Positions 1 through 64,000 of a stretch of DNA of 64,000 nucleotides are shown here, piece by piece; within the stretch, counting starts at the first letter, position 1, and each line of letters begins with the position of its first letter. Source of the DNA: Dactylorhiza incarnata. Its lineage: Eukaryota > Streptophyta > Magnoliopsida > Asparagales > Orchidaceae. The translations under genes and the position numbers were made by a program. The DNA lies in assembly GCA_033032865.1 (NCBI GenBank), contig JAWHQI010000040.1, forward strand, positions 9,903,001 to 9,967,000, given 5' to 3'. The notes below the pieces were generated by a model. That model ran no database searches. It saw only the letters and a list, made by a program, of their open reading frames with translations, and was not told the origin of the DNA.

Positions 1-3000
1 GCTACCTCGCCAGCCTCTCCGCGAGATCAACCGACCCCACAAGCTAGCGAGAGCCTGGCAGCGGGATCGTCCGGGGCAATCCAGCACAAAGAGTCCGTTA
101 CCTCGCCAGCCTCTCCGCGAGATCAACTGGCCCCACCAGCTAGCGAGAGCATGGCAGCGGGATCGTCCGGGGCAATCCAGCACAAAGAGTCTGTTACCTC
201 GCCAGCCTCTCCGCGAGATCAACCGGTCCGACCAGCTAGCGAGAGCCTGGCAGCGGGATCGTCCGGGGCAATCCAGCACAAAGAGTCCGTTACCTCGCCA
301 GCCTCTCCGCGAGATCAACCGGTCCCTCCAGCTAGCGAGAGCCTGGCAGCGGGATCGTCCGGGGCAATCCAGCACAAAGAGTCTGGAACCTTGCCAGCCT
401 CTCCGCGAGATCAACCGGCCCCACCAGCTAGCGAGAGCCTAGCAGCGGGATCGTCCGGGGCAATCCAGCACAAAGAGTCCGTTACCTCGCCAGCCTCTCC
501 GCGAGATCAACCGGCCCCACCAGCTAGCAAGAGCCTGTCAGCGGGATCGTCCGGGGAAATCCATGACAAAGAGTCCATTACCTCGCCAGCCTCTCCGCGA
601 GATCAACCGGCCCCACCAGCTATCGAGAGCCTGGCAGCGGGATCGTCTGGGGCAATCCAGCACAACGATTCCATTACCTCGCCAGCCTCTCCTCGAGATC
701 AACCGGCCCCACCAGCTAGCGAGAGCCTGGCAGCGGGATCGTCCGGGGCAATCCAGCACAAAGAGTTCGTTACCTCGCCAGCCTCTCCGCGAGATCAACC
801 GGCCCCACCAGCTAGCGAGAGCCTGGCAGCCGGATCGTCCGGGGCAATCCAGCACAAAGAGTCCGTTACCTCGCCAGCCTCTCCGCGAGATCAACCGGCC
901 CCACCAGCTAGCGCGAGTCTGGCAACAGGATCGTCCGGGGCAATCCAGCACAAAGAGTCCGTTACCTCGCCAGCCTCTCCGCGAGATCAACCGGCCCCAC
1001 CAGCTAGCGAGAGCCTGGCATCAGGATCGTCCGGGCCAATCCAGCACAAAGAGTCTGTTACCTCGCCAGCCTCTCCGCGAGATCAACCGGCCCCACCAGC
1101 TAGCGAGAGCCTGGCAGCGGGATCGTCCGGGGCAATCCAGCACAAAGAGTTCGTGACCTCGCCAGCCTCTCCGCGAGATCAACCAGCCCCACCAGCTAGC
1201 GAGAGCCTGGCAGCGGGATCGTCCGGGGCAATCCAGCACAAAGATTCCGTTACCTCGCCAGCCTCTCCGCGAGATCAACCGGCCCCACCAGCTAGCGAGA
1301 GTCTGGCAGCGGGATCGTCCGGGGCAATCCAGCACAAAGAGTCCGTTACCTCGCCAGCCTCTCCGCGAGATCAACCGGCCCCACCAGCTAGCGAGAGCCA
1401 AGCAGCGGGATCGTCCGGGGCAATCCAGCACAAAGAGTCCGTTACCTCGCCAGCCTCTCCGCGAGATCAACCGGCCCCACCAGCTAGCGAGAGCCTGGCA
1501 GCGGCATCATCCGGGGCAATCCAGCACAAAGAGTCCGTTACCTCGCCAGCCTCTCCGCGAGATCAACCGGCCCCACCAGCTAGCGAGAGCCTGGCAGCGG
1601 AATCGTCTGGGGCAATCCAGCACAAAGAGTCCGTTACCTCGCCAGCCTCTCCCCGAGATCAACTGGCCCCACCAGCTAGCGAGAGCCTGGCAGCGGGATC
1701 GTCCGGGGCAATCCAGCACAAAGAGTTCGTTACCTCGCCAGCCTCTCCGCGAGATCAACCGGCCCCACCAGCTAGCGAGAGCCTGGCAGCGGGATCGTCC
1801 GGGGCAATCCAGCACAAAGAGTCCGTTACCTCGCCAGCCTCTCCGCGAGATCAACCGGACCCACCAGCTAGCGAGAGCCTGGCAGCGGGATCGTCCGGGG
1901 CAATCCAGCACAAAGAGTCTATTACCTCGCCAGCCTCTCCGCAAGATCAACCGGCCCAACCAGCTAGCGAGATCATGTCAGCGGGATCGTCCGGGGCAAT
2001 CCAGCACAAAGAGTCCGTTACCTCGCCAGCCTCTCCGCGAGATCAACCGGCCCCACCAGCTAGCGAGAGCCTGGCAGCGGGATCGTCCGGGGCAATCCAG
2101 CACAAAGTGTCCGTTACCTCGCCAGCCTCTCCGCGAGATCAACCGGCCCCACCAGCTAGCGATAGCCTGGCAGCGGGATCGTCCGGGGCAATCCAGCACA
2201 AAGAGTCTGTTACCTCGCCAGCCTCTCCGCGAGATCAACCGGCCCCACCAGCTAGCGAGAGCCTGGCAGCGGGATTGTCCGGGTCAATCCAGCACAAAGA
2301 GTCCGTTACCTCGCCAGCCTCTCCGCGAGATCAACCGGTCCCACCAGCTAGCGAGAGCCTGGCAGCGGGATCGTCTGGGGAAATCCAGCACAAAGAGTCC
2401 GTTACCTTGCCAGCCTCTTCGCGAGATCAACCGGCCCCACCAGCTAGCGAGAGCCTGGTAGCGGGATCGTCCGGGGCAATCCAGCACAAAGAGTTTGTTA
2501 CCTCGCCAGCCTCTCCGCGAGATCAACCGGCCCCACCAGCTAGCGAGAGCCTGGCAGCGGGATCGTCCGGGGCAAGCCAGCACAAAGAGTCCGTTACCTC
2601 GCCAGCCTCTCCGCGAGATCAAACGGCCCCACCAGCTAGCAAGAGTCTGGCAGCGGGATCGTCCGGGGCAATCCAGCACAAAGAGCCCGTTACCTCGCCA
2701 GCCTCTCCGCGAGATCAACCGGCCCCACCAGCTAGCGAGAGCCTAGCAGCGGGATCGTCTGGGGCAATCCAGCACAAAGAGTCCTATACCTCGCCAGCCT
2801 CTCCGTGAGATCAACCAGTCCCACCAGCTAGCGAGAGCCTGGCAGCGGGATCGTCCGGGGCAATCCAGCACAAAGAGTCCGTTACCTCGCCAGCCTCTCC
2901 GCGAGATCAACCGGCCCCACCAGCTAGCGAGAGCCTGGCAGCGGGATCGTCTGGGGAAATCCAGCACAAAGAGTCCGTTACCTCGCCAGCCTCTCCGCGA

Positions 3001-3744
3001 GATCAACCGGTCCCACCAGCTAGCGAGAGCCTGGCAGCGGGATCGTCCGGGGCAATCCAGCACAAAGAGTCTGTTACCTCGCCAGCCTCTCCGCGAGATC
3101 AATCGGCCCCACCAGCTAGCGAGAGCCTGGTAGCGGGATCATCTGTGGCAATCCAGCACAAAGAGTTCATTACCTCGCCAGCCTCTCCGCGAGATCAACC
3201 GGCCCCACCAGCTAGCGAGAGCCTGGCAGTGGGATCGTCCGGGGCAATCTAGCACAAAGAGTCCGTTACCTCGCCAGCCTTTCCGCGAGATCAACCGGTC
3301 CCACCAGCTAGCGAGAGCCTGGCAGCGGGATCGTCCGGGGCAATCCAGCACAAAGAGTTCGTTACCTCGCCAGCCTCTCCGCGAGATCAACTGGCCCCAC
3401 CAGCTAGCGAGAGCCTGGTAGCGGGATCGTCCGGGGCAATCTAGCACAAAGAGTTCGTTACCTCGCCAGCCTCTCCGCGAGATCAACCGGCCCCACCAGC
3501 TAGCGAGAGCCTGGCAGCGGGATCGTCCGGGGCAATCCAGCACAAAGAGTCCGTTACCTCGTCAGCCTCTCCGCGAGATCAACCGGCCCCACCAGCTAGC
3601 GAGAGCCTGGCAGCGGGATCGTCCGGGGCAATCCAGCACAAAGAGTCCGTTACCTCGCCAGCCTCTCCGCGAGATCAACCTTCCCCACCAGCTAGCGAGA
3701 GCCTGGCAGCGGGGTCGTCCGGGGCAATCCAGCACAAAGAGTTC
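1..3744. repeat. 96-bp tandem array, about 39 copies
   Basis: A GC-rich 96-bp unit repeats head to tail without interruption from the window edge to 3744, about 39 copies, each differing by a few substitutions. The period is constant because spacing of the CCTCGCCAGCC block is always 96. Since 96 is a multiple of three, several frames stay open for hundreds of codons on both strands; this does not show coding. On the minus strand it follows the gag N-terminal region of Gy1, so it looks like an expansion in the gag linker. Copy number beyond the left edge is unknown. Confidence 0.95.
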
Positions 3745-4181
3745 TTGGGTCTCGGCGAGTGGGGGTCGAGGACCTCCCCACGCGCCCACTTGGGTCTCGG
3801 CGGGTGGGGGTCGAGGACCTCCCCAGGCGCCCACTTGGGTCTCGGCGCGTGGGGGTCGAGGACCTCCCCACGCGCCCACTTGGGTCTCGGTGGGTGGGGG
3901 TTGAGGACCTCCCCACCCACCCACTTTGGTCTCGGCGGGTGGGGGTCGAGGACCTCCCCACGCGCCCACTTGGGTCTCGGCGGGTGTGGGTCGAGGACCC
4001 TCTCGCCCACCCGATGAGGTGAGGCCTCCGGACCACTTTCTCTCCTGCCTTCGCTTATCGTTGCGAAAGCTACCTGCAAGGTCTGCATGACCTCCCGCTT
4101 GAGATTTTCAAACATCTCCAACGTCACCCCAGCCACCGGGGGCTGCGAGTGACCTGGGTCGGATCCTCCACCTCCAGCCAT
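3675..4181 (-). pseudogene. gag: Gy1 gag, N-terminal part
   Basis: An open frame of 168 residues begins about 40 bases after the primer-binding site, the normal place for gag. Residues 1-12 are Gly-rich. Then comes a block VTLEMFENLKREVMQTL that aligns with VTPRMFADFRIEVLDTF at the start of Gy2 gag. From about residue 55 the protein is the 15-residue Pro/Arg repeat. The frame closes at a TGA inside the first 96-bp unit, before any capsid domain or zinc knuckle. Family knowledge: gag makes the virus-like particle. Either the gene is broken by the array, or the capsid part lies left of the window in another frame. Confidence 0.7.
3745..4014. repeat. 45-bp tandem array, six copies
   Basis: Six copies of a 45-bp unit start at 3745, 3790, 3835, 3880, 3925 and 3970. 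Read on the minus strand in the Gy1 gag frame it encodes a Pro/Arg-rich 15-residue repeat (core DPHPPRPKWARGEVL). It abuts the 96-bp array directly, so two different minisatellites lie side by side in the same gag linker. Confidence 0.93.
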
Positions 4182-4220
4182 GGAGCTCAGCTTGAGACTT
4201 TCTTGAGTTGGTCACACTCC

Positions 4221-4235
4221 ACGCTCACCGCACCA
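4221..4235 (-). promoter_or_regulatory. Gy1 primer-binding site
   Basis: Directly after the LTR end (CAACA, then TTT) the minus strand reads TGGTGCGGTGAGCGT. It has the position and the TGG start of a tRNA primer site, and the same sequence follows the Gy2 LTR. It is not the initiator-Met site; I cannot name the tRNA with certainty. Confidence 0.75.
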
Positions 4236-4542
4236 AAATGTTGAAACCGATTTCTCTGTCTCTGTGGAGTTCGGGGCCCTCAGCAAGCTGAGGGGCGACC
4301 AACCCTTACTCCCCCCAAGGGAGAGCTCTAGGTTGAAGGTTGAGGAACTATGGACTTGACCAAGGGCTTAGTGGGGAGGTCCCGCCACGTACCCGGATGC
4401 CCCTTAGGAACTTCCCCTCCCAAGCCACTACTAAGCTTGGGCACCACTGGAGGCTCTCCTCACCCCCTAGAGAGACTTGGGGAGGGAGAGAGAGAGAGAG
4501 CTAGACTAGAATAAGCTTGCCTCCAAATGGTGCCCCCTTGGT

Positions 4543-4554
4543 CCTATTTATAGG
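4543..4554 (-). promoter_or_regulatory. Gy1 LTR TATA box
   Basis: CCTATAAATAGG on the minus strand, between the U3 array and the region conserved with Gy2 R/U5. Gy2 has CCTATAAATAAGACC at the same relative place, so this should set the start of Gy1 transcription about 30 bases downstream (near 4515). Confidence 0.7.
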
Positions 4555-4700
4555 ATTTCTGGATTCGGGCTGCGAATAACCAAAAACTGCCTGCGAAGTT
4601 ACCAAAATACCCTCGGATTGGGCTGCAGATAACCAAATCCCGCTGTTCTGGAACGCTAAACGCAGACCGACCCCTCCCCCCGGAACTGGGCGAGAGGGGG

Positions 4701-5085
4701 TACCTCGCGGGTCTCGGCGAGCACCCTAACTGGGGTACCTCGCGGGTCTCGAAGAGCACCCTGCTGGTCTCGGCGAGCCCCCTAACTAGGGTACCTCGCG
4801 GGTCTCGGCGAGCACCCTGCTGGTCTCGGCGAGCCCCCTAACTGGGGTACCTCGTGGGTCTCGGCGAGCACCCTGCTGGTCTCGGCGAGCCCCCTAACTG
4901 GGGTACCTCGCGGGTCTCGGCGAGCACCCTGCTGGTCTCGACGAGCCCCCTAACTGGGGTACCTCGCGGGTCTCGGCGAGCACCTTGCTGGTCTCGGCGA
5001 GCGCCCTAACTGGGGTACCTCGCGGATCTCGACAAGCACCCTGCTGGTCTCGGCGAGCCCCCTAACTGGGGTACCTCGCGGAGAA
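4701..5085. repeat. 56-bp tandem array in Gy1 U3
   Basis: TACCTCGCGGGTCTCGGCGAG recurs at 4701 (a short 35-bp unit), then 4736, 4792, 4848, 4904, 4960, 5016 and 5072 with exact 56-bp spacing. Each unit holds two CTCGGCGAG-type near-palindromes. It lies upstream of the TATA box on the element strand, the position of a U3 enhancer array. Confidence 0.92.
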
Positions 5086-5366
5086 ATGATACTATGAAAT
5101 GCCTCTTGGCTCAAGAACCTACTCGGCGAATACAGGGTTGTACACTTCCAGTGTGTATAGCCGCTTTATTATTTTTGTTTGCTTTTTAATTATATATTGT
5201 TTGTTATTATTTCTTCCTCTACTGTTTTAAAGTTTTAGGCAAGTTTTATCCAAGGAGTTTTTTTTAGTTTGTGTAGATTTCCTTGCAAAGAACTTCAGTT
5301 TTGTTATATCTGCTTTAATTATTGAAAATGTCGTCATAGGATATTTCTCCTAGCACTTACGACAAG

Positions 5367-6495
5367 ATGGTTTATTATTTAGACCAAATGAAGGAGTTAA
5401 ATGCTAGGCAGTGTAGGAACTTTGTTTGCTTGTTGTGTCGAGGAGAGGGTCATGAATTGAAGGACTGTCCTAGTCTTTTCAATCCTGACCGCCGCTCTTT
5501 CACTCATGACAACATTGTCCCTATCACTCATTCTTTACCCATGGAGGCAATCGTTCCCTCTACCCCCGATCTTATTTCGTGCATCGGTTTTTCCCTCCCT
5601 GTGTATGGCTTCACTCCTAGTGATGATGATCACTCATCTGTTGGCCAACAAGGAGAAGATTTAGAACTTATGGATGCACCTGAGTGGGATGAGGAAAGTA
5701 TTCTCTCCATCGGGGAGGCGTTAGCGGATCTTTTTGCGGAGGAACCGAATACTTTTGTTCCTCCAGTTTCATTGCAAGATTTTTCTACACACATTTTTTA
5801 TGATCCTATCGAAGTAAAGGAGCGGGTTGATGCTTCTGACTCGGTGGGTGCTACAAAGTGGGATGAGGACGTCGTTTTCTTCTACTTTGAACACGATGGT
5901 GTACCCCGGTGGGATGATGAGGGTACTCTTTCTAATGAGGAGGTTTACACTTCCTCATGGGACGAGGAGGTCCAACTCACCACCGAGGCCCTTGAGTTCT
6001 TGGGTTCCTCGCTATGATACTTACGATGATGATAGTGATCTATCCTTGGATCCTGCCGGGAGTGAAACTGGGATTCTTGACCACCCTTCTTTGCTTGAAC
6101 ATGTGCAGGGGGATTCAGTAGTGGCAAATCTTTTGGAAGCTGAATCTGAAATGCTCTCCACTGCTTATCCACCTTTATCCCCTCTTCCTGATATTTTTAA
6201 TGCTTATTCTTTTCCATCCATGCAGAATTTTGAGTATGTTGACCCATTTTTGGGTAATGATGAAAACCAATACTGGCAAGGGAAATACAGTGCAGTGATG
6301 GTGTTTCCATTGAAGGATTGGCTGCAGGGAGGCAAAAGATATTCATATCCTGGGCTAATGTCGGAAGAGAAGAAGAAGGAGAAAAAGAAAGAGATTTGGG
6401 GATGGAGGATAAATCCTTCTTTCTACCCCTACTGCTGGGTCTTCAGACCCATTTCTTTCATTTCTAGTTATCACTTTAAATCAACATATAGTTGA
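5367..6495 (+). pseudogene. LARD-A gag-like gene with +1 frame change
   Basis: Two overlapping frames. The first (5367-6017, 216 residues) has a CCHC knuckle (CLLCRGEGHELKDC, about residues 22-35) and then a long acidic stretch rich in WDEE motifs. The second, in the +1 frame and open to 6495, continues acidic and ends with DWLQGGK, a Lys/Glu cluster, KEIWGWR and a Phe/Tyr-rich tail. LARD-B has the same two-part layout and the same ending. A zinc knuckle suggests RNA binding as in gag; the acidic domain is not one I can assign. The frame change may be a simple indel. Confidence 0.6.
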
Positions 6496-6600
6496 TTTCT
6501 CTGCTGGTTGTGTAATAATAATTAGTAGACTTTATTAACTTCGGCTTTTATGATTAGATAATCCTATCAAACTTCATAATACAGGTATTTAGTCCAGCTT

Positions 6601-6638
6601 AAGGATGGTAAACAAAAGCGCTGCTGGGAGACAACCCA
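6601..6638 (+). other. Conserved motif after LARD-A gag-like gene
   Basis: AAACAAAAGCGCTGCTGGGA followed by GACAACCCA, about 100 bases after the stop. LARD-B has nearly the same block at 41430-41468. Similar GCGCTT..TTGGGAGGCAACCCA text is, from my knowledge, common in Athila-type elements. Its role is not known to me. Confidence 0.6.
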
Positions 6639-7661
6639 AGTTTTTGTTGCTTGTATTTTTCTCTAACATGCTAATAGTTTAGTTTTACGTATATATTTTG
6701 TGCGTGGAGTCTTTTGCCTGTAGGTGCGCGACGATTTTCTTGTTCAGCGGATATGGGAGTGGATTCTTTGTACTAATGTCAATCTTCTGGTATGCTCATA
6801 TTTGAGCATAGGTACCCTCTTCCTTTGCATTTCCTTATTCTCATTGTCATAATTCATGTGATTGGCCAATTCAACTCTGGGGGGAGAGTGTACCGAGTGT
6901 TTACTACATGTGTACACGTTTTAGCAGACCAGAAGTATATTTTTATTTGTCATATTATAGCTTACACCAGTTCACCAACACAAGCGCGCACTCACTTGTT
7001 TGTGTGTTTCCGTTCACGCTTATTTTGGTTGGGATTTTGAAATAGGATGTTCGCTTAGGTATTGCAAGTCGGAGTGTGATGTTGACTCCAGTAGTGTTCT
7101 AGTCGCATCCACATGCTCTAGTAAAAATTTGAGTAAAATTAGATTATTTCTATGCATTTAATTTACGATTAGTGTTTTTGCGTATTTTTAAATTTATTAT
7201 ACTCAATTGGTGAATGCGAATGAAATTGGCGGTAGCACGGTGTTGTGTGTAGGCAAGCATTAGTTGTGTGTTGCTCGAGTCGGAAGGAAGGTTTACCTTT
7301 CTCATGGGCTAAGAACTTGCCCCAAGCGACTCTTGAAGCATGGGCGAGAGCAACTCTTATTGTTAAACGTGATGTAGGCCAATTTGTTTTGCTAGTTTGA
7401 GCCTTGTTTTCCATGACCTATGCGTTTACCTTTGCAAGCCAAGTTTGTGCCTACCCTTCCTTTGACTCAGCTCTTCTTTCAATCACAAAAGCCTAAAACT
7501 TATCCTATTATCGCAACCAAGTAGCGAGTTAACTGAAATCATATTTCTTGATTTGGTGTGATGTTTGGAACCTTTGTGATGTGAAAGAAAAAGTGTATTG
7601 TGTGCTGAACACATTATTGTAAACCAACCGGGGGATAAAAGAAAAAGAAAAAAATGAAGTT
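6639..7661 (+). other. LARD-A non-coding 3' region, first part
   Basis: No supportable gene. Holds a purine tract (TTCAACTCTGGGGGGAGAG, about 6869-6887) like the ones that recur in LARD-B. The block at about 7200-7430 is homologous to LARD-B 42000-42240, sharing AAGAACTTGCCCCAAGC and GACGTAGGCCA-like text. It ends at AAGTT (7657-7661), the left copy of the Gy2 target duplication. Confidence 0.65.
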
Positions 7662-7858
7662 TGTACAACCCCCATATTCGCCAGGCGAGGAGGCACGGTT
7701 TTAGAAGGCAACAGGATGAAGGAAGTAATAAGAGAGGAAGGCCTTAGGGCCAAAGACCTCGCGAGAGAGACCTTGTAGAAGTCTCTCTCGGAGGGCTCGC
7801 TGAGAGGCGAGCGAGAAGGGTCGGCGAGATAAACGCTCGCAGGCAATTTGAGGAAGTT

Positions 7859-7896
7859 TTCTGAGTTCGACGAAAGGAGTACTGCGTTCGACGAAC
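7859..7896 (+). promoter_or_regulatory. Bipartite TTCGACGA module in Gy2 U3
   Basis: TTCTGAGTTCGACGA (7859-7873), eight bases, then CTGCGTTCGACGAAC (7882-7896). The same two 15-mers with the same 8-base gap occur on the opposite strand in the U3 of the Copia element CopC (36853-36890 and repeats). Proposed enhancer module; function is inferred from position. Confidence 0.7.
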
Positions 7897-8759
7897 TATC
7901 CCGTGTTCATCGAGCTCACCTGACTTCTTCGATCTCACCCCTATTCGGCGAAATCATTAGAAGTCGACGAAGTGTTCTATACTCATTAAAGCCAAAGGGA
8001 TGGTCTCGCAAGAGGAATCGCGAGATGCAGACCTCGGCAGATATCTCAAAAGACTGGGCCAAGCGAGGGCTGACAAACTAATACCTCGCAGGCCTCTGGC
8101 AGAAGAGACCTATGTTCAGTAAAGAGATGTTCAGCGAAATGTGTTCAGTGCGCGACAAAGTCAATAGGCGATCTCGCAGGAAGGCTCGTGAGTTTAGAGC
8201 ATCAGCGTCCAGCGAGCTCAATTCTGCGTTCGACAAATGTCGAACGGAGCTCAGCATTCGTCGGACGGCGCCCGACGAACAAAATATATTCTATAGCAGC
8301 GCTCGACAAATTACAGCAGGGAAGCAGCGGTCGACGAACCGCCCGTCTCAGCGGACAGCGAACAATTTAACGTTCTGCATTCATCGAGCTCGTCTGTGAT
8401 CGACGAAGTGCCCTGCGTTCGACGAAAGGTGTGTTGAGCTCGATGAAGTCAGGAGGCGGTCTCGCAGGAAGGTTCGCGAGACCGAACCTCGGTAGATACC
8501 GCCAGAATGGGCCAGCGAGGTCCCCGCAGGGCGATCTCCTAGGAGAGGCATCGCGTGCAGGGCTCGGGAGAGCTTCGGCAGTAAGGTTCTCGCAGTTCCT
8601 TGCCCATAGGTTGATAGGGCCAAATTACCCTTTTACCCCTAGTGGTATGCCTTTAGCCTCTCCAAACAGCGGAGTTTGGCTGTTAGCAGGCCCATTTGGG
8701 GTGCGTATAGTAAAATCAAAAGGCGGGATCCTGCTATTTGCAGGCCAGATCAGAAAACC

Positions 8760-8767
8760 TATAAATA
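8760..8767 (+). promoter_or_regulatory. Gy2 5' LTR TATA box
   Basis: TATAAATA in the block CCTATAAATAAGACC, homologous in place to the Gy1 LTR TATA. In the 3' LTR the same spot reads CCAATAAATAAG (about 28929-28940), so the box there has lost its first T-A step. Confidence 0.75.
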
Positions 8768-9062
8768 AGACCTAAAGGGCACCTTTGGAGAGGACTGCAC
8801 TTCAGCTTCTCTCTCCTCAGGCTCTCCTTGGTTAGCATTTCCAGAGCTCTCCAAGGTGCCCGAGTCTCAGCTTTGGCTTGGGAGGGGAAGCGCTCAACGA
8901 TCTTCCGGGTTAGTGGATGGACCTCCTCGCTGTGACAATGGTCTTAGTCATCTTCCTAGTCTTCATTCTACCTTCTCCGAGGGATCAGTAAGGGCTGGAT
9001 GCCCCTCATTTCGGTGAGGGGCCCAAGCTCCACAAGAGGCCGAGAAATCGGTTTTAACATTT

Positions 9063-9076
9063 TGGTGCGGTGAGCG
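9063..9076 (+). promoter_or_regulatory. Gy2 primer-binding site
   Basis: TGGTGCGGTGAGCG three bases after the LTR end, identical to the Gy1 site. Expected to pair with the 3' end of a tRNA ending GCACCA; tRNA not identified. Confidence 0.75.
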
Positions 9077-9108
9077 TGGCTGGTCCAAGAAAGTTCCAAG
9101 GAGCAGAT

Positions 9109-9506
9109 ATGACAGGAGGCGAGGATCAAGGAGAGGAGTTCAGCAAGTCACCACAGGTGGTGACGCCGAGGATGTTCGCGGATTTCAGGATAGAGGTGCT
9201 TGACACTTTCGGACTCACGGTCGCGGCGCTCTGAAGTGAGTTCGTGACCCCAGCACCTCAGGCGACCCCTCCCCCAGCAGCGGTTGGCGAGAATGCCCCG
9301 GGGGAAAGGGCCGGAAAGGAAGTCGGCGGAGGGTCAGTGCAAGACCTAGAGGGGCGAGTGCTGTTCACCCGCTCGGCGAGCTCTGTGCCGGAGAGCACGG
9401 TGCAGGAAAGCGTGCGCCCAGAGGATGCAGCGACAGTGGGGGTGGTTCAGGTGAGCGCCGCTCTCGTGAGCTCAGTCCCCGCGAGCCCAAGTCTGGCGAG
9501 AGAGCT

Positions 9507-9537
<31 letters not shown>

Positions 9538-9934
9538 CGTGTCGAGTGAGAAAGGATGGCAGAAGGGGGAAGTCCCTTCTGCGAGTTAGTACTTTCTGCA
9601 CCTGTCCCGGCAGGGTTCGGATAGTGGGACATGGTGTACTACAACAGCAGGAATGACCCTGTCCAACATCTCCAGTCTTTTGAGGACTCGGTCTCTATCA
9701 GGCCGATGTCAGATGCTTTCAAGTGTCGGCTCTTCGCCGTCACCCTTAAAGAAAAGGCCAGGGACTGGTTCCATCAAATCCCTACAGGGTCGATCTACGC
9801 CTTTGAAGATTTGCGCCGAAGTTTCTTGCTGCGATTCTCGACTTCAAAAAAGAGGAAGAAGGACGTCGAGTCTCTCTTCAAAGTGAAGTAGGAACCCAAG
9901 GAGTCGTTGGCTCGCTACGCGGATCGGTTCTAGG
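9109..9934 (+). pseudogene. gag: Gy2 gag, part 1 (interrupted by CopA)
   Basis: The first ATG after the primer site opens a frame whose start (VTPRMFADFRIEVLDTF) matches Gy1 gag. A TGA at 9232-9234 interrupts it, after which the same frame continues through a Pro/Ala-rich linker and a poly-Gly stretch made by a 30-base G run. The capsid part (9631-9891) has HLQSFEDSV, CRLFAVTLKEKARDWF and LRRSFLLRFSTSKKRKK, typical of the plant retrotransposon gag domain and close to TatD gag. Further in-frame stops follow. CopA then splits the gene at 9934; it resumes at 21067. Confidence 0.8.
9508..9537 (+). repeat. G30 homopolymer
   Basis: Thirty consecutive G residues inside Gy2 gag, read as poly-Gly. 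Likely to form G-quadruplex and prone to length change and sequencing error, so the exact length is doubtful. Confidence 0.85.
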
Positions 9935-10082
9935 TGTTGGAGCATGCATTTCGCACTCCTCCAGTTTGATAATAACAAAGTCCCTTTTGTATTTGATTCT
10001 ATTTTCATTAATGGTGTGCAGATAACAGGTATGTGATGTTCACATTGCTGCTGGAGCTAAAATTGAATGTGGGAAAAATTCA

Positions 10083-10412
10083 CTGTCGGAAAATTCCGAC
10101 AGCCACTGTCGCCCAGGCGACAGCAGAGAAGTTACAACTACTTCCCTCCACGGCAGATCGACGAAAGACAGTTTTGCGCTGTCGGAATTCCGACATCGAT
10201 GTCGCCCAGGCGACAGCTCGACGGTTACACCAACTGCCCACGACTTCACCCACGACAGCGGCGGTTTTGCGCTATCGGAAATTCCGACATCGATGTCGCC
10301 CAGGCGACAGCTCCACGATTCCAGCAACTGCCCGCACGACGGCTCGACGACACGACAGCGGCAGTTTAGCGCTGTCAGAAAATTCCGACAGTCACTGTCT
10401 CCCAGGCGACAG
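10083..10412 (+). promoter_or_regulatory. Four paired palindromes in CopA U3
   Basis: Each pair is palindrome B (arms CTGTCGGAA / TTCCGACAG, variable A/T centre) followed after 3-6 bases by palindrome A (CTGTCGCCCAGGCGACAG). Pairs start at 10083, 10179, 10272 and 10372, roughly 95 bases apart. The last ends 8 bases before the TATA box. TCGACGR motifs lie between pairs. Matching copies are in the 3' LTR (19933-20262). Likely protein-binding sites; the binder is unknown. Confidence 0.85.
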
Positions 10413-10420
10413 TGAAATTC

Positions 10421-10427
10421 TATAAAA
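10421..10427 (+). promoter_or_regulatory. CopA 5' LTR TATA box
   Basis: TATAAAA, immediately downstream of the fourth palindrome pair (spacer GTGAAATTC). The 3' LTR has the same at 20271-20277. The position fits the U3/R boundary about 30 bases downstream. Confidence 0.8.
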
Positions 10428-11208
10428 TGGTTCCTTTGGTTCGTGCATTCCAAGCTTTTGAGAATTCCAGTTCCTTCCTGAGTGCATACGAACCAGAGAG
10501 CTCCAGAACCTCCTCAACTCCCATTTGTGCAAAGAAGGATTGAAGATTGAAGACGAGATCGGGCGCGCTTCTACATCAACGATCATCTCGAGGCTTCAAC
10601 AATCCATTCAGAGATCTGAATTTCTAGGGAGTTGTCTTTTTCATATTGTATTTTCATTTACTCATATTTCATTTTGTATTGGGAAAGAAATCGTGGTCTT
10701 GCGTGCGGCGTCTAAGTCCTTGCGCGGCTTAAGGGAAAATCGCTTCCTTGTGCGGAGCGTCCAAGTCCTTGCGTGGCTTGGTGGGAAATCGTGGCCTTGT
10801 GTGCTACGTCTAGATCTTGGGAAGATCTAGAGGATAGGTTTGGGCTTGATCTTGGGAGAGACAAGCGATAGCCTTCCGATCCTTGGGAGAAGGATTGGTA
10901 AACCAAAATTATTGTATTTTTATCATAATTGTGCCTTGATCTTAAGCATTGTTAAGATCATTTTTATTTGTATGCAAATTTCATGATATATATAAAATTA
11001 TGATCCTTTCACTAATTGCAAATTTGTGTGCTTAAATCTTTATCTTAGAAATTTGTGTTTGGTGTTATACAAAAATTGCATTGGTTTAAAATTATTTTTA
11101 AGTAACTTTCTATTAAAGTAAATTTGTCTAAAATTATTAAGAAAAAATTACAAATTTAAACAAACCCTTATTCACCCCCCCTCTAAGGGCGTCATACGAT
11201 CCAACAAG

Positions 11209-11220
11209 TGGTATCAGAGC
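11209..11220 (+). promoter_or_regulatory. CopA primer-binding site (initiator Met tRNA)
   Basis: TGGTATCAGAGC two bases after the LTR end, the standard plant initiator-Met primer site of Copia elements. Confidence 0.95.
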
Positions 11221-11255
11221 GAGGTTACTCCAAAACGGTTTTACCACCGAGAGTA

Positions 11256-13226
11256 ATGGCGCACAACGATCACGCGTTCGTTGAGGGGCAAGGAATTAGT
11301 AGGCCACCACTTTTCACGGGCACGGACTATAATTATTGGAAAACACGTATGCGTTGTTTTCTAATTGCTTTATATATAGAAGTCTGGAATATGGTAGAAA
11401 CTATTTACACTTCTCCAACATTTGTTGTAGGAGATGTAACTATGGAAAAACCCAAAGACAAGTGGGATGATAATGATAAATTAAAATGCAAAAACAATGC
11501 AAAGGCCATGAATGCCTTATTTTGCGCACTAGATCGCACTGAGTTTAATAGAGTCTGTGCTTGTGATACTGCTTTTGATATTTGGAATCTTTTAGAAATT
11601 ACTCATGAAGGTACTTCGCAGGTAAAGGATTCAAAGCTATTTCAATTGGAGTCAGAGTTCGAAAGATTCAAAATGGAGGTGGATGAAGAAATTGACACAA
11701 TGTACACACGATTCACTAAAATCGTGAACGATTCAAAGGTGTTGGGTAAGGTTTTTTCAAATGGAGATTTAGTTAGAAAAATCTTAAGATCACTTCCCCC
11801 GAAGTTCAATCCAAAAGTGACTGCAATTTCTGAGTCACATGATCTTAAGACCTTACAATTGGAAAGTCTCATTGGGAATCTAAAAACCCATGAAGTGGAG
11901 TTGAAGATTCAAAGCCAAGAGTATAATTTGGAGCCCAAAAAGAAAAGCTTGGCGTTGAAATCTAAAAAGGAAATTGAGAGTGAGACTGAAGAAAGTGATG
12001 AAGATGAAGAAGGACTGTTTGTGAGAAATTTTAAGAAGTTTATGAGAAATCCGGAGAGGAGAAACTCATTTAAAAAGTTTTTCAAAAAGAAGGATTTTGC
12101 CTACCAAAAAGGCAAAGGAAAAGTGGAAAATGAAGAGGAGCGTCCGCCACCGGAGTGCTACCATTGCAAGAAGATTGGTCATATCAGAAGCAAGTGCCCA
12201 AAATATCTGAAAGAGCAAAAAGCAAAGAGGCACGATAAAAGTTACAAGAAGAAAGTGTTAAAGGCAGAGACTTGGGATGATTCTTTGTCTGGTGAAGAAA
12301 GTGATCCCTCAACACAGGAGGAAGAGGAGGCTAATCTATGTTTGATGGAAAAAGGGAACATTACATCTGATGACGACTGCAGTGTCCAAAGCGACACTGA
12401 GGTAACGCCTCCATCTTATGATGAGTTATATTCTGAATTTATAAAAACATGCAAAGTTTTGGATAAAAGCTTAAAGGAAATTGATTTTTTGAAATCTGAA
12501 AATAAAGGCCTTTTAAAAGCAAATAAAAAACTATCAAATGAGTTGGAATCTATTAGGAAGGAGAAGGTATTTTGTCAAGAGTGTGATCATTCTTCGACAA
12601 GGATAAAAGAACTTGAAACTACTATTTCTAAGTCCGATCAAAAATTTGATCTACTTGTAAAAGAAAAAAAGGACTTAGAAAAAGTTGTTAAAACCTCTCA
12701 TTCTCAATTAGAGAATTATAAGAAAATTTTTGCAAATAGATGTGGCATGATAGTAAAAGAAAATTCAATTTTAAAATCCAAAGTAAATGAGTTGAACATG
12801 GCAATTGGGAAATTTGGTGTTGGGAAAAAATCTCTGGATATGCTTTTAGCCAACCAATGCCATGGTACAGCAAAATTTGGACTAGGATACATTTCTGGAA
12901 GCTCTGGAGGCTGTCGGAAATTTCAGACAGCTACTGTCGGAACCGGCGATAGCTCCAGGTTCAGAAAACCAATTTCTCAAAATACAAATTTTTCTAAGTC
13001 CACACATAAAGATGCTTCCACCAGCAAGAGTCCAGAGAAACCATTGAAAAATGGTTCCTCACCATTCATTGTGTGTGCTAAATGTCATCGATTTGGTCAC
13101 ATCTCGGGCTCATGTTGGAAGAAAGGAAAAGCTAATGTTAAACAAATCTGGGTACCTAAGGCGTCCACCTATACAATGGGATTGACCACTTGGGTAACCA
13201 GATCTTTACTCTCATCATCTTTTTAG
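11256..13226 (+). CDS. gag: CopA gag polyprotein
   Basis: 656 residues from the first ATG after the primer site (MAHNDHAF); the frame is open further upstream but without an earlier ATG. The N-terminal third has the UBN2-type Copia gag fold signature (FTGTDYNYWKTRM, then SLPPKFNPKV). A CCHC knuckle (CYHCKKIGHIRSKC) lies near residue 301, a Lys/Glu coiled coil at about 410-540, and a second knuckle (CAKCHRFGHISGSC) near residue 607. It makes the particle that packages element RNA. A palindrome pair lies inside the coding region at 12911-12950. It ends in TAG at 13224-13226, and pol continues in the same frame. Confidence 0.93.
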   Translation: MAHNDHAFVEGQGISRPPLFTGTDYNYWKTRMRCFLIALYIEVWNMVETIYTSPTFVVGDVTMEKPKDKWDDNDKLKCKNNAKAMNALFCALDRTEFNRVCACDTAFDIWNLLEITHEGTSQVKDSKLFQLESEFERFKMEVDEEIDTMYTRFTKIVNDSKVLGKVFSNGDLVRKILRSLPPKFNPKVTAISESHDLKTLQLESLIGNLKTHEVELKIQSQEYNLEPKKKSLALKSKKEIESETEESDEDEEGLFVRNFKKFMRNPERRNSFKKFFKKKDFAYQKGKGKVENEEERPPPECYHCKKIGHIRSKCPKYLKEQKAKRHDKSYKKKVLKAETWDDSLSGEESDPSTQEEEEANLCLMEKGNITSDDDCSVQSDTEVTPPSYDELYSEFIKTCKVLDKSLKEIDFLKSENKGLLKANKKLSNELESIRKEKVFCQECDHSSTRIKELETTISKSDQKFDLLVKEKKDLEKVVKTSHSQLENYKKIFANRCGMIVKENSILKSKVNELNMAIGKFGVGKKSLDMLLANQCHGTAKFGLGYISGSSGGCRKFQTATVGTGDSSRFRKPISQNTNFSKSTHKDASTSKSPEKPLKNGSSPFIVCAKCHRFGHISGSCWKKGKANVKQIWVPKASTYTMGLTTWVTRSLLSSSF

Positions 13227-16200
13227 GTGTGCGTGCAGGCTAGGAACAAGGAAGACGTGTGGTATTTGGACTCTGGATGTTCAAAACACATGACGGGAGA
13301 TAAATCAAAGTTCCTTAGCCTGGAGATGAAGAAAGGTGGAACAGTGACATTTGGAGATAATGGAAAGGGTAAAGTCAAGGGCATTGGAGTAGTAGGTAAC
13401 ACCGAATTTAAAATTTCAAATGTTTTATATGTTAAAGGTTTGAAACATAATTTAATTTCTATTAGTCAACTATGTGATAAAAATCTAAATGTTTTATTTG
13501 ACTCTAGCTCAAACCTTTGCAAGATTATTGATTCTAAAACAAACGAAATCGTACTTACTGCACCAAGAATAAACAATGTCTATACGATCACTTTTCATGA
13601 TTTATCTCATTCTACACTTAAATGTTTTATTTTGAAGAATGATGAACTTGAATTATGGCATAGGAGACTAGGACATTCTAGTGCTAAACGCATAGTAAAG
13701 CTTTCTAAAAATAAAATAATAAAAGGTTTACCAAATTTGAATGGAAAGCTATCCTCATTATGTTCACCATGCCAAAAGGGAAAGTTTACAAAATCATCTT
13801 TTAAAAGCAAAAATGTCATTTCTACCACTAGACCTTTACATTTATTACATATGGACTTGTTTGGTCCAATTTCTACACAAAGTCTAGGAGGTAGAAAATA
13901 TACGTTTGTTATTATTGATGATTATTCTAGATTTTGTTGGACTTTGTTCTTAAATTCAAAATCTGATGCTTTTGATGAATTTGTAAAACTAATTTCACGT
14001 ATTCAAAATGAACTTGATCTAAAAGTAAAATGCATTAGATCCGATCATGGAGGAGAGTTTGATAATGAAAAATTTATTTCATATTGTAATGAATTTGGGA
14101 TAAAACATGAATTTTCCGCTCCACGCACACCACAGCAAAATGGTGTAGTAGAGAGGAAAAATAGAACACTTCAAGAATTAGGACGGACTATGCTGTGTGA
14201 ATTTAAATTGCCAAAATATTTTTGGGCCGAAGCAGTCAGTACGGCATGCTATATTATTAATCGTGTCATGATTCGTCCCACATTACAATTAACCCCTTAT
14301 GAAATTTATTTTCAAAGAAAACCAAATGTATCTTACTTTAAAGTTTTTGGTTGTAAATGCTTTATTTTGAATACAAAAGATAACTTAGGCAAATTTGATG
14401 AGAAATGTGATGAAGGAATTTTCATTGGTTATTCTTCAACTAGCAAGGCCTATAGAGTTTATAATAAGAGAACAAAAATAGTTGAAGAATCAATTCATGT
14501 TAGGTTTGATGAGTTTGCTTCATGTGTAGAAAAGAAAACTACAGGAAAAGAAGATGAACCCCTTCCATCGATGGAGAATAATGATGAACTTGGAGAAAAT
14601 GAAGAAGAAAAAGAAGAAGAAAGAGAAGAAGAAAGAGAAGAAGGAGGAGAAGAAGAAAGAGAAGAAGAAAGAGAAGAATATGTGCCTCCAAGTGAATTGA
14701 GATTCTCAAAGGATCATCCAAAGGAGCTTATCATTGGAGATCCGCAAAAAGGGGTTAGTACTCATTCATCGCTACATGTTTTATTTTCAAACCTTTGTTT
14801 TGTTTCTGAAATAGAACCAAAAGATGTTTCCACCGCTTTAAATGATGAATTTTGGTTTTTAGCTATGAATGAAGAACTTAATCAATTTGAACGTAATAAG
14901 GTTTGGAATCTTGTAGAACGACCCAAAAATCATCCTGTAGTTGGTGTTAAATGGATTTTCAAAAATAAAATGGATAATGAATCTAGAATTGTTAGAAATA
15001 AAGCCAGATTAGTTGCAAAAGGTTATGCACAAATTGAAGGGGTAGATTTTGATGAAACTTTTGCACCTGTAGCAAGATTAGAAGCGGTTAGAATATTTCT
15101 TGCATTTGCTTGTTTTAAAAGATTTAAATTATATCAAATGGATGTCAAAACCGCATTTTTAAATGGGTATATAAAAGAAGAAGTTTATGTAGAACAACCC
15201 CCTGGCTTTATAAATGAGAAATATCCAAATTATGTTTATAAATTAGATAAAGCGCTTTATGGATTAAAACAAGCGCCTCGTGCTTGGTATGATCGATTAA
15301 CTCAATATTTGTTAAAGCACGATTATAAAATAGGAAGTGCTGATTCTACACTCTTCATTAAGCAAATTAATCATGATTTAGTTATTTTGCAAATTTATGT
15401 TGATGATATTATTTTTGGAGCCACTAATGAAGAGTTGAGTAATGAAGTAGTTGAAATTATGAAAAATGAATTTGAAATGAGTATGGTTGGAGAACTTTCA
15501 TATTTTCTAGGTTTTCAAATTACACAAAAACATGATGGAATTTTTATATGTCAAACCAAGTATATTCACGATATGTTAAAAAGATTTGGATTTGAAAACC
15601 TTAAGCATGCAAACACTCCTATGAGTACTTCACTAAAATTAGGAAAAGATGAAAGTGGTGTTTCAATTGAACAAACCCTTTATAGAAGTATGATAGGGTC
15701 TTTATTGTATTTAACCGCATCTAGACCTGATATTATGTTTGTCGTTTGTTTATGTGCTAGATTTCAAGCTAGTCCTAAAGAGTCACATTTAAAAGCGGTG
15801 AAACGTATCTTTAGATATCTCATTGGAACATCAAAATTAGGTTTATGGTATCCTCAAAATGATTCTTTTATTTTGCATGGTTTTTCGGATTCTGATTATG
15901 CGGGATGTTCCTTAGATAGGAAAAGCACTAGTGGCACTTGTCACTTTATCGGCCCTTCCCTTATTTCATGGTCAAGTAGGAAACAGAATTCTGTTGCCCT
16001 CTCAACTACCGAGGCCGAATATATTGCACTAGGTAGTTGTTGTGCCCAAGCACTTTGGATGTCCCAAACACTAGAAGATTTTGGCATACAACAAAGTAGT
16101 GTAGAATTAAAGTGTGATAATAAAAGTGCTATAGATTTAACAAACAATCCCGTATTACATTCTAGATCTAAGCATATAGACGTCCGACATCATTTTATAA

Positions 16201-16343
16201 GGGATCACATTAAGAAGGGTAATGTAAAAATCAACTTTATAGGCACGGAAAATCAACTAGCGGATATATTCACTAAGCCGTTACCGGATTCCCGTTTTTC
16301 TATGCTTAGGTTAGAATTGGGCATTCTAGACATTTCACAATGA
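13227..16343 (+). CDS. pol: CopA pol polyprotein
   Basis: 1038 codons in the gag frame, open directly after the gag TAG with no ATG, so made by readthrough or from a spliced RNA. Order: protease ([13 protein letters not shown]), integrase zinc region (WHRRLGH...CSPCQKG), integrase core with D (HMDLFGP), D (RSDHGGEF) and E (NGVVERKN), a Glu-rich linker, RT ([26 protein letters not shown], catalytic YVDD near residue 724), and RNase H ([35 protein letters not shown]). All catalytic residues are present. This is the Copia order (integrase before RT), with SIRE/Maximus-like features. Confidence 0.95.
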
Positions 16344-16566
16344 ATATATCACAATTTAAAGCCTATAAAATAAAAAAATTATTATCACAAAACATAAACA
16401 ATGTACAAAGAAAAAGCCAAAATCTTAAAAATCTAAACATAAAATTTCAAAAGACTTAACAAAAATTCAACATCATTAATATTACATCAATATTGTTCAA
16501 ATAAAAACAGTAGAAACAACTTAAGATCAAGTTCATTAAATAAAAGCAGAAATCTAAAGATTTTCA

Positions 16567-16605
16567 CTGTCGCCCAGGCGACAGTGGATGTCGGAATTTT
16601 CCGAC
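16567..16605. promoter_or_regulatory. CopA internal palindrome pair 1
   Basis: A palindrome CTGTCGCCCAGGCGACAG (16567-16584) and B core GTCGGAATTTTCCGAC (16590-16605). On the antisense-gene strand it begins about 28 bases past the stop codon, in the presumed 3' UTR. Confidence 0.8.
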
Positions 16606-16633
16606 ATCGCCTAGCAAAAGCAGCAACATAAAA

Positions 16634-17749
16634 CTACTCTGAATCTTCATAACCAGCCCCGCTGCTCTCTGGACAATCTTCTGGAGGTCCTCGTCTCACG
16701 GCTTTGCCACGGCGAGTTCGCCTCACCGATTGGCGTGGCGGTTCTTCGTCCGGAACTTGCCATTCGGCCTCTTCCTCCGGAGTTGGTTTCAACTTCAGAC
16801 CTTTGACGAGAAACTTCATAAATTTCTGCATTCGACTACGGTCCTTCTTCACTTCCCTCTTGTGATCCTCTAATGAATCACGCAAATCATCAATGGACTC
16901 TCGTAGTGATCCTGCCCTAGAAATGGTCGGCTCTCTCATCTCAATCCCCGGATGAGCTTTTCTCTGCGGCTTCTTCACCTTCATTGACCCCGTATAATAT
17001 ATTTCCGGGTAACAATCATCCAAATAAGCACCTTGCACTATCCATCCATACTTCTTGTAGAGCACACGCTGTATTACCGCCCCCATTGGCAGCGTATGAA
17101 CCTTCACCCATCTTGGATGCTTTAATCTATACGCATACCTAATCTGTGCGAGTATGAAGTCCGCCACATCAAAAAGCTCATCCTCCATAATATAGTATGT
17201 AAAGAGGGTCAACTGAGCCGTAATGCTTCTTGTGTCTCCACTCTTCAACATCACTGAATTCCTTAATATATCTTGGACTAAGAACGCATCCGGAGTAAGT
17301 GAGGTAACTTCAGTGGTAAGAGTCTTCTTTTGATTCCCATGTAAACTCATGTTTACAAGGGTCCAATCTCTATCCTTTCGATAATTCTCCACTATATCAG
17401 GCATATTCTCACTCATCACTAGTCCGAATTCCTCTCGTAGATCAACATGTGTTATTTCCACATGTTGACCTTGGATCTTTGATCTCACTCCTCCATCCAA
17501 TTCCGTGAAATTTGGGTCTTCCAAATGGTTATAAAATTCACGAATAAAAAAGGAAGAAAACCCCTCTGGTGTGATTATTGAAATTATACCTGTGTTCGCA
17601 AGCCGATCATAGATATGATCGTGCTTTGGAGACTCAAATTCCACATACTTCGCTATTCCAACAATAGCCTTCTCCACCCCCGGAAAAACTTGATATGAAG
17701 TATGTGCATCTTCCGAAGTACTCTTTCGAGCTTTGGAACTGGAAGCCAT
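16634..17749 (-). CDS. CopA antisense accessory protein (371 aa)
   Basis: Open reading frame opposite to gag-pol in the 3' region. I start it at MASSSKARK (17749): the ATG directly follows a 3' splice-site-like TTTTATTGCAG, and a TATA box and 5' splice site lie upstream. Residues about 30-250 resemble the plant 'putative transposon protein' domain found in retrotransposon antisense ORFs (FFIREFYNHL, VEITHVDLREEFGL, LTLFTYYIMEDELFDVADFI, LPMGAVIQRVLYKKYGW). Then come a likely coiled coil (LRESIDDLRDSLEDHKREVKK), an acidic piece and an Arg-rich NLS-like tail (RRTRRGKAVRRG). No stops or frameshifts. The biochemical role is unknown; I infer a nuclear, possibly dimeric protein. Confidence 0.8.
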   Translation of the reverse strand: MASSSKARKSTSEDAHTSYQVFPGVEKAIVGIAKYVEFESPKHDHIYDRLANTGIISIITPEGFSSFFIREFYNHLEDPNFTELDGGVRSKIQGQHVEITHVDLREEFGLVMSENMPDIVENYRKDRDWTLVNMSLHGNQKKTLTTEVTSLTPDAFLVQDILRNSVMLKSGDTRSITAQLTLFTYYIMEDELFDVADFILAQIRYAYRLKHPRWVKVHTLPMGAVIQRVLYKKYGWIVQGAYLDDCYPEIYYTGSMKVKKPQRKAHPGIEMREPTISRAGSLRESIDDLRDSLEDHKREVKKDRSRMQKFMKFLVKGLKLKPTPEEEAEWQVPDEEPPRQSVRRTRRGKAVRRGPPEDCPESSGAGYEDSE

Positions 17750-17750
17750 T

Positions 17751-18291
17751 CTGCAATAAAATACAAATATTTTGATTAAACAAGATATCACATTGTGCAC
17801 TGGAACACTGTCGCCCAGGCGACAGTGGCTGTCGGAAATTTCCGACAGCCCTCCAAGTGATTTTCTCTCAAAATTTTTACATGTACTTCCAGATCTACTC
17901 AAAATAAATGTTATTTCAACATCAAGTTTCAAAAATTTTGATCTATGTTTTTCAAATCATCATATTCTACAAATCTTTTTACTATTCATCATCTTCCACC
18001 TTCTTCTCTAAACTAGATCTACAAACCTCCTTTAGAAAATGAACGAATGGAAACATTCCTCACCAAATCAAAGAGAAATCTAACAAAGATAAAAATTTAA
18101 GCAAAGATCCTCCAAGATCCTCTTGTTTTAAAACTAGATCTACATTTTTTTTTTCAAATAAAAAAAAATTCAAAACCTACACCATTCCTCAAAAATCAAC
18201 ATGAAATCTAGATTTTCCTTCTTCTATCCTATCAAAATCACAAAGCCCTAAACATTTTTGAGTTTAAAACACAAAAATCAAAAACCCATAC
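17751..18291 (-). other. Probable 5'-UTR intron of CopA antisense gene
   Basis: On the minus strand the region opens with AAG|GTATGGG (exon end at 18292) and closes with TTTGTATTTTATTGCAG|A one base before the ATG, both good plant splice sites; length 541. It is AT-rich and contains a palindrome pair at 17808-17848. RNA evidence is needed for proof. Confidence 0.6.
17808..17848. promoter_or_regulatory. CopA internal palindrome pair 2
   Basis: A at 17808-17825 and B at 17829-17848 (perfect CTGTCGGAAATTTCCGACAG), in the probable intron of the antisense gene. Confidence 0.85.
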
Positions 18292-18388
18292 CTTAGATCT
18301 AGGATGTCGCCGACTTCCGACAGCCTTCCTCTCGTTTTTCACTCCAGGAAATGATGCACAATGTGTTTTGACTCGGTCCTCAGCCCTA

Positions 18389-18443
18389 TTTATATTTTTC
18401 ACTGTCGCCCAGGCGACAGTGACTGTCGGAAATTTCCGACAGC
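18389..18443 (-). promoter_or_regulatory. Antisense promoter of CopA: palindrome pair plus TATA
   Basis: On the minus strand: B (18443-18424), TCA, A (18420-18403), GTGAAAAA, TATAAATAGGG (TATA at 18396-18389). The LTR promoter reads B, TCA, A, GTGAAATTC, TATAAAATGG, the same order and spacing within a base or so. It lies about 95 bases upstream of the proposed 5' splice site, so it should drive the antisense gene. Confidence 0.78.
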
Positions 18444-19784
18444 TCCTATTTTACCAAAACTCCAATTTTAGGCCCCTTTGATGATCTACAATAGTTATAT
18501 GTCATTATTAATGCTTTATCTCATGACTTGATGACAAACCATGTGATATTTATTTTAAATAAAATGACTTACATGTTTATATGATTTCATTTTCAAGCTA
18601 TCATCGTATTGACATTTCTACTTAGCTGTTTAGACCATTGGAAATTGTTTTCGCATGCCTCTAAGTATGAGAAATTGTTTATCTTTCATAATGAGCTATC
18701 ACGTTCACCTCTTTTGATCAATACATATGTCTACTTCTTTAATATATACATGGATCATATTTGCTTTAACATAATACAATAGCATTTCTTAAAAACAACT
18801 TTCACCCTTGATTTTTTAGCACAACAAAAGTACACCATCTTTTGCGGTTCAAGTGAATTCGGAGATCCTTGGTCAATTAAAAAATTATCAATATATAAAA
18901 AAAATACGATATCACATCTGTGATCAAAAAAAAAAATTTCAAAATAAAGACAAGGATACTCCACCAAGCACTACTTACCCTCCTGATAAGTCTTAATGAG
19001 CATTGTGAGGTTAAGCACCTTGGACAGAATTGTAAAGTGTCTTGTGCAAAAGAAACATGGTTTTCTATTCATCTTGTGCTATATCTTCAAAGTCAATGTT
19101 GCATTTATGTGCTTTTATTATGTTCTACATTTCAATGATCATGTAAATTAAATAAGTTCATATGTTTGTTCTAAGTATCACATGTACACATCATTATGTT
19201 ATATAAATATTCATCTCATGAGAATTGGACTGAAACGATTCCATACTTCTTTACATTATTGTGTCTTTCTATGATACTTTCAAATGATCTTACTCATGTT
19301 TCAGTTATTTTCCTTCATTACTTCATATGGCTATACTGTCACTTCATGAGTTTATTCTAACTATGGCATATTCCTATTATTTCATGGCCTTCAATCATTT
19401 CCAGAAAACAGTGCTTCCACTTAATCTTACTTTCTATATTCTATATACCTTCCCTTTAGAATCATTTCTCTTATCTAATATTCACTTTTGCTAATACCAA
19501 AAGGGGGAGAATTATCAAGTATAAAAAGAAAAATCAACAATCTATTCCACCTAAATATTCCACCTACACAAATACATCATATATTTAGGGGGAGCATATA
19601 TTTAAGGGGAGCATTCATTTAGGGGGAGCATTCATTTAGGGGGAGCTTTCATTTAAAGGGAGATTATTTATTTTAAGGAATATATATAATGTTAATTTTG
19701 TGCACACACCTAAGTTTAAAATCAACAATCTAAATAGACATGATTTCTTTTTATACGGATTTGTTATTATCAAAAGGGGGAGAT
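18444..19784 (+). other. CopA AT-rich region with repeated purine tracts
   Basis: No supportable gene. Near its end are at least six purine tracts: AAAAGGGGGAGA at about 19499, four TTTAGGGGGAGC-like blocks at 19587-19655, and AAAAGGGGGAGAT at 19772-19784 directly before the 3' LTR. The last is the polypurine tract that primes plus-strand DNA; multiple tracts are known in SIRE-type elements. Confidence 0.75.
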
Positions 19785-21066
19785 TGTTGGAGCATGCGTT
19801 TCGCACTCCTCCGGTTTGATAATAACAAAGTCCCTTTTGTATTTGATTCTATTTTCATTAATGGTGTGCAGATAACAGGTATGTGATGTTCACATTGCTG
19901 CTGGAGCTAAAATTGAATGTGGGAAAAATTCACTGTCGGAAAATTCCGACAGCCACTGTCGCCCAGGCGACAGCAGAGAAGTTACAACTACTTCCCTCCA
20001 CGGCAGATCGACGAAAGACAGTTTTGCGCTGTCGGAATTCCGACATCGATGTCGCCCAGGAGACAGCTCGACGGTTACACCAACTGCCCACGACTTCACC
20101 CACGACAGCGGCGGTTTTGCGCTGTCGGAAATTCCGACATCGATGTCGCCCAGGCGACAGCTCCACGATTCCAGCAACTGCCCGCACGACGGCTCGACGA
20201 CACGACAGTGGCAGTTTAGCGCTGTCGGAAAATTCCGACAGTCACTGTCGCCCAGGCGACAGTGAAATTCTATAAAATGGTTCCTTTGGTTCGTGCATTC
20301 CAAGCTTTTGAGAATTCCAGTTCCTTCCTGAGTGCATACGAACCAGAGAGCTCCAGAACCTCCTCAACTCCCATTTGTGCAAAGAAGGATTGAAGATTGA
20401 AGACGAGATCGGGCGCGCTTCTACATCAACGATCATCTCGAGGCTTCAACAATCCATTCAGAGATCTGAATTTCTAGGGAGTTGTCTTTTTCATATTGTA
20501 TTTTCATTTACTCATATTTCATTTTGTATTGGGAAAGAAATCGTCGTCTTGTGTGCGGCGTCTAAGTCCTTGCGCGGCTTAAGGGAAAATCGCTTCCTTG
20601 TGCGGAGCGTCCAAGTCCTTGCGTGGCTTGGTGGGAAATCGTGGCCTTGTGTGCTATGTCTAGATCTTGGGAAGATCTAGAGGATAGGTTTGGGCTTGAT
20701 CTTGGGAGAGACAAGTGATAGCCTTCCGATCCTTGGGAGAAGGATTGGTAAACCAAAATTATTGTATTTTTATCATAATTGTGCCTTGATCTTAAGCATT
20801 GTTAAGATCATTTTTATTTGTATGCAAATTTCATGATATATATAAAATTATGATCCTTTCACTAATTGCAAATTTGTGTGCTTAAATCTTTATCTTAGAA
20901 ATTTGTGTTTGGTGTTATACAAAAATTGCATTGGTTTAAAATTATTTTTAAGTAACTTTCTATTAAAGTAAATTTGTCTAAAATTATTAAGAAAAAATTA
21001 CAAATTTAAACACACCCTTATTCACCCCCCCCCCCCTCTAAGGGCGTCATACGATCCAATCCAACA
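19785..21066 (+). repeat. CopA 3' LTR (1282 bp)
   Basis: Partner of 9935-11206. Palindrome pairs at 19933-20262 and TATA at 20271-20277. Here pair 4 is perfect (it has two substitutions in the 5' LTR), while pair 2 has one substitution (AGGAGACAG). A C-run near 21027 is longer than in the 5' LTR. Confidence 0.95.
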
Positions 21067-21892
21067 CTAGGAAGAAGTGCTGCTCACTCAGGAGATGCCT
21101 GGGTTTGCACTCCAGCTCGCCTTCACGGTCAGGCTTAGGGAAAGTTTCTTCAAAATGGCTCTGAAGAGGAAGGCCCCCGTCTCCTACGAGGAGATAATGG
21201 AGAGGGTGGCGGAGGAAATCGAGAGTGAGGAGGCCAACCTGGAGCTCACCAAGAGGCTAGCAAAGCTTAGTGAGCCAGAGGTCGGGCAGCAGGAAATAAG
21301 GAGAAGTGAAGAGCCCAGGGCCCCGGAGGGGGAGTGGAGACATCGTGCCGAGGGAATGCAAGGTCAGGGAAGGGATTACAGCCCAGGAAGGGGTAACTTC
21401 TTTGGGGGTCAAGGAAGACACCATTTGTTGGGATGGAGGCAGGATCCAAGACCGATGCCTCCTCCACCCCAGCAAGCCATGGCAATCCGGCGGGGAAGGG
21501 GAGGAAGAGGAAGGAGAGAAGCGAGAGAAGAAGAGGGAGCAGGAAGGAGAAGGAGGAACAGGGTGGCAGATGCCGAGACAGGGGAGGTGATGTTGCTGTA
21601 TTTTGACTTTCATGATGAGGAAGGTCATGCGACGGCCACCTGCCCGGAGTTCCTAGAGACAAAAAGGGCCCGAGTGCCCACGCGGCGACAACAGCAGCAG
21701 GTAAGGATCGAGGAAGTCGTGCCTCGAGAAGAGGAAGAGGAAAGGTGCGAGGGCCGGGCCGATTTGGGGTCCCAATGGGGGATCGGGGTGATCCATGGGG
21801 GGGGGGGGATTAAGGCAACCCGAAAGGCAAGCCTCCATACCATCTATCGTCGTAACGTAGTTTTGACATCCCTAAACCTGCCCCCGGCGTAA
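21067..21892 (+). pseudogene. gag: Gy2 gag, part 2
   Basis: Resumes after CopA, starting with the right CTAGG duplicate. Open for about 270 codons: a helical segment (VSYEEIMERVAEEIESEEANLELTK), an Arg/Gly-rich region (RRGRGGRGRREAREEEGAGRRRR) likely to bind RNA, and a degenerate zinc knuckle (FDFHDEEGHATATC, first Cys replaced by Phe). TatD has the related FCEYHKEGGHLTENC. Ends at a TAA before the protease. Confidence 0.8.
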
Positions 21893-22300
21893 AAGATTTC
21901 CTTCACCCAGAAGGACATGCCAGGGTACGAAGACCCGTTCTGCGATGCGCTGGTTATTCAGACAGCGATCGAGAACTTCACCGTCTCTTGAATCCTTGTG
22001 GATAACGGGAGCTCGGTCAACGTTATTTTCAAGAAGGCGTTCGATGGAATGGAGGTGGATCAGCGAAGGGTGTTGGCCTCGGATGGTCCGTTGTTCGGAT
22101 TATCCGGGGAGAGGAAGGAGGTGGAAGGGGGAGTAGGACTCCATGTGATCTTGGGGGGACAGTCTAGGAACTGCCGCTTTGTCATAGTGGATGCCCCCAG
22201 TAGTTATAGCGCCATCTTCGGACGGCCGCTCATCAGCGCATTCCGTTGTGTCCCCTCCGCCTTCCAGCAGTGCCTCAAGTTCAATGACCCAGAATTCTAG
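21893..22300 (+). pseudogene. Gy2 aspartic protease
   Basis: After an in-frame stop near 21989, the frame reads ILVDNGSSVNVIFKKAF, then DGPLFGLSGE, VILGGQ and FVIVDAPSSYSAIFGRPL. This is the Tat-type retropepsin arrangement, with DNG at the catalytic site; Tat elements often vary there. TatD has the homologous segment at 33437-33798. It ends at TAG before the acidic linker. Confidence 0.78.
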
Positions 22301-22787
22301 GTTCAGATCAGGGGGGATCCAAGGGTAGCCAGGCAGTGCTACATCATAGCAGTCAACACCATCTCCTGGATGGCCGAAGCCGAGAGATGGGACCAGGAGG
22401 TGGGAGAGCGGGCGAGACTCGGAGGAGAGGGAGATGAGCAAAGAAGGGAAGAAGGTTTGGAGGAGCCGAGGGGGGAGGAGACGGAAGAAGTAGAGATTGA
22501 GGCCCCGGGGGAAGGGGCGGATGAGGTGATGGAAGAAGCAGTTGAAGTAGGAGGACAAGAGAGGGCAAAAGGAGTATTTCATGCCCGGGAAGGGGTCGAT
22601 GAAGGACCCAGGGCAAAGGAAGGAGAAGAGGGAAAGAAAGAAGAGAAGACCCCGGAGGAAGGGGGAGGAGTTGATGGAGGATGAGGAGGGAGAGATAGGG
22701 GAAGCGAAGTGCTCAAGTCGGGGGGTATCACCTTCGGGATGTGGAAGGGGTACCTCTCGGCCGAGCTAGAGGTGGAGACGATTTGAA
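22301..22787 (+). pseudogene. Gy2 acidic linker fused to integrase tail
   Basis: A Glu/Gly-rich linker (22370-22684, about 100 residues) corresponds to the acidic spacer between protease and RT in TatD. It is followed almost at once by EVLKSGG (about 22706), then YHLRD...GDDLKRFYP and stop near 22786. TatD integrase ends EVLKSGAYRLQ...GDDFKRFYP. So RT, both RNases H and almost all of integrase were removed between about 22685 and 22705. A G-run indel shifts the frame inside the tail. Confidence 0.75.
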
Positions 22788-22849
22788 GCGATTCTACCCT
22801 TGAAAGTTTTATTACGATATTAGTTGAATATTTTACTCCTTCACTTGAT

Positions 22850-23445
22850 AGTTATAACTGTTATGCGAGAGCAGGCAAGGTGATAAGTATTGATGCTGGA
22901 ATGCCCCATATCGATTCCGCTCCTAGGCTCTCACTAGACGAGGGGGTTTCAGTTTGATCTCTGGAGAGGCTGGCAAGGTGGCAAGGATTGGTGCTGGAAT
23001 GCCCAGATCGATTCCGCTCCCGGGCTCTCACTAGACGGGGTGTTTCAGGTTGATCTCAGGAGAGGCTGGCAAGGCGACAAGTATTGATGCTGGAATGCCC
23101 CAGATCGATTCCGCTCCCGGGCTCTCACTAGACGGGGTGTTTCAGGTTGATCTCTGGAGAGGCTGGCAAGGTGACAAGTATTGGTGCTGGAATGCCCCAG
23201 ATCGATTCGGCTCATGGGCTCTCAGTAGACGGGGGGTTTCAGGTTGATCTCTGGAGAGGCTGGCAAGGTGATAAGTATTGATGCTGGAATGCCCCAGATC
23301 GATTCCGCTCCCGGGCTCTCACTAGACGGGGGGTTTCAGGTTGATCTCTGGAGTGGCTGGCAAGGTGACAAGTATTGGTGCTAGAATGCCCCAGATCGAT
23401 TCCGCTCCCAGGCTCTCACTAGATGGGAGGTGCAGGTTGATCTTT
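22850..23445. repeat. 97-bp tandem array in Gy2
   Basis: About six copies of a 97-bp unit; the CTCACTAGACG block recurs at 22934, 23031, 23128, 23225, 23322 and 23419. It lies between the integrase tail and the antisense genes. TatD has a degenerate array in the corresponding place (52230-52640). Confidence 0.92.
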
Positions 23446-23981
23446 GGGGAAGTAGGCGAGGAGATGATTTTTCTTAAGGTCAGGTTGATAAGCCTCAGGT
23501 TGGCGATCCTTTGGCGCTGACCCGGGCCTTCTCGCTCGGCGAGAAGAAAGATGTCGCACGATAGTATATGAGTGACGAGAATCAACCCTAAGCACTCCGG
23601 GGCGTCTGGTGCTCGGCAGAGAGGTCTCCGGCACAGGGTGGGAGGTGAGCTCTCGCCGAGAAGGAAAGTACCTTGCGAAACCTAGACAAAAACGCATACC
23701 TAAAGGGTAATAATCCTAAGGCAAATGGCGAAAGGCCAGAGCAGCCAAAAACATCCTATGCCTATATATTCGATAACATAATGTGCGAGAATGAACATCG
23801 CGAGAATAACCTTCGCAAAGACAAATATCGAGGCATGCGAGAACGAGATATCAACATGAGAAACAATATAGCGAGCACAGTACAAGGCCAAAAACATGCA
23901 TCTATGCATTTCACGGTTTGATTTACACGAGGCGGCGATCTCGCAAAACGAAACAAGAAATAAAACCAAAAATTACAAATA
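23446..23981. other. Gy2 spacer, no gene seen
   Basis: Carries scattered GCGAGAA and CTCGGCGAG motifs but no convincing coding sequence. On the minus strand it would be the 3' UTR of the first antisense gene. Confidence 0.5.
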
Positions 23982-25946
23982 TCAGGGATCACTCGCGAAC
24001 CCTTCCTCGTCATCACTGCTCTCCACTTGCGGGAGCGTGATGAAAAGCTCTTGGACGATGTCTTCCAGAGTCATGTCGGCCACGTCGACGGCTAGGAGGC
24101 TGGTCGCCTTCATCGTCTGGAAGATATAGCGAGCTGACTCGGTGGACTCCTCGCGGATTTCCTCATCTCGCGCTCGCCGCTCTTCCTTCAGACAATGGGG
24201 AGAAGGGGGAACGACGACACGGGTGAGCTCACAATTTAGAGCTTTTAGCCCGGCCACCTCACCCTCCAGGTCCTGGATGCGAGCGTCAGCTCTTCCGGCG
24301 CCCTCGACATCCTGTAAGTAAAATAAATTAAGGGAGCGAAATGGCCGAAGGAGAGGAGGGTGATGAGGTCTAGGTAACTCACCACACTGCCCTCTACGGC
24401 GAGCATCTTCTCCTTCAGCTGCGCGTTCTCGGCAAGAAGCCCTGATAGGCCCTCGCGAGCTCCACGTTCTAAAGCTCCTGTTGCAAGCAGTGCCTCCCCG
24501 TCATGTGGGCGAGCTCGGCAGAGCGCAACTGAGACCTCGCGCTCTCAAAAGCGAGAGTCCTTGCAGTCTCGTCTTTCTAAGCCCCCGCGTCCTCGCGTCC
24601 ATAGAGGACAAACGAGAAATCAAAGGCGTGACCGCTGAAGGTCTCCTTCTCCACTTAGGTAGGGAGGATGGTGGAGATGTCCGCCCGGTTCGTCTCCGGC
24701 TTCCAGTTCACCAAGAGCTCGCCGGTCTCATCCCGGCGCCTCTGGCCGAGACCGAAGTTATAGTGGTTGATGGTGATGGGCGGAGCGGTGGTTCTGGCAG
24801 CCTCCTGGCTGGGCTCGTCGTCCTCACCTCCCGTGGAGAGGCCGGTAAGGTCGAACTCATCAAAAGTGGCCTCACCAGGCTCCTTTCCCTCCGAGGAGGC
24901 AAGCGAGACCCGACTCTTCTTATTCTTTTTCTTCGGTGGGGATTTTGAGGGAAGGACATGGCTACTAGAAGCCCCCGATCTTTTGCGAGAGGAGGGCTCA
25001 CCTGGTGTGATGGCACCTCGGCAAGCTTCCGCCCCCATGGTCGCGAGAGACAGGGTAGCGTCGGTCTTCCGATTGCTCGCGTAGGGGGGGGTGGATGGGG
25101 AGATCTCGCTCGCCTAAAAAAGTGCTGAAACTTCAATAAATACGGAGTTACTGGGAATGGCAATAGTTATTGAGCAAGATCTTTACCTTCCCCAATGAGC
25201 ACTGGAAGCAGCGAGTCGAGGTTGCGGCGGAGATGAACAACCTCAAAGTTCTTCTTACAGAAGAACTGATAAAGGACGGTGTCATGTCCTCTGAGGGCAG
25301 TGGGCCGATAAGTGGTCTCGCCATGCTGGACTGGCGAGATCGGGATATTGCCGAAGCTCCCCTTGACGAAGAGGAACTTCTGGGCCCAGAAGTGGGCCTT
25401 GTTGACGGTCTCGTAGACTTTAGAACCCAACCCCACGAAGTAGGCGGTCGCGTCCTTATAAGCGCGGAAGGAGAACAGCTTCCGAAAAACCGAAAGGCTG
25501 AACTCGATGCACTCCTCGTGCAGGTAGCATGCGAAAGTTGTGATCACCGCCATGGCGTTAGGGGTAAGCTGACCCGGAACAACGTCTTAATGCTTGAGAA
25601 CCTGGCGAGCAACAAGAAGACCAGGATTAGTTTATATAATGAGCGAGACTTGACCTGCAGAGAACAAGAAATGAGCGAGAGCGATTATTACCTGGCAAAC
25701 TTCCGGCCACAAGGGGAGACACAAGCTGACCGAGAAAAGAGCGGTGGGGATGGCCAGCTCGTCGACAAGTGGCGCGTTGATCACGTCGTTCTCGCTAGGA
25801 CGGCGCGCCGCGAATGGAGGGGTGACGTAGCTGGCGACCGCAGTGAAGTATTCCTCGTCTGTCAGGTTGCAGTGAAAGAAGTTATGCTCAGCGAAAGCCT
25901 TAGCAATCTTTTGCCGACCCTCCGACTCGTTAGCATCGCCGCCCAT
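23982..25946 (-). pseudogene. Gy2 antisense gene A1, multi-exon, decayed
   Basis: Exons inferred from splice sites and matching frames: 25692-25946 (ATG at 25946, 85 codons), 25187-25601, about 24383-25113, and 23982-24311. Introns of 90, 73 and 71 bases have GT and AG ends (CCAG|GTAATA, CTCGCCAG|G; GAAG|GTAAAG, TTTTTTAG|G; GTG|GTGAGT, CTTACAG|G). Protein parts: a helical domain with PGQLTPNAMAVITTFACYLHE that resembles the 'putative gypsy type transposon' (Transposase_28) family, a basic NLS-like KKKNKKSR, coiled coil (AENAQLKEKMLAVEG), and an acidic tail. A TAA in exon 2 and a homopolymer frameshift break it. Confidence 0.62.
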
Positions 25947-26056
25947 TTCGAAAACCTGCGAGAAAGGTAGTAGAACGAGAACGGGAAGGAGCGAGAGCTC
26001 TGAAGCAGAGGAGGAAGAAGGTTGACAGTAAATGCGGTGATCGGATCAGCTATGAC

Positions 26057-26067
26057 AGCCTATTTAT
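26057..26067 (-). promoter_or_regulatory. A1 promoter TATA box
   Basis: TTATAAATAGGC on the minus strand about 110 bases before the A1 ATG. Upstream (26142-26162) lies GCGAGAAAGGCCCGCGAG, nearly identical to a block in the Gy2 3' LTR U3 (about 28725-28741). Confidence 0.6.
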
Positions 26068-26450
26068 AACAAAAGTAAAAGGGCGGGAAGAAGCCCAAGC
26101 GCCGATGAGCGCGGTTTGCAAAAACATCACATCACGACCGCGGGCGAGAAAGGCCCGCGAGGTTAGTACAAGCGACATCTTCGCGAGAACAGCACAAACA
26201 GATATAATGGCGTAAAAAGGGGGGTGGGTGGCGCCGCGAGATACATTTAGCAACAACGGAGGCCCCCCGCGAACACAACATAGCATGAAAATGAAATGGA
26301 CATATTAGCAGCGAGCGAGAACTAATAAAAAGTTAGTAATAATTATTATCAGACGAAATAAAGCCAATATATGAGCTGCAAGCCATTGCGAGATTGTCCA
26401 GAATAGCGGCACTCATTAACAGGTAATAGGAGTTCGCGCCCACGAGGAAC

Positions 26451-27623
26451 TTAGCGAGAATCATGGGGCAACCACTTCCACCTACCCCCACCCCGTGACT
26501 CAGACCGCGGCGGTACCCTAGAATTATAGTAATCCTCGGCCGCGCGGCCCTCCCTGTCCATGAGGAAGGCGTAATCCCTCATCCTCTCTATATGCACCTC
26601 CGGCATTGTGACGTTCTCATCGTAATCACGTTGTCTCGCGCCCCGGAGCCTCGCACACTCTTCCATCAAGACGGCATGCCTATCCTCGGCGGCCTCTCTG
26701 TCCCGTCTCGCCTGCATGTTGAGGTCCATCAGCATCCGACCATGTTTTCTAAGCAACTGTGCTGCTCGTTGTTTCATCATCTCAGGATCTCGCAGATCCC
26801 CTAAGAAGTCTTACACTTGGTCAGGAAGGGGGGACATCTCGTCGTCGCCCAACTCAGAATCGGTAGGCGGATTTTCAGAATTCTCTGCGGAATATTACGA
26901 AAAGGTTAGATAGCGTGCTTGAGTTCGCGCAGGGCAGGGGGCGTCGGAATTCTTACCCAGAGGGGGGCGAGAAGTCCCAGGGTGGCCCTGGAAGACGTTA
27001 CTATAGTGGGGGTAGAGAGATTTACCCAGACCAGGAGGGTAGGCTGCGCTGTTGGTCGGAGGGATCTTTGGCGGCACAGAGCCGCCGGTCTCCTCGCTCG
27101 TCAGGAGTTGGAACCCTGACGTTTCTATAGTTTTGTCGGGAGGAGGCAGAGATGGAGGCCGCAATGCCTGGCGAGCCGGGGACTTCCGGGGCGAGACTGC
27201 AAGAAGCGGGGAATGAAGGTCAGATAGTTAACAAAAGAAGGGCTGGCTTGCGAGATTAAGGGCGTACCTGCGACATTTTTCCCAGCGAGATTCGTATCCG
27301 CCGGCGGACTTTTGCGAGACTCACCAGCAGGGTCGCATCCATCCCCGCTCGGCAAAGCATCCTGCAAGTAGGCATGAATCACAGGCAAACCTATTGACTT
27401 AAGCTAGAGGGATAGCTCATACCTTCTCGTGGGGACGGTTATCCGGGGAGGAGTCCAGCAGCACAGAGCCATCCCCGGTTCGGCAAGCCGCCTTCGCCTT
27501 CTTAGTCTTCGGCGACTGAGCGGGAGGTGGCCGATTCATCCAGGCGGGGACCCTGGTCGTGGAGGGTAGCCCGCCGGCTCTCACAGCCCTCAGGCGAGCC
27601 TCAGCTTCTTCGGAAAGCGGCAT
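26451..27623 (-). pseudogene. Gy2 antisense gene A2, four exons, one stop
   Basis: Exons inferred at 27423-27623, 27268-27361, 27026-27196 and 26451-26884, with introns of 61, 71 and 141 bases that start GT and end AG (AAG|GTATGAG, CTTGCAG|G; GCAG|GTACGC, CTTGCAG|T; GG|GTAAAT, CCGCAG|A). Exon lengths sum to 900 bases, and the frame is kept across all three junctions, giving 299 codons with one in-frame TAA at 26811-26813. N-terminus: charged, with a basic KTKKAK; middle: Pro/Ser-rich; C-terminus: Arg/Glu-rich helix (LRKHGRMLMDLNMQARRDREAAEDR). I do not recognise the family. Starts about 75 bases after a TATA box. Confidence 0.62.
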
Positions 27624-27695
27624 CTCCTAGCAGCTACAGTACGGACAAAAAGAAAGAAAAGGAAGTGACGATGCACGCCACTGAGGACTCGGGAT

Positions 27696-27706
27696 GATAT
27701 TTATAG
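27696..27706 (-). promoter_or_regulatory. A2 promoter TATA box
   Basis: CTATAAATATC on the minus strand, 73 bases before the A2 ATG, the right distance for a short 5' UTR. Confidence 0.6.
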
Positions 27707-27819
27707 CCCTCAGGGTGGGCCCTACCAAATATTCCCGACAGATCATCAAGGGGCTGGCGAATACCAGGGGTTGGATGTTTCTTCGTGAGCCTAAATAGCC
27801 TGGCGAAGAGCGGGGATTG

Positions 27820-29230
27820 TGTACAACCCCGATATTCGCCAGGCGAGGTGGCACGGTTTAAGAAGGCAATAGGATGAAGGAAGTAATAAGAGAGGAAGGC
27901 CTTAGGGACAAATACCTCACGAGAGAGACCTTGGAGAAGTCTCTCTCAGAGGGCTCGCTGAGAGGCGAGCGAGAAGGGCCGGCGAGATAAACGCTCGCAG
28001 GCAATTTGAGGAAGTTTTTAGAGTTCGACAAAAGGAGTACTGCGTTCGACGAACTTTCCCGTGTTCATCGAGCTCACCTGATTTCATCGAGCTCACCCCT
28101 GTTCGGTGAAATCATCAGGAGTCGATGAAGTGTTCTATACTCATTAAAGCCAAAGGGATGGTCTCGCAAGACGAATCACGAGATCCAGACCTCGACAGAT
28201 ATCCTCAAAAGACTGGGCCAAGCTAGGGCTGACAAACCAATACCTCGCAGGCCGCTGGCAGAAGAGACCTATGTTCAGTAAAGAAGTGTTCAGCGAAATG
28301 TGTTCAGTGCGCGGTAAAGTCAATAGGCGATCTCGCAGGAAGGCTCGTGAGTTTAGAGCCTCAGCGTCCAGCGAGCTCAATTCTGCGTTCGACAAATGTC
28401 GAACGGAGCTCAGCATTCGTCAGACGGCGCCAAACAAACAAAATATATTCTATTACAGCGCTCGACAAATTACATCAGGGAAGCAGCAGTCGACGAACCG
28501 CCCGTCTCAGCGGACAGCGAACAATTTAACGTTCTGCATTCATCCAGCTCGTCTGTGATCGGCGAAGTGCCCTGCGTTCGACGAAAGGTGTGTTGAGCTC
28601 AACAAAGTCAGGAGGCGGTCTCGCAGGAAGGTTTGCGAGACTGGACCCAGACAGATATCGCCAGAATGGGCCAGCGAGGTCCCCGCAGGGCAATCGCCTA
28701 GGAGAGGCATCGCATGCAGGGCTCGCGAGAAGGCCCGCGAGAGCTTCGGCAGTAAGGTTCTCGTAGTTCCTTGCCTATAGGTTGATAGGGCCAAATTACC
28801 CTTTTACCCCTAGTGGTCTGCCTGTAGCCTCTCCAAACAACGGAGTTTGGCTGTTAGCAGGCCCATTTGGGGTGCGGATAGTAAAATCAAAAGGCGCGAT
28901 CCTGCTATTTGCAGGCCAGATCAGAAAACCAATAAATAAGACCTAAAGGGCACCTTTGGAGAGGACTGCACTTCAGCTTCTCTCTCCTCAGGCTCTCCTT
29001 GGTTAGCATTTCCAGAGCTCTCCAAGGTGCTCGAGTCTTAACTTTGGCTTGGGAGGGGAAGCGCTCAACGATCTTCCGGGTTAGTGGAGGGACCTCCTCA
29101 CTGTGACTAAGGTCTTAGTCATCTTCCTAGTCTTCAGTCTACCTTCTCCGAGGGATCAGTAAGGGCTAGCTGCGCCTCATTTCGGTGAGGGCCCCGAGCT
29201 CCACAAGAGGCCGAGAAATCGGTTTCAACA
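27820..29230 (+). repeat. Gy2 3' LTR (1411 bp)
   Basis: Partner of 7662-9059, preceded by the purine tract GAAGAGCGGGGATTG and followed by AAGTT (29231-29235). It has the U3 TTCGACGAA motifs (for example 28040-28054). TATA is degraded here. Confidence 0.93.
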
Positions 29231-29235
29231 AAGTT

Positions 29236-29656
29236 AAAAGAAAGATCTGAAAAGAATTGGAATGAAAAGAAATCCCTTTGAGCGTAAAAAAAATTCAGTT
29301 GGTATTTGTTGGAGTAGGCTGTGTGCACACCAAGTTTTCAAGCTAAGTCTGGGGGTGTGTCACACTAGCATCGTTCTTGTTCTTGTTTTGGTACAGCGAT
29401 ATCTTTTGACTCAATTGGGTTGCATATCCGTCTCGTTTATCATTGAATATCATACCGTAACCTAAGCCCCATTATAACCTGAAAGCCCTATTGATTTAAC
29501 TTGTGAGTTTGCTAGCGTCGTTTATTGAATTTCTATTTGCATGTGTGTGATACTTCGCACCGTACTCCTATTTTGCAATTCCCTTCACTAACTACCGTTT
29601 TCATACTCCGCCGGATTTGTTTGCTCGGGACGTGCAAACAGGTAAGTCTGAGGGTG
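29236..29656 (+). other. LARD-A non-coding 3' region, second part
   Basis: Continuation of LARD-A after Gy2. No gene. Purine tracts AAGTCTGGGGGTGTG (about 29344) and AAGTCTGAGGGTG directly before the 3' LTR; the latter is the likely polypurine tract. Confidence 0.65.
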
Positions 29657-29969
29657 TGATGAGTCCCATTTATATACACATATTTGGACTCATCTGGGCT
29701 TATTTTCAGGAATATGCACTTCACTTATAGTCCTTAATTGCTTATATTTCACTTGATCACATTTCTTCATGAAGTGCACATTTATGCCCGTTGTGGTGTG
29801 CAATTGCACACTATTTGTTGGGGGCAAGCACAATGTGCTCCCCATTCTTTTTATGCTTTTATACTTGTGTCGGAGGTGTGTTCCCAGCGTTTGGGTGTGT
29901 TGTACAGGTGGGCAGATCGTCCATATTGCCCAGAATTCATCATGTATGAATCGCACGGTTGTTCATTTT

Positions 29970-30270
29970 CTTGACGCACGGTTGGCTGCGAACGTGCGTT
30001 ATGATCGGCTGGTCAATATGGTGATCTGCCCCGTTCGTGCGTTTTCTTCACGCACGGTTGGCCTCAACCGTGCGCGAACAAAACACACGACATCCAATTG
30101 GTTGCCGGATTTCTAGTTTTCTGAATTTACCCGTGTGTTTTTACGCACGGTCGGCTTCGACCGTGCGTGAGTAAAATGGACGGGCGCGCCTGCTTCGTCT
30201 TCCTGGCCTTCAGGCTTGATTAATATCTCACGGTCCACGCACAGTCGTGCGTTCGACCGTGCGTGACCAA
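29970..30270. promoter_or_regulatory. Hairpin cluster in LARD-A U3
   Basis: Four inverted repeats of one type, for example ACGCACGGTCG-GCTT-CGACCGTGCGT (30143-30168) and ACGCACGGTTG-GCCT-CAACCGTGCG (about 30051-30075). LARD-B has GCGCACGATC / GATCGTGCGC versions in its U3. Confidence 0.8.
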
Positions 30271-30286
30271 TTTTTGACTATTTTTC

Positions 30287-30293
30287 TATAAAA
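30287..30293 (+). promoter_or_regulatory. LARD-A LTR TATA box
   Basis: TATAAAA just downstream of the hairpin cluster, in CTATAAAAGCGCAG. Confidence 0.7.
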
Positions 30294-31450
30294 GCGCAGA
30301 TTTCTGCACTAATAAGGATCGACCTTCTTTCCCGTACCCAAGAGCTCCAGTTTCTCCCATTTCGCTGCTCCATCACCACCCACCGTAGGGAGGAGCTCCG
30401 ACCGCCATTCTCTTGCAAATCTCAAGCCGGAGCATCCTCTAGGCCTCCTCCATTGTCCGTGCACCTCTAATGCTCCATTTTGAGGGATTTTTTCTGCATA
30501 TATGAAGTTCTCCGGTGAGATCGTGGCCATGGAAGATTGCCGGAGAAGACGGGTACAATAGAAGAAGGTGATAGCTCTTCCGTACCCCAGACAGCAGTTG
30601 GAGCCCGAGCTCGGACAATGATTGACAACCCTAGATTCCAGCAGTGAACCTCCGATGAGTCTCCGTGCTTTGGTTGTAATCTAAACCCCCCTTCATATTG
30701 TGGTACTATTTTTCTTCTATTATTTGTGTGCATGGATAATGTATGTTAAATGTTGCTATGCCATTTAGTATATTTTATGTCTATGTGAAATATCTCTGTG
30801 GTCAATTTTAGTGAGGAGCGCCCCATTCCATCTTCCATCCCGCCGTCACGTTCGTGTGCCGCACTAGCAATTGCTACGGGCGTGCTTTGTCGACGAGGTG
30901 CTTGCGACCCTCATTCCGCCTGCCTACTCGCCCATCCGCCTAGTGAAGCGTGGCATAGCGACCCGTGTAATCCAGTCGCCTAACGAAGCAGCGCGCTCAA
31001 GGCCTGCACAGTTCGATTCCGCTTGCCTACTCGTCCATCCTCCCTTGTGAAGCAGCACGCTCAAGGCCTGCCTATTCTCCATCCCGCCAAGCGAAGCATT
31101 GTATAGCGGCATTGCATAGGAGTAGTTGTAGTATTTTATTTTTATTTCCACAAACCAAATCACCCCCTTTCGCACCCATCCGACCTAAAGGACTTCAATC
31201 TCAAGTCCTTCCTCGATAATTAACTCCACCTTACTGTGTTCCTTCGAGATTCGATACTCGGGGATTTGCTCCTCGTTTTATATTACTTGAACGATCGGTA
31301 CACTGTCGTTAAGTGTCGTAGTCTTGCTACCGCCTATAGCGGTGTGCGAGATTTGCGCATCAACAGTCTAACTTTCTGTAGTCAAATAGTAACCGACAGC
31401 CCGCAGCCTCCGATTTCCTTCGGAGGTGCATTTTCAGACTCAACAGAAAC

Positions 31451-33068
31451 ATGCGACCTTCAGATCGCGAACTGTCAGTGAAATATTTGTCAAAAATGTC
31501 AGACCGCCAGTTCCCTCTGGGAGACTGCTCCGACCATAGTGAAGATTCCCCGTGGGAGGCCTTGGAGCAGTCGAAGAGAGAAGCTGAGCGGGCTCAAAAG
31601 GCAACTAATCAGCGTCTGGAAGCGATCAGTCAGGCCTTGGCATTATTAACCGAGCGGCTAGTCCCTCAGCTGGTCACGGTTAACCAAGCAGTTACTCTGG
31701 TCCCTCCTCCTCCGCCTCCGTACCCGCTACCGCAAGTCACCAATTTCCCACCTCTCCAAGAAGGTTTTGCAGCCCGGCAAAACTTCTATCAAGAGGCCGC
31801 ACACAGCATGCTGGCCCGAGTTCTCAATTTTCAGGGGGCGGCTTCTCACGCAGCCCGCCTTTCCCACCGCCAGAAGTAGCTACCCGCCTTTCCTACCCGC
31901 CAGAAGCCGCTGCCCGCCTTTCCTACCCTCCAGAAGTCGCTGCCCGCTCTTCCTACCAGGCGGCTTGTCCGCGAGTAGCCATAGCTCGGGCGGCTTACTA
32001 CTCTCCTCCTCTTATGTATGAGGATGCTGAAGAAAACTCTCCCTTCGTGGATGAAGTCTGAGGGGATCCAGCCCCAAATAATTTCAGAGAGTTGCGCCAG
32101 CCGGCATACAATGGAGAAACAGATCCTACTGTTCATCTTCAGGCCTTCGAGTCGGCCATCACTTTGAGAACCCTCTCGGATGCAACCAAATGCAAGCTCC
32201 TTGTGACATCCTTTGATGGAAAAGCAAGGGAAAGGTTCTATGGGTTGCATCCCAGATCAATCAGCTGCTCCGCTGAGCTGCGCAGGGAGTTTCTGCTCAG
32301 GTTCTCCACTTCTAAAAAGAGAAAAAGTGGCCCGGCGGCCATTTTTGAAATCAGGCAGCGGGAAGACGAAATGTGGGCCCGTTTCATGGATCACTTCCAA
32401 AAGGAAATCATGGAGGTTCAAAATATAGATCCAGAATTGTACAGCGTGGCCATGATTCATGGCTTGAGGAAAGGCCCCCTGAAATTTGAAGCAAACATTA
32501 GGGAGCCAAGGACTTATCAGGAAATGATAAGTTTGGTTAATATGTTCATAAGGGGGAAAAAAGTAACCTCGGGTACTTCGCGAAATTGGTAAGCGACAAG
32601 GAGCAACCCATTTCATTCCACACTCATCCACAAGCAAACCAACCCCATTTCGAGCCCCGTTCCCAGAGGGGAAGGAACTACAAACACAAACAACCCTTTA
32701 TCGGCCATCAACGGTTTAAGGATCAGAAACCGTCGTTGGCCATCACACCTGCTCTGTCCATACCCATTCCTCAAATAATGCCAGTATACCTGCCACAGTA
32801 CACTGCGCAGCCATCTCCATTTATTCCATCCACCCAGTATGATGATTCGCAAGAGTCATTTACTCCTCATAACGTTACCATGGACGAGGTCATCCAAATC
32901 CTTCAAAAGAGGCCGGATTTCAAAATTCCTGCTCCTTTAAAGTCGAATATTCGTAACCGAAATCAAAACCTCTTCTGCGAATATCACAAGGAGGGAGGGC
33001 ATCTGACTGAGAACTGTAGGGCCCTCCGCTTGTTGATAGAAAGGCTTTTAGGAGAGGGGAAGCTCTGA
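31451..33068 (+). pseudogene. gag: TatD gag
   Basis: Starts at MSDRQFPLGD (about 31496); in-frame codons continue a little upstream. First part (to TAG at 31877): helical and Pro-rich (VPPPPPPYPLP). Then a frameshifted stretch with PPFLPARSRC-like repeats (31860-31960). The capsid domain (32092-32592: HLQAFESAI, CKLLVTSFDGKARERFYGL, LRREFLLRFSTSKKRK) is the retrotransposon gag family, close to Gy2. A TAA follows, then a Gln/Pro-rich part and a Tat-type knuckle FCEYHKEGGHLTENC near 32968-33012. At least three breaks. Confidence 0.82.
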
Positions 33069-33086
33069 GGTCTAGTCCTAAAGGAA

Positions 33087-33798
33087 GTGACAGCTGAACC
33101 AGCAACTGAGAAAAAGAAAGAAGCAGTTGAGGTAACTTGGGAGTGTGCCGACGTTGAAGACGCCGGCTGTTATGGGGATATTCATCCCTCAACTGAATGC
33201 ATAGAGGTAAATGATGTGGGCCCCCTGGGGGACATATATTGCATTCATGGGGGAGCTAGAACTGAATCATCCCGCAAATCAAGTATTGCAAGAGTCTTAA
33301 AGCAAGAGGTGGCGGCAATTACAACTTCTGCCCCCGAAAGCTCAATCGTCACTTTCGGTCATGATGATCTTCCTCCAAATGCCAATCCTTTTGATGATGT
33401 CGTGGTCATCAAGGCTATTATTGAGAATTATACGGTTCATAAAATTCTTATCGACATGGGCAGTTCAGTTAATCTCCTCTTCCGTTCAACGTTCGATGCC
33501 CTGAAGACTGGGAAGCCTCTGATTTCCACCGAAGGGCCCCTCTATGGCTTCTCTAGAGAGAAAAAAGAAGTAGAAGGCTCTGTGAAGCTTCTGGTTTCCC
33601 TGGGGGGGAGTGGTGAAACTGATCAACTTTGTGGTAGTGGATGCCCCAAACAACTATTGCGCCATCTTCGGAAGGCCCATTCATAATGCCTACAGAGTAG
33701 TAGTGCCCACTTTCCATCTAGCCCTTAAATTTGCTGCCGAGGGAAGGCAATACCGGATCCGGAGCAATCCAAAAGTGGCTCGGGAATGTTATGTCTAA
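33087..33798 (+). pseudogene. TatD aspartic protease
   Basis: Linker, then VVIKAIIENYTVHKILIDMGSSVNLLFRSTF, which I give only as landmarks: ILIDMGSSVNLLF holds the catalytic position with DMG in place of the usual DT/SG or the DNG of Gy2. A frameshift in a G-run near 33606 moves FVVVDAPNNYCAIFGRPI into another frame. Ends at TAA near 33797. Inactive. Confidence 0.78.
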
Positions 33799-33807
33799 AC
33801 CATCAAT

Positions 33808-35380
33808 ATGATCATAAACATTCCACTTTCAGAATCTCCGATTGAAATTCTTGAAGTTGTTGAGTCTTCAAAGGCTGAAGAGGAAAGGAAGGATCGAGAA
33901 GGGGCTCACCTGGAACCTGCCCAGGCGACCCAAGAAGTCCCCATTGCTGAGGGGGGAGGAAAAGAGATTGATCATCAATACGGAGCCGTCGGAAGAGGAG
34001 AAAGTTCAACTGATCTCCTATCTACTTGAGAACTTGGACATCTTCGCTTGGTCAGCGGAGGATATGCCCGGAGTGGATCCGGACGTGGCTTGCCATCATC
34101 TCAACATATCTCCGGAGTTCAAACCAGTTCAGCAGAAGAAAAGAGAAGTGGCAACCAAATTGGCGGTGCCTATCAGAGAGGAGGTTGCCAAGCTCCTGAA
34201 AGCAAACTTTATTTCTGAAATTCAATACCCCACTTGGATGTCTAACGTTGTAATGGTGAAACAATCCGGTGGGAAGTGGCGTATGTGCGCAGATTTTACA
34301 AAACTTAATAATGTGTGCCCCAAAGATTGCTACCCTCTGCCTCGGATAGAGGTTTTAGTAGATTCCGCGGTTGGGTATAATTTCATGAGCTTTCTCGATG
34401 CATTTTCTAGGTATCATCAAATCAAAATGCACAAACCCGATATCCCGTACACTTCCTTCATCATGAACAATGGGTGTTACTGTTACCTCGTAATAACCTT
34501 CGTTCTTAAAAATGCGGTTGCGGCATATCAAAGAATGATGGATACGGTTTTTAAGCATCAAAAAGGCAGGAACCTTGAGGTCTATGTTGATGACCTTCTC
34601 CTCAAAAGTAAAACCTTTTCAATACATTTGAAAGACCTCGTAGAGACGTTCGCTACTCTACAGAGGTTCAAATTAAAATTGAATCCATTGAAATGTGTGT
34701 TCGGAGCAAATAAGGGGAAATATCTCGGGCATATCCTCACTCCTGATGGCCTTGCACCAAACCCAGATAAGGTGAAGGACATACTCGACATGACTCCCCC
34801 TCGTAATAAGAAGGAGGTCCAGCAACTTGGAGGAAGGTTGGCAGGACTGAGCAGGTTCATTTCTAAATCAGGAGATAAAATTGCTCCATTCTTTAAAACA
34901 CTCCAAGGAGGATCAAAGTTTGAATAGAGCGAAGAGTGGGACAAAGCTTTCGAGCAGTTAAAAGTACAGTTAACTTCAACCCCTCTACTTCAAAGCCCCC
35001 GTGAAGGGGAAATATTGTTCTTATATTTGGGGGTCGGCCCAGATGCAGTGAGTTCTGTCCTCGTCCGGGAGGAAAAGAAGAAACAGTTTCCGATATATTA
35101 TGTCAGCCATATCCTCAAGGATGCAGAAACAAGATACTCGATCTTGGAAAAGCTAGCTTTGGCTTTAGTTATGTCATCATGAAGGCTTCGCCCCTACTTT
35201 CAAGCTCATCCTATCCAAGTAGTTACAGAACATCCACTAAGAAGTATTCTTGAAAAGCCTGATCATTCAGGTAGATTGGCTAAATGGGCTATCGAGCTGA
35301 GCAAATTTGAAATGTCCTACATTCCCAGAACAACAATCAAAGCACAAGTCTTGGCAGATTTTCTGGTTGATACAACGGAA
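33808..35380 (+). pseudogene. pol: TatD reverse transcriptase and RNase H
   Basis: Acidic linker, then RT: MPGVDPDVACHHLNI, WRMCADFTKLNNVCPKD, FLDAFSRYHQIKM and catalytic VYVDDLLLKS near 34580-34610. RT is open to 34927 (TAG). RNase H follows with PLLQSPREGEILFLYL and ETRYSILEKLALALV, then another TGA near 35180 and HPIQVVTEHPLRSIL. Family knowledge: this makes cDNA and degrades the RNA template. Stops make it a pseudogene. Confidence 0.85.
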
Positions 35381-35800
35381 TCCAGTCCTGAACAAGTGGA
35401 GAAATCCCCGTTGGCTTGGATTGTTTATGTGGATGGGGCTTCTGGTAAAAACTCTGTGGGAGCCGGAGTAGTTTTAATCAGCCCAAATGGCATCAAACTT
35501 GAGCAGCTATCAAGTTCTTCTTTCCGGTCACAAATAATCAGGCAGAGTAGGAGGCACTTCTTGTCGGTCTGAGACTTGCAAAGGAGCTGGGGATAGAACA
35601 CGTGCATGTCAAAACTGATTCGCTAGTGATGGCTTCTCATGTTTTGGGGAATTACGAAACAAGAGAACCAATGCTGAGGAAGTATCTACTGCTAGCTTAG
35701 GGTGAGATCGGAAGATTCAAATCATTCATCATTGAGCATATTCCCAGGACATAGAACTAAGAAGCAGATGGGTTGTCAAAGTTCGGTCTTCCATCAGGGG
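35381..35800 (+). pseudogene. TatD second (archaeal-type) RNase H
   Basis: WIVYVDGASGKNSVGAGVVL is the start of the extra RNase H typical of Tat elements. After a frameshift near 35550 it continues with LRLAKELGIEHVHVKTDSLVMA and HIPRT.N.EADGLSKFG, with stops. Two RNase H domains in tandem place the element in Tat. Confidence 0.8.
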
Positions 35801-36634
35801 GAGTGACCTCTGAACTTTTCCATCCGGCAATAGAAGAAGGGGACTCGTGCAGATCGATCAGAATCCTTCCTGGAAGGATCCTTATGAGCTATTCTTATCA
35901 AAAGGAGAATTTCATCAATCCATCAAATACAGAAAGAGATTCAGAAGAAAGGTAGCCTATTATTACTTAATAGCGGGAATCCTGTACAGGAAAACTTTGA
36001 TTTCTCCCTTGGCGCGGTGTGTTTCTGAGGAAGAAATTCCAACCATACTTCAGGAGGTTGACTCCGGAGAATGCGGTAGTCATTTAGGGGCAAAGACTTT
36101 TGAGAAAAGGATCTTGAGGCAGGGATATTTCTGGACAACTATGAGAAAAGATGCCAAAGCATTTGCCAAGCGATGTGTTCAGTGTCAGAAGTTTGCTCCT
36201 CTTCAACATCTGCCCGCTCAATAACTTAGATCAATAACTGCGCCTTGGCCCTTCGCAGTTTGGGGAATAGATCTCATCGGACCCTTCCCTATGGCTAGCG
36301 GCCAGCGTCATTTTATAATTGTGATGATTGATTATTTCAGCAAGTGGATTGAGGCAAAGGCATTGGCAGACTACAACGCAAGTCATCAAAAACTTCATCT
36401 GGGGAGAAATAGTTTGTCGACATAGAATCCCGCTGGCAATTGTCACTGACAATGGTCCACAGTTAAATAATTCAGAAATGATAAACTTCTGTGATCAGGT
36501 TGGAATTGATCTTCGGTTTTCCTCGGTACATCATCCCAGGACCAATGGCCAGGTGGAAGCAGCAAATAGTCAAATCCAGCAGCTTTTAATGAAGAGAGTC
36601 TTGAATCAAAGAGGGAATTGGGCAGAACAACTAC
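35801..36634 (+). pseudogene. TatD integrase, N-terminal and core part
   Basis: Zinc-binding region GECGSHLGAKTFEKRILRQG...CVQCQKFA (about 36065-36195), stop at TAA near 36222, then the core: WGIDLIGPFPMASGQ, frameshift near 36365, VTDNGPQLN, and HHPRTNGQVEAANSQI with the catalytic E. CopC is inserted after LNQRGNWAEQL at ACTAC; integrase resumes at 51389. Confidence 0.82.
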
Positions 36635-36784
36635 TGTTGGGAATCTTGCCCACATGATTCCTGATTTGAAGAAGTCACCAAGTCAAGAAAACTTCACCTT
36701 GTATTTGATTACTTCTCTAGCTTATAATCTCAGGAAGTTAAAGAAATGTCGTCGAGAAGAATAGGAGATATCGTCGACAAAGTA

Positions 36785-37070
36785 TGCTTGTCGTCATGAT
36801 AATGAGTAAAGCGAACTCAGAAGGAAGATCAATGACCGCTGAGATTTGGCGTGTTCGTCGAACGCAGAAGCAAGATCGTCGAACTCAGAAGGAATATCGA
36901 CGACTGCTGAGATTTGGCGTGTTCGTCGAACGCAGAAGCAAGATCGCCAAACTCAGAAGGAAGATCGTCGACCGCTGAGATTTGCCGTATTCGTCAAACG
37001 CAGAAGGAAGATCGTCGAACTCAGAAGGAAGATCGTCGAACTCAGAAGGAAGATCGTCGACCACTGAGAC
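36785..37070. repeat. 68-bp array in CopC U3
   Basis: GCTGAGATTTGGCGTGTTCG recurs at 36838, 36906 and 36974, with a partial unit after. Each unit carries GTTCGTCGAACGCAG, eight bases, TCGTCGAACTCAGAA, the reverse complement of the Gy2 module. The 3' LTR has one more unit (49818, 49886, 49954, 50022, 50090). Confidence 0.9.
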
Positions 37071-37499
37071 TCGACAAGATCATCGAACGCAGAGAAGACA
37101 CAGTATCGTCGACTTCACCAAAGTGTGCTTGTCGTCAAGAAAGAACAAACATCGTCGTAAAGAAGGCATGTCGTTGAGAAGCCAAGGTGATTACGATGAC
37201 ACAGTCAAAGACAACATATCGTCTTATATACAGAAGCATCAGAATGTCTCGCATCGTCGAGATATTAGGATCATTGGGAGAAGTAAGAAGACCTAGGCAT
37301 CGACAAAGTCCTGTCGTCGAGATATTGTCCATGATGTCGTATCGATGGAATTATCGTCGAGACAGATTCAAATGTTATGGACGTGCTGCCAGCATTTAAT
37401 GCCGCCGCCTGATTGTCTAATCAGCGCGTGCTCTTAAGGAAAGGAGCGTCTGACACTTAAGGCATTTTTGTCAGAAGACCGTTGGGGACCTCGCAGTCT

Positions 37500-37507
37500 T
37501 ATAAAAG
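37500..37507 (+). promoter_or_regulatory. CopC 5' LTR TATA box
   Basis: TATAAAAG after GCAGTCT, between the U3 array and the U5 array; also present in the 3' LTR near 50525. Confidence 0.75.
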
Positions 37508-37804
37508 AGATAAGAGGTTGCCCTAAAAAAGACAGCAATCGATCAGTAAGAAAGATAGAAAGAAAGAAAGAAAGAAAAAGAAGAAGCAGTCATCTTCATC
37601 GACTGTTAAGGTGCCAATCTTCATCAGGCTAAGAAAAGATTTGAAGAAGAATCGTGCGCTCAAGATCTGATTCAAAAGCATCTTCTTCAATCTCAAGGAG
37701 ACGATCTTAACAGGCTAAAGTTGTCGATCCTCATCCGGGAGAAGTAACAGTTTTTCTTACTGTAATTTATTGTAAGGCTTGCGGGCCAAACTTGTCAAGC
37801 TTGA

Positions 37805-38135
37805 GATCTGGAGAGCTGTGAGGCTTGAGGGCCAGGGCAGTGCACTTGTGGGTGCATCTTGTCGAGCTTGCGGGATCGGGGGAAGTAGGGGCTTGCGGGC
37901 CTAGGCTGTTGGGACTTGCGGGTCTGTGTTATAGGGCTTGAGGGCCTGAGTGTCGAGCTTGCGGGCTCGGGGGCAGTAAGCGCTTGCGGGCCTAGGCTGT
38001 TGGGACTTGCAGGTCCGTGTTGTAGTGCTTGAGGGCCTGAGTGTCGAGCTTGCGGGCTCGGGGGTAGTTGGGGCTTGCGGGCCTAGGCTGTTGGGACTTG
38101 CAGGTCTGTGTTGTAAGTCTTGAGGGCCTGAAGCT
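37805..38135. repeat. 91-bp array in CopC U5
   Basis: GCTTGCGGGCCTAGGCTG recurs at 37891, 37982 and 38073 (91-bp spacing), preceded by shorter CTTGCGGG blocks. Copies in the 3' LTR at about 50910, 51001 and 51092. Confidence 0.88.
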
Positions 38136-38377
38136 TTTGGCGGCATTTGCCGAGCCTAGCACAATGCTAGGTAGGCGCAGAGGGAAATAGGACTACTCAA
38201 GACACCCTGTCTTGAGGAACCTCTATAGATCTTGTGTCGTCTGCTGTGCTATTTGTGTGTGATATTCTACTGCTGTGGTTAACAACTCATAACTCACGAT
38301 AATACATCGAAAAGAACCAAGATCACCTAACACCCCCCCCCCCCCCTCTAGGTGAACGTTCCATAACTAATTACAAG

Positions 38378-38388
38378 TGGTATCAGAG
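38378..38388 (+). promoter_or_regulatory. CopC primer-binding site (initiator Met tRNA)
   Basis: TGGTATCAGAG two bases after the 5' LTR end. Confidence 0.93.
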
Positions 38389-38444
38389 GTAGGTTGATCA
38401 AAGGAAGACTTAACCGTCTGATCTAGATCGAGGAACGACTCACC

Positions 38445-38537
38445 ATGGCCGGTGGAGATCAAAATCGGGAGATGAGATCTATTAAACTTCCGGTCTGCTC
38501 AAAGGAGAATTTCCCTATCTAGAAGGAAATGGTTAGG
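38445..38537 (+). pseudogene. gag: CopC gag, first exon-like piece before LARD-B
   Basis: ATG at 38445 opens MAGGDQNREMRSIKLPVC; after FPI a TAG replaces the Trp codon seen in CopE (FGIWKERVRLF). LARD-B is inserted after TTAGG, 93 bases into the gene, and gag resumes at 44653 with RLFMEAGDPRIYL. Confidence 0.85.
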
Positions 38538-40077
38538 TGATGAGTCCCATTTATATACACATTTATGGACTCATCTGGGCCAATTTTCTAGTCTTTGCAC
38601 TACACTTTAGGAATGTTTTCATTCATATTTGATATTTCATGCTAAGTGCACTTCTAGGCCCGTTCCTGGTGTATTTTCATGTTTATATTACTCATGCTTT
38701 GTGGTGCAATTCAATTCTATATTTGAGAATGTGTGGAGTGCCCTTTTGCGTGGCCCGACGATCTTTCAGGTTGATACGGGGGTTGTGCGAGTGTTTCGGG
38801 GCGCAAAAACTGCACAGGAACACTGCGCACGATCACTGGTTATATTGCGCACGATCATTGATTGTGCGCCGCCGATCGTGCGCGTTCATTTGCAGCCAAA
38901 AGTTGCTCTCGTATTTTGGTCTTGTGTTCTCTACGCACCATCGTGCGTTTGGTCGTGCATTTTAATTTTTTCTGTAAAGTTGTCTTGCAGGTTTCCGGCT
39001 GCAGAGCGCACGACCACTAGCGGCCCAGTGCACACGACCACTGGTCGTGCGCCACTGGTCGTGCGCACTATTTATTCCAGCGCTTATTTATAGCCAGGCT
39101 CCGCGATTTTAGGGCAGATAGGCAGTACCGGGGCGCGATTAGGCCGCCATTTTGGGCGATTTTCATCCCATCTTCATCCCCATTCCATTCCGATCATCCG
39201 GGAGACTCCTCCGGCGATCAAGAGTTGTTTCTCGACCATCGCGGAGCCCTTCCGGCCGTCAGCAAAGCTTTCCTAGCGAGTGTTCTTCAAGTTGTTGCGG
39301 AGAAAGTGGAGATCATCGGAGAAAGTGACAGATCTCCGGCACCGGAAGCACCCCTCGACCGAGATCGGAAGCGGATTGACAACCCGCTATTCTGGACGTG
39401 ACCGACGGCTCTCCTTCTTGAGTGGTTTTCTCTTAACTTATCTTGTTATAACTAGTTGAATATTTGTGTAATGAACTTGAATGATTTGTTTGTCTATGAA
39501 TGAATTTATTGGTGTTTACATAATCTCCTTTGTATTGCTCTGTGTTGCGTCCGCTTACACTCACTCCACTCCACTCCACTTCCACGCACACGTTCTAGCT
39601 CGCTCACTCTAGCAAAAGCTAGAGGTGAGAGTGAAGAGGTGCTTTCGACCCTCATCAAAACCCCGCACTGTGGCCATTTCACCCACATACCGAAGCACGG
39701 CATCGCAGCCGCTGCACTCACCCCCACTTTGCGAAGAGGTGTGTGCGACCCTCAACCGTCATAGTTACATTTAGTCCACGCGCCTTCCGAAGCACGGCAT
39801 CACGGCCGTTGCATCCATCTCGCCTTGCGAAGTGGAGTTTTGACCCGCGTCTCTCTTTATTTTGCAATAGCATAGGATCCCAAACCAAACCTCCCGTTGT
39901 TACTTATTAACCCTTTTAACTGATTTCCTAGTTTGAGCAAATCGTACTACCCAACTTGCGGTCCTTTGAGAACGATATTCGGGGAGTTTCTCCCTATTTT
40001 ATTACTTGAGCGACTGGTGCACTGCCGTTGTATCGCATTTCGTGCCTGCTAATTAGCAGTGCCGAAATAGCGCATCA
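38538..40077 (+). repeat. LARD-B 5' LTR (1540 bp)
   Basis: Starts TGATGAGTCCCATTTATATACA, ends TAGCGCATCA. U3 (about 38800-39070) has inverted CGCACGATC / GATCGTGCG and GCACGACCACTGGTCGTGC motifs; a TATTTATAG box lies at about 39085-39093. Confidence 0.93.
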
Positions 40078-40083
40078 AGTTTT

Positions 40084-40101
40084 TGGCGCCGTTGCCGGGG
40101 A
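40084..40101 (+). promoter_or_regulatory. LARD-B primer-binding site
   Basis: TGGCGCCGTTGCCGGGGA, six bases after the LTR; the usual primer site of Athila/Tat elements (tRNA-Asp type in the literature as I recall). Confidence 0.9.
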
Positions 40102-40183
40102 CTGCAAGCCTGTTTGATTTGTTTTTATTTGGAAATTCGTTTTAAGATATTTTGTTTTCCTTCAGTATGTTATTTTCTATATC

Positions 40184-41333
40184 ATGTGGGCGCATTTGAA
40201 TATCCATTGTCGTTGGTGTGGGGACACATCCCACGCTAGTGATAGGTGTCCCAAAGAGTATGGTGTTGTTCAGAAACCATACAGGTCCCATAAATCTTTT
40301 GGCTCCTCTACTGCACTTCCGTTGACGCATTCTCACACTGTTGCCGCACCTTGGGTGCCGGCTAAGCCGGTGAGACATTGTTTATTTTGCAAAAGTAGAG
40401 AGCATGCCTTGAAGGACTGTGCGGATTACCTTCGCCAATTGGAGGATGACGATGAGACGGATATCCGGATCGTCCCATCTTCGAATTCTGCGAGCACAGC
40501 TTCTTCCTCTGGTTACGTATCCCTTCCACCTTCACTTCTTGAAGTCTCTGGAATCGACACGTGCATCAGTGTCCCTCATGACCCTGTTTCTAACGCTACC
40601 CCCCCATACCTCTTCGGTTCACGTACCACTTTGTGTGGATTTCTGCCCTTGTGTGGAGAGTGAGCACGAGCTCTTAAGAAGCACGTCTTCACCCACTACA
40701 CACGAAACTACATCTATTTCTGATGTTATCATTGAGATCAATTTGCAAGATGGTGCAGACCTACGCAGTGTCGTCCCCACTCTCATGGAGGCGGACAGTC
40801 TCGATTGTGCTGAAGCAACCATTTTGGTTCAGTGCGAGAAAGTCCAAGTTAGAGAGGAGGCCATTGTGTGCTCTGTCGAGTCTAGTGAGATCTCCGACGA
40901 TGTCATCAGTTTATCATTGCCGCACCACATGGGGGATGAAGCCGGGATTATCCCCTCAGATGAGATTTCTTTTAGTTTTTCTTCTAATTTATTTCCTGAC
41001 CCCCTTTCTTTTTGTACAAGGATGCAGGATGTCCCTCCTACGGTTGATCAGATCTTATGCTTGGAGGAGCCGAAAGCCTGGCGGGGTGAGGAAGGTACAG
41101 TGAAGGAACATCTTTTTTCCTCATCATCGTTGGTGCTTCCCTTTGAGGATTGGTTACAAGGGGGCAAGCAGTTTTTCTTTGAAGATATAATACTGGAGGA
41201 GAAGAAGAGAGCGAAAAAGGAGGAGATTTGGGGTTGGAGGCTGAGCATCTTACTTATTTTCCACCCCTACTACCAGGTCCCCGGACCTTTTTCTTTCATC
41301 AGCTGTTACTACTTCAAATCAGCTTATAGCTGA
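40184..41333 (+). pseudogene. LARD-B gag-like gene with +1 frame change
   Basis: First frame 40184-40663 (159 codons) has two CCHC knuckles: CRWCGDTSHASDRC (residues 9-22) and CLFCKSREHALKDC (about 67-80). The second frame (+1, open to 41333) is acidic and ends LPFEDWLQGGK, a Lys/Glu cluster, KEEIWGWR and a hydrophobic Tyr/Phe tail. A C7 run at 40599-40605 lies in the overlap and is the likely place of the shift. The homologous gene in LARD-A also needs a +1 change. Function beyond RNA binding by knuckles is unknown. Confidence 0.65.
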
Positions 41334-41429
41334 TTTGTTTTGAGCTTGTAATAATAATTAGGATTAATTGACCTTTGCTCATTCCTAGACTTTATAAATT
41401 GCTTTAATACAGGTATTTGGTCCACCTTT

Positions 41430-41468
41430 AAGGACGTTAAACAAAAGGGCTTCTTGGGAGACAACCCA
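41430..41468 (+). other. Conserved motif after LARD-B gag-like gene
   Basis: AAGGACGTTAAACAAAAGGG then CTTCTTGGGAGACAACCCA, matching 6601-6638 in LARD-A. Confidence 0.6.
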
Positions 41469-43091
41469 TGGGAACCACCCGGTTCCGTTTGCTTAATTTA
41501 ATTTCTATTATGTTTTGTTTGCTTTTGCTTTTGTTTTTAACTATGCAGGTGTGAACTCGATTGGATGAAGAGGAGGAGATCATTAAAGAAGGATTATACC
41601 GCTCTTCTGGCATGCTCTTAGGAGCATAGGTAATCTTAGCCCAGCTCTTAATCTGCTTTGAAAGATTATATTTGCTTGTGTTTCAATTCAAGTCTGGGGG
41701 GGGGGGGGGGGAGCGAGCCTTTGCTTACGCCACACGCACATGCATGCTAGAATGTTGTGTTAGGAAATTTATATTTATTATCTCATTGCATAACACACTC
41801 CACATGCGTTTTATTTTTACTCGTGCGCAATTATCGTGTAAGTGCTTGATGTATATGTTTGGAAGTTTGATTGTTAGTTTAGGATTGTGTGGCTGAACAG
41901 GATGTGACCCGTACGGTGCTGCTAGTAGAGCACTCACGCAGCTTAAAAAATCACGTAGAATAGATTTAATTACAAAGTTATAGTTTTATTTACTTCATTT
42001 GTGTAATTACTTAATACTCTACTCAAACGGTGAATTTGGTGAATCTAGCGGTAGCCCTTGGTCGAGTGTAGAAGAGCTGTTAGCCTCGTGTTGTTTGAGT
42101 TGGAAGGAGAGGAGACCTCGCTCGGTGGTTAAGAACTTGCCCCAAGCTATTTTCAAAACGAGTGCGTTGAATGATCTTGTTGGGAGCATGACGTAGGCCA
42201 TCATTTGGTCCGGTTGAGCTTTGATTTCCCAACCTATCGTCATCCTTTGCTAGCTCCGTTGAGCCTTACCTTTCCTATTTGTTAAACTCCACTAAATGTT
42301 CACCAAGGCCCCATATCCTAACCTAAAACGCACTAGAGTCAAGCTTTGAAACTTATACATATTGATGATGATTGTGCGATGCGGAGAACAAATATGTGGT
42401 TGTGTGATGTGGTGTGTGCGCGCAGGAAAAAAATGAGATTGAAAAAAAAAATTTTGATTGATCCTAAATTATGTTTCTATGGATCTAAAAAAAAGAGTAC
42501 AAGATCTCTAACAAGAATCGAACCACAAGTGTGGTAGTCTCGCGCACACCATAGTGCTTAAATGAAGTCTGGGGGAGTGTGCTTCAAGGTGAGGATGTTA
42601 TGGTTGAAATTTGTTTATTTACCGGAAGTTGAGTGTGTTTAGCCTACGTTCTTCTACTTCATTACCGTACCTCAACCAAGCCCAAGTCTAACCTAAAAGT
42701 CCTACTGATTCTTGATGAGATCGTGTCATGCAGTGGAGAAGGTGTGAAAGGGCAAGCATATGACCATCGACCTTGATGGATTTCTTGGAGAGCTCTTTCT
42801 TGAGATCCAATTTGAACAACGCTCACCTCAGCAGCTCACGCTATTTTCCCTAGGGCGCGACAGTACGATTCACCTATAATTCGCCTTAGAGTAGTAGTAT
42901 TTTGTATTTTACACTTGTAGAAGTTCTTAAAATATAGTCTTTGTTTTAAAATCTTTTCTACTATATTTTACGCTCGTTAGTTCTTCACTTCCCATTGTGT
43001 TTCGCCTACACAGTTGCTTCCTTAACGTTCATTTTTCTACCATAGGATTGAGTGTTCGCCCGAGATGTGCAAACGAGTAAGTCTGGGGATG
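41469..43091 (+). other. LARD-B non-coding 3' region
   Basis: No gene seen. Purine tracts after AAGTCTGGGG occur three times: about 41690 (with a G run of about 15), 42567 and 43078-43091; the last abuts the 3' LTR and is the probable polypurine tract. Block 42000-42240 is homologous to LARD-A 7200-7430. Confidence 0.65.
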
Positions 43092-44652
43092 TGATGAGTC
43101 CCATTTATATACACATTTATGGACTCATCTGGGCCAATTTTCTAGTCTTTGAACTACACTTTAGGCATGTTTTCATTAATATTTGATATTTCATGCTAAG
43201 TGCACTTCTAGGCCCGTTCCCTGGTGTATTTTCATGTTTATCTTACTCATGCTTTGTGGTGCAATTCAATTCTATATTTGAGAATGTGTGGAATGCCCTT
43301 TTGCGTGGCCCGACGATCTTTCAGGTTGATACGGGGGTTGTGCGAGTGTTCCGGGGCGCAAAAACTGCACAGGAACACTGCGCACGATCACTGGTTATAC
43401 TGCGCACGATCAATGATCGTGCGCCGCCGATCGTGCGCGTTAGTTTGCAGCCAAAAGTTGCTCTTATATTTTGGTCGTGCGTTCTCTACGCACGATCGTG
43501 CGTTCTCTACGCACGATCGTGCGTTTGGTCGTGCATTTTAATGTTTTCTGTAAAGTTGTCTTGCAGGTTTCCGGCTGCAGAGCGCACGACCACTAGCGGC
43601 CCAGTGCGCACGACCACTGGTCGTGCGCCACTGGTCATGCACACAATTTATTCCAGCGCTTATTTATAGCCCGGCTCCGCGATTTTAGGGCAGATAGGCA
43701 GTACCGGGGCGCGATTAGGCCGTCGTTTTGGGCGATTTTCATCCCATCTTCATACCCATTCCATTCCGATCATCCGGGAGACTCCTCCGGCGATCAAGAG
43801 TTGTTTCTCGACCATCGGGGAGCCCTTCTGGCCATCAGCAAAGCTTTCCTAGCGAGTGTTCTTCAAGTTGTTGCGGAGAAAGTGGAGATCATCGGAGAAA
43901 GTGACAGATCTCCGTCACCGGAAGCTCCCCTCGACCGAGATCGGAAGCGGATTGACAACCCTCTATTCCGACCGTGACCGACGGCTCTCCTTCTTGAGTG
44001 GTTTTCTCTTAACTTATCATGTTATAACTAGTTGAATATTTGTGTAATGAACTTGAATGATTTGTTTGTCTATGAATGAATTATTTGGTGTTTACATAAT
44101 CTCCTTTGTATTGCTCTGTGTTGCGTCCGCTTGCACTCACTCCACTCCACTCCACTTCCACGCACACATTCTAGCTCGCTCACACTAGCAAAAGCTAGAG
44201 GTGAGAGTGAAGAGGTGCTTTCGACCCTCATCAAAACCCTGCACTGTGGCCATTTCACCCACATACCGAAGCACGGCATCGCGGCCGCTGCACTCACCCC
44301 CACTTTGCGAAGAGGTGTGTGCGACCCTCAACCGTCATAGTTACATTCTGTCCACTGCCTTCCGAAGCACGGCATCGCGGCCATTGCATCCATCTCACCT
44401 TGCGAAGCAGAGTTTTGACCCGCATCTCTCTTTATTTTGCAATAGCATAGGATCCCAAACCAAACCTCCCGTTGTTACTTATTAACCCTTTTAACTGATT
44501 TCCTGGTTTGATCAAATCGTACTACCCAACTTGCGGTCCTCTGAGAATGATATTCGGGGAGTTTCTCCCTATTTTATTACTTGAGCGATCGGTGCACTGC
44601 CGTCGTATCGCATTTCGTGCCTGCTAATTAGCAGTGCCAAAATAGCTCATCA
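43092..44652 (+). repeat. LARD-B 3' LTR (1561 bp)
   Basis: Partner of 38538-40077. It carries two copies of the perfect palindrome ACGCACGATCGTGCGT (about 43487-43523) where the 5' LTR has one imperfect copy. Confidence 0.93.
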
Positions 44653-46730
44653 TTAGGCTGTTCATGGAAGCAGGTGATCCTAGAATCTATCTAACAGTCC
44701 AACAGGGTCCTTTCATTACTACAACTGCTTCCACCATTGATCCAACAAAGAAGGTGGTAAAGAAATATGAGGACATGACCAAGGACGAGCTGGCCTTGGC
44801 AGGCCTGGATAAAAGGGCACAAAATGTCATTGTAAGTGCCGTAGATGATTCTACTCTCCAAAATCTGATTCACTGCAAAACAGCCAAGGAGATGTGGGAC
44901 TCCCTGATCGTATACATAGAGGGTACTGAATAGGTAAGGGATGATAGAAAATCCCTTCTTAATCAAGAGTATGAGGCCTTCAAGCAAGGCAAGAATGGAA
45001 CAATCTCCAACTGCTATGAGAGATTTTTCAAGATAGTGAATGGTCTGAGAAACTACGAAAGAGAGTTCACCAACTCTGATCTAAATGACAAGATTCTCAG
45101 ATCCCTCACAAAAGAATGGGACATCAAGATCTGTGCCATCAGAGAGATGGGTCAGCTGGGTGTCATGGAGCCCAAAAACTTCTATGGAAAGTTGTTGTCT
45201 CATGAACTTCAGCTCAACACAAGAAAAGCTTGAAGAAGAAAGCTCAAGAGTGAGCACAAAAGAGAGATCTGTGTCTCTAAAGGCTGAGAGCACCAGAAGA
45301 TCGAAGAGCAAGAGCTCTGCATCTTAGAATAGATCTGAGAACAGTGAGGAATCAGAAGCCAGCTCATCTGATTCTGATGACACTGATAGAGAGGTGGCAC
45401 TCCTCTCAAAACAGTTTAGAAAGCTGCTACACAGAAGAAGGAGGGACAACAATAGAAGTTCCCCCTCAAGATCCAGAAGATCTGACCATTGAGACAGATC
45501 CAAAGCTCCCAGGGAGGATAGGTACAGATCCAACTCAAGTAGACATGATTTAAATAATACTGTCTGTTATTCCTGCAGCAAAGCAGGTTACATGGCTGCG
45601 GACTGTCCCTCTAAGAAGAAGGAGTCAAGGAACCATGAAGAAAGAAGAAGCTCGAGGAGCAAGAGGAACTCTGAAAAGGGTTCATGGCCAAAAAGACGAG
45701 AACGTTGAGTGACTCGGACTCAAGCTCCTCTGGGACTGAGGACGAGGCACTCATTGGATTGATGGCCATCAATGAAGGTAACCAGGATGACAACTCTCCT
45801 GGAAAGGTAAATCTCAGAACCTCCCTATCTGCCTCTGATTCTGAATCAGTGGCAGATTCTTTGCATGATGATGAGGATGTGTCTGCTGCCAACATCACAG
45901 CCTCAAGATCCCAGTATGAAGTTGAATCTGAACTAATAAAGCAATATAAAGCCTTGCGGAAAGCCTTCAAGGGCTATAAGAAACTCCTCAAAGTCCAGAC
46001 CAAGGAGTTAGATTCCTTGAGGCATGTTCAATCTGAGCTACAGGAGACAGCTGAGAAGCTTGCTACCATGAGCAAAGAAGTGAACAAATTCAAGGAAGCC
46101 ATAAGGCATAAAAATGTTGAGTTAGGACAGAAGAACAAGGTCATTAAGGACCTTGAGGAAATGCTGTTGGCTGAGAAGATACTGGCATCCAGCTTCTCAA
46201 TGCCCAAAACTATCCTGCCTATCATTGACACCTTCTCTGGACAGTTCAGAGCTGGTATTGGTTTTAATCAGGAGACAGCTAAGGGCAAAGATTCTAAAGC
46301 TAGACCTTCCTACAAGAAGGTGCCGACGTCAAGTCCTTCAGCCCACAGACCTGTAGCAACAGTAATCAAGAGTAAGGGAAAGGTTGTTCCCACAAAGCCT
46401 GTTCCCAAAAAGGTGAATCAAAATGTGGTGAGACCGATTCCACCCCAATCTCACACCTATGAGGTTCACCCAATATCTGTTAAACAAGAATGATTCTCCT
46501 CTGCTCATCAGCACTGCCACCCCACTCAGATGGTGAAGCAGAAGAGAAGATACAACAGACATGATTGCTGGTGCTGTGGGAAAGTAGGCCACTTTGCTTT
46601 GGACTGTTGGTTCAACCCAACATGGCCCAATGCAAAGAGAGTGCAGAACCCCTCGTGGTTTAGTGTTCCCTTATATCAATATAACAGAAACCAAGGACCC
46701 AATCCATTTTGGGTACCTAAGGGGAAGTAA
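44653..46730 (+). pseudogene. gag: CopC gag, main part
   Basis: Resumes after LARD-B. UBN2-type region (DKRAQNVIVSAVDD, HCKTAKEMWDSLIVYIEGTE, stop, then KSLLNQEYEAFKQGK, REMGQLGVMEPKNFYGKLLSHEL). First knuckle CYSCSKAGYMAADC near 45570 has Tyr for His. A coiled-coil segment (45684-46493) and a second knuckle CWCCGKVGHFALDC (about 46567-46608) follow. It ends at NPFWVPKGK and TAA at 46728. Several stops and frameshifts. Confidence 0.82.
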
Positions 46731-46736
46731 TTTGTC

Positions 46737-49219
46737 TTGCAGTTAGGTCCAAATACCAACCAACCTCCAATTTGGTATTTGGACAGTGGCTGCTCCAGGC
46801 ACATGACTGGAGTCAGAAAGTACTTGAAGGAATTCACCCCTGTGGAGAATGGACCAACAGTGATTTTTGGAGGTTCGGAAAAGGGAGTGACCAGGGGCTA
46901 CGACAACATCTCAAATGGGTTAGTCACCATCACAAGGGTGGCTTATGTGGAGGGATTGAAACACAATCTCATAAGTATAAGTCAACTCTGTGACTTAGGA
47001 TTTGTTATTACCTTCCACAAAGACAAGTGTCTAATTAAGAAATCCTTAAATTCTGAGGCTATCTTAACTGGCACTAGGAGTGGGAATATTTATTGTTTAA
47101 ATTTTCTCATCACAAATTCTTCCATGCCCATATGTCTTGTGGCTGATGGTAAAGAGGCTCTCCGTGTTCAATGGCACAAGAGACATGCACACATCAACTA
47201 TAAGACAATAGGCAAGCTATTCTCACAAAACCTAGTCAGAAATGGACCTGATATTAAGTGCATCAAAGATGGTCCATGTCAAGCCTGCCAACTTGGAAAG
47301 CAGACTAGGACCAGCTTTAAAAGCATATCTAACAAAGAGTCCACTAGGTGCTTATTTCTACTGCACCTGGATTTATTTGGTCCTATGTCAGTTCATAGCT
47401 TAGGAGGGAAGATCTATACCCTTGTAATTGTTGATGATTATTCAAGGTTCACTTGGGTATTCTTCCTCAAAAAGAAATCAGATACCCTAGATATCTTGAA
47501 AAATTTTGTCAGGCAAATTCAGAATGAGATGGACTGTACTATGGTCAAAGTCAGAAGTGACCACGGGACTGAATTTCAATCTGGGGCCATGACAGAATTC
47601 TGCTATGAAATAAGTATCTCCCAAGAATTCTCCTCCCCCAGAACTCCTCAACAGAATGGGGTTGCTGAAAGGAAGAACAGAACCTTGATAGAGGCCAGTA
47701 AGACAATGCTAAGTGACTCCTCTCTACCAGAATACTTCTGGGCAGAGGCTGTCAATACAGCTTGTCATGTGATAAACAGGGCTTCCATCCCAAAACCCAC
47801 AAGAAAACCCCTTATGAGTTAATGAAGGGCAGAGAACCAACCTTATCCTACTTTAGGATCTTTGGAAGCAAATGTTATGTCCTTAATAATGGGAAATCCA
47901 AGCTAACCAAGTTTGCTGAAAAAGGCAGTGAGGGTATTTTTGTTGGCTACAGCTCTCATAGCAAGGCCTATAGAGTGTACAACATCAATAACCAAGCAGT
48001 GGAAGAATCTGTTCATGTGGTATTTGATGAGACTAGCCTTATACACAAGGGCTGGTCTAGTTCTCTAGTGAATGCAGGTATAGTGGAAAGAATAGGGAAG
48101 TTATCCATTAAAGACAATACTGATTTTTCCCTCAGAAATGATAATCAGTCAGTGACAGTTGAAATCGAGGAAGAACCTGCAGAAAGCTCAGAAATGGAAG
48201 AAGAAGTACAACCTGGAGAAGTTGCTGATGCAGAAGTACCCAGAATTCTCCCAACTGCCTTGAAACAAGTAAGAGACCATCCCCAAGAGCAGATAATAAG
48301 AAATGTCATCCAAAGTGTGCTGACAAGGAGCAGAGCTGCGAATGAAGCATTGTACTTGAGTTTTCTCTCTCAAATTGAACCTAAGAAATTTGAGGAAGCA
48401 AATCAGGATCCATTTTGGATTGATGCAATGCAGGAGGAACTGAACCAGTTTAAGAGGTGCAAGGTTTGGAAACTAGTTCCAAGACCCCAAGGACAGAATA
48501 TCATAGGAACTAAATGGGTCTACAGAAATAAGTTGGATGAAAATGGAATTATCATCAAGAATAAAGCAAGGCTGGCGGCAAAAGGCTACATACAAGAGGA
48601 AGGGATAGATTTTGATCAGACGTTTGCTCCAGTAGCCAGACTGGAAGCAATAAGACTGTTTCTAGCCTATGCGGCATACCAATGTTTGAAAGTATACCAG
48701 ATGGATGTGAAGTCAGCCTTCCTAAATGGTGACCTCAAAGAGGAGGTATATGTAGAGCAGCCCTCAGATGCAGATTATGCAGGGTGCATGGAAGACAGGA
48801 AAAGTACATCAGGCACAGGTCAATTCCTTGGTGGAAGACTGATCTCTTAGAGAAGTAAGAGGCAGACAAGTGTGGCAATCTCAACAGTAGAATCAGAATA
48901 TATCTCGGCTAGAAGCTGTTGTGCCCAACTGCTATGGATCAAACATCAACTTAAAGATTACAACCTAAAGATGACCAAAACACCTCTCTTTTGTGACTCT
49001 TCAAGCACAATCTCAATTGCTAAGAATCCTGTCTCTCACAGCAGGACTAAGCATATTGAGATCAGGTATCACTTCATCAGGGAGCATGTGGAAAATGAAG
49101 ATATCACCCTTGAGTTTTTCCCAATAGACAAATAAGTGGCTGATATATTTACAAAGCCCCTAGATGAAGCTAAGTTCAACTTCTTCAAATTCCAACTGGG
49201 AATGTTGAACTTAGAGTAA
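46737..49219 (+). pseudogene. pol: CopC pol with RT core deleted
   Basis: Protease ([13 protein letters not shown]), integrase zinc region (WHKRHAHINYKT...CQACQLGK) and core (HLDLFGP, VRSDHGTEF, NGVAERKN), frameshift near 47800, hinge, then the RT start ([33 protein letters not shown]). There the frame jumps directly to [17 protein letters not shown] of RNase H, removing the RT palm with YVDD and the thumb, about 230 codons judged against CopA. After a TAG near 48850 RNase H continues to TKPLDEAK and stop near 49219. Confidence 0.88.
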
Positions 49220-49615
49220 TCCTCTACTTAGTTTTCACTAATCCCTTTCTAGATGATTGGTTAGACAACCTTTCAGGATTTGGATGAACTATAACCGAGC
49301 AAAGGGGAGTCTTGGACTATTGTCTACTTAAAAGAAGTTCCAGGAAAGAAGTCAGAAAGGGGGAGAAAGGAAAAGGGCATCAAATGTTCAAGACAAGATT
49401 GCTCAAGAAGACCTCAAAGATAGGGGGAGCAAAGAAGTAGGGGGAGCCGTAAAGAAGAGACATCAAATCAAGGGGGAGCCACAAGTTTGATGCACTCAGG
49501 GAGTTCAGCAAAGATAAGTAGAATCTTACATACTCAAAGTTAAGATTATAATATTTATTGTCTAAGTGAAAGTCATCTTGAATTGAGATTCTGACTTCTT
49601 CAAATAGGGGGAGAT
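49220..49615 (+). other. CopC 3' purine-tract cluster
   Basis: No gene. AGGGGGAG-type tracts at about 49367, 49417, 49437, 49472 and 49604-49615; the last, AAATAGGGGGAGAT, is the polypurine tract abutting the 3' LTR. Confidence 0.75.
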
Positions 49616-51383
49616 TGTTGGGAATCTTGCCCGCATGATTCCTGATTTGAAGAAGTCACAAGACAAGAAAACTTCACCTTGTATTTGATTACTTCTCTAG
49701 CTTATAATCTCAGGAAGTTAAAGAAATGTAGTCGAGAAGAATAGGAGATATCATCGACAAAGTATGCTTGTCATCATGATAATGAGTAAAGCGAACTCAG
49801 AAGGAAGATCAACGACCGCTGAGATTTGGCGTGTTCGTCGAACGCAGAAGCAAGATCGTCGAACTCAGAAGGAAGATCGACGACCGCTGAGATTTGGCGT
49901 GTTCGTCGAACGCAGAAGCAAGATCGTCGAACTCAGAAGGAAGATCGACGACCGCTGAGATTTGGCGTGTTCGTCGAACGCAGAAGCAAGATCGTCGAAC
50001 TCAGAAGGAAGATCGTCGACCGCTGAGATTTGGCGTATTCGTCGAAAGCAGAAGCAAGATTGTCGAACTCAGAAGGAAGATTGTCGACCGCTGAGACTCG
50101 ACAAGATCGTTGAACGCAGAGAATACATAGTATCGTCGACTTCACCAAAGTGTGCTTGTCGTCAAGAAAGAACAAACATCGTCTTAAAGAAGGCATGTCG
50201 TCGAGAAGCCAAGGTGATTACGATGCACAGTCAAAGACATCATATCGTCTTATATACAGAAGCATCAGAATGTCTCGCATCGTCGAGATATTAGCATCAG
50301 TGGGAGAAGTAAGAAGACCAAGGCATCGACAAAGTCCTGTCGTCGAGATATTGTCCATGATGTCGTGACGATGGAAATATCATCGAGACAGATTCAAATG
50401 TTACGGACGCGCTGCCAGCATTTAATGCCGCCGCCTGATTATCTAATCAGCGCGTGCTCTCAAGGAAAGGAGCGTCTGACACTTAAGGCATTTCTGTCAG
50501 AAGACCGTTGGGGACCTCGCAGTCTTATAAAAAAGATGAGAGGTTGCCCTAAAAAAGACAACAATCGATCAGTAAGAAAGAAAGAAAGAAAGAAAAAGAA
50601 GAAGCAGTCATCTTCATCGACTGTTAAGGTGCCAATCTTCATCAGGCTAAGAAAAGATTCTAAGAAGAATCATGCGCTCAAGATCTGATTCAAAAGCAAC
50701 TTCTTCAATCTCAAGGAGCCGATCTTCAACAGGCTAAAGTTACCGATCCTCATCCGGCAGAAGTACCAGTTTTTCTTACTGTAATTTATTGTAAGGCTTG
50801 TGGGCCAAACTTGTCTAGCTTGAGGGCTGGAGAGCTGTGAGGCTTGAAGGCCAGGGCAGTGCACTTGCGGGTGCGTCTTGTCGAGCTTGCGGGCTCGGGG
50901 GCAGTAGGGGCTTGCGGGCCTAGGTTGTTGGGACTTGGGGGTCTGTGTTGTAGGGCTTGAGGGCCTGATTGTCGAGCTTGCGAGCTCGGGGGCAGTAGGG
51001 GATTGTGGGCCTAGGCTGTTAGGACTTGAGGGTCCGTGTTGTAGGGCTTGAGGTACTGAGTGTCGAGCTTGCGGGCTCGGGGGTAGTAGGGGCTTGCGGG
51101 CCTAGGCTGTTGGTACTTGCGGGTCCGTGTTGTAAGGCTTGAGGGCCTGAAGCTTTTGGTGGCGTTTGTCGAGCCTAGCACACTGCTAGGTAGGCGCAGA
51201 GGGAAAGAAGACTACTCAAGATACCCTGTCTTGAGGAACCTCTATAGATCTTGTGTCGTATGCTGCGCTATTTGTTTGTGATATTCTACTGGTGTGGTTA
51301 ACTACTCATAACTCACGCTAATACATCGAAAAGAGCCAAGATCACCTAACACCCCCCTCTAGGTGAACGTTTCATAACTAACA
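49616..51383 (+). repeat. CopC 3' LTR (1768 bp)
   Basis: Partner of 36635-38375, longer mainly because of one extra 68-bp unit, with a shorter C run. Followed by ACTAC at 51384-51388. Confidence 0.93.
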
Positions 51384-51388
51384 ACTAC

Positions 51389-51876
51389 CTTCCATCCTTT
51401 GGACTCTCCGCACTACTCCATCTTCAGCTATGGGGGAGACACCTTTCAAATTATCTCATGGCTTGGAGGCAGTCGTTCCTATAGAATTTGAAGTGGCCAC
51501 CCACAGAGTTGTATATGCAAAGGAGGGAGGAGATGCATGGATAGATAATAGTGATGACGCTATCAAATATAGTCTGGATTTGATTGAAGAGATTCAGGAT
51601 GAAGCAACAATCAGGCAGGAGGAAGTAAAAAGGAGAATGACCAAATACTTTGACAGAAACGCCAGGGTTAAACATTTTACCATTGGTGATGTTGTACTAA
51701 AGAAAGTTGATGCCGCAGCTAGGACAGGCAACGATTGAAAATTAAATCCCAACTGGGCAGGGCCCTTCATTATCAAGGAGGTACTAAAGAGTGGGGCTTA
51801 TCGCCTCCAGACAAGCAAAGGAGAGGACATCTCATGCACCTGGAGCGGTGACGATTTCAAACGGTTCTATCCTTAA
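51389..51876 (+). pseudogene. TatD integrase, C-terminal part
   Basis: Continues the integrase cut by CopC. The GETPFKLSHGLEAVVPIEF block is the hallmark of the Gypsy integrase C-terminal region, followed by a helical segment and VLKKVDAAARTGND; a TGA at about 51736 is followed by NPNWAGPFIIKEVLKSGAYRLQ and GDDFKRFYP, stop at 51874-51876. The end matches the short tail left in Gy2. Confidence 0.85.
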
Positions 51877-53835
51877 ATGTTTCCTTCATTTCTTGCATTT
51901 CTTGGATATTCAATAAAAAGCCCTATACTGACACCTCTCCTTGTCTGGTGATTCTTTTACATTTTTTTATATATATCCCTCACTGAACCGCGGAGACATC
52001 GCCAAGTTCTGCTCGAACCTCCTCGGATTGTAGTCATTAGCGTAAAACCACGAAGATCATGTGTAGCGGGGAGTTTTCGCACACGTGTAGTGGTAGCTTG
52101 CAAATTCCCATGCGGAGGTCTTCGGAACCTTGGATCCCAGCTGATATCTAACACACCCCTGCATCAAGGGAGGTCTAGGTGATTGTTAGCTCTATCATGC
52201 CTCGAGAGGGATATAGTTACAACTTTGATGATCTTTCTGAGGAAAGCAATGTTTGCCGCCTAGGCCCACCCGCCCAACTGATCATCTTAGTCTGTGACCA
52301 TCGAATACTCCTAGGTACTCTTAAGCGATGCCTAAGTGGAACCCACAACTGAGTTGATCTCTCTGAGGAAAGCAATGTCTGCCGCCTAGGCCCACCTGCC
52401 CAATTGATCAACTCGGCTTATAACCCCATGCAAGAGACCAGTTGAGTTGCTTACAGCCCTTATGACCACTTGAGGAAAGCAATGTTCGCCGCCTAGGCCC
52501 ACCTGCCCACTTGGTCATCTGGGTCTGTACTTATCTTTTTTTTTTTACAACTCTTATGACCACTTGAGGAAAGCAATGTTCGCCACCTAGGCCCACCTGC
52601 CCACTTGGTCATCTGAGTTTGTAGCCATTTCTTATTTCATCACAGGAAGTTATCTTATCTCATATGGTCTTTCTGGACCATTTGGGAGAGAACAAGATTT
52701 TCACAAATATGTAACAGACCGGGCGGTTTGATTATTAAACCGATCAGTTTGAGATAAGCAGGTACAACATAATATATTAGGCGGGTTGAAATCATTAAAC
52801 CGATCGGTTCAATTACATCAGGCGGTTCGAAATCTTTAAACTGATCGGTTCAATTACATCATGCGGTTTTAAACCGACCAGTTTTAGAACGGGTTATCAT
52901 AAAATGCCATAAGGCAGGGATCAGGATATCAAGCATAACCGTGGTCGATCAGTCTTTTCATTCGATCTATAATTCTGCCATCCTTATGGGTATCAGCTTT
53001 ATCCGCTCAGTTAAAAAAACATGTTTTTCACAGGAAAGTGATTATGATTCTTATGGGGATGGAAATCATTACCAAGTATCAAGTCACTGACCGCCCGAGT
53101 TATATATAGGAAGCACGGGCTTATCAATTAATGTTTATACTCAAGGATAGGCCTTACAGAAATTTAAATTACAGGTCGTTCGAATTGAATACTAACTGCG
53201 CGACCTGTTGATTACTTTCTTATGACTTGGTGTTCTCTATTTTGCAAAGAAATTATGTAAAGCCGTGCAATAATCGCACGGCTTGGTCTCAAATATATGG
53301 AGCCACCTAATCGCACAGGACACATTCAAATCGTATAATTCATAATCTGGATTTCATAGCAGCTTAAAGTTGCGTTCGATTTCTGGTTATCTGAAGACAT
53401 TCATAACGAGATCCTTCAGAGCTTGAATTTCCACTCGCTCAATTATATATTGAAATCACATCAATTATTCGTCAAGATATCATAATTGATGTTTTTTCGG
53501 GTTACAACGAATTCGCCGAATCAGGATCGAAGAGACAGGCCGCCCGAACAGGCTTTACAGTGTTCGAGTGGCTATCTAATTGGAATTCTAGAAAGCTCAA
53601 GGGTCTGACCGTCCGGGTTGTTATTAAACCGCACGACCTGATTAAAGAGGCTCGCAGTTTTAAGAGAAAAGAGACCGCAACGATCACAAGTAAGTCGCAG
53701 AAAAATGAACAGCTAAATAGGTAAAAACTTTCCATTCATTGTCAAAATATCTTTACATCATTTTATAACCGACCGGCTAACAAAATCAAGTGGTCAGTTA
53801 TACAAAATAAAAAACAAATACAAAAAAGATGATAG
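51877..53835 (+). other. TatD 3' non-coding region
   Basis: No supportable gene. It contains a degenerate array around GAGGAAAGCAATGT...GCCTAGGCCCACC (copies at 52240, 52365, 52472 and 52566, spacing 94-125) and four AAACCGATCGGTTT-like palindromes at 52738-52884. In Gy2 the same interval also holds a tandem array. Confidence 0.7.
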
Positions 53836-54246
53836 TCATATGTACTCGTCCGACTTGAGCTTTTTGGCTGTAGGAGAATTCGAGTCCTCGCTCCCATCAA
53901 TGTTTACGTCGAGCGAGTAGCCTTCACTACTCGATGAAGAACTTGATGAACCACTGCAAGTAGCCTTCTCCGGAGTCACTGGACTCCGAGCCTGAGCTGC
54001 TTTTCTTCTCATTGTCATCAGCGGTCTCCTTCCCCACAGCGGCCTCATCAACCACAGCGGCTTCCTTATCCACGGCGGTCTCATCATCGTCGTCTTCAGC
54101 CTTTTCCGAGTTGCTAGACTCAACCTTTCCTTTGGCTTTGCGGTTCATCTCATCAAATTGGCCCTTCAGGCTGGGAAAGATGCCAGGAAAGTGGAATCCT
54201 CAAAACCCGCAGCCAGACCGTCGCGGTCTCTCAGACGATTGAGGGC
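53836..54246 (-). pseudogene. TatD antisense gene, last exon remnant
   Basis: Minus-strand open region with a very acidic, Ser/Glu-rich sequence; one frame ends SEGYSLDVNIDGSEDSNSP...KKLKSDEYI (stop at 53836). Position (between array and 3' LTR side) and acidic C-terminus parallel gene A1 of Gy2. CopE is inserted at its upstream end, so promoter and earlier exons are beyond the window. The frame is uncertain. Confidence 0.4.
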
Positions 54247-55102
54247 GAAGTTGAAAGACTTTATTTAAGGGTAGCTAATCACCTAGAGGTGGGGGGGGGG
54301 TGAATATGTTATTTTGAAATCTATTAGCAATTCCTGATTAAATCCTAAATGAATATGAATGAAGATCAGAGCTTTCAAGAAAACAAACACTCAAACACAC
54401 AGAATTTTATAGTGGTTCCCCTATCTTGGGTAATCGACTTTCCCCCTTCTCCCCTCTAGCAGTGTGCTAGATAGGGTTAATATCTCCTCCAGATCTCAGA
54501 CCACTAAAAAGGTCTTACGGCTCAGATCTCAACAGATCTTATAGTCTCAGATCTCAACAGATCCTACACTCTCAGATCTCAACAGATCTTACAAACTCAG
54601 ATCTCAACGGATCCTACCTCAGCCCTTATAACAATAGGCTTACACTCAGATTCACCCCTGAATCTTACAACTCAGATCACACCTGATCCTACACCTCAGA
54701 TCCTTGAAAGATCCTACACTCAGATCTGACAACTCAGATCCTACAAGATTTGAAAGAAGTAGAATTAACACTTAGACTCAGATCTTCAGTATATTGAGTC
54801 TTCTTGATCTATCTGAAAGATCAGATAGAAAACTTCAGCAGAACAGCAACAACGAAATGGTCTTCTTGAATTGCACAGGATGTGATGACTGTTCTTCTTT
54901 AGGAAGATAGATTCTTCCTCCTTGACCTTCTCTCTTCAGACAATAATTTCAGCACCAGATTGCTGAAGGAATTTCTTGTAGTACGATTCTGAAAGAGGAG
55001 ATGGTTTCTTCAGATTCTTCCTCAGATTTTGTTCTTGAATGATGGAGAAAATAATGGCTTTCAATAGGAATGTTCAACTTCTAAATCATAGGTCATGCCT
55101 TC

Positions 55103-55110
55103 TATTTATA
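55103..55110 (-). promoter_or_regulatory. CopE LTR TATA box
   Basis: TATAAATA on the minus strand between the U3 hairpins and the R/U5. Confidence 0.72.
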
Positions 55111-55328
55111 ACCCGCCATCCGCAACATCTGAGACGTTCCTCCACGTCAGCATGACGTTAGACCTTCAACGGTCTTTAGTGGCTTCAGAATAGACGAGGA
55201 GTTTAGACATGGTGATCATCTCGACATGTCTCAGCTTGCTCTAGTTGTATTCTTACACATTTCTGAACTCAGATCTTTTCAGGAAAAAGTCATTGAGCAC
55301 TGTGGATCTCTGTCGACGCTTTTTTTGT

Positions 55329-55668
55329 AAGGTGTTGAGCGATGTGTAGATGCTCGACACTTTCTACTTAGACTGAATCTCTGAGCACCTCCTTCTTAGG
55401 CGTCGGGCAATCTTTAGTCGTTCAACACTTTTTATCTGTAAGAGTCAAGCAATGTATAGGGGTTCGACGCTTCTTAACTCTGCCTTCACATCTAGACTCT
55501 TTTTGTTGTCGTTGAGCTAACTGAAGTTTAGTCGACACTTCTTATTCCACGGCGTCGAGCGATATTCCTTGGCTCGATGCTTCTTGACTTGATCTCAGAT
55601 CTTCAGCAGACATAAGTCGACGCTTCTGGTTCACAGGCGTCGGGTGATGTGTAGTGTCTCGACGCTTG
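55329..55668. repeat. Six inverted-repeat units in CopE U3
   Basis: Each unit is GCGTCGAGCGAT-like, about 8-12 bases, then GGCTCGACGCTTCTT-like, forming GTCGAGC / GCTCGAC arms. Units near 55329, 55397, 55439, 55505, 55549 and 55635; arms vary but keep the dyad in most. Confidence 0.75.
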
Positions 55669-55817
55669 TGAACTTAGATGAATTTCTTGAGCACCTAGCT
55701 TGACCTGATCTCCTACACAGTGATTCTATAAAGTATATCAAATACATTCTGAGATATATCTTTGACTTAGGAATGGACTTCTCCAAATCTAGGACATTGT
55801 GGTAAATGGTCCTAACA

Positions 55818-56157
55818 ATCTCCCCCTATTTGAAGAAGTCATAACCTTAGTCAATGATATACCCCTTTCTACAAAGATAACCAATATTTTTACATAGGCA
55901 ATCATAATATGATGAGTACAATACTTTACAAAAGCAGATTACCATAACATTCTAACAAAAGAAATTATCTCAGACATGATTTACATCACAAGCAGTTCAG
56001 AATAAATCATGTAAATATAAGGAAAGAATCACATCACAACCATATATATATGATGATAATAAAAGATAGTTTGCTCTGGGAGCTCATCAAGATTATCCAA
56101 AATTATATCAAATACATTCTCTGAGAACTATTAAGAAAGATTCAAATCCTAATGTTG
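55818..56157 (-). other. CopE polypurine tract and short spacer
   Basis: AAATAGGGGGAGAT on the minus strand (55831-55818) abuts the 3' LTR and is the polypurine tract. The rest is AT-rich with no gene. Confidence 0.8.
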
Positions 56158-57239
56158 TTAAGGTTCCGTGATATCTATTCCTCTTTTGGCTCTCTTGGAT
56201 AGGGCTTCAGCAACTTCTTTCCTTCTCTTGAAGTAGCCAAACGGCTTTGGGAAATATCTGATTGGCTCCTTATCACTTGCCTGAACTTTCCCAGCCAATT
56301 TGTCAGCTTTGAACTTTATCTTCAGCTCCTCCTGATCCCTGTGTTTCAACCACTCAGCTTCAGAATACCATTTCCCCCTCTCTCCTGGATTACCTTTCAC
56401 AGCTTCCCAAGCTGCCAGAATCATTTCCTTTTGGAGGATGATGAGCTTGAAGAGCTGGAAAAGATCTTCTTCTTCCTTTTCTTCTGTACTTTCTTCTGCT
56501 TTGGAGAAGATTCTGCTGGTGGTTGGCTTGGCAGAATCCTTTCCCATCTCTCTAACATTCTGATGTCCATTTTCTTCATATGATTTATTTTGGATCCAAG
56601 TCTTTTGCTTAAGGAATCTGGGATTACTTTTACTAGATATAGTGACAGTATCCTACCCATGTTGGGTGCTTGGACACATTCTATCACTCTGTCAAACACC
56701 ACCATTCCCCAATCAGTTCTAAATGTATGAATAATCCTGGTCAGTAGAACAAACATTTTCCTGGAGATTTTATCATGGGACCCTGTCTTGCATAATAGTC
56801 CCTTTCCAATTACATCTGTCAGCAGCTTTCCCTTTGAATTCATCCCTTTCCTCAGTATACTCCCAGAAATTTCATGTGATGTTTCAATCCCACACCAGAC
56901 TTGGGCTAATCTTATCTGCTCAGAACTCACTTCTTCTTCTTCCTCATTACATTTGAGTCTTGGCAATTCTAGTGCCTTAGCGAGTCTCGTAGGAGAAATC
57001 TTAATCTTCTTACCATTTACAGTAGTTTTAAGCTTCGAGTTGGCGGAGTCTATTACTGCATTGGAGAGTAGTTCTAAAACCTCTCGTTTCCAGATTAGAG
57101 ATGCTTCAGATAGAATGAATTCTAACCCTGATTTGTAAATTAGCTCGATGGTTGTCTTGATTTCCTCTGGTGCAGCTTGGAATCCATTGCGAATGAGCTC
57201 TTCTCCTTCGTAAAGGTAATCACTGCTCTTGGGAGGCAT
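56158..57239 (-). pseudogene. CopE extra ORF downstream of pol
   Basis: On the same strand as gag-pol. ATG at 57239 (MPPKSSDYLYEGEELI) about 105 bases after a TATA box. Residues about 50-200 hold VLELLSNAVIDSANS, KKIKISPTRLAKALELP and ISRKMFVLLTRIIHTF, a layout that recalls the CopA antisense protein (distant, not proven). A basic KQKKVQKKRKKK stretch and poly-Ser follow; the frame then stops at 56421, while an overlapping frame from about 56547 continues with Glu/Lys-rich text to 56158. One frameshift is implied. Not an envelope: no signal peptide or membrane helix. Function unknown. Confidence 0.65.
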
Positions 57240-57341
57240 TGTAGTTGTTGATTTTTGATTGAAAGTGTTGATGGAGAAATTCTCTAGGGCAGATAATTTT
57301 GAACTGGGAATTCTAGGGCATAAGTACTGACGAAGTGTCTT

Positions 57342-57353
57342 CCCTATTTATAG
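57342..57353 (-). promoter_or_regulatory. Internal TATA box of the CopE extra ORF
   Basis: CTATAAATAGGG on the minus strand, about 105 bases before the ATG and about 120 bases downstream of the 20-bp array. Confidence 0.65.
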
Positions 57354-57470
57354 AATTTCTAATTCAAGAAGATGAATAGCCGCGCGCCAGACTTGTTTAA
57401 CCAAATTGATCAAATGGTTCAGATTTACCCTGTTGAGATGACCTTGCTCATTTTACACACGCATTGAGAT

Positions 57471-57590
57471 TGCTTGACGTAAGTTATCCTCGCTCGACGC
57501 CATTTATCTTCGCTCGACGCCAGGTGTCTTCTCTCGACGCCTGGTATCTTTGCTCGACGCCATGTATCTTCGCTCGACGCCACGTATACT
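57471..57590. repeat. 20-bp array ahead of the CopE extra-ORF TATA
   Basis: Six units at exactly 20-bp steps (57471, 57491, 57511, 57531, 57551, 57571), consensus CGCTCGACGCCATNTATCTT. The GCTCGACGC core also occurs in the CopE U3 hairpins. Twenty bases is close to two helical turns, so all cores face the same side. Confidence 0.9.
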
Positions 57591-57702
57591 CCACTTTTCT
57601 TTTAGGACTTAATTATTATTTTCATTTATTTATATCATTTTCTGTATTTATTTGAGAATTGTCATTTATTCTAGCTTTATTTTATTTAGTTTCAAGACAG
57701 CT

Positions 57703-60700
57703 TCATTCCATTTTTAGCATTCCTAATTCAATTTTGAAGTTATTGAATTTTGTTTCATCCAGGGGTTTAGTGAATATATCAGCTACTTGTTTGTCTGTGG
57801 GGATATATTCAATTGTGATGTCTCCATTTTCTACATGTTCTCTTATGAAGTGATATCTAATTTCTATGTGCTTTGTTCTGCTATGTGATACAGGGTTATT
57901 AGTTATAGCAATAGAACTAGTTGAATCACAATATAAAGGAGATTTACTTAGCTGGATTTTATAGTCCTGGAGTTGGTGTTGAATCCATAGTAGCTGAGCA
58001 CAGCAGTTTCCAGCTGAGATGTACTCAGACTCTGCTGTAGAAATAACTACACTGGCCTGCTTCCTGCTAATCCAAGATATTAGTCTTTTGCCAAGAAATT
58101 CACAGGTGCCTGATGTGCTTTTTCTGTCCTCCTTGCATCATACAAAGTCAGCATCTGAAAAACCAGTCAGTTCAAAGTCATTGCTTCTAGGATACCAAAG
58201 GCCAAGATGAAGAGTACCCTTCAGATATCTCAGGATTCTTTTGACAGCAGTGTAATGAGATTCTTTAGGATATACTTGGTACCTAGCACATATACAGGTT
58301 GATAACACAATATCTGGCCTGCTAGCAGTTAGGTAGAGCAATGAGCCAATGATGCCTCTATACAAGGTTTCATCAATAAGATTCCCTTTGTCATCCTTGT
58401 CCAGTGACATATTGGCTGCCATTGGGGTTTTCATGACAGTGGAACTTTCCATTCCAAACTTCTTGATGATCTCTTTGGTGTACTCGGTCTGAGAAATGAA
58501 GATTCCTTCCTCAGACTGTTTCACTTGGAGTCCCAAGAAGTATTTGAGCTCACCCATGCTGCTCATTTCAAATTTCCCTTGCGTAAGTCTTGCAAACCTT
58601 TTGCAAAGGTTATTATCAGTTGAGCCAAAAATTATATCATCTACATATATTTGTACTAGTAGAATATGACCTTTAACTACCCTGAGAAATAATGTCTTGT
58701 CTATCGTTCCCCTTGAGAATTTGTTCTCAATGAGAAATCTAGATAATGTCTCATACTAGGCCCTAGGTGCCTGTTTTAGACCATACAAAGCTTTCAATAA
58801 AAGATAGACATAGTTTGGATGAGTAGAGTCAATAAAACTTGGGGGTTGTTCTACATATACTTCCTCCAATATTGTTCCATTAAGGAATGCTGACTTCACA
58901 TCCATTTGATAAACTATGAATCCAATATGTGCTGCAAATGCCAGGAATAGCCTGATTGCCTCCAATCTTGCCACATGAGCAAACACTTGATCAAAATCTA
59001 TGCCTTCCTCCTATCTATATCCTTGGGCAACCAACCTTGCTTTGTTCTTAATAATCACACAATTTTCATCCAGCTTATTCCTAAATACCCATTTGGTCCC
59101 TATGACTTTGTGTTTCTTTGGTCTTGGAACCAATATCCAGACCTTGCATCTTTCAAGTTGATTTAGCTCTTCTTGCATAGCCAATATCCATGAAGGGTCC
59201 TTATTGGCTTCATCAAACTTCTTAGGTTCTATTTTGGATAGGAAGCTGTGATGCAATGCCTCATGTATTGAGTTCCCTCTTCTGGTTTGCACACCTTCAT
59301 TTGGATTTCCTATAATCTGTTCTTTGGGGTGATCCTTCAGGTGCTTGGTTGCATTCCTCCATCTCTCATTCTCCCTTTGTGATTCTGGTGCATCTATTTG
59401 AGTTGGCTGTTCTAGAGGTTCTGGATGTTGTGGTTCTTCAATAGCAATTGGTTCTTCATGTTTGTCTTCTTCTTGAGACTCATCCTCTCTAGTCACAATC
59501 ACAGTCTCATTAGTTTCTTCATTGTCTTCAATGTGTTGTTCATTGATATTCATCTCCTTCAATTTCTGTGTTGAACCTGCATTACTAGAGAGACTTCCCA
59601 GATCCTTATAAATAAGGCTGGTTTCATCAAATACAACATGTATAGATTCTTCTATCTTATTTGAACTTTTGTTGAAGATCCTATAGGCTATACTTTGAGA
59701 GCTATAGCCAACAAAGATTCCCTCATGGGCTTTTTCAGCAAATTTAGTGAGATGGTGCATTCCATTATTTAATACAAAGCACTTACTTCCAAATATTTTG
59801 AAGTAGGCTAAAGTGGGTTTTCTACCCTTCATCAACTCATAAGGGGTCTTATTCAGCCTTTTGTTGATAAGTGCCCTATTCTGCACATGGCATGCTGTGT
59901 TTACAGCTTGATCCCATAAATACTCAGGAAGAGAGGAGTCACTCAGCATACTTCTACTGGCTTCAATGAGAGTTCTCTTTCTTCTCTCAGCAACCCCATT
60001 TTGTTGGGGAGTTCTGGGAGATGAAAACTCTTGTGAGATGCCTAAATTTTCACAAAATTTGGTCATTGCACCTGACTGAAATTCAGTTCCATGGTCACTT
60101 CTAATTTTGACTTCTGTATTTCCTATTTCATTTTCTATTTTCCTAACAAATCTAGTGAATACTTCTAGAGTATCTGACTTATGTCTTAGGAAGAATACCC
60201 ATGTGAATCTAGAATAATCATCAACAATTACAAGGGTGTAAATCTTTCCTCCTAGGCTGTGAATTGCCATTGGTCCAAATAGGTCCATGTGAAGTAGGTA
60301 TAGCCATCTAATGCAATCCTTCTCACCAATTGGTTTGAAGGATGACTTGGTTCGCTTACCCATTTGACAAGCATGGCAGGTACCCTCCTGCACACACTTC
60401 CACTTAGGCCCAGCTCTCACTAGATCACCTGAAATGAGCTTATTTATAGTCTTATAGTTTATGTGGGCTAACCTTTTGTGCCATTGCACACTACTAGAGA
60501 CTTTGTTTTCAGCTACTAAGCATATGGGATTTACTTGTTCAGAACATATAAAATTTAAGCAGTAAATGTTGCCACTCCTAGTGCCTGAGAGAATTATCTC
60601 ATTCTCTTTCTTAATCAGGCACTCATCCTTGTGAAATGAAATGTCATACCCAAGATCACATAATTGATTTATGCTGATGAGATTGTGTTGCAATCCATCA

Positions 60701-60945
60701 ACATGAGCAACTTTGGTGATGGTGACAATTCCATTTGTGATTTTACCATAACCTTTAGTTTTACCTTTGTAAAACCCTCCAAAGATAACCTTTGGTCCAT
60801 TCTTCACAGAAGTGTAGTCATACAGTAGACTTCTTGTTCCTGTCATGTGCATCGAGCACCCACTGTCCAAGTACCAGATAGGAAATTGATTGGTCTTTGG
60901 ACATACCTGCAAGAAGAAATTACCTTTTCTTAGGAACCCACACAA
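57703..60945 (-). pseudogene. pol: CopE pol
   Basis: Minus strand. Protease ([13 protein letters not shown]), integrase zinc region (WHKRLAHINYKT...CHACQMGK), core ([24 protein letters not shown]), long hinge, RT (WVFRNKLDENC; stop near 59012; [21 protein letters not shown] then TAG near 58756; catalytic IYVDDIIFG near 58630; GELKYFLGLQV), RNase H (GFSDADF, stop near 58138, KEDRKSTSG, ...[12 protein letters not shown]) ending at 57703. All domains are there but three stops break it. Confidence 0.88.
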
Positions 60946-63277
60946 TGTTGGGTCCTAGAACCTTGTTAGCATGAGCTGGTATATTTATTTGTTGTATAAT
61001 CCTTTGTGATTTTTGTGTTGCCATTGGTCTGAGTACTGGTCTTCCAGAATTGATTCTAGGTACAGTTGGATTGAACCAGCAATCAAGAGCAAAATGGCCA
61101 ACCTTTCCACAGCACCAACATTCATATTTGTTATATCTCCATTGAGGTCTTCTTACCTCTTTGGGTTGACTCACATTTTGTTTAGTTGCCTTATTCAATG
61201 GAGTTTTGTAAAGTGTTTCAATGAAATTTGTTGATTTAGATTTCTTGACAGTAGTAGTTTTCACTACTTGTCTCAGTTCCTCTCCTTTGAATTTGGTGTT
61301 TGCTCCAAATACAGAGGAGTCATGATGAGTTAATCCTTTTTCTTTGTATAGAGATTTGACATCCTAATGCTTGGTTAAGTTGAGTTTTTCTAGTGGAACA
61401 CTCACCCTTCCAAAGCTTATGCACATCTTCTAGATCATGCTCATTTGTGATAAGCATGGCTTTGTTGAATTTTATAGGTTGCATGGGTGCCTTGTCATTA
61501 TTTTTAGATTTATTTTCTGCCTTCCCATTGTATCCTATGCCACATCTGTATTGTGCAGAAAATGTGTCTATTATGGGAAGGATAGTTTGTGGTTTTGAGA
61601 ATTTTGCCACAAGCTTCCTTTCAGCTAGGAGTTTTGCCTCAAGTTCTTTTATTAATTTCTCCTTAGTGCATATTGTCTGAATGTGAATGATAGACATAAC
61701 TTTCAGTTTGCTAAGCTCCTTGCTTACCTGATTTAGCCTCTCAGTTGTCTCAGAGCATTGGGAGTTAGTCTCTTTTAGTTCGGCAATTTTATTATGTAAT
61801 TTTTTGTTAATCTTTTTACTCTTTATGAGAGCTTTAAGAATTAACTCATATTTATCAAACATTTCATCTAGTGAAATAGGTTTATTTTCAGATTCAGAAA
61901 CAGATAAAGGAGTTTTATCAAGTACCTTCACATTAGAGATTGTCTCCTAATCCTCTTCATCACTGAGGGCAATGAGTCCTATATTTTCTTCTTCATCCTC
62001 TTCACTATCAGACCTTGATAGTGGGGCTCTTATCATAGATCAGTGGTTCAGAATGTCTTCACTTTCATGGACAGCCACCAGTGCTATGAGTGCCTCTTCA
62101 CTGTCTGAATCAGATGATTGAGACTCACTGTCACTCAGAGTGACTTTGCCTTTCTTAGCAATTAGGCTCCACTCATGTTTCTTGTCAGACCTGTGCCTCC
62201 TTTCTTCAGACTTCTTGTTGTTCTTTCTTTTTGATGGACAGTCAGCAATCATGTGTCCAGATTTCCTGCACCCAAAGCGCACAATTTCTTCTGAGTTAGA
62301 TTTATTATGTTTAGAGTTATACATGTCCTTCTTAGAATCTGGTCTGGATCCTTCTGAGTAATTGGAGTGCTTCTTGGATCTGGATGACTGAGAGGGCCTA
62401 GTTTTCCAGTGTTGTTTTCTTCTGAGCATCCTTTTCAGCTGTTTGGTGAAGAGTGCCAGTTCACCATCTGATATTTTAGAGTCAGAGTTGCTTGTCACTG
62501 ATCCTTCAGATTTAGATGGTATCCTGGGAGGTGATGCCATCCTCTCCTTGCTTCTTTTGGAACTTTCTGCCTTCAGAGCAATGGGATTTTCCTTGCTGTG
62601 TCCTTCTTCAGCTTTTCTGGTATTCTGGTGCAGTTCATGGGACAGAAGTTTTCCATATAGATTCTGTGGCTAAATGTTTCCCAGATTTCCCATTTCCCTG
62701 ATAGCACAGATCTTGATATCCCATTCTTTGTTTAGGGATCTTAAGAATTTATCATTCAGCTCATAATCTGTAAATGTTCTTCCATAGGTTTTCAGACCAT
62801 TTACAATTTTAAGGAATTTCTCATAGCAGATTGCTATTGCATCTTTCTTGTCTTGTCTGAAAGCCTCATATTGCTGATTCAGAAGAGACTTCCTGTCATC
62901 TCTGCTTCTTCAGTGCCTTCAATATAGACAATGAGAGAATCGCACATTTCTTTGGCAGTTTTGCAGTGTACTAAATTCTGGAAGGTTGAATCCTCAATAG
63001 CACTCACAATGATGTTCTGAGCTCTCTTATCCATGGTGGCCAGAATCACTTCATCTTTAGTCATTTCAGAGTATGTTTTGGGAGTCTTGATACTTCCATC
63101 TGTGAATGAGACCTTCATTGGAACAAAAGGTCCTTCTAGTACTATGATGTATATCCTAGGGTCAGAGGCTTCCATGAATAATCTGACCCTTTCCTTCCAA
63201 ATCCCAAAGTTTTCTTTTCTACAGATTGGTAACTTCATTGATGTGAATTCCTTGTTCCCTTCACTATTAGCCATCAC
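60920..63277 (-). pseudogene. gag: CopE gag
   Basis: ATG near 63274 (MANSEGNKEF). UBN2-type region (FGIWKERVRLFMEASDPRIY, HCKTAKEMCDSLIVYIEGTE), frameshift near 62890. First knuckle FGCRKSGHMIADC (about 62240-62280) has Arg in place of the first Cys. Then an acidic SDSESQSSDSDSEE segment and stop at 62040, a coiled-coil part (61320-61931), and a second knuckle CWCCGKVGHFALDC (about 61070-61115). Ends NIVWVPKKR and TAA near 60920, overlapping pol. Several breaks. Confidence 0.82.
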
Positions 63278-63342
63278 AACTTAACAAATCTACCCTTAGG
63301 AGGTCTTGTTCAGGCTGTTAAACCTTTTCTTGAACAAAAACC

Positions 63343-63354
63343 CTCTGATACCAC
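63343..63354 (-). promoter_or_regulatory. CopE primer-binding site (initiator Met tRNA)
   Basis: TGGTATCAGAGG on the minus strand just inside the 5' LTR. Confidence 0.93.
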
Positions 63355-63355
63355 T

Positions 63356-64000
63356 TGAAAGACTTTATTTAAGGGTAGCTAATCACCTAGAGGGGGGTGA
63401 ATAGGTTATTTTGAAATCTATTAGCAATTCCTGATTAAATCCTAAATGAATATGAATGAAGATCATAGCTTTCAAAAAACAAACACACAAACACAAACAC
63501 ACAGAATTTTATAGTGGTTCCCCTATCTTGGGTAATCCACTTTCCCCCTTCTCCCCTCTAGCACTGTGCTAGATAGGGTTTATATCTCCTCCAGATCTCA
63601 GACCACTAAAAAGGTCTTACGGCTCAGATCTCAACAGATCTTGCAGTCTCAGATCTCAACAGATCCTACACTCTCATATCTTAACAGATCTTACAAACTC
63701 AGATCTCAACAGATCCTACCTCATCCCTTATAACAATAGGCTTACACTCATATTCACCCCTGAATCTTACAACTCAGATCACACATGATCCTACACCTCA
63801 GATCCTTGAAAGATCCTACACTCAGATCTGACAAATCAGATCCTACAACATTTGAAAGAAGTAGAAATAACACTTAAACTCAGATCTTCAGAATATTGAG
63901 TCTTCTTGATCTATCTGAAAGATCAGATAGAAAACTTCAGCAAAACAGCAACAACGAAATGGTCTTCTTGAATTGCACAGGCTGTGATGACTGCTCTTCT
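63356..64000 (-). repeat. CopE 5' LTR, truncated by window edge
   Basis: Matches 54252-54900 closely (TGAAAGACTTTATTTAAGGG on +). Only the R/U5 end is in view; U3 lies beyond the edge. Confidence 0.92.

Follow-up and report, generated by a model that had tools for sequence, protein, structure and literature searches.

Many plant genomes contain abundant Sireviruses, whose palindromes and extra gene have no proven function according to the available parts of PMC2829016 and PMC3414828. The locus described here, a window of 64,000 nucleotides from Dactylorhiza incarnata, raises the question of whether the two belong together. In one of its retrotransposons (element 1) an extra gene has a promoter built like that of the long terminal repeats (LTRs), and this shared build joins two old puzzles into a single testable question, that of binding between protein and palindrome. 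Element 1 may encode a protein for its own control.

Element 1 and its antisense gene

The element named CopA in the first-pass annotation is complete and flanked by the target duplication CTAGG. Its parts, located by LTR alignment, flanks and gag/pol domains, are as follows.

9935..21066, plus strand: element 1, complete Sirevirus-type Ty1/copia retrotransposon
9930-9934 and 21067-21071: target duplication CTAGG, direct flanks of both ends
9935..11206, plus strand: 5' LTR, palindrome pairs upstream of its own TATA box
11208..16343, plus strand: gag frame (11208-13226) and pol frame (13227-16343)
19785..21066, plus strand: 3' LTR

The two LTRs are identical at 1258 of 1275 aligned positions, with 5 gap positions and about 12 substitutions, a number that at plant substitution rates probably places the insertion less than 1 million years ago. 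The termini are TGTTGG and CCAACA, the primer site is TGGTATCAGAGC, and gag and pol are both open with copia-type domains in a domain scan. CGG-CCG palindromes are clustered in U3 upstream of the TATA box, and polypurine tracts in the form of 17-nt GGGGGAG repeats (19583-19670) stand ahead of the 3' LTR. Element 1 is called Sirevirus-type because these U3 palindromes and repeated polypurine units fit the features described in the available part of PMC2829016, which counts polypurine-tract repeats among the characters of the group; together with the copia-type domains, the sequence is consistent with a place among the Sireviruses. A poly-C stretch lies near the LTR end and may or may not correspond to the poly-C-rich integrase signal that an abstract names as a Sirevirus trait.

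In the stretch from the stop of pol (16343) to the 3' LTR (19785), the sole long frame is antisense and runs over 371 codons from 17749 to 16637, while no sense frame exceeds 89 codons. The longest ATG-initiated frame in 500 dinucleotide shuffles of this 3441-nt stretch averaged 82 codons and reached 203 at most, so that the fully open gene of 371 residues proposed earlier stands far above the shuffles. The gene and the palindromes associated with it are listed below.

16637..17749, minus strand: accessory gene in antisense, 371 codons followed by the stop at 16636-16634 (open frame, selection tests)
17751..18291, minus strand: 5'UTR intron, GT-AG, presumably spliced; sites kept in 22 of 22 copies, 13 ATGs inside
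18292..18362, minus strand: exon 1, no ATG, presumed start about 30 nt past the TATA box
18387..18394, minus strand: antisense-promoter TATA box TATAAATA, present in all 22 copies compared and in 2 of 3 more diverged copies
18400..18442, minus strand: promoter palindrome pair, CGG type 18423-18442, GCC type 18400-18421
17806..17848, minus strand: intron palindrome pair, diversity 0.014 versus 0.098 in the rest of the intron
16565..16607, minus strand: 3'UTR palindrome pair, diversity 0.026 versus 0.083 around it
20222..20277, plus strand: LTR promoter module, CGG palindrome 20222-20241, GCC palindrome 20243-20264, TATAAAA 20271-20277

Read towards the antisense ATG, the minus strand presents first the palindrome pair and TATAAATA, then exon 1, which has no ATG, and then a GT-AG intron with its acceptor. 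Exon 1 ends at 18292 (AAG|GTATGG) and exon 2 begins at 17750 (TTGCAG|A), with the ATG at 17749, one base past the acceptor; the splice sites AAG|GTATGGG and TTGCAG|A of the first-pass annotation, and its ATG at the start of exon 2, thus lie where it had placed them. No ATG occurs in the 78 nt assigned to exon 1 and 13 occur in the intron. The sequence TATAAATAGGGC, the donor GGTATGG and the acceptor GCAG|AATGG are kept in all 22 distinct copies compared, the window included; this comparison omitted one distinct copy, L006, which was taken into the 23-copy analysis of diversity given below. In three further, more diverged copies, TATAAATA is kept in two and is replaced by TATAAGTA in L067, the donor pattern is found in two (not in L067), and the acceptor pattern is found in one (L068), with L067 carrying the GCAG|AATGG acceptor in a separate output. 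The antisense mRNA would start near 18362 and is presumably spliced. The intron is present in every aligned copy of the family, and the antisense placement would keep it through copying because the genomic RNA carries it backwards and could not splice it out.

Selection on the gene was assessed in copies from the window's own genome (3.27 Gb). A search with the antisense protein gave 9188 candidates, of which 110 were scored (96-100% identical); 97 of the 110 are without a stop, a figure biased by ranking with the same protein. Twenty of the 110 were picked by hand, five of them with a stop, and eight loci were in addition cut automatically, one being the window itself and five being copies also picked by hand. 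Because this first sample was ranked by the antisense protein itself, the selection test based on it was replaced by one on a second sample, drawn by the RNase H end of pol, for which 150 of 116094 candidates were scored (149 listed besides the window) and the best seven besides the window were examined. The antisense frame is present in all seven, in the stretch from pol to the 3' LTR, and none has a stop codon; L061 and L063 each show a one-base gap. Compared with the window copy, pS ranges from 0.021 to 0.386 and pN from 0.006 to 0.055, giving pN/pS of 0.10 to 0.44; the top ratio, that of L060, comes from 5 and 8 changes. For the two copies furthest apart, pS is 0.455, pN 0.057 and pN/pS 0.13, and the ratio lies at 0.13-0.20 among the most diverged pairs.

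In a frame control with the five gap-free copies, the gene frame shows a pN/pS of 0.14 versus 0.29 to 2.40 in the other five frames, which in the window copy are interrupted by 15 to 30 stops. The most constrained part is the long-helix region 277-330 (0.08), followed by the PF20167-like part (0.12), and the least constrained are region 214-276 and the basic tail (0.21 each). The low pN/pS and the stop-filled alternative frames therefore indicate that the protein sequence matters to element 1, and the Ka/Ks comparison proposed in the first-pass annotation has yielded purifying selection, so that one of the three refuting outcomes it named, a frame free of such selection, did not occur. From sequence, the antisense gene with its own LTR-like promoter is well supported as real.

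In L062, L064 and L065 the antisense gene shows a higher synonymous divergence from the window (0.24-0.39) than does the RNase H end (0.05-0.19). The opposite holds in L059, L060, L061 and L063; the RNase H figures are low through the choice of copies by RNase H similarity. Recombination between copies could account for this mismatch.

Palindromes shared by the LTR and the gene

The two palindromes, labelled B and A in the first-pass annotation, are here termed the CGG and the GCC palindrome, with the half-sites TGTCGG and TGTCGCC. The antisense gene promoter reads CTGTCGGAAATTTCCGACAG-TCA-CTGTCGCCTGGGCGACA-GTGAAAAATATAAATA on the minus strand, and the 3' LTR promoter reads CTGTCGGAAAATTCCGACAG-TCA-CTGTCGCCCAGGCGACA-GTGAAATTCTATAAAA. 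Gene and LTR share the order of CGG palindrome, GCC palindrome and TATA (5 and 6 bases on), and the two modules form arms of 47 nt that are 94% complementary. The minus-strand promoter was accordingly found to repeat that of the LTR in order and spacing, and the further pairs claimed for the intron and the 3'UTR are also present. With up to 3 mismatches, GCC-type palindromes occur at 7 places (12 rows) and the CGG type in 8 rows, and neither occurs in 100 shuffles each. The promoter core CAGTGAAAAATATAAATAGGGC has 223 occurrences genome-wide and its reversed control has 0.

The three palindrome pairs of the gene unit have a mean diversity of 0.033 versus 0.082 in random noncoding stretches of the same size (23 copies), and 33 of 5000 random draws were as low. 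This low value rests on the intron and 3'UTR pairs. The promoter pair equals its flank (0.058 and 0.058); most of its variation comes from three bases, one where the palindromes join and two at the outer end. The antisense-gene TATA lies in 22 nt of higher diversity (0.106), though TATAAATA itself is constant. The centres of the CGG palindromes are mostly AAAATT, AATT, AAATT or AAAT at 92 LTR sites and mostly AAATTT in the promoter and intron, and this difference by place argues against simple homogenisation. Two diverged copies, L066 and L067, carry a damaged GCC palindrome in the gene promoter, and a search of their LTR pieces gave no exact TATAAAA.

Other arrangements of the same half-sites were also observed. 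Exon 1 of the antisense gene contains a mixed palindrome, TGTCGGAAGTCGGCGACA (18305-18322, minus strand), in which a CGG half-site faces a GCC half-site, and a site of this type was found in 18 or 19 of the 24 copies scanned. In the intron of L020 the palindrome pair is duplicated along with about 69 nt, a possible route for the growth of motif arrays.

A second element and the two extra proteins

The minus strand holds a second Sirevirus-like copia element (element 2), which occupies positions from about 54240 to past 64000; its LTRs agree at 93.4%. Its extra gene sits in sense after pol.

54240..55817, minus strand: 3' LTR of element 2, with an approximate low end; GCGTCGAG half-sites precede its TATA box
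56421..57239, minus strand: extra gene of element 2, in sense, 272 codons in this copy; PF20167 score 34.1 bits, short of the 45-bit cut-off
57345..57352, minus strand: extra-gene TATA box, 113 nt ahead of the ATG
57453..57585, minus strand: tandem 20-nt repeats with GGCGTCGAG, upstream of the extra-gene TATA

The frame of this gene reads to 713-865 codons in six other copies. The motif GCGTCGAG precedes the TATA box of both the extra gene and the LTR, in direct tandem repeats before the gene and in inverted pairs in the LTR. Across the internal region and an LTR slice, 15 of the 16 hits to the half-site with at most 1 mismatch fall in or next to the gene-promoter and U3 bins or inside the gene, and one falls in pol. 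A family search scored 142 of 39555 candidates, and 20 of the 142 were taken, every one listed without stops. In all 21 copies the distance from the TATA box to the ATG is 113-122 nt, too short to offer much space for an intron, and 4 to 8 half-sites lie upstream of the box. The LTR start is readable in 15 of the 21, and 14 of these 15 carry the half-site there, L038 being the exception. The leaders of the 21 copies, chosen among stop-free rows, hold one or two ATGs, and the pN/pS of the extra gene is 0.16 over 210 pairs, a value biased by the choice of stop-free copies.

Each of the two elements therefore repeats an element-specific motif in its own noncoding DNA, as VANC-carrying transposons do. 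Exact TGTCGG and TGTCGCC are absent from element 2 and exact GCGTCGAG is absent from element 1. Positions of 8-mers shared between LTR and gene promoter number 41 and 26 in matched pairs versus 3 and 4 in mismatched pairs. With unrelated motifs and oppositely oriented genes, the two elements thus obey a common rule, by which the motif of the LTR is also the motif of the extra-gene promoter.

The two extra proteins cannot be aligned with each other. The antisense protein matches PF20167 (Transposase_32) at 30.3 bits (E 4.6e-7), below the Pfam cut-off of 45 bits, and three of its diverged copies do so at 30.7-32.3 bits; the element 2 protein scores as listed above, and two of its copies score 40.8 and 28.5 bits. 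All these scores fall under the curated cut-off, and the other Pfam matches of the antisense protein are weak chance hits. Strong PF20167 hits also occur in the same genome (150 listed), and the two that were read, L069 and L070, are in sense and follow a frame resembling, by eye, a Gypsy integrase; the match in L070 reaches 156.7 bits. No homologue of the antisense protein was found at E <= 0.001 among 1190 candidates from a collection that may hold few plant proteins, none was confirmed in viral contigs, and none was found in solved structures at E <= 1 or in NCBIfam. Profile comparisons among the two extra proteins and an Athila-type protein gave probabilities of 0.6, 3.0 and 1.7 percent from very shallow alignments. 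Structure predictions made without an alignment are unusable (mean pLDDT 42.1 and 38.2), with a long helix at residues 281-317 of the antisense protein (block pLDDT 52-74) in an otherwise unusable model. Of the coiled coil and basic tail proposed earlier, the tail is present (RRTRRGKAVRR), the helix is predicted, and the coiled-coil call was made by eye alone.

Known systems and the readings of the locus

Several parts of this arrangement have precedents. The available part of PMC2829016 (Bousios et al. 2010) describes repeated motifs of Sireviruses, the RM boxes, which are likewise CGG-CCG-core palindromes clustered in the LTR upstream of the TATA box and which recur near the extra gene (ENV) in 9 of the 13 elements listed there. 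The published ENV lies in sense, and an internal promoter was proposed for it but none identified in that part of the source, whereas in element 1 the gene is antisense, a TATA box stands beside the motifs, a second (GCC) palindrome is paired with the first, and copies are found in the intron and 3'UTR. Antisense genes between pol and the 3' LTR are known from the Gypsy elements Grande (gene23), RIRE2 and Retand (PMC7264820 and the available part of PMC11963269). According to these sources, Grande gene23 is nuclear and transcribed from its own promoter, and a regulatory role has been suggested; a motif shared by LTR and gene was not seen in PMC7264820 or in the available part of PMC11963269. 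Element 1 differs in being a copia element and in having a weak PF20167 match where Retand has PF04195. A PF20167-like region in an extra gene after pol is shared with Athila-type Gypsy elements, for example the sunflower Athila ORF in the available part of PMC11728184. That gene lies in sense, however, and element 1 matches PF20167 far more weakly than L070 does; it is L069 and L070, with a sense PF20167 gene behind a Gypsy-integrase-like frame (by eye), that resemble the sunflower element. A literature search with most subscription journals outside its scope found no antisense gene in a Sirevirus, and no palindrome-TATA promoter common to LTR and extra gene in either orientation.

VANC of the VANDAL transposons (available parts of PMC5735166 and PMC10398659) is also the product of an element-coded extra gene, associated with a short element-specific motif that is repeated in noncoding parts, introns included, and varies among families. 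VANDAL elements are DNA transposons, and binding and loss of methylation have been shown for VANC, whereas for the element 1 protein both would be predictions. VANC binds repeated motifs in the noncoding DNA of its own element, and such loops thus exist in plants (PMC5735166, available part).

By analogy, the antisense protein is tentatively viewed here as a self-regulatory factor that would read the motif of its own element. The spliced antisense mRNA would yield a protein with a PF20167-like region, a long helix and a basic tail; this protein would act in the nucleus and recognise the TGTCGG/TGTCGCC half-sites both in the LTRs and at the gene that encodes it, and the LTR and gene promoters would thereby be switched on together and shielded from silencing, in a self-addressed loop like that of VANC or a viral transactivator. 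This reading is favoured because purifying selection was found in a sample not chosen by the gene and with a wrong-frame control, because LTR and gene share the order and spacing of palindromes and TATA, because all 22 copies compared retain the TATA box and the splice sites, because the palindromes as a set vary less than random stretches and have place-specific centres, and because element 2 pairs a different motif with its own LTR and extra gene. Counting against it are the promoter pair, no less variable than its flank, and the diverse 22 nt around the TATA; the damaged GCC palindromes of L066 and L067, the latter also with TATAAGTA and no donor by pattern; and the two extra proteins, which are not alignable. 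Within family 1 both motif and protein are conserved, which leaves too little variation for a comparison of their changes, and two families are few. The overall interpretation of the first-pass annotation holds for a real antisense gene with an LTR-like promoter, on the evidence of selection, kept sites and element 2; that the protein binds the palindromes is something we infer.

It is more doubtful whether this applies to Sireviruses in general, with the extra or 'envelope-like' gene encoding a self-addressed transcription or anti-silencing factor, the palindromes serving as its binding sites, and protein and motif matched family by family. Either orientation of the gene would then be allowed, since the gene carries its own copy of the motif-TATA promoter. 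Sireviruses would in that case have a retrotransposon counterpart of VANC, and co-evolution of protein and motif could help to explain the divergence of families and the escape from silencing.

The main rival, a quite conceivable one, is that host transcription factors read the palindromes, so that the host controls LTR and extra gene together, for example under stress, with the protein serving a different purpose such as nuclear import or particle assembly. Sirevirus motifs were matched mainly to stress-related sites in the available part of Bousios et al. (PMC2829016), and the promoter build is common to LTR and gene whoever reads it; unrelated motifs in two families of one genome, however, are less expected of shared host factors, and motif pairs are present also in the intron and 3'UTR. 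It is improbable that the palindromes act as DNA or RNA structure, as CpG-rich hairpins through which methylation, the production of small RNAs or recombination would be set without recruitment of a specific protein: the sites are palindromic, contain CpG and are often repeated, and CpG islands over such motifs are reported in the available part of PMC2829016, but the direct repeats before the element 2 gene mean that a hairpin is not the common factor, and the fixed place before the TATA box is left unexplained. Regulation by the antisense RNA itself, which would pair with genomic RNA and feed small RNAs with the protein being secondary, is hardly likely either. Such a role has been proposed for ORFs of this kind (PMC7264820) and agrees with the convergent arrangement, but it has no need of the observed selection on amino-acid sequence, and the family 2 gene lies in sense. 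A functionless chance or relic frame, with which the lack of homologues in a collection perhaps poor in plant proteins would agree, is very improbable and was rejected, being contradicted by a length far beyond the shuffles, by seven stop-free copies of seven, by a pN/pS of 0.13 even at pS 0.455, and by the frame control with its stop-filled other frames.

Some minor features of the window may be added. A third copia element has its pol at about 46737-48850, and no LTRs of it were found in 41000-54200 as repeats of at least 40 nt. An open frame of 885 codons at 151-2808 has a marginal ETF_alpha match (28 bits versus a cut-off of 27) in which no single stretch passes on its own. Within element 1, the gag frame contains a CGG-type palindrome with one changed base (GCTGTCGGAAATTTCAGACAGC, 12910-12931), far from any promoter, and the pol frame contains the 12-nt tandem repeat GAAGAAGAAAGA at 14594-14678.
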